Program-made: the position numbers and the translations under genes
Notes under the pieces: generated by a model
Told to the model about the DNA's origin: nothing
The model's database searches: none
Seen by the model: the letters and a program-made list of their open reading frames with translations, nothing else
In this document: positions 1 to 64,000 of the stretch, in pieces
Layout of the letters: every line of letters starts with the position of its first letter
Position numbering within the stretch: the first letter of the stretch is position 1
Assembly: GCA_026770025.1 (NCBI GenBank)
Contig: JAMXDE010000004.1
Span: 1,984,001 to 2,048,000, forward strand
DNA length: 64,000 bases
DNA from: Craspedostauros australis
Taxonomy: Eukaryota > Bacillariophyta > Bacillariophyceae > Mastogloiales > Achnanthaceae
Direction of reading: 5' to 3'

Positions 1-1470
1 CTTCCGGGAAACGTGGGTGCGTCCCCCTCGCCGATACATGTGAAAAGAGTAGAACCGCGTGGGAATGGGTACTTGCTCCGCGCCGATGGCCGACCGTAGA
101 AAGGTGTCGCCCCGCTGTTGTTGCTCCAGCAAGGATGGATACACGAACGTCGTGCGGTAGAATTGCGACGTCCACGGTTGCCCCGAGGGATGGTGCGCCA
201 CGAGGTCGGTTGGGACACAGTTATCCCGATCCGCGCGTGCGCGAAGCATCCAGTCGCCGAGACTGAGGCCGGACGAGGTGCGGAAAGCGATGACGACGTC
301 GGCCTGCCGACTGCGATCGGACTTCGTCTGCATGGCCAGGCGTAGTAGTACTGCGCCCGTGTTCGGTGGGAGGTCGTTGTTGCTGGCGTCGCGTGGGTTG
401 AGAATGGTGACATCCGACCACGCGATACCGAAGGTTTCCGCAGCTCGTAGCCATCCCAACCAGCCGATGAGGTTGATGATGCCCGCCATAGCCGCTGTCC
501 GCCGCTGTTGTGGCGTGACTGCATGTTGGTATTGGTGGAGGAAACTTCGGTCCATAAAGTGGACGTGACGAGAAAGCAAGGCAGCTGAGGGCCGCGAGTC
601 TTCACCGAGCCGTGTGCGCATGCCCTGTGTCAGCATCGCATATCCGAGATGGTCGGTAGGGAGGCATGCGTCGACGATGATGGGTCGTTGTTTGGCGTCG
701 AGCATGGCACGTTCGGGGTGCGAGATGCACATGTTCCACGCGCCAAAGGCCGATGCAGCGCTGCGTAGCCCCCGTACGGTGCTGAATTTGATGGTCTGGT
801 CGTCGAGTGCGTTCTTGCGAGAGGGCGCCTGTGTGGCGTAGTGCTCCTGCGCCCACATGATCGGGATCGTGTCGGAGCAGGGTGGCGCCTGGATGTCGGG
901 TGGTTGCATAGTCGGGATGCCGTATTGCAGACCGAACTTGCGCAACACTTGAATCTTGCTGCTGTATGTAGTGAGTGTGCCGGCTGCCCAGTTGTGTGCC
1001 ATGTCGATGATGCGCATGCGCTCCAAGCGGAGGAGGTGATAATCGGTGGGGCTGGGGACCAGCTCCCGCTGGAGATGCACTCGAACCGTGCATGCTTCAC
1101 AGACAAAGAGACCCAGGATGCCGAGGTTGGGTGGCAGCACCAGGCCCTTATGATTGCGGAGACGCGTGCGGAAGGGAGGTCCGACTCGACAGCACAGCTT
1201 GTGGTATCGGGTATAACATGGCTGGTAGGAGGCACCGCCGTGAGTGAACCCAATGTCGGCGAAGTGACACTGGTGCGCGGCAGTGCGCTGATTGATACTC
1301 CTAGCACAGCCCGTGCAAACGCTCGGCGATCCGTTGGTGATGCCGCCGATTCCGGGAGCGGGGAGCAAAGTCCAATCTGGGAGGTGTGAGGGAACGAGTG
1401 TGTGGAGAGACGCGGAGGAGGAGGTTAGGAATGTTGAGAGGAGAAGAAGAAGAGAGAGACAGGTCGTCAT
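1..1470 (-). CDS. Tyrosine recombinase of the DIRS-like element (partial, runs off window)
   Basis: A frame open from an ATG at 1470 to position 1 (at least 490 residues), in a different frame from RT. After a hydrophobic start it has a Cys/His-rich stretch (pairs CTGC, CCR and CEAC with several His between) of about 110 residues that may bind metal. An SAM-like, helix-rich core-binding region follows. The catalytic domain shows LRAAE (first catalytic Arg region, near position 475) and the FHMYRRGG box (His-x-x-Arg) close to the window start, resembling the HSFRRG box of DIRS and crypton recombinases. The catalytic Tyr would lie beyond position 1. This frame was read directly from the reverse complement. 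Confidence 0.8.
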   Translation of the reverse strand, partial: MTTCLSLLLLLSTFLTSSSASLHTLVPSHLPDWTLLPAPGIGGITNGSPSVCTGCARSINQRTAAHQCHFADIGFTHGGASYQPCYTRYHKLCCRVGPPFRTRLRNHKGLVLPPNLGILGLFVCEACTVRVHLQRELVPSPTDYHLLRLERMRIIDMAHNWAAGTLTTYSSKIQVLRKFGLQYGIPTMQPPDIQAPPCSDTIPIMWAQEHYATQAPSRKNALDDQTIKFSTVRGLRSAASAFGAWNMCISHPERAMLDAKQRPIIVDACLPTDHLGYAMLTQGMRTRLGEDSRPSAALLSRHVHFMDRSFLHQYQHAVTPQQRRTAAMAGIINLIGWLGWLRAAETFGIAWSDVTILNPRDASNNDLPPNTGAVLLRLAMQTKSDRSRQADVVIAFRTSSGLSLGDWMLRARADRDNCVPTDLVAHHPSGQPWTSQFYRTTFVYPSLLEQQQRGDTFLRSAIGAEQVPIPTRFYSFHMYRRGGRTHVSRK

Positions 1471-4400
1471 TGGTGAACACTCCGACCCGGATGAGATGAC
1501 GTGAGAGTCGGACGAAAGTGCGTTGGAGCACTCTGGGGACGAGGATGACAAATCCAGTATCCAATGGCTGCTCCGCCCAGCACCCCAGTAGGAAGTAGAT
1601 CAGTTGATAGGCCAGTTCTGGCGGCGGTGCCCACAGGGTGATGCAGTTCATGCAGCTCTCTGGGTTCCACGGGCGGTCCCATCGACGTAGCAGTACAGTC
1701 GTGAGGGTGTCGGGGAAGGCGAGGGACGCGATCCGGGAGACATGCCGTTGTTGGAGTGGTGCCGGGGCCAGACATGCGGATAGGATCTGCGATGAGGTCG
1801 GTCTCTGATGGGCCGCATTGATCCAGATCCCACGGCTGAGTCCGTCAGTCCCTTCTGTGATGATGGCGGTGCCAGGGATGTGGATGACTTGAAGGTGACA
1901 CGACAGGTGAAGCTCGAGCTGCTTGATCTTTCGAACCATCTTGTGCAGTTCCGGTGATGTGGAAGTGCCTCCATCGACAACACAGTAGGTGCACATGTTG
2001 TCGGTGAAGTAGAAGAAGGTGGCGCCGAAGACGTCCATGGCAGATGCTGGGTTGTTGGCGACCTGCTGCAGAGTGCTGAGTAGGGTGCGTAGCTCCTTCC
2101 AGTTGGATGAGTGGCGTGTTGCCACGAGGGAGGACCATGTGCCCATCCACATACATGAGGGTTGACTGGGGAAGAGGATGGTGCCACCAGTGCCTGTGCC
2201 ACTTCCGTCTCCAAAGCTGCTGACGAGAATGCCGGTGCGGGTCGCGCGACCGCTTCGTGCGGTATCGTTGGTGAGCGCTGATCGCCACCATTGGAGGTCC
2301 TGTGTGACTGCAAGGGTGATAGCTGTGTAGCTGAAGTATGGTAGATCAGGTTGGTCCCATTCGCCGGGATGGACGAGTGCGTAGAGAGCACGCAGGTAGT
2401 TGCGACCGAGGTACGATGGTGTGGCCTCGGCTACGCTCTCCAACATGCCCGCCAGAACCGCGAGGGCGAGTCGGGAGACTCTTGTGGGTGTGGCTTCGAT
2501 GTAGTCCAACACCGCGATGATCTTGTCTCGTTTCAGCGGAGGAATGCGTAGGCGTGGTGTGCTTGTGGTGTCGAAAATCAGTCCAGTGTACTTGACAACC
2601 TGGCTGGGTGGTGTGAGCTTGCTAGGGTGACAGAGTAGGCCGCAGTCCACCGACAGGTCGAGGAAGGCCGACAGTGCCGCCGCGGTCTTGTGGCGTGTGG
2701 GTCCATGGATGATGAAGTCATCACAGTGGGCCCACACGAGAGCGGCGGGCGATCCGTCGGATCCGATGGCCACAAGTCCCTGTCCTCTGGTGTGATCATA
2801 GTCCAGGCCTTGGTCGAATGCGGTCCACCACATATTAGATCGTTGCGTGCCTTGGTATATCGGAGAATGCTCACGTAGTCGTCGGAGGAAAGCAGTTCCT
2901 AGCCTGCATGCGATAGCCGGTGATTGGCTAGATCCCATGGGCAGCCCAGCATACTGGTACATTTTTCCCGAAATCGGATGTTGGATGCCGAGAAATCGCC
3001 TTTCGTCAGGACGCGTTCGAAATTGGTAAAAATACTTCGAAGCGTCCACCACCGCCGACCATCCACCGTGATACATTTGTTTCAAAATGTCGCGGCTTTT
3101 TGGAAAAATGGTCGGGTCGGCTCCAATGAACTCGTTGGTGCGGTTTTCTCGCATGTTGGCGATGATGCGCCACTGATCGGGTTGCATGGGTTTCGGTAGA
3201 GCAAAGAGTGGAGCATTGACGACCACCGGATGGCGTGGATCTTGCGGCTCGACGACGCCGAGGCTGAGTAGCTCGTCGACGAAGTCCGCTGCCACCTGTT
3301 GTTGTTCAGCGGTCATGTCGGTGTTGTCATGGTATCCTGATTCCGGAGTGCCCAGAAAATTCATCGGACTCCCTTCTCGTAGATGGTCCCAGTGTTGCTG
3401 AGGGAATTCCCACCAGAGCGCTCGTAACTGTTTGGGGTCGGGGTGTGTGTCCGTGTAGTTGGTGCGGTGAACGCGTAGGTCGTCGAGTCCGTCCTCGAGT
3501 AGCGAAGCGGATCGTTCTCCGTACTGTGTACAAGCCTGCCGCAGGTTGCTCACACGGCGCCGATGCCAATCGCCGCCGGGAGAGAGGTTGGGTGGGGACC
3601 ATTGATATTGGGAGTCGCCATTGTTGTCCTCGGAGATGGTTGGCTGAGTCTGTCTTCGTCGTCTTCGTCGTCGTCGTCGTCGTTCTGTCGTTGGTGTCGT
3701 AGGTTGGGAGTGTTCGGAGTGCTGATGTACTTGGCGGGCCAAGTCCATCAGCGGTGTGGAGAGGTACTCCAGCAGATGTTGTGACGGAGTGTGGAAAAGC
3801 ACTCGCCATTTCGCCTGCTTCAGCACCTCTCCGGGGAGCGAGCTGCCCAGGGCTTGCCCTAACTCGTCTGGAAAGAGGCGTCGGACGCCTCTATCCGTCT
3901 GAATGAGGGCTAGCCGGTCCATTGGCATCGCAGATGTTGCGCTGTCGACGACCGACTGGGCGTTGCTCTTTGTTATATAGCATCGTCGAGGAACTCCGCA
4001 GTGACGAAGACAGTTCGCCATGCTTCGCTCTGATGCAGGTTGGAGGTCTGGCCATTCGATGCCAGATGCCGTACACGTTGTTGCCGCCCTCACTACCACC
4101 GTATAAATCACCGATACCGCTCCACCCATTCGTTGATTGGGGAGGGCCTTGATTTGTGTTCCATAACCGAGGTCCATCCAGAGCTTGCACTCCCGTTTGG
4201 AGGCTGCATGTTGTATCCACCCCAGGTGGGGTCCCGTCCATATCTCGATGACTAGCCGAGGTCGTAGGTTGACTTGGCAGTGGAGGACCCAACTACGCCA
4301 TTCCGTATTCTGGACCCCGTGGGCGACTAGAAAGTCCACCGGAATCTCGTTCAGAATCCGGTGAGACACTCTTGCCGTCGACCCAAGGAATTGGGTCGAG

Positions 4401-4705
4401 TCCGGGTACGTCCGAAGCGTGTGGGGCAAGCCGTCGTCATGTGTGCAAAAGGCATGCTCGAAAGCGGGCCAGATGCTGCTGGTCATGTGGAGACCGAAGT
4501 TCAGTGTTGCGTAGCGCAATGAACAGGTAGAGGACGTGGGGAGTTGTTTCGTGGATAATGCAACGATATCTGCTAAGTTAGAGCTTAGTAGTATGTCGCT
4601 CGGGCCGTCTGGATTGTCGATGTGCGTGTGTGTGGTGTCTGGGATGGTCGGTAGTATCGGTGTTTGTTGGTTGGCGTTGAGGTGGGCACGAGTTGTGGGC
4701 AGCAC
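1301..4705 (-). CDS. Reverse transcriptase-RNase H polyprotein of the DIRS-like element
   Basis: A long frame of about 1,130 residues. The N-terminal third is unassigned and includes an Arg-rich run. The middle carries reverse transcriptase features: a segment with VVDASKYFYQF, the GLPMGSSQSP block (usual GLxxSPxxF region), and the CDDF box corresponding to the catalytic xxDD motif. After it comes an RNase H-like region with GDGSG, FTDNM and a final DGLSRG. The relaxed GLPMG/DD spacing and the RNase H directly after RT match DIRS-order elements. Its end overlaps the tyrosine recombinase frame by about 170 nt, an arrangement common in this order. The far C-terminal part is unassigned. Confidence 0.85.
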   Translation of the reverse strand: MLPTTRAHLNANQQTPILPTIPDTTHTHIDNPDGPSDILLSSNLADIVALSTKQLPTSSTCSLRYATLNFGLHMTSSIWPAFEHAFCTHDDGLPHTLRTYPDSTQFLGSTARVSHRILNEIPVDFLVAHGVQNTEWRSWVLHCQVNLRPRLVIEIWTGPHLGWIQHAASKRECKLWMDLGYGTQIKALPNQRMGGAVSVIYTVVVRAATTCTASGIEWPDLQPASERSMANCLRHCGVPRRCYITKSNAQSVVDSATSAMPMDRLALIQTDRGVRRLFPDELGQALGSSLPGEVLKQAKWRVLFHTPSQHLLEYLSTPLMDLARQVHQHSEHSQPTTPTTERRRRRRRRRRQTQPTISEDNNGDSQYQWSPPNLSPGGDWHRRRVSNLRQACTQYGERSASLLEDGLDDLRVHRTNYTDTHPDPKQLRALWWEFPQQHWDHLREGSPMNFLGTPESGYHDNTDMTAEQQQVAADFVDELLSLGVVEPQDPRHPVVVNAPLFALPKPMQPDQWRIIANMRENRTNEFIGADPTIFPKSRDILKQMYHGGWSAVVDASKYFYQFRTRPDERRFLGIQHPISGKMYQYAGLPMGSSQSPAIACRLGTAFLRRLREHSPIYQGTQRSNMWWTAFDQGLDYDHTRGQGLVAIGSDGSPAALVWAHCDDFIIHGPTRHKTAAALSAFLDLSVDCGLLCHPSKLTPPSQVVKYTGLIFDTTSTPRLRIPPLKRDKIIAVLDYIEATPTRVSRLALAVLAGMLESVAEATPSYLGRNYLRALYALVHPGEWDQPDLPYFSYTAITLAVTQDLQWWRSALTNDTARSGRATRTGILVSSFGDGSGTGTGGTILFPSQPSCMWMGTWSSLVATRHSSNWKELRTLLSTLQQVANNPASAMDVFGATFFYFTDNMCTYCVVDGGTSTSPELHKMVRKIKQLELHLSCHLQVIHIPGTAIITEGTDGLSRGIWINAAHQRPTSSQILSACLAPAPLQQRHVSRIASLAFPDTLTTVLLRRWDRPWNPESCMNCITLWAPPPELAYQLIYFLLGCWAEQPLDTGFVILVPRVLQRTFVRLSRHLIRVGVFTNDDLSLSSSSPLNIPNLLLRVSPHTRSLTPPRLDFAPRSRNRRHHQRIAERLHGLC

Positions 4706-4735
4706 AGAGAGGAGAGAGACAAAGCAAACACAGGG

Positions 4736-7009
4736 TTAGGCATCATCCTCTTCTCCGCCTCCGCGCTTCGTAATTGCTTCCTGCAGGATGCGAGTGATAA
4801 CGTCGGCGGCCTTTTCGCCTTGGTTCACACATTTCGCGACCTGTTTGGCTTTCGCCATCGCCACCTTCTTCTTGAAGAGATACCCGAATGGGCATCCGCT
4901 GTCGCGGATCTCATGGACCTTGCTGGATCCTCCGCAGTGCTTGCACTTCTTCCGACCTGTTTCGGTTGGAGCGGTGTCAGTGTCGTCCTTCGTTGCCGGG
5001 GATGGGCCGAGGGTGCCGATTGCGCGCTGCTGGAATTTCTCCAGGACCTTCAGGTTGCACCAACCCCCTCGTGCTCCTTCGCGTACGATGATGTACGTGC
5101 GAAAGATCATGAGGTTGCGGGAGGACGCGAAGTTGCGTGCGTCGAAGAGAGCCTTGGCGTAGTGCTCGAGGTATACCTCGGCGGAGTCCTCCCATCCGTT
5201 GGCTGTCTTGAAGGCTTCCTCTTGGAGTTTGAGGAGGAGTTCGTGATAGTACGTCAAGAACAGCTTGAGGACGGCGACCCATCCTCCGCCTTGCTGGTAG
5301 AGAGTGATTTGCTCATCGGTGTAGCAGCCGTGGCAGAGAATGTGACCCACATCGTTGAGATAGCGGGTCATCACGTCGTCGCGGATGCTGTTGAAGTCAC
5401 CCGCGAGTTCGCTGAGGTCTTCGGAGGTCTTGATGCGGCCGAGAGCGTGGCGGGTCTTGGTGCGCCAGTTGGAGTCGGTGGCGATGAGACCGGCAGATCG
5501 AGCGGTTTGGTTGCGGATGTCTCCGAAGGCGGAGGCGAGTTCTTCGATGGATGTGCGTTCATCAGTGACCTTACCTGGTTGGCTGATGACATCGATGGCG
5601 GCTTTGGCGAGTTCAGTCTGGATCTCTTGGCTGGCGTGTGGCGGGGCAAGGTGTTTGAGCATGCGTCGTTCGTTGTCGATGGCTTCGCCGAAGATCTGTT
5701 TCTTGTCACCCTTGGACGAGTCTTCGCCCAGGAAATGTTCGATACCCATGCTGGTGGGGCCAGATGGGGCCCGCTCTGGGAGAGGGGCCGTCGCCGCTTG
5801 GGACTCGGCGGATGTGTTTCCTGGGCGCGTTGCTCCTGCCAGGTGTGGGCGGTCGTGTGGCGTCGGCTGGCTGTAGGTGGGTGCAGTTGTCGTTGCGGCA
5901 CGGAGGTAGGCATCAGCTTCGGCGAAGGAAGCACACCGAAGAACTCGAGCGGTGCTTCCGGTGCCTGCTTGAGCGATGGCCTCAGCCGCCAAGGTGTATA
6001 CCCCAGGGCGTCGTCCATCGATCGCCACATACCATTCAGTGTCCGTGGTCGGGGCAGGCGCGGGAGCGAGACTCGGGGAGGGACGGCCATGTTGGAGCAG
6101 TTGCGTGATTTGCGCCTGCTGATTCGCCAGTGCCCGCAACATCGCGTGCGTGGTCTCTTCTGACTTGCGTTGGTGGAGCTCCATCGCTTCACGGTTGAGG
6201 GATGCCTGATGGCGCACCACATGCATGATCTCGTCGGCTGCGGTGGTGGCCAGAGCAGGAGGAGAGTAGTGTGTTCCGTGCTGGGCGGAGAGGACTGGAC
6301 GGGAGACGACCGGGACGGGGCGCATCAATGGGACCGGGGGTGTGCGACCGGATGCTCCTGGCTGGGTGGTCGGTGGCGGGCCAGCGGGGTTGGTCTTGAT
6401 GCGGACGGAAGGTGTCGGCTGTACGTCGATGCCGGGTCGTCCTGCCGGCTTGGTGTCGAGGTCGAATCCGACCACTCCGACGCTTTTGGAGTCGCTGTCG
6501 TTGCGGGCGGCGGCATCAGTGATATCCATCTTGCCGACCGCTTCGAGATCGCGGAGCGCGGCGGCCCGAGTAGAGTCGTAGGCGGCGCGGCTCTGGTGGC
6601 TGCTCTCGATGAGATCGCGTCGGGGTGCTCCGCCAAGCGTGGTTGTGTCGAGGCATTGGTACACTCCCGGGAGTCCACAGCAGTCAGGGTCGCGGCGAAG
6701 GGCATGGTGGTTGCTGCGGCGGCGCTCGCTGGCCAAGTTAGCGCAGAGTAGAGTGTGGCCGTCCTCCGACTTGGAGGAGAGGCGAACCAGGCAGATGCGG
6801 TCGTCAGCCACGACGTGTCCGATGGCCATCCCGATCCCAACTTGGTCGAGGAGAGTGTCGCTGCCCATGTCACCAGAGCGGGCGGATCCGCTGGCTACCG
6901 GGGATACAGTCTCGACTGTGATCCCGGGCCCGGAATCAGCCGGAGGCATACTGGCGAAAGCGGAGGCTTCAGACGCAAGAAGCGAAGAGAGATTGGGTGG
7001 ATCGGTCAT
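4736..7009 (-). CDS. Gag-like protein of the DIRS-like element
   Basis: A 757-residue frame at the 5' side of the element. The N-terminal half is rich in Pro, Ala, Ser and Thr. The middle and C-terminal half look helical and ordered, as in capsid-like regions. Near the C-terminus there is a Cys/His cluster of the form C-x2-C-x6-H-x6-C (beginning CKHC, about residues 690-710), reminiscent of a zinc knuckle but with its own spacing, followed by a Lys-rich segment. It lies immediately upstream of the RT-RNase H frame. Assignment rests on position, the knuckle-like cluster and composition, since gag sequences of this group diverge quickly. Confidence 0.7.
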   Translation of the reverse strand: MTDPPNLSSLLASEASAFASMPPADSGPGITVETVSPVASGSARSGDMGSDTLLDQVGIGMAIGHVVADDRICLVRLSSKSEDGHTLLCANLASERRRSNHHALRRDPDCCGLPGVYQCLDTTTLGGAPRRDLIESSHQSRAAYDSTRAAALRDLEAVGKMDITDAAARNDSDSKSVGVVGFDLDTKPAGRPGIDVQPTPSVRIKTNPAGPPPTTQPGASGRTPPVPLMRPVPVVSRPVLSAQHGTHYSPPALATTAADEIMHVVRHQASLNREAMELHQRKSEETTHAMLRALANQQAQITQLLQHGRPSPSLAPAPAPTTDTEWYVAIDGRRPGVYTLAAEAIAQAGTGSTARVLRCASFAEADAYLRAATTTAPTYSQPTPHDRPHLAGATRPGNTSAESQAATAPLPERAPSGPTSMGIEHFLGEDSSKGDKKQIFGEAIDNERRMLKHLAPPHASQEIQTELAKAAIDVISQPGKVTDERTSIEELASAFGDIRNQTARSAGLIATDSNWRTKTRHALGRIKTSEDLSELAGDFNSIRDDVMTRYLNDVGHILCHGCYTDEQITLYQQGGGWVAVLKLFLTYYHELLLKLQEEAFKTANGWEDSAEVYLEHYAKALFDARNFASSRNLMIFRTYIIVREGARGGWCNLKVLEKFQQRAIGTLGPSPATKDDTDTAPTETGRKKCKHCGGSSKVHEIRDSGCPFGYLFKKKVAMAKAKQVAKCVNQGEKAADVITRILQEAITKRGGGEEDDA

Positions 7010-8206
7010 GGTGAAGACTCAAGAAGAAGGTGAAAGGCGTGAAGTGGTGTAGAAGGCGTTGTTTTGTTGCTAGGTTACCCCTGAGCAAGCGTTGCGGGAA
7101 GCGTTATCCGAAGCGAGGAGTGTGACAATTCTGTCGTCTTTTCCAAATTGTGCGCATTTCGGATGTTGCTTGTCGCATCGCTTCTCTGCTTGTTGTTTCT
7201 CTTCTCTCTTTCTCCTTTCTCTTGCAGGTTCCTCAATCTCCTCGTGTTCGACCTCCTTCGTTTCTCATTTGCTCGAAGCGGGTCTTGGTCCGGCTTCACT
7301 ATCCGATTGCATCTTCTCTGATGGGTTTGCAATTGGTGTCATCGATAGCGCATTCCGTGTTTTTGAGTTTTTGTTTGTGTGTCGATTTTGTCGCCGCGGG
7401 CGATCATTTTGTGAGCTCCGCATTGCCATCAAATGGCCGTTGTCGCACATGGTTCGAATTGTCCTTACTTAGGATATTGGCCCATGTGTGGCCGTTATAA
7501 CCGTTGAGTTTGGGTCTCCATTGCGGGGTGATGCACATGGCTTGCATTCCCGTTGTGTGTCCCGTCTTCTTCCTGCGGATGATGCCCTGGAGTCGTATGA
7601 GTCGGCTGTATCAACCAGTCAATTATGTCTAGAAGTGACCCGTTTTCTGGTTGTTTTCTTTTGGTTCGATGGTGTGGCGTTTCAATTGATGGGATGTTTG
7701 TGGATGTGAGTATGAGTGTGAGTGTGGAAGTGAGCGTGACACAATCTTCGGGCACAGGCCGACCCAAGTGGTTGGTCCGTTGATTCGCGTGCCTCGCCGT
7801 CCTCTCAACAACTGAGGATTGGCAGCAGCGCGTAGGGCTTGGGGGGCAGATACCGGCGCCGTGGCTTGTACATGCGCGCGCGTGTCATGGCCAGACCATG
7901 CTTCGTGCTTAGTTGTTGGAGCATGCGCTTGGGTTTTTCGAGATGTACATGTGAGTATTTGTCGAGATGTACATGTATATGTGCATCGTTCACCCGTTAT
8001 TCTCTCATGCGCACTTGGACGGTATAACTACATTCGTGTCAATAGTATGCTGTGCTTCGTCAGAATTACAGTGGAAATGGAACACACGAAAATGAGCAGA
8101 ATTTCTGGAGGAAATTTGCAATCGACGATTTCTGAGAGAATTAGAAGATCGTCCGTCCATCCATCAATGGTACCAAGAGAATCTCGAGGTACTTCCCAAC
8201 TAAACC

Positions 8207-8227
8207 TCAGATGACGATATCATCTGA
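8207..8227. repeat. Short inverted repeat, 8-bp arms, 5-nt loop
   Basis: TCAGATGA and TCATCTGA are perfect reverse complements separated by CGATA. It lies in non-coding sequence and has no obvious role; it is not followed by a T run. Confidence 0.6.
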
Positions 8228-8505
8228 CAGACTGCTGCATCACCAATGGAACATGACATCTGGAGAGCAGAAGGACGCCTACTGACATCGACAGGATGTC
8301 ATCGTGTCACCACGTCAACATCTGTCTCCAGGTCAGAGCATGAGGCAAAGATCCGATGACTGAAGGGCATCAAGATCATGGATACAGAAGGAGAAGTTCA
8401 AATGGTAAGTACTCATGGAGTAGGAACCAGTAAGGAATGAACAGAGTGTCGAATGCAGAGAATGCATCAAACATGAAGTATCGTGAAACATGAGTACATG
8501 ATACT

Positions 8506-8525
8506 GAGAGAGAGAGAGAGAGAGA
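8506..8525. repeat. (GA)10 microsatellite
   Basis: Twenty bases of uninterrupted GA dinucleotide within a purine-rich non-coding stretch. Confidence 0.95.
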
Positions 8526-9627
8526 ATACAGAGAGGAGTGAGAGAGCATCTCGCACACCAACTCATAGTTGGACAACCCAATCTACAAGGTAGACAAACA
8601 TGCCAAGAGCATCAGGCAAGAGAATGAGTGTACACAAAGAGGATCGGAGTAGCCAAGTAGTGAAATAGCAAACAGAACGACTATCAACCAACACCACCTT
8701 CCACAATCATAGGCTTCCAATCATGGAACTTGCCAACATTGAGGGTACAGGTGGCATGCATCATGACGTGAAGCTCTTTGGTCTGCCCCACAGCTCTGCT
8801 GCCGCACAGCACAGCCTCTGTGGATCCCGCACTTGCACGCAGGAGCGTGCCAAGGAGGATTGCCTTGAACTTGAACATCGTGCAGTTTCTACTGGATGAT
8901 GGTCTGAATTGCAGTTCGGGGTGATATCTGTTATTGGCACCACAATTTGTGATGAAAATGGAGAGCCAGTGATTGAGAATCACAGTCCATGGCGGAAACG
9001 AGCGTCGCAATCGAATTGGTACACCATGGAAGCCGGCAGAGCATTAATTTCAGCGATCATGAGCCGTTTTGGTGGATGAAGTACGGGCAGAGTGGTAGAA
9101 CGAAATCAAGGATGGGATTCCGCACCGAGAACGTAGAATGATCAAATCTTTGTTGTTGGGTGAGGATGAGTGTTGTTATTGAGTATTATTCATATGAGTG
9201 GTAGGATGCTGTTGAGATCACAAGATTGTATTCTTGGAACTGTGAGCATGAGAGAGACATGACATGGTCTCATGCAATTGCAATCAAAATTAACACGGAG
9301 ACAACACGACAAATATGTGTGTTACTGCATGAAGTAGAGTTAGCAGAAGTCAATGAACAAAACACTGCGATACCCCGTGTTGTGAAGTACGTCTTCTCAC
9401 GATGTTGCTAGTAGTACAATCACACGATTGATCATGTTCACTTGAGAAGGTCTTGGTAAGATTCGCACGTGTCGCACCCAAGATCCAAGTCTGTCCTGAT
9501 TGGGCAGAGTGGTTCATCTTGGTAAGAAATCCATTTCCGCGACATGTTGGAACTGGGATTGACGGGAAAACGGTTCTCGCGACGCGAAATGTGACACAAA
9601 TTTGACACAACGGATTTTCGACCAAAA

Positions 9628-9646
9628 TTTCCGTTCGGAACGGAAA
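9628..9646. repeat. 19-bp near-palindrome with 9-bp arms
   Basis: TTTCCGTTC, a single G, then GAACGGAAA form a perfect 9-1-9 inverted repeat. It sits about 300 bp beyond the 3' end of the minus-strand hypothetical gene at 9949. It could be a binding site for a dimeric protein or the trace of a small mobile element; nothing nearby decides. Confidence 0.6.
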
Positions 9647-9948
9647 AGGTAAGAAAAGTGGAGATTTCTGATTGGTCGACGGGTGTCGCTATTGTTAGAG
9701 ATTTAGCGTTGCGCTAATACTTCCAAAAAGACATTGCAATTCGATGTTCAATGAAAAATTCCATACTAGTATTCTGAAACTCCCATTATTTTCGAAGTTT
9801 TGGCTGGCTGTCCTAAAATTAACTTGCGATTTGCACATCAGAGCCTTGGGAGAGAGGCTGCTGACATATGATATAATACTTGTCTGTGGCCCCTCCATTG
9901 ACGGCGACGACTTGCGTACGTTTGCTCAGATGCAGCATGGAGCGCAAT

Positions 9949-11337
9949 TCAAGCCTGCGCCTTGGATGCATGGTATAGATCCGGGAAGCGCGTCGGTGCA
10001 GCACTTGTGCTTTTCATTGAATGCGCGGTGTGGTGCATCTTTGGACAGATCGGGGCCGGGGAGGGGAGGCGACGCGGGCAGCATGGCGCCTTGCCGCACA
10101 ATGGAAACTCCGTCATGATATGGGAGAGCCGGCGGCGTGCTTGCAGGACGATGGGCGAGACGGTGGACGATGGCTTGAGCGGAGGTCGCAGAGGGCTGAG
10201 GACCAGGTCTGTGAGTTTGCGGGTGTGGCGGATGGGGGAGACGAAGCCGCCGGTTGAGAAGGAAGCTTGCAGCGGCGTCGGCTGTGAGCGCGGTGCGGGT
10301 GCGCTGGCCTTGGTGGTCATCATCGACATGGATGCCGTCGCGCGCACTTGGATGCTGAGTGCAGCGGTGGCCGTGTTCATCTTCTTCGTCGGGGATCGAT
10401 GTGGTGAGAAGCTCGCCGCTTGGATTCCTTTCGTGTCGAGGTACAGAGCCTCAGAATCCATGGAAGGCAGCCGCTTCGGGCATGTTGGAGGTTCCGTATA
10501 GTCCAAGTCTTCGGCTCTGCTGCCACCAGTACGCGACGCGGCCTTGCCGCTGTTGTTGTGGTCACCGCTGTGGCCGCCGTTGTGGCCACCGTTGATTTGG
10601 AGAAGACGGAACGGCGTGCGACACTTGGTTTGGTCGTTGCGGTCGTCCATGACACGCCCCTCTTCTTCGTCATCGCCATTGTTGCTCTTGTTGTCGTCGC
10701 TGCTGAACGATGCCACGCTGCTGAGCGATGGCTGTCGCACGGGGTACGGCAAGATGGCGTGGTGGTGGCGCCTAGGCAAACATTTGCTGTTGTTGCTCGT
10801 TGATTGGCTCGGAGTCGGCTTCGTGGAGCTGTACTTTGCGAAGATGCTGTCCTGCGGCGCGACCTGCTCGGCTGCTCGGTTGGATGCGGAAGCGCTCCCT
10901 GCTGCGGAGGTGAGAACCGGCTTTGACTCTTCCTGTTTGGGCGGCGTTGGAAAGACCACTGGCCGCGATGCTGACGGCACCCGAGGCAGCTTCTTGTTGC
11001 ATGACGATGACGATGCGTTGGGCTTGGCGTCGGTCATTGCAGCGGGAGCTGATGCTGCTGGTGCCTGCAAGATGGGTGGCATCGAGGATCTTGGTGCTGC
11101 ATCGCCAGTTGCCACAGCAGCTGGATCTAGGCTTCCTTCCCAGCGGCTTGAAGAGTGATTCTGCCGATGGTGAGATCCGGTCTTCGAGCCGACGAGGTGC
11201 TTCTGTCGCTCATGGATGGCTGCTTGATTGGAGGCATGGATGTGAGTGGAGATCCCACCAGCGTTGTCATGCACGAAGATCGCGACATCGCATCCCTTGC
11301 TTTGCAGAAGATGAGCGAAGAATGATGCAAGCGCCAT
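9949..11337 (-). CDS. Hypothetical low-complexity protein
   Basis: A 462-codon frame starting at an ATG at 11337. I recognise no family. The first about 25 residues look ordered (MALASFFAHLLQ then a CDVAIFVHDN stretch). The remainder is Ser, Pro, Ala, Thr and Asn rich and probably disordered, with a small acidic cluster DDEEEG and basic patches near the C-terminus such as QARRRLSHI. Length and continuity argue for a real gene, since no comparable frame exists in neighbouring non-coding DNA. The opposite strand also holds shorter open frames, so strand choice rests mainly on length. An upstream exon carrying the true start is possible. Confidence 0.5.
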   Translation of the reverse strand: MALASFFAHLLQSKGCDVAIFVHDNAGGISTHIHASNQAAIHERQKHLVGSKTGSHHRQNHSSSRWEGSLDPAAVATGDAAPRSSMPPILQAPAASAPAAMTDAKPNASSSSCNKKLPRVPSASRPVVFPTPPKQEESKPVLTSAAGSASASNRAAEQVAPQDSIFAKYSSTKPTPSQSTSNNSKCLPRRHHHAILPYPVRQPSLSSVASFSSDDNKSNNGDDEEEGRVMDDRNDQTKCRTPFRLLQINGGHNGGHSGDHNNSGKAASRTGGSRAEDLDYTEPPTCPKRLPSMDSEALYLDTKGIQAASFSPHRSPTKKMNTATAALSIQVRATASMSMMTTKASAPAPRSQPTPLQASFSTGGFVSPIRHTRKLTDLVLSPLRPPLKPSSTVSPIVLQARRRLSHIMTEFPLCGKAPCCPRRLPSPAPICPKMHHTAHSMKSTSAAPTRFPDLYHASKAQA

Positions 11338-12987
11338 GATGGGAATCGCCGTTCTCGTTGCGGATGATGTGGGTGCGCGAGTTACTGTTCATCCAAGTGC
11401 GTCTTCGACGAATTGTGGGATCATGAGGTCACATGCGAGTTTGGTGCTGTGGTGGTCGTGACAACATCATGATGCGATGCAGCACGACGCCATGCGATGC
11501 GGTGGCATGTCATGCCCTGCGATGGTCGAAGCGCGAGAGAGGCCGCAGGATCCATCGATGTCTTGTGACCGAAGCAGAAGGAATGAACGACAGAACGAAT
11601 GAATGAACGCATGAGGGAGCAAGAAAGAGAGAGGTCTGAGCAAGCAACAAACCGCGCGCAGTGATGGAATGACCACCACGCAAATTCGCCATGACGTTGC
11701 TGTCTGTTCCACAAAGATCTCCCTTGGCAAGATTTATGATCGGTGCACATAAGCCGTCGTTGTCGTGTTGATGTCACATCCGCGTCGGTATGTCGTCATG
11801 CGACATGCCTCTGTTCATTCAGTCACAAAAAATCGCCAGAGCAGCAAAGGAGGCAACCACAAGGAGGAACCAAGAGAAAACAAGACACCAAGCAAGAAAG
11901 ACAGAGACCAAGACACCATGTGCTGATGGCTGAGCGTTTGTTTCCTCCAACGGATTCTTGATCGTAAAAGCGCGATCGATCTCTCTCTCTCTCTTCGTAA
12001 GCCGAAGTGATCCATTCAACGATTAGATCAATGATTTGCAAGATGCGAGTTCCCAGGAAGAGTACTCTTTCTTTCTCGAAAGAGAGGAGCAAGACGGACA
12101 CGGTGTCTCAAGCGAATGGCAAGACAGGTGGCACAGCTACACGATAGCAAAGCAGAGTAAATCGTTCATCACTGGATTGTTCAGGTATATTACTGACGTG
12201 TGTAGAGTATGCTGCTTGCTTGAACCATGTCGCAATTGCCTTCCACTGTCTCTTCGAAGGTGTGGTCGTACCACGTTTGTCCAATGGTCGTGTAGTCTAC
12301 GACTAGCGCGATCAAACACGCACTGAATCCATTCATTCCAACTTTGAATCGCTCGATCACATAGCTGGATAACGGTTCGATTTTGAAATTGCCAAAACCA
12401 AGATTTCAAACACCGTACACAAAGCACCAGCAGGCCGACAAGGGGGGAAGGCAGGCTTCTCCCCATCGAAGATCACATCACACCACAATGCCATCAAAGT
12501 CGTACTCATAGCTCGCATAGTATCACACAGCATCACAAGGGCAAAGGCAAAGGCAAGGCCAAAAACAAGGGCGCTATACGTCTTGTGTCTTCGCGTGGCA
12601 GTACACGTACGTTCCACAATTGAAAGAGGACGAGGGATCACCATCATCACCATCGCAATCAGAGGCATCAAAGAGATACAGTTGCTCCTCAGCTAACAGG
12701 GAGACTTCGTGCTGTTGCCATTGCGTTATCGACGACGACGCCTTCAAACCAAACAAGCACACCACTTCGCGGGTTCTCCACTCTCTGCTCTCTATTCTGC
12801 AATACGCCATTCCGTGTGGTCGTGAAGCATTGGTGTGAATCTCGAGTGCGGCCGCAGTTCTGCCCTCTCCTCTCCTCTCTATCAAGACTCCATTCAGTTC
12901 TCCTCTGCTCCAATCGATTCAATTTGATTCGATTCGATCGCAAACACTGGATTGATCAGCTTCTGTTTTTGGCATTCAGATTTAACG
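11338..12987. other. Spacer upstream of the TOG gene
   Basis: About 1.65 kb between two divergently read genes, presumably holding both promoters. It contains a TC microsatellite (about 11979-11994) and CT-rich stretches just before the TOG start (12855-12910). The open frames in it are short and do not look like proteins. No TATA box or other element could be assigned with confidence. Confidence 0.5.
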
Positions 12988-15560
12988 ATGGACGCGGAAG
13001 AGGCTGCGCTGCTTGCGGAAATGCGGGCCATTTCTAACCAATCGGCGCCCAACCGTTTTGATGCTGATGAGGACGAACCTCAGAAGGATGGTTTCGGTGC
13101 TGCAATGAACGCCAACGGTGGTGTTGCGGATGGTGGCTTCCAGAACAACGCGTCAGCGCCATTTCCTCAGACCGCACATTTTGCACCGCCGAATACCATT
13201 CGATCGAACCTACCCAATACCTTCCAGGGCGATCGTGGTGGATCCGCCGAGGACGAAGAACTTCTCAGGGAACTGCAGGCAATCTCTGCAAGATCCGGCG
13301 GCGCAGACCGATTCGCGGGAGGCGACGACAACGATGATGTTGTTGACGACTTCAACACTTTGCCCAACCAGCGCAGAAATTCGATGGACACGAACACGGG
13401 TGCTTCTGATATCTCAGCTCCGGCTCGACTTGCTGTGCAGCAACCTGCTCCCAAGCCGAGAACATCACGTAACCGACCAGGAGGAGTTCCACCGTGGAAA
13501 CGTGGCAAGCAAGCGCAGAGTCCAAAAAGTGAGATGCCAGCACCGTTCCCAAATGACGATGTGGTCATCGCAGCTCCACCAGCACCCACGCCTGCGCCAA
13601 CACCAATGCCTTCAGGACCTCCACAAACCATCAAATCGAATTTGCCCAACACTTTTCGAGGAGATCGCGGTGGCACAGCCGAAGATGAAGAACTTCTCAG
13701 GGAACTACAAGCAATATCGAACCGATCCGGAGGTGGAGATCGATTCGCAGGAGGCGACGATGACGATGATGGTGGCATGGGAATGCAAGCAGTAGCAACG
13801 GAAGTGCCACCTCAAAACACATCAGTCGCGACTTCTGCTCCAAAACCGAAATCTCGAACGCCACGCAATCGTGCCGGTGGTGTCCCACCGTGGAAGCGTG
13901 GGAAGCAAGCACAACCACCTGCACAGCAATCACCTTTTGGAAACGTGGATGCTATGAGTGAGGATGTTGTTGTTGCAGCTCCACCAGCACCCACGCCTGC
14001 GCCCGCACCTACGCCAACACCAATGCCTTCAGGACCTCCACAAACCATCAAATCAAATTTGCCAAACACGTTTCGCGGAGATCGCGGCGGAGCAGCCGAA
14101 GATGAAGAACTTCTCAGGGAACTACAAGCCATATCGAACCGATCCGGAGGTGGAGATCGATTCGCAGGAGGCGACGGCGATGATGATGGCATGGGAATGC
14201 AAGCAACAGCAACGGAAGTGCCACCTCAAAACACATCAGTCGCGACTTCTGCTCCAAAACCGAAATCCCGAACGCCACGCAATCGCGCCGGTGGTGTCCC
14301 ACCGTGGAAGCGTGGAAAGCAAGCACAAAATCAGCACAAAGACATGTCCACGCCGTTCCCAAACGACGATGTTGTCATCGCGGCTCCGCCTGTGCCTGTG
14401 CCTGCACCTGCTCCAGCACCAGGACCAATTGCGTACGGCCCACCTCAAACCATCAAATCAAATTTACCAAACACTTTTCGAGGAGATCGTGGCGGGGCGG
14501 CGGAAGATGAAGAGTTGCTACGAGAACTGCAGGCAATTTCAAATCGATCCGGAGGAGGAGGAGATAGATTCGCAGATGATGATGGCGCAGCCGATGGATT
14601 TGGCGTGGCAACTCCCAACACCCCAGCACATGTGGAAAGGAGCGCTCCAGAGCTAGTTTCGGAGGTTCCAGCTGGACCTCCACGAACCATCAAATCAGAT
14701 CTCCCCCAGACTTTCAAGGGAGATCGTGGCGGGGCTGCAGAAGATGAAGACCTGTTGCGAGAGCTGCAAGCGATTTCGTCACGATCAGGAGGCGGTGATC
14801 GATTTGTTGGTGGTGACGACGAAGCTGGGATGGATGCCGTAGTGACGGACAGCAACTTTGCAGCACGTCCAAGTCCAACAGAAACCAGCAGGCCCAAACC
14901 CAAGCAACGAACACCTCGCGGTCGGCCTGGAGGTGTCCCACCGTGGAAGCGTGGCAAGCAAACACAAACGCAGGCGCAGGCACAGCATTCGCCATTCGAA
15001 AACGTGGATGCAATGAACGAAGATGTTGTCATTGCGGCCCCACCAGCACCCGTGCCTTCGGGACCTCCACGAACTATGAAATCAGATTTGCCGCAAACTT
15101 TCAAAGGAGACCGCGGCGGCGTAGCTGAAGACGAAGAACTGCTACGCGAGCTGCAGGCAATATCAGCAAAATCCGGAGGAACAGATAGATTTGCGGGCGG
15201 CGATGATGCAAATGGTATTGGTGGTGCAATGGATGCCACACTGTCAGCCCCACCTGCTGCTCGGGCTGCTTCAAAGCCGACGCGACGATCTCAAAACACG
15301 CAGTCCAGAGGGGTTCCACCATGGAAACGAGGAAAGCAACAGCAAATGCAGCAAACAGGAAACAGTGATGATGTGATGGCGGCAGCCCCGACGATGCGTC
15401 CAGCCGCAACCGCTCCTCCTCCGAACACCATCAAGTCAGATTTACCCCAAACTTTCAAAGGGGATCGCGGGGGAGCAGCCGAAGATGAAGAGCTTCTTCG
15501 AGAATTGCAGGCGATATCCAATCGTGGGGGAATGGCACGATTTGACGATTCCAACAGTCC
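12988..15560 (+). repeat. Tandem coding repeats in the TOG protein N-terminus (seven full copies plus one partial)
   Basis: The unit reads roughly TIKSNLPNTFRGDRGG, then AAEDEELLRELQAISNRSGG, then DRFAGGDD. Full copies start near 13195, 13627, 14044, 14449, 14689, 15073 and 15427; a partial copy (EEAALLAEMRAIS) opens the protein at 12988. Five copies are followed, after a Pro/Lys/Arg linker, by a GVPPWKRGKQ box (near 13485, 13875, 14295, 14937, 15313); the fourth full copy lacks it. Copies 2-3 and their linkers are nearly identical at DNA level, which points to recent duplication. It is followed by a poly-Gln run (near 15630) before TOG1. No function can be assigned from sequence. Confidence 0.95.
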
Positions 15561-18500
15561 GCCAGACAACTACGAACATGAACAAACGCTTGGACATGGA
15601 CTTGGACAGCAGGCACAGCCGCGGCCACAGCAGCAGCAGCAGCAACAGCAACATAGTTCGCAGCCGCTGGGACAGAGCATGATGGGGATTGGTGGATCAA
15701 CCCAGAGCACGCCGCCGCTGCAGGCGGAGTCGGAGGACGAAATCGTCGTAACACGAGATACCGTCTCGTCCATGCTTGTGGATAAGAAGTGGAAGATTCG
15801 AAAAGCCGCGTACGGTTATGTGGCTGCGGCAATGAAAGGCACCGGTGAAGATCCAGCATCGGTCGGATCATTGATATCTGAAGTTGGAGGTCAACTGTCC
15901 GCACTCCTCATGGATAAGAATGCCAGCGCTCTTGAATCATGTTTGGATATGACACTGGTGTACGTGAACACGTCCGCAGATGCCCTTCCCTTGGAACAGG
16001 CAGCGAAGATCACCCAGTCATTGGTAAAGGGAACAGCGTTCGGATCGTCAAGACCAGCCACGATCAAGTGTTCCGATGAAATTGCGATGAAACTGATTGA
16101 ATTCGCTGAAGATGGTGCCTCCATCAAGGCAGTCGCGCAGGCGGTGCTAGACCATGGCCTCACGTCGAGAAAGCCAAAGGTGGTTCTCCAGAGCGCCACG
16201 CTCGTCCTGAATGCTGCCAAAGCATTTGGAGCAGCATGCCTGCCGCTTGCGTCCATCACAACATCGCTGCCAAAGCTTCTTTCCAACACGAACAAGAAGG
16301 TCCGTGATGTAGCAGTTGACACCGTCGTCGAATTCTGCCGGGCCTTTGGTTCCAAGGCGCCAATGGAAGGCGTGATCGGCAAGATGCAGAAATCGCAGGC
16401 GAAGCATGTGGATTCGCAGCTTGCTAGCCAGCCAAGCGCAGCACCACCAACACGAACGTTGCGATACATGCAGCAGAACGGCCAAGCCGGTGGAGCGCCT
16501 GCATCCGCTGCTGATGCTCTTGCTGCTTTGGAGGCTGGGGCGAAGGAGTTGGAGATGGAGCGGCTAGCAAAGCGCCCGGCAGTCAATCTTATGGCAACAC
16601 TTCCAAAAACCGATTACTCAGCAAAGCTGCAGTTGGCAAAGTGGTCAGAAAAGGTTGGGGCGCTCGACATCGCGCTTCAAACCGGGGGCGACAAACCGTA
16701 CAAGCTCACGCCGCCATCTTCGAACTCCAATTACGCTCCACTGATCAGCGACATGAAGGGGCTGCTTTCACATACGCACTTTGCAGTCTGCAGCAAGGCA
16801 ATGCAGGTTCTATCCATGTTGGCTGAAGGCGTCGGTGACAAGCTGTTCCCGAACCTGCGTCCACTGATTGGCAAATTGCTATCTCTAGCGAAAGACAAGA
16901 AGCTGACGAAGCCATCAGGTCAGTGCCTTGATTCTCTTTTCGGCAAGGTGTTGTCGATCGATCATGTAGTCGATCAGGACGCTCTCCCAGACGCGGTGAA
17001 CGAGAAAAAGCAGAAGAATGCGCTAGCGCGAACGGCGGCGTTGGACTTTCTAAATCGATGCGTGAGTCGGGCAGAGAACGCTGGTCCCCGTGGCGTGCTC
17101 TCGGTGGGAGCGGCTGACAAATGCGCAAAGCTTGGCGTCATGAAGTTGGAAGACTCCGACGCCTCCGTACGAAAGGCCGCGATGGGCGTCCTGCAAAGCC
17201 TCCAAAGTGCAAATGCGGAAGGCGTGCGAAATGTCGTGAACGGCATCATCGACACGTTGCAGGCGAAGAATGCGAGAGCTTACAAATCACTGATGAAGAC
17301 GAAGATGCAAGAGGGTCAGAGCCAAGGTCAAGGCCAAGGCCAAGGGAACGGCAAATCCTCTGCGCAAGCATCGAAGCCAAATACAAGCAAGGGCACGCAA
17401 TCGAGAGCTCCAGGACCGCCAAAACCTGCGAATGCCACAACACGAGGTGCACCTCCGAAGCGAACACAGCCGAGCGCAACAACAGCGAGACCGCAATCCA
17501 GGGCACCCACAGCCAAGCCGCCACGTCCAGCTGCAGTACCAGTAGCAACATCATTGCAAACTGGAGCATCGACGGCATCATCCGCCGGACCAGTCGCCGA
17601 ATCCATGGATGATTTACCTGACGGCGATCAGGCCATGCAACATTGCGAAGATCTGAACATCCCAAATTGGTCCGCAGAAGACGATGAGGGGGGTGTGTTA
17701 GCAGGTCTCCAAGGTTCGTACTTGCCTGACGTGCCACTTCCCGATTTTCGTTTTCTCCGAAGCGTCTTGAAGTGTCGTTGTTGACTCTGCCACTGTTGCT
17801 GCTGGTGCTGGTGTCGCTGCTTCGATCGCTCATCTTACCTCGCTTCACGCCAAAACTGCTTGGATCATCATTACTGTTAAATCTCTCCACTCTACTCGAA
17901 CTGTGCTCTCTTTTACTGCCTGAACAAACCACAACAGCATCGAAATGGGCGTTTCGGAAGGGTGCGATCGACTCGTTTGCGGCCTTCATCACATCGTCGG
18001 ACTACTCGTCAGATCCAAATAAGCTTCCATCGGATACGGCAGCGATCTTCACCCTCGCTCGCAATCATACGAAGGATTTCAAGGATACGAATGTGAACAT
18101 TATGAAGGCAATCATGCAACTGTTCATTGCGGCCATCGATCAGCATTACGAGCACAGACGTGTGTTCTCTGAGACCTTGACCAAAGACGCTGTGCGCATC
18201 GCCGTGCCGAAGATTGCCGACAAGAAGCTCATGGCGACATCGAAGGAGCTATTGACGAAGCTTTGCACCGTGCAGCAGCCAAGCAGTATTCTCACAGGCA
18301 GCTTCAGCTCAATCGATGGTGTCAGGGCACCTCTTCCCCACGAAGAGCTCCTCAAATGGTTCGCTTCGTTCTGTGGCGACTTTGGATCAGGAACGATCGG
18401 AGGCGCCATGAATGATACTGTCGAATGGTTGGTGAAGGAAGGCAAATCTTCCAACTTGAAGATCAAGCGAGCGGCTCAATCTGCCTTTGCCATCATGTTC

Positions 18501-21500
18501 GTTCATCTTGGACCAGCCTTCGAAGCAATTGCAATGAGCGCGACCACTGATCAAGGCTTGAAGGACCAGCTCGGGCAGACATTCTCGAAGGCCGATTTTG
18601 ATCCGTCATTGGCGAGTCAGCCTTGGCCCAAGTCCTCTCTGGCACACGGTGTTGGCAGAAACGGCGGGGGCGTTGGCGACGGAAGCGATGGTGCTGGTGA
18701 TACCGGCTCCCCGGGCCTCACGTTGGAACTTCCAAAATTCGACTTGGTGGCCTCGCTCCCCAAAGACTGCATGAAGAGGATGGCATTGAAGGACAGCAAG
18801 ACTGCATGGAAGCAACGTAAAGCAGCTCTGGAAGAAGTGGAGAAATCGCTGAAGAATTGCAACGGTCTCATCGATACAGCCCATCCCAAGGGAGTCGCAG
18901 ACATCTTGAAGGGTATGAAAGAACGGCTTTCTGATTCACAAAGCAACCTGCGGCCACTTGCTGTGCGGCTGATCGGATCTCTCCTTGGTAAGATCGATGC
19001 AGTAATGCAAGGCAAACTTGGCAGGGTTGTCTACGGTGCAGTTCTGAGCGGTGCCATGAACGATGGGAAAAAGACGATGCACGATGCATCCATGAAGGCG
19101 CTGAAAGATGCCACGTCGAAACCAGCCATCGTTGGCGGGGGGATCAACGAAATGTCCGTGGAACCATTCGTCGTCTCTCTCGTTGGCGAACTGGCCGAAT
19201 CCAAGTTCCAGGTGAGTGCTGTGTTGGATGCAGTTCAGTTGGAGTCCTCGACGGTCAAGGGACACGACAAACAATGAAGCGAGGAATCTTGGGGGCAAGA
19301 TAGCGCGTACCCTCCTTTCCTGTGACTAACACTCCTTTTGGTGTCTTCGATCCAATTTTCGTGCGTTTATGCATACGCATGCGCGTTCATCCACTCTCGA
19401 CGGGTGCTCGCACACAATAGTCGAATGGCATTGCTGATGTGCTTCGCATGACAAGTGAGATGGCAAGCAGCATCCCCAGTCTGGATGCCATTGCATCGCA
19501 AGGTGGCTTGACTCTCGGCGAGCGCTTCTCCCAGGTTGTGATTGAAAGCTTAATGTCATCGAAGTCCGATGTTAGAGCAGCCGGCGAAGCGCTCTTGTCG
19601 GCGTGTGTAGAGAATCGCTGCATCAGTATCGAGGGTCTCAAGAAAGCATTGGGTAGGATGAAACCAGCGAAGCAACGAAGCGTTGCACCGATCATCACGA
19701 AATTGAGCAAGAAAGCTGCCAGCCACGTGGGCGACGAAGATGAAGCACCGTCACCCTCGCCTTCGCCAAGTGCAGCAGCACAAGGGTCACCGAAGAAAAC
19801 CTTCGCGAGCCGGTTGTCTGCGGCGAAGAGATCAAGCGTCCTCCCCACAGGCAACGGAACGGGCACGGGCACAGGCACCGGCGCAATTGGCAATGAACGA
19901 CCACATGCGAATACCCGGAGACGTGCATCGTTGGGGACGAAGGGATCAGCCGGAACAGATGAAACTCCAACCGATGATTCTACTGGTGCGCACCCGTTGG
20001 ACGGAAGTCCAGGCTCTGCCGGTGTCCAGCGATCACGCGCCGCTCTTCGAATGCTGACATGGCCTGAGTATCCCGAAGAATCGAGTGGGTCGTCTCTCTT
20101 TAACGGCCTGAAGAAATCTTGGGTTCCCTTGCTGCCGGCAGCCTCCACACCAATCCTCTTCCCCAGTGGTGGCTTCAGGAAGCAGGACGATGCCAAGGCT
20201 GGGTGTGAACTCCTCTCGAAGGCGGTTGACCTTGAAAGAACCGGAGAGGGAGAGCCCATGATCATGAATCAGATTGGCATCATTCTGAAGTGGATCACTT
20301 TCGTCCTTTGCACCAAGGAAAGTACTGTTGGGTTGCAGGCACTTCTGACATTCCTGTCCAGCCTTTTCGACTTTCTTCGAGAGCAAAGCTACGAGTTCAG
20401 TGATTTCGATGTCATCTCCGTGGTCCCTTTCCTCTTCGACAAGGCCAGCGCCGCGAAGGGTCGGTTCAAGGATACGTACAATGACCTACTTGCGCAGATC
20501 AAGCATGAGAGTCTCCTCCCCACGAAGAAACTTGGCCCATTGGTGTGCGTCGGTTTGATCGAATCGTCGGTGCATGCAAAGGCGCGGCTCCAAGCTTGCA
20601 AGGACTGCTCATCATGCGTCGAGAAGATTGGTCTCAGCGGAATTGGAAAGAAGGGGGTGCTGGTCGTGTCGAAATCGCTCTCTGAAGAAAAGCTACCAGA
20701 CAACCGCCATGCGCTCCTTGACCTCGTCATTATCTTGCTCTCCAGAATGAACGACGACATGCAACGCTTTGCTCGGATTTGTGGTCCGAATTTAAGCGAC
20801 AAGGCAAGGAATTTGATCGAAGAACAGCTCAAGAAAGCATCCACTACGTCGGCGCATGCAGCGGCCGACACTTCAAGGCCTGCATCGAAGATGTCGAAGC
20901 CATCACGACCTCTTGGGGGTGCCTCGGTTGCCGGTGGTAGCGGAATGGCATCCACCACCGCAGCGTCGTCAACACGGCGTGTGTCTCGTCTGGCGGCGCC
21001 GCCTGCAACGGCATCCAAAATCGCGAAGACCAACATCGCAAGACCTGTGCAAAGATCTCCGGAAAAACAGCAATTCAAGGACGGTGCGACGGGATCTTTC
21101 GGCGATGAGCTCCCGTCTCTTGACTTGCGCTTTAGCAAGCGAGGCACGGGAATCCCGAGAGCGTCGCCAAGGGCTTCACCAAGAGCAAGACATCGAGATG
21201 ATCAAGACTACGAGTTGACGGGCGCAGCAGCACCTGTACCGGCGGCCTTTGATTCCCATCATGAAAGTGCACCCGAAGGCTATCGCGGAGGGGTGGACAG
21301 CAAGGCAAACGCCGCGATGGGCGGTCAGTCTCACAATGACCATCATGGCATAGGACACTCAACACCCGACAGGGCAACGGCACAATTATCCAACCCCGCG
21401 TCTTGGGATAGCGAAACCCGCACAAGCAGGACCGGGGTTCTCGTGTCAACGCTGGATAGCTTGAAATCGAATCTCATGCCATCAGGGACAGCACGAGTTT

Positions 21501-23605
21501 CTGCCAAGGCCACCTTGGCAGCGAGCAAGGGCAACATGCCACCTGAAGCTGCGGGTGCTGCAGCCTCATTGCGTGCGAGACTGCTCAAGATCCGCGAGCG
21601 CAACAAGACCGCACCCCCTATCCCCCGAAGCGAGCATAAACAGAGCACAGAAACACCGTCGCAACCTCCAACACACAATGACCCGAATGGTGGCTCCTTG
21701 GCGACGTCCGGGGGTGCCTCTGACGGTGGCGCACTTCAGAGGGAAGCAGGGCATGCATCAAGCATGCATCCTAACATCACCGATAACGTACAGGATGCCA
21801 TGACTGGGGATGGATCAGACCTCGTGTCTGAAGGGCAACATGCGTCTTATGCCGTCTACCATGGCTACAACCGAACCCTTTTCGATGATGTGATGGCATC
21901 GATCAACCGCCTAGTGCAGAAGGAAACTCCTCTGGCCGAAGACGATGACGATCTCGTGTCTTGTACCGAGTCCTTGAAGGCAATCCACGCAGCGATATCC
22001 TCCCAGCCCAACCTCGTTTCCAACGTCGACTCGCAAGAAATCGCCTACTTGAGGGACGCCATTATCGTCAACACCAACGACACCGTCGCGGGGCTTACCT
22101 CCCTCATCGATTTCGGCTTCCAATGCCACCAGCATGTTTGCTCTGCCGGCATGTCTGTGCCGCTGCTGTCGGTCGACCTGGCCTGTCTCATGGCAATCTT
22201 CAGGGCTGAAGACACGTCGAAGCAGGTGCACCAAGATCAGCTCGCGATGCTGATTCGGGAAGCAGGAAAGGCACTTTTGGATCCACGGCTTGCCAGTCCG
22301 TCGCAGCTGACCGATGTGGAACGCCTTGACGATGCAACCAGCACACAGCTCGTGCGTGCCATCAACAAACTAGCGGTTCAGGCGGCGACAGGATCAACAC
22401 GGGACTCGTCCATCCAGGCGCTGCTCTCTCTCCAGGTCCAGCTTCGGTTGCATCCTTCCGAGGACAATACGAACGTCGTCTTCAACAGCAGACTATCGCG
22501 AGTTGTCAGTAAGTTGTTTGCGAGAGTCATCAAGGCGGAGGAGAGCGCGAGCATCCCGTTCTCGTCGCTTGCTGTGGACATGGAGACAGTTCTTTGTTGC
22601 CTCGAGGACACGCTCGCGAGATGCGATAAGGTGGAGATGGATCCAGCATTCGCCGATGGAGTCGCAGCTGTCACGCAGAACATCAAGACCCTCCTTGTTG
22701 CCATCCTTCAAGCGAAAGGTGGAACAGTCACGCTGAAGTCGTCGATGGAAGATGTGGGCATCGATCCCGTGACTTCGTCCTTGGGACGGTTGATGTCCAA
22801 CTGCGCTGCTGAGCTCAACATGGCGCCGCCCCCAGCACCATCGCCACGCGCGGGTGGCGCAAGAACCCCATCGGTCGACATCGCCACCCTCGTCTCGGCT
22901 GTGGGAAGCGCCGCTGCGGGAGCAGAACGTGACGAGGCGGTTGGCGCGCTGCGCAGGTACAAGGAGGTGCATGGAGAGATCGAGCTAACGGCGCATTTGC
23001 AGGGAGTGTCATCGGCATTCCGCCAGTTCATACTGGACCAGCTTTCCAACGCACCCCAGCAAGGGACGTCATCGGGCGATGGCGCGAGCAAGCACACGGC
23101 AGGATCGATGTCGGAACGTCTGAAGAATCTGAGGTCGAAACTGTCAGCCACCGAAGCGGTGATGCAGTCCACGGCTGAGCCCGAACCAACATTGTCGCAG
23201 CCCCAATTCCAAATCCAAGCACAGCAACAGTCGTTTCCTAGCCCCTCCTCAGGCATGAACCAAGCTTCACCTTTGTCTCGTGTACCGTCGGCGCCATCGC
23301 CGCCTGTGCCGCAGCAAGCCCCAGCTTCTGGCGAGGATGCTCCCAATAGGACGCTTCGAGCATTCCGAGAGCGGCTCGCAGCAGCCCAGGAAAGACGCAC
23401 AGGAGGATTCGCAACAGCAGGTGGCGACAGCGCATCCAATCCACCTGAGGAGAGCGAAGTGATGAGAGACCCCACCGATTCCGACATGAGGTCGGCAGCT
23501 ATTCCCGCACCCACGGCAACGGGCGGAGCGATGAACGCGAGCAGCCGTGCAGCTGCCCTCCGCGCCAGAATCCAAGCCGTGAAACAAAGCAATCCAAACC
23601 CTTAG
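12988..23605 (+). CDS. XMAP215/Dis1/MOR1-family TOG microtubule polymerase with repeat-built N-terminal extension
   Basis: Processive microtubule plus-end polymerase of the ch-TOG/Stu2/MOR1 family, which binds tubulin through TOG (HEAT-repeat) domains. Model: exons 12988-17713, 17938-19211 and 19421-23605. Introns are GT-AG; the first is phase 1, the second phase 0. The product is 3,394 residues against about 2,000 in animals and plants. Residues 1 to about 915 are a novel extension with repeats (separate entry). TOG1 is about 917-1150 (starts near VDKKWKIRKAAY), TOG2 about 1200-1440, TOG3 from about 1576 (ASKWAFRKGAID, restored by the splice), TOG4 about 1840-2100, TOG5-like about 2210-2480. 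A C-terminal helical region at about 2820-3225 resembles the family's C-terminal domain. Linkers are Ser/Pro/basic rich, as in lattice-binding regions. The start was taken at MDAEEAALL because that ATG begins a partial repeat copy. Family call is firm; domain edges are approximate. Confidence 0.93.
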
Positions 23606-24127
23606 GGAGAGTGATAGACATGTATACTAGTAATAGTCGTATTAGAGCAGAGCATACCAGCCTTACTCAATTGCTTCCCGCATGGGTCTGCGCAATTCTT
23701 CTTCTCTACTCTTTGGTTAGAATCTCTAGCTTGTTCGTTGGAATTCCAACAATGTGTTCGAACTTGTCGAGGTTCGCTTTGTGGACATTGTGTCAGAGAA
23801 AAGGATACCTTTTGGCCACTGTTCGAACAGACATCACCCATTTCTCCCCCTACTGGAGTCGTCACAGCAGAATGAGCGCGGCCACGAGCAGCCGTACGAG
23901 TGTTCGACAGCGCCCACCCATTCACTGCCCCACTTACACACCAGGCTCGGCTCTCTCTCCCTCTCTCTACGAGTCGAGGCATACGAGCACTTCACGTCTT
24001 CCACTCAAAGGTCGTTGCACGGCTGATCGGCAACCGCAGATCCACAAAAAGTTACGTTGCTGTATCGGTTCAGTGCGTCCCGTTCCGCGCTGGTGAATAC
24101 GTATACATCCGCATTGCTTTCCAAAAG
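23606..24127. other. Spacer between TOG and methyltransferase genes
   Basis: About 520 bp between two genes on the same strand. It must hold the 3' end of the first and the promoter of the second. The methyltransferase frame stays open upstream to about 23900 but without a likely start, so that part is treated as untranslated. No defined element was recognised. Confidence 0.5.
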
Positions 24128-25447
24128 ATGTCATCATCTTCGTCGCCATCGGCCTCGCCGCTCACGCTGAATTCATCATTCGCTCTGCCTGCAACTCTGG
24201 GTTTTCTCGCGGGGTCTGCGATGACATTGGCACTCGGCAGTCTTGTTGCGAGGTATCGAGATCGTTCGACCACCACGGACAAGCCTGAGCCTGAACCTTC
24301 GCCACCGCTCGATGCCGAAGCCCATCTGTGGAAGATAGTGCAGTATTCATTTTCGGGGGCGCTCATCCGCGCAGGAGACAAGCTCGGCATTTACGAGAAG
24401 CTGCATAATGCCAAACGGACTTCTGCGACGGAACTGGCGACCCAGAACGGCTGGTCGGCTCGATGGGTGCGGGAATTTCTCATGCAAGCCGCAAGCGCGG
24501 GCATCTGCAGCTATCACAAGCAGGATGGTGGAACGAAGGAGCTAGAGTTCTCTCTCAATCCAGACTACGCGCCGTTCTTGAGGCAGCCCTCGGAGGAGCG
24601 CATGAGTTTGGCCGGGATGTTCCAGCTCCTGCTGCCTCTCCTCAATCGATCGGATGCTGTGGTGAAGGCCATTCAATCGGGTGTCGGAGTGGACTACGAC
24701 TGGGCTGAGAATCATGCCGATGATATCGTCGTCGCCATGGACAGAAAGAACAGAAACTGGTTCACCCATAGTCTGGTGGATGATGTTCTGTCGACGATCA
24801 TCATTCCATCCACAGGTGTGCCGCTGTTGCAAATGCTATCCTCCACTACTGCAGGACCCGTGCGCATCGCTGACGTTGGTTGTGGCTGTGGAGCATCCAG
24901 CATTGCCTTGGCAAAGCGTTTTCCCCACGCGCATGTCTTCGCCTACGAATCTTCTGAGCGCGCCATCGGAATCTTCCAACGTCGCATCCAGGAGGAGGGT
25001 ATCAGTAACATCACAATCTGCGACGTGGCGGAGCGCACCGTGGGTGATGGCCCCTGCCCTTCTGGCGAAGTAGAGAAGGAGAAGAATGTCTTTGACTTTG
25101 TCTACGCACACGATGTGGTGCACGATATGACGAATCCCAAGGCTCTCATTCGGGATGTCTACCACCGACTTTCGGACAGGGGCTGCTGGGTCATCGTGGA
25201 CATCGACTGCAGCGATGATGAGATTGCGAATCTGGAGAACCCTTCAGCCGCCACCATGTACGGATTCTCGTGCTTCCTATGCTTGGCATGCTCCTCGTCA
25301 ACGAAGGATGGAGCGGCGCTCGGTGTCTGCGGATTCCCACCAACGCTGGCGAAGAAATGGATGGACAAGGCAGGCTTCCATCACATGGTGAACCACTCGG
25401 TGAAGACTATCCTTCCACGAAATTCCTGCTTCATCGTCGCTAAATAG
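24128..25447 (+). CDS. Membrane-anchored SAM-dependent methyltransferase, winged-helix plus class I fold
   Basis: 439 residues from the ATG at 24128, single exon. Residues about 17-42 form one hydrophobic segment (FALPATLGFLAGSAMTLALG) followed by RYRDR, so it is probably an N-terminal anchor or targeting signal. Next comes a winged-helix-like dimerisation domain (about 75-150; SATELATQNGWSARWVREFL), as in O-methyltransferases and Rv2258c-type enzymes. The class I SAM fold follows, with motif I DVGCGCGASS (about residue 245) and an acidic loop ESSERAIG ending strand 2. A VYAHDVVHDM strand and the C-terminal NSCFIVAK complete the fold. Substrate is unknown; related families methylate small molecules or act on unknown substrates. 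The 3' end faces the CysRS gene 255 bp away; that spacer holds several GTACTC/GAGTAC words. Confidence 0.85.
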   Translation: MSSSSSPSASPLTLNSSFALPATLGFLAGSAMTLALGSLVARYRDRSTTTDKPEPEPSPPLDAEAHLWKIVQYSFSGALIRAGDKLGIYEKLHNAKRTSATELATQNGWSARWVREFLMQAASAGICSYHKQDGGTKELEFSLNPDYAPFLRQPSEERMSLAGMFQLLLPLLNRSDAVVKAIQSGVGVDYDWAENHADDIVVAMDRKNRNWFTHSLVDDVLSTIIIPSTGVPLLQMLSSTTAGPVRIADVGCGCGASSIALAKRFPHAHVFAYESSERAIGIFQRRIQEEGISNITICDVAERTVGDGPCPSGEVEKEKNVFDFVYAHDVVHDMTNPKALIRDVYHRLSDRGCWVIVDIDCSDDEIANLENPSAATMYGFSCFLCLACSSSTKDGAALGVCGFPPTLAKKWMDKAGFHHMVNHSVKTILPRNSCFIVAK

Positions 25448-25702
25448 TACTCATACTACGAATAGTAGAGTACGTAGGTACTCGTACAGCAACAAGCACC
25501 ACAGCCATGTCCAAGACACCCGTCCGAACGCACGAGCGGCGACGTTGATGGAGGAAATTCCAACTCTGGAGCGGTACTCGTGCGTACTCTACACTCTAGT
25601 GGAGAGATGAAGCGCAATTGTACGATACAGCACGAAGGTGGTTCTGCTCAGAACCCATCGTCACTTGCTCCAGCATGGCATTATACTTGCATATCATAAT
25701 TT

Positions 25703-27457
25703 CTATGCTTTAGATACGATCGGATCCCCGCCCTTGACATCCTTGATGGCATAGCCTTCTTCCAGCACCTGAGTTCGCAACGAATCCGCCAGTGCCCAAT
25801 CCTTGCTTTCCTTTGCCGAAACTCGAGCTTTCACCATCTCCATGATGGAATCCGGCACAACGCCGTCATCTTCGTTGCCGTCGTTGTCGCCGTCTGATGA
25901 GTCTCCATTGTGTGTTGACGGCACGTCGTAAAATATGCCGAATACTTTATCCAGCTGCTGCAAGGCCTGCTGGATGGCTTCCAGACCGGCGATGTCCAAC
26001 GAGGCATCTTCGTTGGACTTCGCTGCTTTCGCCACGCGCTTGAATTCGGTCTCCGCCAACTTGACCAGTCCGAACATCGCCGCAGATGCGCGCGGCATGC
26101 TCAGATCGTCCAGGAGCGCCGCTTCGAAATTCTGGATGGCTTTTGGGACATCTTGTGTGGCAATGACGGATTGGTCGCCGCCATCGCCATCGCCGCTGCT
26201 GGATTCGGTTGATGGCTCGCCAACATCTGCCTCCAACGCTGCCGATATCTGACCGACGACCTTGTCGATCCGCTTGAGCGCATTCTCAGCTGCCTCCATG
26301 GCCTTGGGCGTGAAACTGAGCGGGTTGCGGTACTGCGATGCGATGACCAAATACCGGTAGGCCCGGACCTGCGCATTGTTGGGACAGGCGTTCCTCAACG
26401 TCAAGAAGTTGCCAAGCGACTTGGACATCTTTTCATCGTTGATGTTGACAAAACCGTTGTGAAGCCAGCACTCGCAGAATGGCTGGCCGTTGGCGCCTTC
26501 GCTTTGGGCGATTTCGTTTTCGTGATGCGGGAACTTGAGATCGACGCCACCGCAGTGAATGTCAATCGTTTCACCCAGGTACTTGCGCGCCATGGCGGAA
26601 CATTCCAAGTGCCATCCGGGCCTGCCCTTCTGGATTTCATCCGATTGCCACGATGAGTCATCTCGATCGATGCCCGGTTTGTAGGCCTTCCACAAGCAAA
26701 AGTCGTTCTCGTTGCGTTTGAGATCATTCTCACCGCGCTCTGTCGATTCCATCTCGTCCCAGTTGATGTTCACGAGCTGCTGACCGTAGCCTTCCTTCTT
26801 GTCGGTGGCGAAGTACCATGATCCATCCTCGGTCTCGTAGGCAAGGCCGTTGTCTCGCAGCTGGAGGATCATCTTCATCATCTCCTCGATGTGCTCCGTC
26901 GCCCGTGGATAGAGCTCCGCCGGGATGATGTTGAGCGCCTTGAGATCCTCCATGAAAAGATTCTCAAATTTGATCGTCAGATCCGTGATGTCCGTAATGG
27001 ATCGCTCGTTGGCACGATTGATGATCTTGTCGTCCACATCGGTGATGTTGCAGACGTGTCGCACGTTGTATCCAAAATACAGCAGCGCCCGCTTGACGAG
27101 ATCGTACGTGAGGAAGGCGCGGAAGTTGCCAACGTGCGCGAAATCGTACACCGTGGGTCCGCAGGTGTACATGGTGACTTTGTTCGGCGTCAAGGGCTCC
27201 AATCGTTCCTTCGTTCGAGTTTTGGAGTTGTACAGCATGAGGTCAACATTCTGGTTGCTGGTTGCTGCGGATTCCGTGCTGGTGGCCACTTCCAACGTCG
27301 TGCGAAGTCGCCGATGCGTCGCGAATGCGAGTTGCGGCTGCTGCTGCTTTTGTTGTTGTTGCTGTCGAACGAATGCAGACGGTGACCATGCATCGATCTG
27401 CTGGCTGCCCCACGTCAGCAGGAGCGCCGACAGTGCCATCTTGGTGAGCGGTACCAT
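25703..27457 (-). CDS. Cysteinyl-tRNA synthetase, predicted plastid (possibly dual organelle) form
   Basis: Charges tRNA-Cys in an organelle. 584 residues, no intron. The signature boxes are present: YTCGPTVYDFAHVGNF (HIGH equivalent HVGNF and first zinc Cys), WHLECS and HCGGVDLKFPHHENE (further zinc ligands), and KMSKSLGNF. The C-terminal DALR/anticodon part follows with an acidic Gly/Asp/Ser insert. The start at 27457 gives MVPLTKMALSALLLTWGS, a signal-peptide-like stretch, then PSAFVRQ, fitting the SAF/AF cleavage motif of stramenopile plastid proteins, then a Gln-rich and Arg-rich transit-like segment. An in-frame ATG 114 nt upstream would hide the signal peptide, so it was not chosen. 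Convergent with the methyltransferase gene. Confidence 0.95.
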   Translation of the reverse strand: MVPLTKMALSALLLTWGSQQIDAWSPSAFVRQQQQQKQQQPQLAFATHRRLRTTLEVATSTESAATSNQNVDLMLYNSKTRTKERLEPLTPNKVTMYTCGPTVYDFAHVGNFRAFLTYDLVKRALLYFGYNVRHVCNITDVDDKIINRANERSITDITDLTIKFENLFMEDLKALNIIPAELYPRATEHIEEMMKMILQLRDNGLAYETEDGSWYFATDKKEGYGQQLVNINWDEMESTERGENDLKRNENDFCLWKAYKPGIDRDDSSWQSDEIQKGRPGWHLECSAMARKYLGETIDIHCGGVDLKFPHHENEIAQSEGANGQPFCECWLHNGFVNINDEKMSKSLGNFLTLRNACPNNAQVRAYRYLVIASQYRNPLSFTPKAMEAAENALKRIDKVVGQISAALEADVGEPSTESSSGDGDGGDQSVIATQDVPKAIQNFEAALLDDLSMPRASAAMFGLVKLAETEFKRVAKAAKSNEDASLDIAGLEAIQQALQQLDKVFGIFYDVPSTHNGDSSDGDNDGNEDDGVVPDSIMEMVKARVSAKESKDWALADSLRTQVLEEGYAIKDVKGGDPIVSKA

Positions 27458-28458
27458 TCTGCTTATCCAACCGTCGAGGTGCGTTGTCTTTGGGTGTGAG
27501 TGGATTTTATGTGAGTATTCGTATGGTAGGTGCCAGCAGTCCGAGGGTGGAGATGTCGTCGGAGGTTGCAATCCTCTCCATGCTCTACGACAACTCTGTT
27601 GGTGGGTATGGTGGTGGATTGTCGGAATACTCGTGGGCGAGGCGCCACCAAAGAAAAGATACGTGATGGCTGTCTGACGTCAACAAACGGATGACGGCAA
27701 GACCATTCTCTAGGCTCTTCAGACTCGCGCCAATGGATACGATAGATCCCGTCCAGCGTGTTTAGAAACCGCGAGACAAGAGTGTTTGATGTCAATCTCT
27801 TCACTTTTTCGCGCGGTGCTTTCCATCATTCTTTGACTTGACTTGATTTCAAAAGTTTATTGCTAATGCGTTAAGAATTTACATACAGTACGTGCGAGCG
27901 TATGTTTGAGTATGGTACATGTGGGATAAACCGGTACATACGAGTGCATGTCTGGGTGTGGTGGAGGATCAACCTTGCGCATCAGCGATGCGTCTGCCGC
28001 GCTTCTGCGGGCAGGGTTGATCGAATTGGCTATTGCCTCATTCATTCTTTCATTTCGTTCGTCCGATCGGGACGGACGTTTCATCACATTGAGACGGACT
28101 CTGTGGACTCTTGGACGTCCATGAGATCCGGCTCTCATTCAATTGTGGTAATTGCGGTGGTGCTCAAGTGGAAAGTGCAGGCGATCCGTCGTGGATCACA
28201 GCCCTTGCATCTTTCCTCACCTCATTTTTTGTGGATGGTAGGTTAACACTGCCAAAAGGGGTACGCTGTACTCTGATGGAGTAGAGCATTCATGCATGTT
28301 GCGCGTGGAAGCGCCGCATGCATACGTGCCAATCTCAAAGGATCGCCCAAAAGAGAAGGCAGGTCGTCGTGCATGGAACGATGCCATGACTTTGCTCGTG
28401 ACGCGTGGTCGCAGGTGATGCGCGTTTGTCGTCATCGCTGTTATTCGTGCATTGGTCT
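27458..28458. other. Spacer between CysRS and the GH99-like gene
   Basis: One kilobase between two minus-strand genes. It holds the CysRS promoter and the 3' region of the GH99-like gene. No convincing frame, RNA gene or defined element was seen; 27842-27960 is AT-rich with scattered GTAC words. Confidence 0.5.
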
Positions 28459-30267
28459 TCAGGCAAGCCTCCGAGACGACTCGGGATGCCGATGCAGGGC
28501 GTCGAGGTACTCGCCGTATCCAGATGCGCTGCTCCACTCGGGGCAGGACTCGACATGCGTTCCCTCGCCGGCTTCGTTGAAGGTGGTGATGAGATGCCAC
28601 TGGACGTGGGTCTTGGAGATCATGTTGATGACATTCTGTTCGAAGACTGCTGGGTCCACGCGGTCGAGCCTTGGATCGGCGATGTTGGCCTGCCAGAATC
28701 CCGGCGAGACACCGAAGGACCAGTCACTCTCCACCTCCGCAAAGGCCGGGCCGTACTGATGCCACGAATCTGGTTCGTTGTTGCACTCATCAGAGTTAGT
28801 GACGATCTTGAGCACGACGTACCAGTCATCACCAGCGGCCGCGTTCCATCGGTCGATGACATCGCAGTCCTTGTTGTCCTCGTTGTAGACAAAGATGACG
28901 GGCTTGTCATCAATGTGAGCCCAGGTCGGGTGCCATGCGAACCACTTCTTGAGATAGTCCAGATCCCTACGAATCTGTTGCGCCGAGTAATTGTGGCCAA
29001 ATTCATCCTCGTAGTAGACGGTCCACTTCATGTCGCTGCCCTGTCGGATGGTCTCGTCCATGAGCATGGAGATGCGGGCGCGTTCCTTGTTGGTGTCAGG
29101 TCCCCACCACGATGCGATGCCCAGGTCGACGTGAGCGTACTCGAGAGCATCGATGTGATTCTTCACGACGGCGGGGTTGCCGCTGTTGTAGAGACCGAGA
29201 TCCGGAACGAATCTGACGGTCTCACCGCCGACCGTCCATGTTTCTGGGAACCACGGGTAGTAGAAGGCAGCTCGGACGGGCGCATCGAGGGGCTTGAGCT
29301 GCATGTCATCCGATGGCGGGCCGGCGTAGACGCCGCGTGGTTTGCCGATGAGCCATGCGTACCCGCCATCCTTCAAGATAGCGGTCTGACCACCATCGTC
29401 GACGACCAAGATGCCACCGGCGTATCGGTGGGTATTGCTGACCCAGAGCGCCTTGAGGTGCACGTCGCGAAGGACGAGATTTCCGTCGGACTGGAGGTAG
29501 AGTCGATGCCCCCCGTTGGTGTTGGCTCGCCAAACCACGGTGTTGCGGTCTTTGAAGACGAAGTCTCCTGAGTTTGGTTCCATGCCAGCGCTGTAGCGGC
29601 CGTTTGGCGATTTGACAAACTGTCCCTTCTTCAAGAAGGTCCCTGACTTGAGGACCGTGGACGTGTCGAACGTTATGAGGCCTGGGTGCTCGTTGCCTGG
29701 TTGCGTTGTGGTCGGCGTGGTAGTTGTGGTGGTTTGTGGCGGTGCGGTAGTCGTTGCGGCTGTTGTTGTTGTTGTTGTGGTGGTGGTGGTGGTGGTGGTG
29801 CTCTCACCTATCTTGCGCACCCGGAGCCAGTCGATGTTGGGTCCGACGCTGCGGCGTGCGAAGAGACGTATGATGTTCCTGCCCGCCTCAAGATCGGTGA
29901 CGAAGGCCTCCTCCAGCCAGTTGGTCCACGAGTAGGTGGCCTCGATTTCGAGCTCGCCCCTCACTTCGCCGTTGACAATGACGTCCAAGGGACGCGCATT
30001 CGCTGACGAGTATCGGACGATGAGATCGTAGACACCGTCCTCTTCGATGTCCAGCATCCACTCGATCCAGTCGTCCTGGCCTTGGAAGTCGCAGTAGCCC
30101 GTACCACTGTGCCCCGCATTGCTGGTGAGCAGTTTGCACTGGTGACCAGCAACGGCAGAGCCAGCATCGTAGACATCGTCGACAGCGGCGGCAAAACCGT
30201 TGTTGTTGGTGATGACGACACAACAGAAGGCAACCGCCACTAAAAGAGTTGAGAAGATCCTCTGCAT
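28459..30267 (-). CDS. Secreted GH99-like glycosidase with carbohydrate-binding and bulb-lectin domains
   Basis: 602 residues from the ATG at 30267 (a second ATG three codons upstream is equally possible). A clear signal peptide (MQRIFSTLLVAVAFCCVV) is followed by a CBM6/35-like beta-sandwich (about 30-155; DWIEWMLDIEEDGVYDLIVRY to GPNIDWLRV). A poly-Thr linker (about 157-195, mucin-like) leads to a B-lectin domain (about 205-310; RLYLQSDGNLVL is its mannose-binding signature) and a C-terminal GH99/WbsX-like domain (about 325-590). The latter starts AAFYYPWFPETW, includes YYEDE and ends with TFNEAGEGTHVE, corresponding to the acidic active-site block WNEWxEGTxxE of GH99 relatives. GH99 enzymes cleave alpha-mannosides by an endo mechanism; this one presumably acts outside the cell or in the secretory route on a mannose-rich glycan. 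Substrate is inference. Confidence 0.88.
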   Translation of the reverse strand: MQRIFSTLLVAVAFCCVVITNNNGFAAAVDDVYDAGSAVAGHQCKLLTSNAGHSGTGYCDFQGQDDWIEWMLDIEEDGVYDLIVRYSSANARPLDVIVNGEVRGELEIEATYSWTNWLEEAFVTDLEAGRNIIRLFARRSVGPNIDWLRVRKIGESTTTTTTTTTTTTTAATTTAPPQTTTTTTPTTTQPGNEHPGLITFDTSTVLKSGTFLKKGQFVKSPNGRYSAGMEPNSGDFVFKDRNTVVWRANTNGGHRLYLQSDGNLVLRDVHLKALWVSNTHRYAGGILVVDDGGQTAILKDGGYAWLIGKPRGVYAGPPSDDMQLKPLDAPVRAAFYYPWFPETWTVGGETVRFVPDLGLYNSGNPAVVKNHIDALEYAHVDLGIASWWGPDTNKERARISMLMDETIRQGSDMKWTVYYEDEFGHNYSAQQIRRDLDYLKKWFAWHPTWAHIDDKPVIFVYNEDNKDCDVIDRWNAAAGDDWYVVLKIVTNSDECNNEPDSWHQYGPAFAEVESDWSFGVSPGFWQANIADPRLDRVDPAVFEQNVINMISKTHVQWHLITTFNEAGEGTHVESCPEWSSASGYGEYLDALHRHPESSRRLA

Positions 30268-30617
30268 TGTGAACATTGTGAGTATGATGGGAACTTCTCG
30301 TGTCGCCGTGCTGGTCTGCGTTGTGTCGGGCGTTTCTGGGCGCACCTCAGAGTTTTGAATTGCCATTGTGTGAGTAGATGTCATGAGCGAAGGAATCATC
30401 GTGTGACATAGCGAGCGCGCAGATGAACAAAATCGTGAGTGGGGGTGTTGTTGTTGTTGGATTGTGTCGGAATGTGTTGGATTGTGTTGGTCTGCGACCA
30501 TGATACGCATGGCATGAAAATGGCATGAATGGCATGTATGGTATCGGCATGGTATGGAACGCAAGCGAAGAAATGCGGACAATGAATGCATGCAACGGCA
30601 GCAAACAGGCAGGCAGT

Positions 30618-30656
30618 TCAATGGGCAAGCTCAATGGGCAAGCTCAATGGGCAAGC
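30618..30656. repeat. 13-bp unit repeated three times
   Basis: TCAATGGGCAAGC occurs three times head to tail without mismatch, about 350 bp upstream of the GH99-like start codon. Confidence 0.95.
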
Positions 30657-31277
30657 GAAACGTGGCATTTCCAGTCGGAAAGCCAATGATGAAACTCGGA
30701 AGCAATGGAATGCACGGCAACGCAGTGCGACGCAATGCGCAATGACGATGATGAACACCGACGCCGCGGAAAATCGACGATGATGAAAATCAACGATGTT
30801 GGATGAGCACTCACCTTGCTGGCTTTGCTTCGTTTCAGTTGGCGATTGCGGCTGCGTTTTCGGCTGGGACGAGTGCAGATTGTTCTTCTGATGAGATTAT
30901 GAGCAGCTCGGAAGCAGAAGTGGTGGGTCTGCTTTTTTGGCGTCGTTGTGCCCCGCGTTATCACTGGTAATGTCACTAGTGTAATCGCTGTTTCGTGGTT
31001 TCTTTGGCGTTGCTTGGATGCTGTTCTTTTGGATGATGACGATGATGATGGTGATGATGATCCACTCGCATGCCCATCACTACTTCGTCTCTCCCAATTC
31101 ACTTGATCGGTGTCGTCTTTTACAGCGTCGGCACTTGGCGTGTAGAGTATGCACCGAGTCTGCTGTTGCAGCAGTATGTACGAATCGAATGCCTGCTTGC
31201 TTGCTTCGCTGACATGCGTCTGCTGGGTTCACTCTCAACAATTATTGGTTGCGTTCCTCATCTGTCTTTGCTTGCGT

Positions 31278-31305
31278 GTATGGTATGGTATGGTATGGTA
31301 TGGTA
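31278..31305. repeat. (GTATG)5 microsatellite
   Basis: Five perfect GTATG units plus GTA. Similar TATGGTATG words recur near 35390-35420 after the MetAP gene. Confidence 0.95.
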
Positions 31306-33721
31306 CATAGTATAGTACGATGCTACGACGATATGCTCTGTGGTATGAGCGCCTCTGTTGTTGGACAACAGAAGCCAATGGATTCATCGATCATCTGTCT
31401 CCTTGTTGGACTCCGATGTCTCCGTTGGTCCTCACTGCGCGTTGTTTCTGTTGTTGTTTTCCCCCTCCCTGCAGATAATTTTGTCGTTCACTCGTCGGCG
31501 TTGTTTCGTCTCGTCGTTTTTTCGTCGAGAGTGAGACTGCGATGAGTTGGATGTGTTTAATTTTTGAAATGCCCGGGCTTTAGTCCCATTAGTACGTGTG
31601 CTCCGATTCCTGTTACGTGTGGGCACATTCATTGGCCGGTTGAGGCACAATTTTATCATCCGGACACTGACACGACGGAAACCGGATACTGACATAACGA
31701 CATTGATTGTCCGAACCGGTGCGTTGGGCAGCGCACGGAGCCAGAAAATCGTGACTCCGCGCACCAAAGTGCCGTTGCATTTGATGACATTACTTCTCTC
31801 ACATTTTAATGCATGTGGTGCCTCTCTTCCATTTTTGTCGGAGTTGGACCATGAAAAATTTGTCGGCTTCATGACTCGGTGTTTGTATCGCAGAATAGAG
31901 AATGCGAGGCAATGGAGGGACGGTGGGACAAGAATGCCCCATTGATGGCACTAATCGGATCATGGGAAAAGGGTGACACGAGTATGGATGGTACGGGCAT
32001 GGCACATAGTCGCTCGTGGGTGGAAGGATGCTACTCATCCCACTCTCTTCCGTTTCATCCGTATAGTACAACGCCTGGACGCTTTGTCTTCAGTATAATA
32101 GTACAGTATGGTAGTCACCACTCAATGCGTCAGATGATACTCCGTCGACTGGGCCTTGGGGCGCTGGACAAAAAGGAGGGCGGTATGTAGCTCGGATGCA
32201 TGTGGGCCACTCATGGGTTACCCATGGTCGACACCGATTGGCATTGGGTGTAAAGCAACAATGCAGATGGAACAGATGGAAAGAGATACAGCGTGGTGGA
32301 TCTCTATACGATTGGATTGTCGAGAAACACACGATCACATGGGCATCCACATGCATTGATTAGCATGTAAATTTGCAGCCCGCCTCATACAAAGCGCCAA
32401 AGTATGCCACTCGTGCACTTCCACACACAAGCATCGGAGAGTCAGCTTCCGAATTACGTATACTTTCGCACGAGTCCATCCTTACATCTATGGCAGACGA
32501 CGAATCGCGTTCGACGATCTTTCCAAGCCTCCCCGCCAGGACTCCGACCGACGATGACTCGCCCGCAGTTCCAGTGTCATTGCCTCGTCTTCCTGTTTTT
32601 CTTCTCCTTTCCATGGCCTTGGTCGTAGAGTAGCACACAGCAGTCTTCTCGCCTTTGTTCTTCTTCTGGTTCGTCGTCGTTCTCGTCGTGTATTTTGCCA
32701 CTGTCGCTACGCGATTTCCACCCCGCTCTGGCCACCGCATTCAAAAATGAAGAAACCAACTGACGCTGACATCAGATCTGGAAGGCGCATGAACGCCAAG
32801 GAGGCGGTGGAACATGAATGTCACCAATTTTTGAATCCGATTGCTGTCCCCAACCGCGGAATCGAATGTTCTGCACAGCATGGCGATACATGTGAAGCGT
32901 TTCTGATACCGACATATCCTCGCCGATGCGGGAAGTCATGATCGAATGCACAGCACAATGTGTCACAAACAAGACCGCGTCTTCTTCTTCTTCTTCTTCG
33001 CGTGGCAGTCAAAACGCTTGCGCCAAGATCCGCATCTTGGTCGGCACCTTGATCGACATGACGATCGAAAGAACAACCAACTTCGTCCACCATCTTCCCG
33101 CACGATTTGTCGACGAAATACGCAACGGACGAGCCCAACACAAGCGCCAACAACTGGTCATTTTTGGCGGGAAGCAGGATGAGGTGCGTTGATGCCGCTC
33201 CGAAAAGGACATGATTTGGTCCATCGAGTCGAAGATCCGTGTTTGGGTCCATCGAATCGATTGTCTCAATTTCCGTGACACGCTGACGAAACCAGGAAAA
33301 ACAAAACAAAACAAACAGCAAACGTCAACCAAGCAAACAGCAACACCGCGTTTCGGAATCGTTCGTCGCAAGATGGATCGACCATGGTGACAGCATCAGC
33401 AACGGCGTCGTAGGATTTGGCAGAACAGCCCTAAAACAGCCGTACAGCAGAGCAGAGTAGATCGTGCTTTGCTGTGCTTGTTCTCGTATCGCGGACATCG
33501 ATCTCCGTGTATCCGTACAGCAATTGCATCCTCAAGTGGAAAAGGACTTGCGCTCTCAATCATACGCAGCGTAACACGCTCCAACACGCTCATCGAACGA
33601 GTTGACGTCACCTTGCATCTTGCATCAGCAACAAGTGCCATCTTCGGAAACCGAACTTGCATTCAAACCATATTAGGACATATTAGATCATAGCTCGTAC
33701 TCGAACACGCAGAATCCAAAC

Positions 33722-35342
33722 ATGGTCACCTCCTCCACAGTACAAACGCTGCTCGTTCTGAGCTGCCTCGTCGCCGGAACGGATGGATTCCTCGCTGCCA
33801 AGCCTTCCGCGTCTGGCAGCGTGACGACCGCATCCCGCACGCAGCTGTTCATGAACAAGAAGAAGAGCGGCGGAAAGAAGAAGGGTGGCAAGAAAAAGGT
33901 CACTGGAGGCGGCTTTGGAGCTGCGGCGATCGCCAGCAGTCCCACGCTCGATAGATTCCCGTACGCCGGAGACGTCCGACCGGGCATCCAGAGTCCGCAA
34001 CGGTTGGTGTTGGATGAATCCATCGTCAAGCCGGATTACGCCTTGGATGGAATACCCAAGAAGAAGGGGCCTGGTCTGTTGCCGTGGGTCATCGAGGTCA
34101 AGTCCCCGGAAGAAATCAAGAAGATGAGAGCCTCCGGGAGGCTCGCGCGCAAGATCCTCGACATTGCGGGCCGAGCCGTCCAGGTGGGCGTCACCACGGA
34201 TGAGATCGATACCATCGTGCATAACGAGATTGTGAAGGTGCGCTCATGTGGAAATTCTTGGCTAGTTGCGGAGCAGTGGTGTCTGTTCCACATGCTCTCT
34301 GAAGAGAGACAGATTGCTATACACGCCCTGCTTGTTTGCACACTCGATCCTTCCATTCTTTCAAGTTTCTTCCTATTGATCTTGTCTATTGTATCTTCAT
34401 CACCGTATCATATCGCCGTATCATATCGCCATCATTACCTGACACACTGTGCTACTGTATTCTTCTCCGCTGCACTCTGTTCTCTCCTTGATTTCGCCCA
34501 TGGCAATTGGCAATTGGCGGATACGAAATCAAATCAAACCAACTCACGTGAACATGAACTTGAACGTGAATGTGGCAACCACTCTTGCTCTTGCATACGA
34601 ATCGACGACGAACTGGTAAGAACAGGCAGGTGCGTACCCATCCCCCCTCAACTACCACGGCTTTCCCAAATCGTGCTGCACATCGGTCAACGAAGTGATT
34701 TGCCACGGTATCCCGGACGACCGCAAGCTCCAGGATGGTGACGTCGTCAACATGGACATCACCGTCTACCTCGATGGATACCACGGCGATTGCAGCGAGA
34801 TGTTTGTCGCCGGTGAAGCATCTGAGAGCACGAAGAAGCTGTTGCAGGCCACTTACGATTGCTGGATATCGGCATGCCAATACGTTCGGCCCGGACGCGA
34901 CTACAAGGATCTCGGTGCCATCATGGAGGAGTACGTCGTGCACCGGGGATACTCGTCGGTCAAGAACTTTTGCGGTCACGGAATCGGTAGCGTCTTTCAT
35001 ACCACACCCAACATCCTGCATTACCGCAACAACGAACCCAACGGCCAGATGAGCGCCGGCCACACCTTCACGATCGAGCCCATGATCTGCGAAGGCTCGG
35101 CTCGAGTGCTGAACTGGCCCGATGATTGGACAGCGACGACCACTGATGGCAAGAAATCGGCCCAGTTCGAGCATACCCTGCTGGTGACGGAAGATGGCGT
35201 GGAGGCACTGACTGGAAAGATCGAGACTTCCATGCTACAGTTCTGGGAGAAGGAATCCGCCATCCACAAGGGCTTCTGGTTGGGCACATCCGCATCGGCC
35301 AAGGAGCAGATGGACAAGCTCAATTCAGTGGTCCTGAATTGA
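33722..35342 (+). CDS. Methionine aminopeptidase type I, predicted plastid or mitochondrial
   Basis: Removes N-terminal Met from organelle-made or imported proteins using two metal ions. Exons 33722-34237 and 34626-35342; the phase 0 join gives IVHNEIVKAGAYPSPLNYHG, restoring the conserved family block, and a 410-residue product. All five metal ligands are visible: Asp in VVNMDIT, Asp in YHGDCSE, His in CGHGIG, Glu in FTIEPM and Glu in QFEHTLL. The N-terminus is a signal-like segment (TVQTLLVLSCLVAGTDGF) ending in GF, then a Ser/Ala/Lys-rich transit-like stretch with KKKSGGKKKGGKKK. This favours plastid import. The intron is 388 nt with GTGCGC at the donor. Confidence 0.95.
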
Positions 35343-35740
35343 ACACGAACCGCAACTATGAGTACAGCGCAGTAGACCAACACACCATGACATGCTATGG
35401 CATGGTATGTTATGATATGATACAGCAGCAGAATGCGATAGTGCCACCATAACCTAGAGCATCAATATTGAGGTCACTCTTCTTGGATACTATCATACGC
35501 AGTAGAGTTCATTGCACAATCTTCTGGTCGACTTTGGAGGCCCCCTTCCCAGACTCGTGGGCATGATCGGCACTGATGGCACAGACCTTCGCGGGTTTGG
35601 ACAACCAACAATTCGAATGGAATACTCATGAAAAGCACACTGCTCTATGTCTTGCACTCCGAATGGTAATGGATGTCGTCCTATTCGTACTACGAGAGCA
35701 TGTGGACTGCTCTACTTACATCCACATAATCAAGACGTTC
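35343..35740. other. Convergent spacer after MetAP
   Basis: Nearly 400 bp between two 3' ends. It contains a run of ATGGTATG/ATGATATG words (35390-35425). No gene seen. Confidence 0.5.
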
Positions 35741-36907
35741 TCATGGCGAAACAAGCACCGGCTCGTCGTTGCTCTTCCCACGAAACATGGATGCGAGGCC
35801 CATGGAACTGACGACGCCCAGAAACGCCCCGGTCCCAAGCTTGCCGCCCCATCCACCAAGCAGCGCGGCGGACAGAAGCTGCTGAGACACGCCGGCCATG
35901 ATGCTGGCCAGCAGGAGACTGCCGTAGGTGGGCAAGCGCAACGGCGACGCCATGGCCACGAAGGTGCCGCAGTAGATGGGTCCCGCCACAGCGGGCGACA
36001 CGAAGGTGCCCAGCAAGCCGACGATGCTGACGGCCGCCGACATGGATGACAGACGCGTGCGCACAACGGATACCTCGCCCTCCGCAGCGAAGAAGTTTCG
36101 CCAATACGTGACGCCGAAGGCTCCGACGATGGTCCACAAGGCGACGAAGGGCAGGTCCGAGGCGAGCTTGCCGAAGCTGCCGAATGGCTGGAACAACGCC
36201 GCTCCCGTGGCGGACGACGCAAAGATCGTGGTGGCCACGAGGAATTGCAGCGTGCAGGCGCACTGGGCCGTGAATCCCAGGCGACCGCCGATGCCGATGA
36301 AGAGCTTGAGACGATCAAAGATGGCAAGGATAGTGGCACAGACGGCGCCGAGAATGGCGGACGATGCCACGGTGGGAACGACGGTCGTTCGGGCCATGCC
36401 AGCGTAGCTGCCGCAGAGCGTGGCCAGCGCCAAATTGGGAGGCAGGGCCATGGCTGCGATGCTTCCAACGGAGGCCGCCGCACGGATGGGTCCCCAGGAC
36501 AGCTCGTTGTTGACTAGGTAAGTGAGGACGGTGCCCACGAAGACGGCGACGAAGGGCTGGATCTTGAAGGTCTCGCGGATCGAGGCAGCGATGCCAGCTG
36601 GCGCTGCTTCGGAAGCCACTTCCGTCGATGCATCTGTCGTTGCGTCTGCTGGCTTCTCGGAATCCGTCGTCGGTGAGACAACATCGGTGGAATCAGTGGA
36701 AGTCTTGAGAGCAGAATCGCTGTTGCGCTGCGCCTTGGCGTTGCTACCGCGGCTGCCTGCTCTCAATGCCGAAGCAAGCGCGACTGATGTGGGTGGATGG
36801 GATCGAGGCATGGAGAATGCCGCAGTCCCCGAGATGCAGCATGATGCCAGCACCAGCAGCGCAACGGATGCAACTACACGGACTTTCTGGAGGTTGTGGT
36901 GCTTCAT
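35741..36907 (-). CDS. Predicted plastid multi-pass membrane protein, function unknown
   Basis: 388 residues from the ATG at 36907 (MKHHNLQKVRVVASVALLVL), chosen because it exposes a signal peptide followed by SGTAAFSMP, a textbook AAF plastid cleavage motif. A Ser/Thr/Ala/Asp-rich transit and linker region runs to about residue 110. The rest is about eight hydrophobic, Gly/Ala-rich segments starting near QPFVAVFVGTVLTYLV, including PPNLALATLCGSYAGMA and LPTYGSLLLASIMAGVSQQLL. The repeating small-residue helices look like a transporter or channel-like fold, with two halves that look alike in part. I do not recognise a named family. It probably sits in a plastid envelope or thylakoid membrane. 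Confidence 0.8.
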   Translation of the reverse strand: MKHHNLQKVRVVASVALLVLASCCISGTAAFSMPRSHPPTSVALASALRAGSRGSNAKAQRNSDSALKTSTDSTDVVSPTTDSEKPADATTDASTEVASEAAPAGIAASIRETFKIQPFVAVFVGTVLTYLVNNELSWGPIRAAASVGSIAAMALPPNLALATLCGSYAGMARTTVVPTVASSAILGAVCATILAIFDRLKLFIGIGGRLGFTAQCACTLQFLVATTIFASSATGAALFQPFGSFGKLASDLPFVALWTIVGAFGVTYWRNFFAAEGEVSVVRTRLSSMSAAVSIVGLLGTFVSPAVAGPIYCGTFVAMASPLRLPTYGSLLLASIMAGVSQQLLSAALLGGWGGKLGTGAFLGVVSSMGLASMFRGKSNDEPVLVSP

Positions 36908-37728
36908 TTTTCTTTCTCTCTCCTCTTCAGTTGTCGTTGTCGTTGTTGTCAGCGTCGTCGTCTCTCTCAATACAAATCTTGTGGCACTTGTATGTCTGGT
37001 ATGATATGTCAGCAAGATTGGAAGGGCAGTGTGGGGGGATCTGCAGAATGTGTTGCAGACAACAATGACATCAGAGATTTCTCTCTGCTTTTGAGTGTTT
37101 GTTTCGCACGAAGAACGTCACAGTGGATGATGTTGATGACATGCTTGTTGGTTGGCATTGAGGTGTGGTTTGAAGACGATTTCGGATTTGTGGCGTGAAA
37201 AATTGCGTTCCTTTGGTGATTACGTTGACAACTTGCCCACGTCATCGAGAACACACAGGATATGCGGTAGTATTGTATATTACTTTTTTATTGTTCAATC
37301 AGTCAAGAACCTTCAGTCACGACAATTTCGGGGCGAAGAAAAGGGGCCGTTTGCGCGCAAAGACAAACGCAAAGACAAAGCCGACCAACAACACAAATCA
37401 CAAAGCCACCAGAATCGCGCCAACCAATCACATCGGTTTTCAGTGCGCTGACCTTCGGCGAGGTGTGCGGCTGTGCGTGGAGACAAACAACACGCCCCAC
37501 GCAAGCTGTCGATAAAATCTGTCTGCCTCCGTTGATGTCAACAAAAGGAGGCCGAGAGACGGATGAAGCCAAGGGAACCAAACCACCAAACGGAAAGGGA
37601 AGAGGCGAAAACCAATCAAAACAGGAGTCATCACGCATACTCGTAGCACGAGTGTATCCATAGAGACTCGTGCTCTCTTCTGCTCCATTCTGCTCCATTC
37701 TGCCTCGCTCTTGAGACACCGTATCATC
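36908..37728. other. Divergent spacer (promoter region for two genes)
   Basis: About 820 bp between start codons of the membrane protein and the coiled-coil protein. Expected to hold both promoters. A CATACTCGTAGCACGAGTG word with partial dyad symmetry lies about 90 bp upstream of the plus-strand start. No other element recognised. Confidence 0.5.
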
Positions 37729-39449
37729 ATGCGCAAAGCCATGGCCACCTGCGAAGCGTCCACCAAACCGCAGCAGCAAGATGACAGCTCCAACAGTCGC
37801 AAGCGCAAGCACCTGGGATTGCTCAAGGAGAGGCTGCGAAAAGCCCAGGAGAAGAAGCTTGCTGCCGAGCTGTCCAGCAAAGCATCTTCCTCGCTGGCCG
37901 ATGCCAACGGCAATGTCAGCAACGGCGACAATGACAGCAACGACAGCGGCAATGCCAGCAACGCTGCGACGGCGACCGGAAAAGCACAAGATACCGGCTC
38001 GTCGCGCACGGGACAGCTCGAAGCATTGCGCAAGGCCAAGGCAGCCTTGCTGGGTGCCAAGGAGAACAGAGAACGCGCCTTGCGTCGGCTGGAATCGAGA
38101 CGGTCTCCAACGTCGATGGGTGCAAGCGACGCTGCCACATCCGCGTTCCCCGAACGACGGAGGATCCCGCCCATCTCCGCTTTGGGTGTCGACATCATCA
38201 TCGGCAACATCGGACAAAGCGGAACCGACGATCTCGTGCGCATCCGCAACCCGTTGGACGTCATGTCCTCGACGCACCATGATTACGCGTCCCGCATGTA
38301 CGGCATGGACCGCGTCAGCATGGGCATGAAGCACACGCCGATCATTCAACCGCTGCACGCGGCGTCCTTCAATACTGGTGAGAATGGATCGTGACAGTCC
38401 ATGTTGTGCGCGCAATTGGACACGGATCTGCGTCGTTGCAAGGCTTCATGGTTGGTCGATTGGCGGGATGGCTGGCTTGATGGATGGCTGGCGAACTGGC
38501 CCAGGCTATGACTCGAACGGATAGTCCATGATAGCGCGTGCGTGTAACTTTGCGGAATTTCAACCCGCACTTGTACAAATCATCATGGATGTACCATGTA
38601 AATCGAGTTGTGAAGAGGATCCAGCACAAATGACACGGAGAATGCAGCATATGTTGCTACTCGCACGTCTGTCTCAACATGTGCTTGTGGGACTGCCGCG
38701 ATCTTTCTTCCATGCTCCCCTCCCCCTTCCTTCCATTCTTGCATCCGTGCATTTCGCGTGCGTGCGTGCGTGCATCCATGCAAATGCAATACATCGATCC
38801 CAACACAACGTATTCTGCCATACAACATAATCCCAAACTACCTCCGTGTGGACAAGATCCTGAATCCATGCAACAAGACACATTTGACCCCATGCTACCA
38901 TTGCAACAGCAACCGACAGTCACAGCGCAAGAAAGGGCAGGATCAGCCGTGGCATCTGCAACCCAAATGACTCCCCAATCAAGCACAGACGCAAGAACCG
39001 AGGCCGCTGTCGAGGTCGAGGTCAACGCCGACACCCCTATCCCCACCAACAGCCGCAACGGCAACAACAACAGCAGAACCAACAGCAACACCCTCTCCAA
39101 GTCATCCGAGGTAAGTGCATTGCAAAAGCGCAAGGAGCAGATGCGAGCGCGCATGGAGATCGTGCACTGGAAGCACACGGTGCGAAAGCAGGAAAAGTTG
39201 CTCGCCAAGGTGGATGCCAAAGTAAGTCAGAACGAACTGCAGGGCAAGGAGTGTGAGCAGAATTTGCAAAACACGCTGCATGCATCGCTGGAGGCGGATC
39301 GGTCCATCGGAGTGCTCGAGGCTCAGTTGCAGATGGTGGAGCGGCTACGGCAGCAGACGTCGGTCAAGCTTTTGCGAACCAGAAATCGGTTGCATGGCAT
39401 AACACGCGGGAGTGATGGCGGTGGCAACGGTGGCGGGGGTGAGGAATAG
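37729..39449 (+). CDS. Hypothetical coiled-coil protein, two exons
   Basis: Proposed exons 37729-38377 and 38857-39449, intron 479 nt (donor GGTGAGAA, acceptor GACAAG), phase 1 on both sides, giving 413 residues. Exon 1 has a basic coiled-coil-like segment (KRKHLGLLKERLRKAQEKKL), an Asn/Ser/Asp/Ala-rich stretch, a second one (LEALRKAKAALLGAKENRER) and an ordered patch ISALGVDIIIGNIG. Exon 2 begins with a Gln/Thr/Asn-rich region and ends in a strong coiled coil (about 280-400; HWKHTVRKQEKLLAKVDAKV then a Leu heptad run) with a Gly-rich tail. No family recognised. The two halves could be separate genes; matching phase and the good donor favour one. The acceptor's pyrimidine tract is poor, so the exact splice site is tentative. 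Confidence 0.6.
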
Positions 39450-39866
39450 AGTACTCGAAATACATTTGCGTTCTTAGTTGGGGCGATTGGGAAGCACTGG
39501 GAGGGTGACCAACATGGCGAAGACTGCAGCGAATTGGACATGCAAAGAGATAGCATAGCATACGGCATCAGGTGCACCATGGAGGAATCATTGTGTGTAC
39601 TTGCTAGACGTGGCATCAGTCAACCATTACGAATAAAGAGTGCTCTGGAGTGGTATTTGTGTTGCTACCCGTAGCCCTATTCCTGCTCTACAAAAGGAAC
39701 AGAGATCTATGTTGCTCCCTCTTCTTCTCCACCTGTGGCCCAAAGGGACTGGCAATGTCACGAGACCACGAGTTTTTCTCGTACATACGAGTAGGAATGT
39801 TCTCTTGAACAACGAGATAGAAGAGAACGATGAGTCAACCCTGCGCCACACTCTGCCGCGCACCGA
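39450..39866. other. Convergent spacer before the uL4 gene
   Basis: About 420 bp between two 3' ends. It contains an AATAAA-like word (39631) on the plus strand and a CTCGTACATACGAGTAG dyad near 39778. No gene seen. Confidence 0.5.
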
Positions 39867-41102
39867 TCAATGCTTCCATCTGGATTCGATCTGTTCCAAC
39901 GCGGCCAGCGAGATGATGAGCTTGTCCTTCTTGAGGATGTCGTAGACATTCAGCTTTCCCGTACCACCGACTTTGACCATGTGCAGGTTTCCGGATGCCA
40001 CCCAGAGATTGACGGGCACGCCGAGGTAGGATGCATCTGCGCCTGATTCCGCTTCCTCGTCGTCTGCCGTGTAATGGTCGATGATGAGCGCGGACGACTC
40101 TTTGGCTGCGATGCCGAAGTAGTCGCTGAGCATCGTTGCCCATTCCTTGGTTTTGTGGGTTGACAGCTTCATGTGATCGACAACGATGAGGTTGCCTTCC
40201 TTGAGCTTTTGGGACAGGGCCGAGCAGATTGCCAACGCCTTGGTCTTCTTGTTGATTTTGACGTTGCCGTAGTCCTTGGTATTTTTGGGGCCATGCGCCT
40301 TGGCTCCGCCCCTCCAATGGGCCGGCCGCGAATGCCCTGCTCTGGCCTTGCCGGTGCCTTTTTGCTGACGCACCTTGCGACCGCTGCCGCTGACTTCGCC
40401 GATCGTCTTCGTTTTCGCCTTGCGCTTTCCCCGCATCTTGCTGCGGATGTAGTCCACGTTCTGCTTGATGAGATCGACGCGGATGTGCTGAATGCCGAAG
40501 ACGGTTGGATCCAGGTGGATGGTGCCGCTCGTGCTGCCATCAAGCACGTGGCGCACGTCCACCTTGAGCCGCTCCGGGAGTGGAATGACAGCGGTCGGGA
40601 CATGGCGCTTGGAAAACATCTCCGTGACATCGAGATCCTCATCTTCATCTTCATGGACGTCGTAATCTTCCGCGTCTTCGTCGTTGTCACGCTTCTCCAG
40701 ATCATCGCTTGCAGCTGCTTCGTCATTCTCATCATTCTCGTCATCACCGTCCACATCCTCCAAAACGATCTTTTCAAGATTGGATTGCTCCAGCGGCGCA
40801 AAGGAGGACTTCTTGTCGAACGTGAGGTTCGAGACAGGCACATCGAGCTTTGGGCTGGCCGAGCTGAACAATGCCGCTTGCGATCGCGCTGCGATGCGGT
40901 GGGAACCTTCGTCCCAGCTCTGTCCTGCAGCATTGATGGCCACAGAGTTCGAAATCATCGATGGTCGGCCCAACGATGAAAGCGCAGCACTTGCGTTCCT
41001 GCGACTGTTGACGCCGCCGCTGTTGCCGATGCTGACCAGCGTCCCTATCCTTCGGCTGGTGGGACGGAGTGCTCTTTTCATTCTGGCAGAGTGTCGGAAC
41101 AT
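39867..41102 (-). CDS. Organellar ribosomal protein uL4 (probably mitochondrial)
   Basis: Large-subunit ribosomal protein lining the peptide exit tunnel. 411 residues from the ATG at 41102, giving MFRHSARMKRALRPTSRRIG, a basic amphipathic presequence typical of mitochondrial import; there is no signal peptide or AF motif, so plastid location is unlikely. An acidic insert (about residues 120-165, many Asp/Glu) precedes the uL4 core. The core is bacterial type: VLDGS, IRSKMRGKRKAKTKTIGEVSG, RQQKGTGKARAGHSRP with a nearby RGGAKAHGP (tunnel loop), and the C-terminal VYDILKKDKLIIS. The cytosolic eukaryotic uL4 lacks this loop form, supporting organellar origin. Divergent from the sorting nexin gene. 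Confidence 0.92.
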   Translation of the reverse strand: MFRHSARMKRALRPTSRRIGTLVSIGNSGGVNSRRNASAALSSLGRPSMISNSVAINAAGQSWDEGSHRIAARSQAALFSSASPKLDVPVSNLTFDKKSSFAPLEQSNLEKIVLEDVDGDDENDENDEAAASDDLEKRDNDEDAEDYDVHEDEDEDLDVTEMFSKRHVPTAVIPLPERLKVDVRHVLDGSTSGTIHLDPTVFGIQHIRVDLIKQNVDYIRSKMRGKRKAKTKTIGEVSGSGRKVRQQKGTGKARAGHSRPAHWRGGAKAHGPKNTKDYGNVKINKKTKALAICSALSQKLKEGNLIVVDHMKLSTHKTKEWATMLSDYFGIAAKESSALIIDHYTADDEEAESGADASYLGVPVNLWVASGNLHMVKVGGTGKLNVYDILKKDKLIISLAALEQIESRWKH

Positions 41103-42047
41103 GGCTGATATACTAATAGAGTATTGCACAGCTCAGTACTCTGGATACGCTGGTGTCTGGCGTGATCAGCCTGATCTTCCCTGACCTTGTTGGACCTGGT
41201 TGAGCTGTTTGTCTGTGGACTCTATGCCGCTCTTCTGAAATGGAAGGTGTTTCGTTTCAGTGGATGGAGCAATTGGATCGTCACAGAGAAGTGTGCATGC
41301 TCGTACAATTACTTGTTGGGAAGATGTGCTCATCACCATCATCGTTGCCACCATCGTTGCTGCCGTCATCTTCGTGGCCATCACCATCCTCGTGGCCACC
41401 GAGGCAGCAACAACAACCCTTTCTCTCTCGTGTTGTTTGATGTGGGATGATGGCGCCAACACCACAAAAATCGAGAGAAGCCTGAATCCGGAATTGTTCG
41501 TGACTGCGGAAAGACGGACGGACGTTCACATATCCAAAATGTGCTTGTTGCGGTCCGATGAATCGAAAACGCCAAAAACATCGCGCAAGATCAAAGACCT
41601 TCACCGAAAATCGCCACCGTGTCAACAACAACGGTCACAAAGAGCGAAAACCCACGAGAGAACGAAAGGAAAAGATCCGAGACCCTTCCACGACTTGCAC
41701 AACTCGTAGTCGTACAGTGCCAACCAGCAACACACAAACACTGTGCGTGCTCATCGGTTGCGCTGTAGCAGCACGACCAACGACCTACTGATACGCCGTA
41801 GTGGTACTCTGCATACGACTACAAGTACGAGTGCGAGTGCTCTCGATGCGAGGACGCTTCTTCTCTCATCACGACACTGATCCCTGGCAATGCGACTGGG
41901 GGAATCGATGAACATTCGAAGACTGGGGCATTGCTTGGACGAGTACAAACAGAAGGCAGGCAAATCGAAGCAAATCAAACCAAATCAAATCAATCAAGAG
42001 GAAAAGCGAAAAGACAAGCGCGAGGATCTGCACCACGGATTGCAGAA
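41103..42047. other. Divergent spacer between uL4 and sorting nexin genes
   Basis: About 945 bp with both promoters presumably inside. A CATCAT/CACCAT-rich stretch (41330-41400) and GTACTC/TACGAGT words (41790-41840) are visible. No gene supported. Confidence 0.5.
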
Positions 42048-45000
42048 ATGGCGACGACCATGGAGAAGGCCAAGGCGGCGATGGCATCCGCCCTGGACAA
42101 GATCGATCCTGTGAAACGCCAAAAGATCAACGATGCGCTGCAGGATAGGAGGGTTCAGGGAGCCGGCGTCTGCCTCGTCGCGATCATCGCCGTGACGGAC
42201 AAGACATGGATCGTGGTGCTCGTCACCATGCTCGTGCGAGCGGTGCTCACGGCGATCGGTGTCACGCTGGGAATCGGTCTGGGCCTGGGCTTGGCGATGC
42301 ACGTCTACGAAACTCTGCAGGGGTTGGACCACGCACACCGCATGCAGCAGATGGACGCCGCCGGAACGAACGGTGCCAACCGCAATCTCGCCATTCCCAG
42401 ACCCAAGGCCGCTAATCCCGTCCGCGCGCAGACATCCAGCATCCTGGAGGACAGCACCACCTACTGGTCGCTCATGGAATCTGCCGGCTACCACGTGGAG
42501 CGCAAGATCCTTCGGGCGCAGGTCACGAAGCAGCCGGCCACATCCGAGCTCCCGAGGTATCCCTTCACGGATGCCGTCATCGATCAGCAAGCAGCGGTCG
42601 TCACAATTCAAGAGGACTGGCCGGGTCTGCCGGAGCCGGTGGCAACGGAGCTGGGTCGTTTTGTGGAGCATATCATGAGAGACTACATCAGGTACGCCCG
42701 CGTTTCGTCCTGTTGCCGATGATGGATCGGATTCGGAAGATGCTTGCGTCGGATTGCATTGCATGCCACCACTCTCTGCACGTATGCTCCGTGTACTTCA
42801 TGTCCGTATCCATGTTCATATCCATGTTCATGATCATGTCCTTCTTATGGTGCTGCTGTTCCCACATGGACATGCAAGTGGAATATTGGTAGAACATTGT
42901 ATTCTGCATCAATCGAAAGCAAACGCCAAACACACTGACCCGCCAGTGTCCCGTTCCCCTTCCTCTCGTGTCCTTCCGCCCTGGCTTCCATCGCACCCCG
43001 CATCACGCTCCTTTGCTTGCTTCCACTCACAGTGGGTGGTATTCGATCATCGATGCCGGGTGCAAGTTCCGGCCTGAGAGGGAAAAGCGGGACGATGGCA
43101 TCGCAAGAGACGGCACAGGCCGCACATCGTCAGCAATGGCGGGCACATCGCCATCATCTGATTCAGATGTGCAATCGCAGAAGGATTATGCTGGTGACAG
43201 GAGTAAGGCAGGTAGCTCCCAGCAACAGCAACAGCAGCAGCAGCAGCAGCAACAGCCAGGCCAAAGAAATCTTACCATGGACATATCGCAGTTCCGGACG
43301 ACACCGTTCCTTGGGAGCGCGTACAAGGTCTTGTCGCATGCCTTTGGCAACCTCGCCATGAGAACTGAGCATGTCAACCTCTGGTCGTTGCTGCTGCTCA
43401 AGTGGCCGCACGTGCTGGCGCACACATTCAAAGTGTACAGAGAGATGCGAAAGAATGCGGTGGATAAGCTGGACGATGCGACGCAAAAGCCGACCGAGAT
43501 GGACGTCCTCCGCGAGTACCTCATCGCGCGTCGTCTGCACCGATCCGTCACATTCGGACTCGACGTCCCGTCCTTGCTCTTTGCTGATCCAGCGGGTACC
43601 GAGTTTGCAACCGAAGACGAACGTCGGCAGCAAGGTGGCAGGCAAACCGAAAATGACATCCTGGAAGAGAGACTCTTCGACTCCGGCATGGCACGCAGCT
43701 GCGAGCTCGATTACAATCGAGTTCTGGGCCATCGGCTGGTCCGGGCGTTGCTGCCACGACAAGACTTCAATTCACCCATCGTCGCAGCTCTTGTGATTGA
43801 GATCTTTGCCGGCTGCGTGCTGCAGCCACTCATGAATCTGTTCGTTCCCACCACCCTGAACTCGTGGATTTCCATGGGCATGGACAAGCTCGGCGACCAA
43901 AGCGCGACAGCAGACAACGACGGCAACAGTACTGAAGATGCAGCAGTTGGAGATGCTTATACTAATGCCGCTGCCGATGCCGCTGCCGCTGACGATATAT
44001 TGAATCAATCAACGTCGGCGGCAGGAGCCGAGGCAGCCGCAGCATCGGAAGATCAATACAGCGCATCAGCACAAGAGGCTTCCGACTTTGACCCATCCGT
44101 AGAGTTGGAATTGAGGGCTACGACAGGAATAACGGGATCGGCAGTACTCGCTACAGGCGCAAACTCTGGAAGCGACGCGACGGAAGAAGTTGACACATCT
44201 ATGCAGCACCCCTCGACCATCGACAGTCCAGATTTCAACCGAAGCCACAGCTCCATTGTTTCTTCGAAGGAGGTCAGCACGCCTTCCACCAAACGCGCCA
44301 TGTCACAGGATTCCATGAGTGCCATGGAGACGGACGATCTCTACGAACGGCGCCAAATTCTTACCCTGCTCAGCATCACCATCTTTGAAATGCAGCAGGT
44401 TCCTCAGTTCGTCGAATTCAATTCCACCGACAAGGCAAATCGTGACGAACCCTTCAACCATGGTGGCGACGATTTCCATGCATTGGTTGTGCGGTTGGTG
44501 CTTACACTCGAACGTTGCATACTCCATGGTCGATGCAGACCTTCCACCATCGAGGTGGGAACCGAGACTGGCGAAGACGAATATTCCCGACGGGGCATGG
44601 AGGAAGATGAAGATTTGCCGTTCATCGAGCAGCTGATGCAAATGACAGCCGACATGGACGACTTCAAACGGAAGATGGAGCGACACGAGGCTGCACGTAA
44701 CGCTTCGTCACCTCCGTTGACTCCAGAGCATATGTACGAGGAACCTTTCGAACCTGATGAAAATGAAATCGCGACGGTTCGAACGTTGATATCCACCTGG
44801 CTCCACACTGGCCAACTCTACAACGCCATCTTGTGCATTTCATTGGGCATGGAATCAACCCTCCGAAAGTACTTTTCACCAAACGCCTTCTTCAACGACG
44901 GCGACTCAATAGAAGTGCTCATGTCGCAAATACGAACGTTCGACGGCTTGGACATCATCGTGGAGACGACCGAGGTGCTTGCCAGTCCTCGGCTGGACTT

Positions 45001-48000
45001 GAATGCCGTTCCGGACGATGACGTCGGAAACGCGGTCGGGACCATGCCAAGAGGCATCCCATCCATGCAGAAGCTGGGCAGAAGTAGCTCCACGGGCACG
45101 GCCACGTCGCAAGAGAACTCGAGTAGGAAATTGCTATTCCTCAAGTCCAGCCTGTCGCGGCTGACCAGCGAGGAACCTGGCACTCACAGCAGCCATGATG
45201 TTGCGTTACATCAGGCCAGCAGTTCATCCACGCCGCGACATTTGGATTTCCACAGAAACTCCGCCTTTGCCTCCAGTCTTCGATCCGAACGAGAGCGGAG
45301 ACTGCAGGCGTGGGAAACCAGGGAGGTGGACCCAAGCGTCCGCCCAGTCCAACACAAGAATGCGTCAGCAGTCGAGGCCGAACTCTTCTCGGAACTTCAC
45401 AGTCTCGCTCGGATCTTCTACAGCGGAACCAACATGATGGCTGTGCGAGATGCAGCAAGACGCAAGGATGCGGACGATGGCGACGAGTCGAAGCAGCAAG
45501 ACGGTAGTCAAGCGAGGGTTGCTCTCTTGACCGTCGAGATGGCAGGCAACCGAAGGCGTATCGAGGTGCCAGATGACGATTCCTCGTTCTTGCTGAAGGC
45601 ACAGGTATGTACGAGTGCTCTGTCCGAACCGCGCACCAACATCTATCTGTGCATGTGCATGTGCACGTGCATGGATGCCCTACTTCGCAGCTCTGCGGCG
45701 TTTGTGCGACACTCCTCGTCTTACTACTGCTGCTTTCTATGCTATGAATGACTGCTCTCTGCTTTGCCTCCAACGCATTGTGCGATGTCATGTCACTTGC
45801 ATGCAAATGCGAGTACTGAAAGTGAAAGAGCAGCAAGCCTATCTTCAATAACCTTTGCTTTGGCACTCATGATGCCCTACTTACTAACATCTTGCGCTCT
45901 CTGCACGAACAAAACGGTCGACTCGTATAATACGTCTGTGCCTCTTTCCTTGTAATATCCACTCTGATACCATGCCCTGCAGCCACGATCGTTGAATCCT
46001 GTGAGTGTCCATCGCGATGACAGGAATTCCGAATTAAGCTACAAGTGCTACATTGCAACGTACGAAGAGCCTGCGCTGGCCCATGGCTCTACCAAATTCA
46101 AAGGAGGTAGATACATCAGGCGCTGCCTGGTGCATTATTACCCCATCGATCGAACTGCATCCGTCTCCATCCAGAACGACAACCGCAAACTTGACAAACG
46201 GAAAGGACGCCCCGCAGGCAGTGGGGAATCCAACAGCGGTTTGGCATCGTCCTACATCTCTGGGTCGTTCCTGCGTGAACGGCACCTGTGTCAGAAATGG
46301 TCACAGAGAGGCGGAGCTGCCCAAGGATTCCTTTCCAGCACAGTCATGGAAACTACAGACTTCAACGCCATGCCACGGACAGGCAAGGCCGTGGACTTCG
46401 TCTATCGCATGTCCCTGTTCGAACGCCCGACTGTGGAGCTCAGCGGCAAGCGATTCAAAATCTACGATTCGGGCGCGAGGGGACCGCATCGTGCTGATGC
46501 CAGCTGTTTGGAAATCAGCGACCCAGCATTGAGCGCGTTGCTGCTGACCTTGGGAAAAGACTGGGATGCTCCCAATCGGAGCGGGAAATCCGCGCCCAAG
46601 GGCACTGACGCAGCACCGCGACCAGATCCAAGAAGCAGAATTGAGATGGGACCTGATGGGTACCCCATGCTCTTCATGAAATTCAGTTCGAAGCAAGGGG
46701 ATAGCAAAAACTTCGAAATCAAGCCATACAGGCTGTCCTTTGTTCGGGCAGCTCTGTTAGTCACATCAGCGAGGCAGGAAGCACAGCTCCAGGTAGGTCA
46801 CCAGAATTGATCATTTCCATCGACGGAACGATGCAAACACCCAGCTTGCCATTGTCAGCTTGCCTTGTCCTCTCTTTTCAACCCAATTCAAGTCCTTCAC
46901 AACCGATAATTTTGCATTGCTGCTGCTGCTGCTACGACAGTGACGAACTTGTCAATGCTACACTACCAATACCATTACCGCAACTATGGGTACTTTGACA
47001 ACTCTATACTCACACCAGCATTCGACGTGTTCGCTCCTATTACTGCCTTTGGCGGGATATCACACCGCAATCACATCGCCTGGCATCATCGATTGTATGG
47101 ATGTGTGAATGCGATACATACTCACTTGTTGCCCGCACAACACCAGTGCCTAATGGAATGCGTCCGTGCTGGATCGGCGAAGAGCGCCACCAAGTCCAGG
47201 ACAGAAGCACAGCTGAAGCAAACGTTGAAGATCCTTGAGTTCGCAAGCGATGCTCGATCTTCCTTCGTCCTCCGCGATCTGAAGGTTGGCGTGAATCACA
47301 TCGACAGGGATCAGCTTCGCAGAAATGGTCTGCTCCTCCCCCGCTCGCCCACAGTCCTCAAGGACCTTCGAATTTGTATCGAGGCCAACGTAACGCCGCG
47401 AGAACTTCCCAAAGGATTGGCATTGCACATACCGATCGCTGCGTCGTCCGCATTCTACAGGATTCGATGCGTGGCGTTGGTCGAGATTGACAACCGCAAC
47501 CGGTGCATGGATAGTCTCGAACCATACAAGTACAATGGCACGACGCTGTCGCGTGTGTACAGGGAGGAGTGGGTGGTGTACAGATCGATGAAGGACTTCC
47601 AGATGCTTCACAGACACCTCAAGTCTCAGGTGGCAACCAGCGAGGCGTCCGCGAGCGCAGGTTCTCGCCTGGTCGGTGCGGCAGCAGCTGCCTTTACTGC
47701 AACGGGATCGGGCAGACGCCAGCGCAAAGTACTGATCCCGTCGTTGGCGCAAGCTAGCAAAACCGGGGCAATCGCTGCGACCAAAAAGGCGATCACGAAA
47801 CGGGGCGACCTGCTTGACGAGTATCTGCAGTACATGCTGTCTCCAGGTCACTTGCTCAGTCGATGCTCAGAGCTGTTGCTATTCCTTGGGGCCTACCATC
47901 CCTTCCCGGAGGATATCTTCATCGGAGCAATCCCAACCGACCGCATCGATCCACTGGGTCGCACTCAGCTCGTCAGGTCGCTGGCAAAGACGAATCTACC

Positions 48001-48811
48001 CAGAGCCAGCATGCAAGGCATTGGCAGGAGCACCAGTGGGGGTAACATCGGCAACAAGAATAGCAGCGTCAGTGGCGGCAGCGCCAGCAACAGCAAGAAC
48101 CAGACCGCCGTCAACAGGGACAGAGCTTCTGCCTATTCGCAGATTCAACTAGACGACAGCGCTGTGGATGTTCATGCTGCGGGGGGTTTGGGTGAGGAAC
48201 CGCCTGATGGTACAGATCGGTTGGAGTCCACGAATGCATCTGCCATCGACGGTGCGGCCGGCAACATCGAGTCCATCATGAACAAAATTGATCAAGTTAC
48301 GCTGGGCGAAGTGCGCAATCGAATGGTCGAACTCGTGAAATATCAGTTTGGATTCGAGAATGCCTCATTCTTTCGCAGCAGGATGCTCTCTGCATTGGAA
48401 GCCGCCTCGTTTGTGGCTATCACAAAGGCGTCGGAGTTCCGCAAGCTCCTGTACCAAACCCACAAGAAGCATCTGAATGCGGACGCAATCGCCGGCTGGA
48501 TCAAGTTCTTGTTGGATATTCTATGGCCCGATGGAGTATGGATGGTGTTCGCTCCACCGCTGACGAAGGAGCAGGAGGAACAGCTGGAGTCACAGTGCCG
48601 GGAAAAGCTTCTTCGCGGTTTCCCCGAGCAGCTGAGATCCATCCTTGGGACTGAACTCACGCGCGATGGCCTGGAGATGCTGCACGAGATGCTTCAAAAC
48701 CGGCTCGTCATGAAAAGCCTCTTCTACATGCTGTTCGATATGCTGTGGATCGAGATCTTCCCAGAACTTCGCGACGTTCTGACCTGTGCATCATCGCTGG
48801 ATATCGACTAG
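42048..48811 (+). CDS. Sorting nexin with PXA, PX and PXC domains (SNX13/14/25, Mdm1-like)
   Basis: Membrane-anchored sorting nexin type; relatives tether ER to endolysosomes or lipid droplets and bind phosphoinositides. Exons 42048-42691, 43033-45604, 45983-46792, 47147-48811 (phases 2, 0, 0), 1,896 residues. Two hydrophobic segments lie at about 38-90 (VCLVAIIAV; VTLGIGLGLGLAMHVYETL). The PXA domain starts near residue 170 (DWPGLPEPVATELGRFVEHI), crosses the first splice (DYIS then GWYSIIDAG) and continues in exon 2 past a poly-Gln insert (43217-43255). A long middle part (about 470-1340) has an acidic/Ser-Ala region and helical blocks such as TLISTWLHTGQLYNAI. The PX domain is about 1415-1600 with a long insert. 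The PXC (Nexin_C) domain is about 1727-1887 (LGEVRNRMVELVKYQFG to LWIEIFPELRDVL). No clear RGS domain was seen. Confidence 0.88.
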
Positions 48812-49555
48812 AGAGCAAAGCACCTGGGAACACCGTTGGTGTTGCTTGCTTGGTATGGTACGACCACTAATATGGAGATACGTATTTTTTGTGAGAACAA
48901 GCATGTACTAGAATACTATGTATGGCAACCGTACATACTATATGTGTACCAATGCTCGCACTGTTGCGTACTCGTACGCCGACGTGGGCAACGGGGAAAT
49001 GCCATCAAATGCCAACAAGGAGAGCATGGACACGATGCCACTGACGGAACAAGAGAAACAGCAATTGCGTTGAGAGGTCTCTGCTATACTCTAGCGGTTG
49101 TATGTTACGAGAATGCCATGAACAACTCTTGGCCATCGTCGTGGTGGTGGCGTGCGGTGACACCTCGAGGGCTCCATGAGTACCTCCGCGTATGTATCGT
49201 ATCTTGACTTGTGTAGATGACAGTATGCGACCTTCCACGACCTTGTGCAAAGTGAAATGTACACGGGAACAGCCGAGTCGAGTGCTCTATGTCTACATGT
49301 ATGCACGTACCCTGCCGCACTCTTGTAAAGTTGTCTTCTCATAAGTGGATGGATTAGACATTGAATTGAGCATATGTAGTACTCGTGCGTACGAGTGTTG
49401 TATACACCAATAGTGCTCTATGTATGCGAGAATGATACGTACGATCACGCACGTACCGAATGCAAAAGGCCACGGAGGAGACAGCTTCCTTCCTCTCGCG
49501 CATGATTGCAAGTGTACCCGGAGTGTCATCCGAGGAGATTCACTTCGCCGACCCA
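48812..49555. other. Convergent spacer rich in GTAC words
   Basis: About 740 bp between two 3' ends. It holds many GTAC, GTACTCGTAC (48968-48977) and ACTCGTGCGTACGAGT (near 49381) words. No gene seen. Confidence 0.6.
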
Positions 49556-52500
49556 TCATCCAGACGATGTAGATGATCGGGATCCCACACTGCCAAAATC
49601 TTCCGAGTTTCCTTCCGGCGGTTCGAGTTGGATGGCAAAGTGGGTGACGAGTTGCCTCCTCCTGGCATTTGATGGACCTTCTTTCCCCTGGGGATGGTGA
49701 AAGCTAGTTTGAAAATGGCCGTGCTGGTGGCTATGGCTGTGGGAGTGGCGTCGGGTGCTATGAGACTGCGCAGGTGAGTTCTGACCATCATACTGGTGAT
49801 GCTGGTGATGATGGCTTTTCCCATGACCATGGGCGTGGCCATGATGCTTCCTTCGTTTCGATTTGTGATGGAGATGGTGAGATTCAGAATCCTTGTCCGA
49901 GTGCATGCTGGCAACGTACGCCTCCGGAGATGAGACGACAGGTGATATCACCATCGTGCATGGCACAGCATGGAAGGAGCCATCGTAACTGTACGTGCTG
50001 CTGCTTTCGTTGCTTCCCTCTTCGCGGTTGCGACTAGCGTCGTTTGGAGGAGCGCTGCCATTTTCACTACCATTTCCATGCCTATTTGCAGTGGTGTTCG
50101 TATTGACGTTTGCGTTGCTTTGCTTGATGATGGTAACATTGCGGCCCATCATGATGTGTGGCTTTGCTGCCACCAGAATAGAGTGAGGCGAAGTGTTTGC
50201 GCTGGTGGTCAGCAACCGGTCGAGGGCAAGCGTTGGACTCTCACTCTTGGAGGATTCGGCTTTCGTTCGTCCTGTGGCCGCAGCCTCAGAATGATCCTGA
50301 CCGGACGTGGAATGACGACGGTTTCCAAACTTTGTTGGGGGGCGACTAACACGGCTTGACTTGCTGTCATCCATGCTGCTTTGGCTTTCCTTGGCCTTTG
50401 CAGTACCTGGTGGTAGCCCCAATCCCTGGGAAATCTCATCGGACGGCACTGCTATGAGATTCGACAGTGGCTTTCCAACTGCTGAGTGCGCATCCACCCC
50501 TGACAGCCGCGTATATGCAGCATTCGTGTAAATCTTCGTTGTGGTATTGGCACATCGAATGGTGAACGCAAACATAGAAATGCAGAGTGTGTGTGCGCGC
50601 GCGTATGCATATGTGTGAGTTGGGAGTATCGTACGCGGGAAGAGAACAGTGAGGAATAACGATGGCGCGAGACCGGGAATCGCAGTGTTTGGATTGACAG
50701 ACAAGTACCAAGCACAATAAACAAACAGGCGTAGGGCACAGGTTGGCAGACGCAAGACGTGGACACAATGTACTTACAACAACGTATGGCGAGTTTGCCT
50801 TGACGATGACACTGAAGTTGCAATTTGATGTGTGTTTGTGTTTGTAGGTGGATATGAGAATAGCAGCTGATGCGAGTAACGGTGAGTTTGTGTCTACATG
50901 AGTGCAAGTACGAACGATTGCATGGACTCTCGTAGCATGCTTGACAAAGAGGCAGTTGGGCATTCTGAGAAATGCTGACGACTTCGTGGAGAGTGTACGT
51001 ACCGGGCAATCTTTGTGAAAGACAGGGCCTTGTCGAGGGTGGTTGGCCTCCCTGGGCGAATCAGCGGCTCGTTCATGTCTCTGCTGCCCTCAGAGGAGCC
51101 CATTTCTTGCTGCACCTTCTCCTCGTACTCACGGCGCATGTTCATTCGTTTTCGTTTCTTGTCCTGGAGCTTCTTCTCGCGTTCTGCATCTCTGTGCTTC
51201 TCCCCTTCGTGTGATTGATCGGTGTTTGCCGCCGTCTGCCCTGTCGTCGGTCTGGCTGTAGTTTGGTTTCCGTCGTCAACTGTGTGCTGTTGGTCCGCAT
51301 CTTTGTGATCTTTGCCCTGATTTGACGAAGTCTCGTCGGAATTGCCTGCGCCGTTCCGTGCCGCAGTGTTCCCCCCGCTTACTTCCTCGCTGCTGCCCTT
51401 CGCATCGTTGCCGCTTCCTGACGATCCGTTGTTCTCGATCGAATTGGACGAGGTGCCCTCCTGATCGTTTCCACTGCCAGAGCTCCCCCCTTGATTTGAT
51501 CCGCTCCCCGTGTTACCAGCACTCCCAGAGCCAGACGTTGACAACGGCCCGTTGGTATTGCTTCCTCCGCTGCTTCCAAGAATGGCGGAAGAGGAATACT
51601 CAGAAATGACGGCTGGCATGCCAAAATTGTGCTCGGGCACTCGTCTTTGCTCGCGGCCACGGTTGTTGTTCTCGCCTCTGTCGCTTCGTTCGTCGTTCAT
51701 AGCGTCAGGGCCGATGTTCGCATTTGCGTTTCCATTCAGATTGGCGTTTGGATTCCTGTTTACGTTGGGGTTTGGGCCGTTGTTGATGTCCCCATCGCTG
51801 ACGTTGTCGCCGTTATCACCGTTGGCGCTTGGACTTTGGTCTGGCGGATGGTTTGCATTGCCAACGCCTGGATCTACATCCACAGCGACATTCAACGCGT
51901 TTCGTGCCCCCGCGTGGTGATTGGCCTGCACATCATGCACCTGTTGCTGCTGTGGATGCTGCTGCCTCCGTTGTTCATTGAAGTCTTGTGGGTCTAAGCT
52001 CTTGCCATTGCTCTGCCTCTTGCTGTTTTCATTATCGATCCCATTCTTCTGGTTCTTGTTGTTTCGGGAGGGTGACGATCCAGACGAGGCTTTCTGGGCT
52101 GCCCCATCTCCAGTATCGCAACCTGCTGCTGATCCAGGGTCTCGCAGTCGCATTGATCCAGAACTCTCCACGGGCTTCATGCTTGGAGCCCTTTGATGAT
52201 CGGATTGACGTACGGCCTGCTCATGGTTGTGATCGCTGCTTCTCTTTTCGAGAGAGGTTGATGAAGAGTTGGAACTCCCGGGGAGGGACGTGTTCGACCC
52301 GTCGTTGCATTGCTCCTCATCATGTTTGCGGATGTGCTTCCTCTTGACTCTAGCGAGGACGACCATGGAGGATGAATCGCTATCCATGGAACGGCTGTCA
52401 TCTCCTCGCTGCGTCGTGCTAGCTCGTTGCTGCTCCTTGAGTCTGTCTGTTGCTGCATGGTCACTCGATGCTTCCGATGACTGCAGAGCGTGGATCCCAT

Positions 52501-53749
52501 TTGAGGTTGCCATCGCTTCAGCTGTATTCGATGGAAGCTGCTCCTTTTCTTCTTGCACGTCGGAAGGAGGGTATGTGATGTTGTCAATGCCATTGAACTC
52601 AAAGAAAGGTTTTACAACCTGCAAAACACACAATCATACAGTTCAACGGGTTGATGTACGTGTAGAGGATATACAGTAGTATTGAGGAGAGCAACTTCAG
52701 TGAGTTGCACGGTGTCAACAAGATTGACGCATTGACGTTGGTACCCATGCATCAGCTGATTCAAAGTCACACACGAATAAGTCGTTGAGGGAGTCGGTGC
52801 GAATACTCGCACCGCTTTGTTGGACGACTATCCGTACGTGTGCAGAGCACAAGTGCGGACACGGATGGGACGAGCATGACAGAACAGTACCTACCTCCAT
52901 CAAGCTTGCATACTGGTCGATTGATGGCCCGGGAGGCTCATCTGTGTCCATTGGCTGGTCAGTGATGGGAACGTCCGTATTATCATTCAACGTCTGGGTT
53001 GGAACGGCCACGTTGTGTGGGAAGGAAAACACCGACGATGCTTGCACATGCTTCACTGTGCTCAGGTCGATCCGTGGATCCAACAGGTGCGTGATACGGA
53101 AGCCATTGAATTGAGGCAGCATGGACGATTCAGGTGATGCTTCGGATCGCCGATCATGGCCTGTATCAGTTTTGGAGCCTTTGCGTGGTTTTGCAGCAAT
53201 GGTGGCAACTCCGATCCCCTTGGACGGCGTCGACCGACCAGTGTGGCTACTATCCAGTTCCATTGGTTGGCCTTGGCCAGATCGTTTCTTCTGACGTTCG
53301 GCACCAGCTGAAGTTGTTGCATTTCGTGACATTGCCTCTTTGCTCTTGCTGGAGGAACCCTTGGCCTTGGCACCTTCCGAAGACGAAGCGTCGGATGATG
53401 AACAATCGGCGCTGTAGCCTCCACTTCCGCTTCCACTGTTGTTGCCGTTCTGACTCTGACCGCTCCCATTGCTCCCTCCGTGATCATTTCGGTTATCGCT
53501 CGGCTTTTGTGGAGCAGCGGTTGCGGCAGTGTCAGCAACTGCAAGAGCAACCGTAACAGCAACCGAAACAGCACCACCACCACCACCACCAACATCAGAG
53601 TGAATAGCAGAACCGCTCATGTTCAATTGTGGAGCTTCGGCCATCCTGCTTGAAGAGGACGCGGTACGTTTCTCAGCATCATTGCTCGAACTCGATGCTT
53701 CACTGTCGCCAGTCGTCAGTGGGCTCTCCTCATCCGCGGAATCCCTCAT
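49556..53749 (-). CDS. PAS-domain protein, large and low-complexity, four exons with a 34-nt microexon
   Basis: Exons (minus order) 52895-53749, 51003-52618, 50778-50811, 49556-50533; junction phases 0, 2, 0; 1,160 residues. Donors are GTAGGT, GTACGT and GTAAGT. Most of residues 1-750 is Ser/Gly/Asn/Asp/Gln-rich with an ordered patch near 215-260 (LPQFNGFRITHLLDPRID). A highly charged basic helix follows at about 760-795 (KKRKRMNMRREYEEKVQQEM), bZIP-like in position but not a proven bZIP. The PAS domain starts at about 824 (VIVKANSPYVVIYTNAAYTR, built from microexon plus last exon; then SAVGKPLSNLI). The tail is Ser/His-rich, with a striking His/Lys/Gly stretch (about 1050-1090). Architecture resembles stramenopile bZIP-PAS regulators; role as sensor or transcription regulator is inference. 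Divergent from the second PAS gene. Confidence 0.85.
50778..50811 (-). other. 34-nt microexon encoding the first PAS strand
   Basis: Flanked by a TTCAG acceptor and a GTAAGT donor on the minus strand. It supplies one base to a split codon, then eleven codons VIVKANSPYVV. Without it, the PAS domain would lack its first beta strand and the flanking exons would shift frame, so it must be included. Confidence 0.85.
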
Positions 53750-55111
53750 TGCTCGTTTTTGATGACGATGATGATGGTGGATGGATGCCGCAGCTGATGC
53801 GGCTGATGGTGCGAACTAAGCTTGGCTTGGCCTCTTGCTCCGATATCTCTCCTTTGTGTCTATCGCACTATCAGTCTCTCTGTCTCTCCGCTTCTCTCTT
53901 GCTGCTTCGTCTTCTTATTGTTCTCGTTTCTTTGTTGTTTGTTTTTGTACACCTCTGCGAGTGTCGTTGTCTGTTTCTTGCCTCCCCGTCTCCCGTCTCC
54001 CGTCTCGTGTCTCTTCTGACCTTTGTGCTCGATTGTTGATGAGTTCCCCAGTCGGTTTTCTGCACGGAACACTCCGATTTTACGCAACGATGGCCTCCTG
54101 GACCTGCGCCATGTCATTCCACACGAGCACCGTGCATCAACAGTCCCACAACGCCGGAGATTGCATGGATGTTGATGGCTGGAAGAAGTTACGACATTCG
54201 GCGACTCTGTGACAACAATTTGAGGCAAGACATGCAGATCGTGCCCTCTTCGGCTTTTGTTCGTTGTGGATGCCGTTGGTCGTCTTTGCGTCTGTGGAAC
54301 ATGACGAGGTCGATTCTCGTTAAGTCGAATACCGAAAATTACCCTTTCCATCTGATGTGGCTATGATTTCCGTGCGTTGTCCTTTTTCGATGTTTTGATT
54401 GGTTCATGAATATGACGTTTGATGGCTACATAAAGGCTTATTTATGACGATCAATCATTCCAGACACAAAATGAACACGTCAGATGCCGTCCGGTCCACT
54501 TTTTGGGTTGTCGGCCTTGGGAGATGCGAATCCGACTGATCTTTGTGATGCAAAACAGCGTACCACAAATTCCAATTATCGCCAAGCATGACAAAATGAG
54601 AACCACAGTCGATGACAATCTCCAAGATGTGGGACTGTGTCTGTCTTCTTGTGACCACAACACACGTGGAAAAAGGCCTCGTGAAGCATCAAAGAACAAG
54701 AATCAGAACGAGGAACAAAACAGAGAAGCGGAGACAGCAAAGACAGCAACGACTGACATGACCAGCAGACGGAGACGATGACAGCGATGACGGAGGGCCA
54801 CGCAGAAAACCAAGACATGACAAGAGGCGACACCTCGCAAAGACTGCAAAACGCATCATATAATAGAGAAGAGTCCTCTCTTGAATCATAATCATTCAAA
54901 CTCCTTCGAAATTGGAGCAACGACAACAGCACTAACAACAATACCAATACCACACGCTCTCAATACGAGAGGAGAGAGAGAGAGAGAGAGACAACAATAG
55001 CTCTCGCAAGCAAAACCAAGAAACGCAGCAGCACCAGCGGCTGAAGCCAAGCAGAATCAAACCAACCGCAGTAAGCAAACCCAGCAAGGTGGGGGAGGCG
55101 GCAAGACGACT
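53750..55111. other. Shared promoter region of the divergent PAS genes
   Basis: About 1.36 kb between the two start codons. The minus-gene side (53830-54040) is CT-rich on the plus strand. The plus-gene side has a GA run (54972-54991) and an A-rich leader. No gene seen; small frames here lack any protein signature. Confidence 0.5.
54972..54991. repeat. GA microsatellite
   Basis: About ten GA units, 120 bp upstream of the plus-strand PAS gene start codon, probably in its leader. Confidence 0.9.
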
Positions 55112-56486
55112 ATGGTGGAACTAGCTTCAGGAAGCGTCGTCGATTCCTCTGGATGCCACAGCTTTCTCCTGGACCCATCTTTGTCGGAGATGCGGGAGGG
55201 GGCACGCATTCACGCCTGCAGCGACGGTATCCGGCAGGATATCGCCTTCCTTCGACAAAAACAGAGCATCTTTGGTCGAATCGCGAAATTTAAGATCAAT
55301 GAGGAAGCCTTCAAGGCATCCACCGCGCTGAAGATGGCATCCAAGGGAGACCACAAGGAGATCGAATCGCCCATCTGGAAGGAGGCCAGGGAAGTGATCG
55401 AGGTGCTCAACCGTCAGAAGGAACCCAAGCAAGCTGGACAGCAGAAGAGGAAGAACAGCATGCCCGCAGCTCGTGCCAATCATGCAACCAGAGCCGGGAT
55501 TCTTGGCGCCGGTTCTTTCCCGTTTGCGGGAGAGGCAGACCGCAAACGATTCAAGATTGACAACAGCTCAGTGTTGCATCTCCTTTCCAACAGCCGTGAC
55601 AACAGAGGCCGCAACAACGCAAAGATGAGCAAAAAGACAAAGACTGGTCGCATCCAGGTCTCCGCCAACTCCGGCAACCCCAGCGGCGTCCCCACATCCA
55701 CCACACGCACCCTCCCGGTCTTGAATCAAGTTCCAAAATCTTTGCTTCATCACCATCACATCGAGAACTTCAGCGTGGAGACTGTGCTTGCGGGAATCTT
55801 GCGCGATGCTTGCGCTGGCGAGAGCATCCCAATGTCGAATGCGATGTCACTCTCCAACTTTCCAAAGTGAGTCGGCACGTCGTGAAGAACATAGTTTGAC
55901 TGCAACTCTGTTGACAGATGCCGGATTGTTGCGCGGTCACGAGATTGTTCTGACGACGCTCTCACACCCATGCGTATGCCGTTTCGTTTCATCCTTTGTT
56001 ACTTCCCACTGTCACACTGTCACACTCTACACCATCCTCTGTTCCATTGTTCCGCGCCTCTGCCATTTCAGACTGATCGTGACGGCCAACGCTCCATTCT
56101 TGATCATCTACATGAACAAGGCGTTCTTGAAGGCGCATGGTCCCAACGACTCCAACATGCTGGGACTGAGCATGTTGCGGCAGCCAGTTGCCAGCATGCT
56201 CCAAGATGCCATGGATCGCGCACGGCATGGACTCAAAGGTGGCCCGTTCCGCAACAGCGACATGTGGAAGAGCCTACTTCGTACCGACAGTGACGTGGAT
56301 GTGCGAATCCTTCCCATCCTCGATCCACTCTCATCCGCTAACAACAGGATTGCGAATCTCCTCCTCGAGTTCTACCCAACGGCCGGTTCACGATCGTATC
56401 CCAATGGCGGCACAGTTGCCAACATGTCAACGTCCAAGCCTGCGACTCTCCTCAAACACAATCAGATCATCGAGATGGTGGGATAA
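55112..56486 (+). CDS. PAS-domain protein, smaller, two exons
   Basis: Exons 55112-55866 and 56072-56486, intron 205 nt (GTGAGT...TTTCAG), phase 2, 389 residues. The N-terminal part (1-250) has a helical block (ARIHACSDGIRQDIAFLRQK), Lys-rich patches and an ordered HHHIENFSVETVLAGILRDA. The PAS domain opens immediately after the splice (LIVTANAPFLIIYMNKAFLK) and ends near LLLEFYPT. The tail is short. Its PAS start aligns with that of the divergent gene (IVKANSPYVVIYTNAAY), and the intron lies at the same place and phase, which marks the two as paralogues. No ligand-binding Cys of LOV type (NCRFLQ-like) was seen, so blue-light sensing is not indicated. Function unknown. Confidence 0.85.
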
Positions 56487-57364
56487 AGATGCACACGGAA
56501 GGGAGGACTCCAACAAGATGAAGGCCTCAGCAGCGGCTCTACACAACAACAGAATGCTCGTCGGCATCGTCTGCTGCAGCACGGAATGTCCGGCCCTGGT
56601 TTTCGTCACGCATGGCCTGGCCTGCGCCACCGGACATATCGTATCAGCAGCTTGATGAGACTCCATCATGGTCGGCGCAGGGATTAGCGCATCTTCGCCA
56701 GCACTCATGCGAACAAGTTGTTGTCGGGGAAGCATGTTGTTATACGGAGGGCTCTTGCTATCCGTTCGTGGATAACACGCTTGTCCTCAGATCAACTCTC
56801 TCTCGATCGATCGTTCGTCCACTCAGAACTGCACCTGTCGGCAAACATGCTCGTATTCGAAAAGAGATCCCCATCACGCAATGTGCTCGGACGACGCCCT
56901 CGGCGCCATGATGCCACGACTGCACATTTCACATGATCACCAATACATACAATATAATACTAGTACTCTTCAGAGTAGAGTAGCCTGATTTATCCAAACC
57001 CCGCAGAGCGGAGGAGAGTATGGTTGCGCGGTTTCATACAACCCTCGCGTCGTTGTTTCTGGTCCGCCTGTTCTGCTGCGCTCTTCTTTCCTCTCCAGAG
57101 AACTAGCACGTGCATTCGCTTACCTCGACAATTTCAGAATCAAACACGCCGTGCTCGTACTCGTAGCGTGCACAGCGCAACAGTGTACTCGTACTCTAGA
57201 GAGAGAGTATCATGCCGCTGTTCTTTCGATGTCGTGTTGCCATGGCCCACGTGTTAATTGCTGCTTGTGCCATACCATGCTCGTATGGTACGAATACCTC
57301 CCCTGGAAGAACCGACTTCGTTCACTCTGCGCTATCATTATCATTTTCATCACCTATCCGTCCC
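56487..57364. other. Convergent spacer before the Pol I gene
   Basis: About 880 bp between two 3' ends. GTACTCGTAC words occur at 57185-57194 and nearby, AGTACTCTTCAGAGTAGAGTA near 56960. No gene supported. Confidence 0.55.
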
Positions 57365-60300
57365 CTACTGAACCAGCAACGAAAATGCTCCCGTTCCATG
57401 GCGGATTGGACGTCCAACGACGATGTTGGCACTTGGACTCTTGAGCTGATCGCACGTTCCACTTAGGGCAGCCTGTGTGAGGAAGGTTGCCGTGGTCTCG
57501 AAACTCATCTGCAAGAATGGAGAGCTCGTGTCCTTCATTCCGATACGGTTCATCGCGGTGTAACCGCCGCTGTATGTCATGTAATCGGCAATGAGCGTCA
57601 AGTGACGCGGATCGACTTCGATACCGTAGGCACCAAACACGCTACGAACTTGATCGACGATATTGTTCCTGGCGGCCTCCACACCATACGCCGTACGCAC
57701 GGCCCAAACATCGTTGGACATGAGCTTGTTGTGCGCGACGTTTGACAGCTTCCAGAGTTCCTCGAAGTTCACTCCTGCCGTTTGCAAGCAACGTCCACGA
57801 CCCTCTTCATCATTGATGTATGCCTGATCGATGCGAGGTCTGCTGTGGACAATGGCCTTCCTCGCAGCCTGCTCCACAAGGCCCACCATGAGCAGTGGTC
57901 GCGCCGATGGGTCGATGCGGATCGGCTTCAGCTGGATGGAATTCGCCTTCGTATCAATGACCAACGAATGCTTGGAGTCACCGATAGGGTTATGGACGGC
58001 ATTTTCATCGTCATCGTCGTCTTCATCAATGTCGCTATCTTTTGAGCCGCCGGATGTGTTCTTGCCGGTAGCAACCTTCCCAGATTTGCCTTGCCTTGCT
58101 CCATCATCATCATCATCATCGTCGTCGTCGCTGTCGTAGGCATCCTTCTGTGTCTTGGAAGCGCCATCTTCTTGATTCAAAATGGAATCGACGCTTTCGT
58201 CTTCCGACAACTCACCGCCTGAATTGTCGTCGTTTCCACGTCCGCCCGACTTGGTCTTGCCCTTCGCCTTGGCACGGTCGTTGGTCTCTTCGTCGCCGAT
58301 GATCGTAGCTTCGTCGGCGCCCGCGACGGAGTGGTTCTTCTCATCTCCCGTGGATGATCTGCGAACCTCTGTCTTGATCAAGTGATTCAGAACCTTGATG
58401 AATTGGTGATTCACAACTGCGGCGATATCGTGCAAGGTCAATCCGAAGGCTTCGAGGATGCGTTCAGCGGGATGGAACGAGATGCAGATCTTGTAGGATC
58501 GCTCCCATTCACCGCCTCCGTTGCTCTCCAATGATTCTCTGACGACGACTCCTTTTTCACCTCTGATCAGCTCGTTCAGCGTCAGTCTGGCAAACGAACG
58601 GGTGAGACGGGTGGCATCCTTGTCTGTAACAGAGTCGTCCAAAGGCACAGACATCGTCGGCGTCTTGATTGCCCTCGATGCTGTCATGATGATCTCTCTC
58701 AGTCGAGGAATTCCAAGGGTCACATTCGCACCAGCTCCAGCTGCAAGCGTAGGATTGGAAGATGGGGATGAGAAGATGACGTTGAGATCACGAAACGATG
58801 AAGAAAGGCGCAAAGGGTGTGAGGTCAGGAAAGATGGATTCTTTTGCAGTTGGTTCGGTGGTTCGTTCATTGGCTGGGCAGCGGCGCTATGCTCCTCGTG
58901 CAGGCCATATCCAGCCCGCAAAAGCCAGTGGTCGATGCAATGATGGCACGCCGTTTAACAATTCAGATTCATGATGCTCACATGGCGGGAAATCCATCCC
59001 CCAGGTTCCACCATAACTCCGCACCACATCAAATCGCATCACTCAGACAAGACCAGCAAAGCAGAGCAATGGGCAGAATTCATTCACAAGACACTTCCAG
59101 AGCAACCTAGAATGAATGATTGCGGGCACTTACCAAGATGGAAAGTATTGAGGGTCATCTGCGTGGACGGCTCTCCGATGGACTGGGCTGCAATACTACC
59201 GACTGCTTCTCCAGGAGCGCAGATCGAAGAGCTGTACTTTGCAGCAATCAGAGACCCAAAGGATTCGTCAGAGATCGACTTGGAATCCAAGATTTGGCGC
59301 ATGGCTGGACTTTTCTGGATGTGCCCAACCGCCGATTCTGCAACTTTTTCAGAGATAGAGATGCCAGTTCGTCCGAGCATGCCCCCGCGTTGCGGCGTGG
59401 AGATGACTGGGTCCGGCACAGCAGCCTTGATGATCTTGGCAACGCTGTGAACAACCTTGCCCCGCACGCCAAAGTCGGCTTCGAACGGAACGCGCTTGAC
59501 GACCGCATCGTCCTTCAGGTACTTCAAATCAGCGATAGCTCGTCCCTTCTTCGTCTCGTAAAGATCGACGATGATTGCATCATGCCAGCCAAGGCAAAGG
59601 GCACCACGACACCATTCGTCGCCAAAACGAAGGCGTCTGGCCTGCACGAAGTCACCCACCTTCGCCTTGGCACCATCTTCGGCTGCGAGCTCCTTGCGGC
59701 GCTCCGCATCCTCGGCGGCAACACGGATGGAGGCCCCTGGAAGAGCTTTCTGGCGGCGACCCAGTGCTTCGTAGTTGCGCGCCATAAATTCGAACGATTT
59801 CTTGGTGCAGTCAAGGTAGGAGGCTTGCGTGGGATCGATTCCATCTTCTCCGTAAAGGAACTGGACGACTCCGCCTTCCCCATCTCGAACGGTGAAATCG
59901 TAGCCAACCTTGAGTTCCTCCAAGTGCTTCACGAGGCAACGCTGCAGGTATCCAGATCGCGACGTCTTCACGGCAGTGTCGACGAGACCCTCTCTGCCCG
60001 CCATGCAGTGGAAGTAGTACTCCTGTGGACGGATGCCTGTGAGGAATCGATCCATCACGAATCCATCTGCTCGAGGATTCACATCGTACGGCGCGAATGA
60101 CGGCAGTGTGCGCCCGCTGCTCATTCGAGGCACTCTGCGTCCCTCAAGCGCCTGCTGACCGAGCGCGCATGATACTTGGGATTGATTGACAATGGATCCT
60201 TTCGCGCCGGTGGTCACCATGATACCAAATGTCTGCGAATGGTGACGGAAGAATGTAGGTGTGGGTGTAGAATCATGAAGAAGACAATGGGGTCAATTGT

Positions 60301-63300
60301 GAGATGGCATGAACGCATTCCTCGCTCGACGTATGTGGTTGGATCAGGCTATCACAGCGGTCTCCACAGCACTTGAAATCATCGATATTGAGCACCATAC
60401 GATAGAATAGAAAGAGTACTCACGTTGGTCGGGAATGGAACGGCCAGGCCGCCAGGGAGGCAGCACTTGACGATCTTGGAGGCCAGCGGGTTCAGCTTGG
60501 ACATCATAAATCCATCGAGCGATGCTGCATTCTCCTTGCCTTCATTGCCAGAGAGAAGCGTTCTGATCTTCGATGCTGCTGCGGCTGCCTCGACCGGTTT
60601 CAGGTCATTGCTCTTGTTCGACTCCTCCACGACGATGGATACCTTTCCACCTTCGGAATCGGCCCACGCCTTCGCTGACCGGGACCCCATCACAAATGCC
60701 TCCTGCATTGCCGATGTGCATAGAGATAGATGGAGGATGCAATCCCATGATGTGGTATTGATTTGACATGCGATGCACGTAGAGCAAGCAATAGGTGCGT
60801 AAGTGTGAGGAAGGAGGATGATACGGCTTTTGAATCACTCGTCTCGAACTTCGGTAGAGTATGCAAGAGCGCAGCAGATTCGAAGTGTTTTCTCGTCAAA
60901 CGAAGCGCGCAGTCCATTGCACTTTGCTACGAGCCCTCCGACCAGTAGTGCGCTCGAGCAAATATCGCATGCATCCAAGACACCAGATACAGAGCATCAT
61001 GGGTACAACGAGGAGGAGAAACTGGAAACGGAAGAGGAACACGTACCTGCACCAGCTCGCGCCTTGCAGCGTCTGCCTCTCGTGTGAGGACCAGATCTTC
61101 CATTCTGCACGAATGGCCTGAATAATACTGCAGATATGCTGTGAAGAGTCTGCCGAAGGAATTCAGAAGCAGCCCTGCCTTCTCTGGACCGTAGGCCTCG
61201 TAAACGGAGTGGACGAGAGAGAAGTCCGTAGATCCGAAGGCTGCCTTGTCCAGCACGCCACGAAGCAGTTCGCCGTCGCGAATCAGCACCTGGTTTTCCT
61301 TGTTGGCATCTCCGAATGCAGCGCCGGGGGTCTTCGTCTTCCTTTCGGTGGACACGCCTGGCAGGTTCATGCCCTTGGCGGAGTCGCGGTCATTTCCCTT
61401 CGCCAAGTGCCTCAGAAGAGTTGTGATCACCTGCTTTCCGGTCCAGAGCTCCTTCGGTTTCCGGATGGTGGGTGGCATGAGCTCGATTTCGTCGCTCGAA
61501 CGAATGAGTTCGAGACGCGGCAAACTTGCGAGCGCGGCAAACAGCAGTTGCTGGTACTCCCACTTCTCGATGAAGGTGTCCCGTTTGGTCAATTTGACGC
61601 CAGCCACGACGTGATCCTGGATCAAACCACGGAGTGGTGAACCGTCGGTCGGCGCGATGTACTGGAGGTCGGTCTTGGCGATGAATTCGGCTTCGGCGCG
61701 TCCGAGATCACTCTGTGGGAAATGGCAGTTCATCTCGTCTCCATCGAAATCGGCATTGTAGGTGTTGCAGTCTTCCAACAAAATAGGATAGTGTGCAAAT
61801 TATGTAGAATATGTAACACAATGCAGTTCAATGCAAGGCCATGCACAAACAAAGGGGCTTGATGAGAATTCGCGGCTCTGCTGTGACCAGTGCAAAATTG
61901 TGTGACGGATGCAAGAGGAAGGCGGGGTCACGGAAATGAATCCCTCAATTTGGCCTCAGAACGCGATTGTAGACGACACCCATTGCTCGTACTTACTTGC
62001 GTAGTGCATTCGAATTGTCTTCTGCGTCGGGTTGTGAAGCACGCGAACTTCGTGTGCCATGATTCCAGGCTTGTGCAATGTTGGCTAGGTACGAGAGGAG
62101 ATAGATAGATGCAACACGTGACAGCGAAGGGAGCCAGGGCAAAGCAAGAACGATCACGATTTTGAATCACATGAAGTGAAGTCAAATGAGAAGATTCCAT
62201 GATGAGGAAGTTTAGAGATTGCAGGAGTCGGAGGGTATGTGAGGTTCGTCCGTTCCATCATGTTTCCACCAGTGTTCAGACAAAGATCAGTTTCACTTCC
62301 ATCAGTCCAGCATAGGGTGCAACATTTCTGCTGCAACAAATCTGGAGGTGTCATTTCTCATCTCCCAAAGTCAGAGTGGTGCATGACTTTTTGTCATCAT
62401 TGGAGTGGCTGGCCAGTCAGAGCATAAATGAGCCCGCGCGTTTCGTTGTCACGAAAGCATTGTGCTGCACTCACCTGACGATTCATCAGCACCATGTCAC
62501 CATCCCTCAGCTGTCTTCCGACAATGGCAGGCTTTCCTCCCTTCTTCAAGTTCACAAGCAATCGTGCTGCCACTGCCTGTCTCTTGTGCTCATTCATCTT
62601 TCCAAGGTCCACCTTGCGATCGGGGAACTGGATCCAACGTGCTCCAGGGTAGTTGTCAGGACCTCGCTCCACCAGGTTTCGCATCTCATCGATGTTGATG
62701 TCGGTCACAGGCGTGGGGTAAGTAAGGTTGATTGCGAAGTGCCTGGGCAGGCCGATTTCGTTGGTGCCGACGTACGGATCTGGGGAAATGACGGAACGGC
62801 ATGCGAAGTCGACGCGCTTTCCCATCATGTGCTTGCGGAAGATTCCCTCCTTTCGTTCGAGGAGCTGACGGATGCCCAATGGCGTGTTTGGGCTGTTGCC
62901 CGGGTCCTTGGAGCTGTCAATAAAGCAATTGACCTGAGTTTGGAGGTCGATCCAATGTTTGTACGCCTGCGCTTCGGCTCCGGAGGTGAAGGATGCTCGA
63001 ACGAGTTCGTTCGCCGTGATGATGCGGGAAAGGTAAGCATTCTGCGAGTGCTCCACCGCCATGCCACCAAGGTGCATCGGAGGACGGAATCGGCTGGGTG
63101 GCACGGGCACTGCCTGGATGAAGAATGGTTTGTATCCCTGCAGGGCGAAAAGTTGCTCGCAGAGGTACGGGTTACGCTTCCATGTCAACTTGATTTGGGC
63201 CTGAACTTCACCTGAGTGGAGGTACTTGTCACGCTTTGAGTTCACCCGAGAATCTTCCCCGTCCTCCACATCCATGTCAGACGCAGAGTCTTCGTCAGAG

Positions 63301-64000
63301 CTGCCGGATGCCACTTCCTTAGAATTGGCGCCCATGGCAGCCACCAGTTTGATCCCCTCGGCCTCGTTCGACCTTCTGGAGGCCTCCGCCAGCGGTGACT
63401 GGAAGATCTTGTTGCTGGAATCGTGACGGACCTTCGGCGAGAATGCACCACAACTATGACACTTTTTTGCAGACTTACAGGCCGAAGATATCTCCGCGAC
63501 GAGGTCACGGTGCAGAGCCTGTTCAAAGGTCGAAGGGGGATCGCCAATCGGTGGCAGCCCAGCGATTGACTCCATGATGTCCTTCAGCGCTGTGTCGATG
63601 GCGGCAGCAGCTGCGCGGATGGATACCTTCTTATCGGTTCCCATCTTTGACTTCGTGACCGAGGCCAAGATATCATCAACCTCCAGCGCACGGGAATACT
63701 GTCCAACCTCCAGCAACTTCAGTTTGAGTTTCACAATCTCCATGGCTCGGCTCGAGGCTCGCAGTCTGTGGCAATTGAAGCACTTGAGTTGCAGCATGTT
63801 CATGATCTTGCTGAAGAGAAGGGGTTGGTACACAGGCACGCATAGCTCGATGTGTCCGAAATGTCCCGGGCAGGTGAGGAACTGACACGCGCAAGTTGGG
63901 CACGGTGGGTCCTTGCTTCCAGCCGGTCCCATTCGCGGATCGTACAGTCCGCCTGGGAGCGCCGTGCCGACCGCATCCAGGGCCTGGTTGGACTTGATCT
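57365..64000 (-). CDS. RPA1: RNA polymerase I largest subunit (RPA190/RPA1), N-terminus outside the window
   Basis: Catalytic subunit of the polymerase that makes the rRNA precursor in the nucleolus. Exons (minus order): beyond 64000-62475, 61997-62084, 61047-61771, 60424-60702, 59134-60232, 57365-58740, with GT-AG introns and consistent phases (0, 1, 0, 0, 1); 1,696 residues are visible. Exon 1 opens just before LYDPRMGP and CPTCACQFLTCPGHFGH (zinc site). An 88-nt exon gives PTLHKPGIMAHEVRVL. The active-site block reads YNADFDGDEMNCHF. Exon 5 carries GLVDTAVKTSRSGYLQR (bridge helix region) and AQSIGEPSTQMTLNTFHL. The last exon begins AGAGANVTLGIPRLREIIMT, the Pol I form of this block, and has a long acidic insert (57990-58290) where Pol I jaws are expanded. 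Usual length is about 1,650-1,750, so only a few dozen N-terminal residues are missing. Confidence 0.95.

Follow-up and report, generated by a model that had tools for sequence, protein, structure and literature searches.

The stretch of DNA analysed here, a window of 64,000 nucleotides from Craspedostauros australis (GCA_026770025.1, contig JAMXDE010000004.1), carries an XMAP215-type gene with three predicted coding exons, which encode a protein of 3,394 aa (Table 1). The reading frame of exon 1 begins with the ATG at 12988, downstream of an in-frame TGA at 12925, and stays open up to 17784, with a predicted splice donor directly after 17713. Alignment to full-length relatives supported the predicted junction. 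The first ~918 residues form an arm that opens with a head motif and comprises seven full repeat units along with five GVPPWKRGKQ boxes, and the frame runs on from the arm into TOG1, so that the fusion of both in one uninterrupted exon, as claimed in an earlier note on this DNA, is also what the gene model predicts.

Table 1. Predicted exons, domains and arm motifs of the XMAP215-type gene (positions in the window).
Feature	Position	Strand	Basis or remark
Exon 1 (coding part, predicted)	12988..17713	+	arm, TOG1 and TOG2 in a single exon; junction matches full-length relatives
Exon 2 (predicted)	17938..19211	+	TOG3 and most of TOG4; translation and alignment with relatives
Exon 3 (predicted)	19421..23605	+	end of TOG4, TOG5-like region, C-terminal part, including stop codon
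Head module (aa 1-29)	12988..13074	+	acidic helix LLAEMRAIS and RF, without FxGDRGG part; translation, sequence MDAEEAALLAEMRAISNQSAPNRF...
Repeat unit 1 (aa 73-113)	13204..13326	+	DNA direct repeats and unit comparison
PPWK box 1 (aa 166-175)	13483..13512	+	exact GVPPWKRGKQ
v box 1 DVVIAA (aa 191-196), SIM-like	13558..13575	+	regex match
Repeat unit 2 (aa 217-257)	13636..13758	+	DNA direct repeats and unit comparison
PPWK box 2 (aa 298-307)	13879..13908	+	exact GVPPWKRGKQ
v box 2 DVVVAA (aa 326-331), SIM-like	13963..13980	+	regex match
Repeat unit 3 (aa 356-396)	14053..14175	+	DNA direct repeats and unit comparison
PPWK box 3 (aa 436-445)	14293..14322	+	exact GVPPWKRGKQ
v box 3 DVVIAA (aa 461-466), SIM-like	14368..14385	+	regex match
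Repeat unit 4 (aa 491-532)	14458..14583	+	DNA direct repeats and unit comparison
Repeat unit 5 (aa 570-610)	14695..14817	+	DNA direct repeats and unit comparison
PPWK box 4 (aa 649-658)	14932..14961	+	exact GVPPWKRGKQ
v box 4 DVVIAA (aa 679-684), SIM-like	15022..15039	+	regex match
Repeat unit 6 (aa 699-739)	15082..15204	+	DNA direct repeats and unit comparison; AF2 helix
PPWK box 5 (aa 775-784)	15310..15339	+	exact GVPPWKRGKQ
Degenerate v box 5 DVMAAA (aa 795-800)	15370..15387	+	read from translation; v-box regex does not match
Repeat unit 7 (aa 817-856), closest to TOG1	15436..15555	+	DNA direct repeats and unit comparison; AF2 helix
TOG1 (PF21041, aa 930-1143)	15775..16416	+	T-loop Trp at aa 935
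TOG2 (about aa 1199-1430)	16582..17277	+	T-loop Trp at aa 1219

On sequence grounds, the window protein is a diatom XMAP215/CKAP5 microtubule polymerase, the polymerase role being that of the family. The TOG model PF21041 scores 97.1 bits against a cut-off of 27.1, its sole match in the genome, and the consecutive TOG1-TOG2 pair was assigned to the XMAP215/Dis1 family by comparison with the family's own structures. Foldseek alone also lists importins and PP2A-A, matches that are read as general HEAT/ARM similarity, and phmmer against solved structures gave three weak matches, all in the TOG part. A profile of diatom-like cores (n=37) aligned with one of eight animal and fungal members over 1,845 columns (26-2340 against 8-1894, probability 100); the same pair aligned globally over 1,953 columns, with 18% identity to fish CKAP5. 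The array of five TOGs is collinear with that of animal and fungal XMAP215, with TOG3-TOG5 placed by alignment on the boundaries in the animal proteins. Seven aligned Trp are common to fish CKAP5, including those at window aa 935, 1219, 1579 and 1866 (TOG1-4) and 2214 (TOG5 region), and a WKxR neighbourhood pattern matches 101/121 diatom-like TOG1; in a TOG, the first HEAT loop bears the Trp that contacts tubulin. The protein therefore belongs where the earlier note had put it, sharing with XMAP215/Dis1/CKAP5 (ch-TOG, Msps, Stu2, Alp14, MOR1) the fold and order of TOG1-TOG2 and the T-loop Trp of TOG1-TOG4. Unlike in the typical, though not defining, layout of the family, TOG1 begins far from the N-terminus, at aa ~921, after the ~918 residues of the arm, whereas in the 13 relatives retrieved from outside the diatoms, of which 12 are named as animals or fungi, it starts at residue 3-11, as expected of XMAP215 proteins, and the repeat unit is absent (0/13).

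The core of the unit is a predicted acidic amphipathic helix of ~13 residues, with FxGDRGG and RF on either side. A direct-repeat search at the DNA level recovered the arm repeats independently, with uneven spacing of 237-432 nt between units; Tandem Repeats Finder listed nothing for 12988-15730 at the tool's threshold, the units being unevenly spaced and divergent at silent sites. The positions of units and boxes bear out the earlier note, which described an arm that repeats short helix-type motifs alongside basic boxes, with seven full units and five exact boxes. The partial copy reported there is also present, and had escaped recognition as the N-terminal head. In an alignment of 50 rows (A1), S, R and F of the unit (aa 726, 734, 735) are invariant, and conservation is at least 90% at T, F, G, R, G, G, A, D, L, L and L. 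In a unit set collected by regular expression, column percentages are inflated at the positions fixed by the pattern (GDRGG, LL, E, IS). Among the best candidates scored in the window's genome, a 75-aa query of the unit gave 6 matches and a 45-aa query 7, all in this ORF. The WWC1-like helical hairpin (PF25802) reached a total of 37.2 on the arm, above its cut-off of 27.8, with a best stretch of 17/135 positions and no stretch passing alone (0), and was read as a sum over repeats. A GoLoco likeness of LLxEL...RF was considered and dropped because Pfam at E 0.1 lists no such family on the arm.

Across arms, the acidic helix unit (U) alternates with the basic PPWK box (w), often followed by a DVVVAAP box (v), in a grammar of the form U-w-(v)-U (transitions: Uw 392, wU 319, wv 84, vU 94, UU 127). 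This third motif, DVVIAA or DVVVAA in the window and downstream of the PPWK box, was overlooked in the earlier note. Shuffling predicts 0.65 v boxes where 152 are observed, and in 135 cases the box lies a median of 17 residues (IQR 16-18) after PW[KR]; it is not essential, since it is missing from 48/112 arms. At a sixth DNA match to PPWKxxK (C21:174015), no plus-strand ORF of at least 150 aa is listed and a 388-aa ORF lies on the opposite strand. The match was taken as chance because a reversed control pattern also matched twice; it may mark a short plus-strand exon.

As judged from protein and genome sequences, the arm is real and lineage-wide in diatom-like XMAP215. Of 131 rows gathered, 10 were dropped with TOG1 missing or cut; among the 121 assessable proteins, window included, 113 carry at least one unit and up to 11, and arm matches in relatives reach E values down to 1.5e-241. 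The search of relatives' proteins that the earlier note had proposed found carriers, and the arm, for which the note knew no described counterpart, is a standing feature of these proteins and not unique to this gene. A TOG family always carrying the extension, which the note would have held against its reading, is nearly what was found; the unit is missing in 8/121, and neither the repeat arm nor an arm-bearing TOG family was found described in the literature searched. The arm occurs in named centric and named pennate diatoms, and the window protein groups among the pennate rows of a quick tree without bootstrap, which narrows the stramenopile origin assumed in the note to diatoms. Bolidophytes, brown algae and oomycetes did not appear by name in three protein searches, each restricted in length and scoring the ~8,000 candidates with the most shared words. 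Its presence in most related diatom proteins suggests that diatoms have added a multi-copy handle to a standard division protein.

A head-like start is found in 57/121 assessable proteins, window included, by a lenient pattern that counts at least P0064; this protein, whose first residues may belong to an inner unit of a truncated ORF, sets the minimum arm length at 247. It is hardly credible that the repeats form a separate upstream gene or transcript joined to the polymerase by a faulty gene model, and we rejected this reading: the frame is single and uninterrupted into TOG1 with a stop upstream, the fusion recurs in the 113 unit-bearing proteins, and head-like starts recur with it. Among the proteins without a unit, P0101 and P0131 start with 'MAISNKNKGKDRF' and P0100 with 'MKSGSSNRF'; these three look truncated because their starts fall inside the apparent tail of a unit. 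Others may be real losses, which could apply to P0082, P0084, P0109 and P0134, and P0072 (Cylindrotheca fusiformis) lacks the unit where P0129 (C. closterium) has 6. P0082, P0084, P0101 and P0131 form one clade. Four of the dropped rows (P0016, P0027, P0034, P0035) have 5-8 units and no TOG1, and are probably cut genes.

The 21 unit pairs in the window show a mean pS of 0.78 and a mean pN of 0.10 (pN/pS 0.13), so most differences between units are silent and the arm is selected as protein, kept by purifying selection; together with the recurrence of the arm in relatives, this excludes chance. Copy number is labile: the 57 head-bearing proteins carry between 2 and 11 units, and the near-identical P0089, P0092 and P0094 differ by whole units (5, 6, 7). 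This lability, with the proteins that have no unit at all, would suit a passive tether of expanded repeats, a tolerated product of minisatellite-like drift with no specific partner. Such a tether is very improbable given the low pN/pS, the presence of the arm in both centric and pennate diatoms and the linkage of residues within the helix described below; a passive or artefactual repeat is disfavoured by the selection estimate and by conservation in relatives.

The helix comes in two linked flavours, E-A-I in 252 and L-G-V in 172 of 477 units, with the E-G combination at 0, in a unit set whose column percentages are inflated at F/Y, G, R, G, LL and L. Nearly all arrays are uniform (of 110 proteins, 58 have E units only and 43 L units only), and the head keeps E-A-I while arrays switch, at least six times on the TOG tree (101 scored rows). 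Near-uniform switching of whole arrays beside a fixed head fits one partner for the array and a head that is constrained separately. Uniformity could also come from re-expansion of one unit per lineage, and the private R..Q pair of the window, found in all 7 of its units and in 0/470 others, suits re-expansion as well as co-evolution.

In AF2 models, the arm appears as isolated helices within low-confidence linkers. The arm-only model, with a mean pLDDT of 52.3 and a pTM of 0.19, has low confidence overall; within it the head forms a helix at aa 3-18, with pLDDT 82 across residues 1-10. Alternating acidic and basic segments joined by linkers of low complexity could also serve self-association or autoinhibition, with the helices pairing with PPWK boxes or TOGs of the same or neighbouring molecules to yield either a condensate or a polymerase closed into an inactive state. 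We consider this quite unlikely, as charge pairing would not require such strong conservation of individual residues. AF2 does not suggest docking of the unit helix on its own TOG1-TOG2 either: helix confidence is no higher in their presence, the best 10-residue blocks scoring 71 and 68 in units 6 and 7 beside TOG1-TOG2, against 78, 75 and 76 in units 1-3 without them. This comparison of confidence values rather than contacts is weak, with different units, alignments of 50 against 20 rows, and monomer models that can miss docking.

Charge bears on another alternative, an additional region for binding microtubules or tubulin. The 35 residues around PW[KR] have a mean charge of +3.7, positive in 90% of 450 boxes, and Stu2/XMAP215 polymerases are described, in the passages cited, as using a lattice-binding basic region (PMC5999394). 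By analogy, the PPWK segments would bind the acidic tails of tubulin, the acidic helices would bind tubulin or tune this binding, and processivity would rise. The arm as a whole is acidic, however (median net charge -23.5; helices -4.6 per 35 residues), and a pure charge function has no need of the near-invariant T-F-G-R-G-G, L-L-L, S and R-F, which makes this an unlikely account.

We favour, at a probability of about 0.5, a diatom XMAP215/CKAP5 whose lineage-specific, predicted mostly disordered arm is a multivalent docking device through which the polymerase gathers on a shared partner. Every helix would fold into one and the same groove of a single partner protein, and the avidity of 2-11 copies would concentrate the polymerase on a platform with many copies of that partner. 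This platform would most likely be the microtubule centre of diatoms, which is acentrosomal, or the spindle pole, or else a plus-end body. Through the basic boxes the arm would make a further, weaker contact, either with the microtubule lattice or elsewhere on the platform.

In the XMAP215 family, the adaptor to the spindle pole is usually TACC_C, a separate coiled-coil partner of the C-terminal part of XMAP215. EB1, MOZART1 and GCP were found in the window's genome, and nothing scored over the cut-off for TACC_C, searched with a single coiled-coil profile, which can overlook divergent members. It is conceivable, though doubtful, that diatoms replaced adaptor-based recruitment by a built-in array of 2-11 diatom-specific helix motifs for one diatom-specific receptor at the microtubule centre, with helix and receptor co-evolving in two specificities (E-A-I, L-G-V), whole arrays switching several times, and the fixed head contacting a second, constant partner. 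In TACC-mediated recruitment (TACC3-ch-TOG, Alp7-Alp14), as outlined in the passages cited, a protein contact puts the polymerase at poles and plus ends (PMC4200520, PMC4749977). The diatom arm would likewise position the polymerase by protein contact, but is N-terminal, multi-copy and part of the polymerase itself, in a genome where nothing scored over the cut-off for TACC_C.

As conserved regulators of microtubule growth, XMAP215 proteins pose a question that is central to mitosis, that of their recruitment. The family and its TOG array are known; what is new is the repeat arm on an otherwise standard polymerase. Petrova et al. (2023) also deal with this protein in diatoms, where they report CKAP5 as 'single sequences', while a table of theirs shows it as few fragments; the passages on CKAP5 make no mention of repeats or an arm (PMC10454807). 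The same source describes diatoms as dividing with an acentrosomal microtubule centre of not reliably established composition. The conserved, modular arm offers a direct bait for finding the receptor at this centre, and a natural experiment in motif valency with 2-11 copies and two flavours; it could also be a diatom-only handle on cell division.

The v box brings to mind the SUMO-interacting motif, for which a hXhh or hhXh core with an acidic flank is given in the passage cited (PMC8616421). The diatom DVDVVVAAP and DDVVIAAP boxes fit this consensus as a resemblance in sequence, and 118/152 v boxes have the core beside acidic residues, a match largely built in because the v-box pattern requires runs of V/I after D/E. 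The diatom box differs in sitting at a set distance from the PPWK box.

Relatives retrieved by three protein searches numbered 143, of which 13, with far weaker scores, are from outside the diatoms (12 carry animal or fungal names). The repeated unit, FxGDRGG followed by an acidic amphipathic helix and RF, occurs in none of these 13, P0136 among them, and their TOG1 starts at residue 3-11. The 130 remaining proteins and that of the window make up a diatom-like set of 131. Of the 126 rows in a quick tree, 121 come from this set and five from the thirteen non-diatom relatives; the 121 fall together on a single side of a branch supported at 100% (SH-aLRT). For eleven proteins in the set the source names a diatom, and centric as well as pennate genera are among them; the tree suggests that the remaining rows are diatoms as well. 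The window's protein has a long branch (0.87) in a group of 28 rows (support 99) with the raphid pennates Fragilariopsis, Nitzschia and Cylindrotheca.

Among the 121 of 131 diatom-like proteins that reach TOG1, window counted, 113 carry one or more units and 102 carry three or more, and a lenient pattern finds a head-like start, a partial N-terminal unit without FxGDRGG, in 57. The arms of these 57 are 247 to 1,221 residues long (median 757); each contains between 2 and 11 units (median 6) and between 0 and 11 PPW boxes. Units are present in nine of the eleven source-named diatoms; Cylindrotheca fusiformis has 45 residues ahead of TOG1 and zero units, and the Chaetoceros debilis protein, which is cut within TOG1, falls outside the tally. 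Among the open PubMed Central papers listed, no title or opening of an abstract pointed to an account of the arm; subscription papers and preprints could contain one.

As the earlier note described, the arm ahead of TOG1, residues 1 to about 918, contains seven full units interspersed with five GVPPWKRGKQ boxes, and it starts with a head. In the window translation, the ATG at 12988 opens a frame that stays open throughout exon 1, with an in-frame TGA upstream at 12925. Three predicted exons yield 3,394 residues, and aligned relatives are continuous at both junctions (LAGLQ/ASKW and ESKFQ/SNG), except for the Cylindrotheca fusiformis model, which has an insertion, apparently a retained intron, at the first junction. 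In the C-terminal part (21566-23584), several short stretches that are basic and helix-like resemble one another in composition and may form a second group of repeated short motifs.

Features of the polymerase gene and its surroundings (window coordinates unless marked aa)
Feature	Position	Strand	Basis
Exon 1	12988-17713		predicted gene model
Exon 2	17938-19211		predicted gene model
Exon 3	19421-23605		predicted gene model
Basic stretch SLRARLLKIRERNK	aa 2716-2729		read from translation
Basic stretch MSERLKNLRSKLSA	aa 3230-3243		read from translation
Basic stretch TLRAFRERLAAAQERR	aa 3311-3326		read from translation
Basic stretch AALRARIQAVK	aa 3378-3388		read from translation
ORF, 1,134 aa	1301-4705	-	PF00078, 27.6 bits, below cut-off (29.6)
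Methyltransferase	23900-25447	+
Class I tRNA synthetase	25703-27571	-	PF01406 type
PXA-domain ORF	42968-45751	+
Sorting-nexin C-terminal ORF	46940-48811	+
RNA polymerase Rpb1-type ORF	62397-63932	-

Outside the units, PPWK is the top 4-mer, found in 106 of 112 arms against 0 in one shuffle, followed by PWKR (92), LPPW (84), DVVV (55; 1 shuffled) and PWKK (53). A unit leads to a PPWK box, then to an optional v box (DVVVAA/DVVIAA type) and the next unit, as reflected in the transitions (unit to PPWK 392, PPWK to unit 319, unit to unit 127, PPWK to v 84, v to unit 94). Of the 112 arms, 64 have v boxes, 152 in all (shuffling expectation 0.65), which start a median of 17 residues past PW[KR] (quartiles 16 and 18, n=135). 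The v box is similar to the consensus of SUMO-interacting motifs (PMC8616421), though the v-box regex favours a match. The acidic units carry a mean charge of -4.6 per 35 residues (636 units) and the basic PPWK surroundings one of +3.7 (450 boxes); the arm as a whole is acidic (median -23.5).

Conservation was read free of regex bias from unit 6, the first unit of the modelled fragment with TOG1-TOG2, in a 50-row alignment. S726, R734 and F735 are listed as invariant, and T704, F705, G707, R709, G710, G711, A713, D715, L718, L719 and L722 reach at least 90%. Comparison of the seven window units (21 pairs, 30 codons per unit) gives an average pS of 0.78 against 0.10 for pN, which is the lower of the two in every pair; silent sites are near saturation and the protein sequence is kept, which is probably why Tandem Repeats Finder reported no repeat over the arm region.

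In units 1, 2, 3, 6 and 7 the LLxELxxI stretch is predicted by AlphaFold2 to form an isolated helix, 12-13 residues long, between linkers of low confidence (mostly <60). The best 10-residue blocks score 71 (unit 6) and 68 (unit 7) beside TOG1-TOG2, and 78, 75 and 76 (units 1-3) and 82 (head) in the arm alone. Since helix confidence is no higher beside TOG1-TOG2, there is no sign of docking on the protein's own TOGs, in a comparison between models that differ in units and alignments and on a weak basis, the arm-only model being poor (mean pLDDT 52.3).

The protein joins a standard TOG array to a chain, predicted to be largely disordered, that bears many copies of one conserved helix motif. Avidity docking, in which the copies would engage a partner itself present in many copies, accounts best for this anatomy. 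We give a multivalent docking arm about an even chance; a microtubule centre or spindle pole is the favoured but unproved docking place. Binding of the basic boxes to the microtubule lattice is a less likely reading, and self-association or autoinhibition slightly less likely still; both could operate alongside docking.

When three helix positions were left free (477 units, 110 proteins), two flavours emerged, E-A-I (252) and L-G-V (172). Mixed types are rare (E-A-V 7, L-G-I 7, L-A-V 1), and E with G occurs in none of the 477. Upstream of these positions, AHD/AYD is seen in 84 L units and in none of the E units listed, in a list spanning 472 of the 477. Of the 110 proteins, 58 have E-only arrays, 43 have L-only arrays and 9 have mixed ones, five of which truly mix E and L (P0005, P0023, P0030, P0038 and P0059); on the TOG tree, array flavour requires at least 6 changes (101 rows scored, 25 left unscored). 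The head is of E type in 56 of 57 cases; where an L-only array has its head in view, this holds for 21 of 22. All seven window units share a private R..Q pair, found in 0 of 470 other units, whereas the window head retains A..R. Arrays therefore change as a whole, separately from the head. Co-evolution with one partner would fit this pattern, and so would renewed expansion of the array from a single unit.

The relatives P0089, P0090, P0092 and P0094 have 5, 5, 6 and 7 units, differing by whole units, and the TOG parts of the first three are identical to that of P0094 at 847-848 of 852 residues. Natural copy-number variation is possible; assembly collapse in metagenomes may also account for the differences. 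Only 4 units are seen in P0055, the Fragilariopsis cylindrus model, against 7 in its near-twin P0117, which could be a gene-model error.

Two queries of the window's genome with the helix unit gave 6 and 7 matches among the best candidates scored, all in this ORF. TACC_C was not found over cut-off in the genome (best 19 bits, cut-off 29.9); MOZART1 (33.7 bits), EB1 (51.3) and GCP (195.5) exceeded theirs. The MOZART1 (MZT1) match, at G000:C14:677792-677923, differs from the report of Petrova et al. 2023 (PMC10454807), where GCP8, GCP9 (MZT1), GCP-WD and augmin are not identified in diatoms and diatom CKAP5 is found only as single or fragmentary sequences.

A SAP domain precedes the arm in the Skeletonema marinoi protein P0004 (aa 11-45, 45.3 bits), and PF02037 is also precomputed for the relatives P0014, P0040, P0044, P0046 and P0047; the layout belongs to part of the clade holding Skeletonema and Thalassiosira. 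SAP domains are usually DNA-binding. This one would bring the polymerase close to chromatin and may point to where the arm acts. Upstream of the gene in the window, the 1,134-residue ORF with its weak reverse-transcriptase match is perhaps a retrotransposon, and the five annotated neighbours, from the tRNA synthetase to the Rpb1-type ORF, are ordinary.
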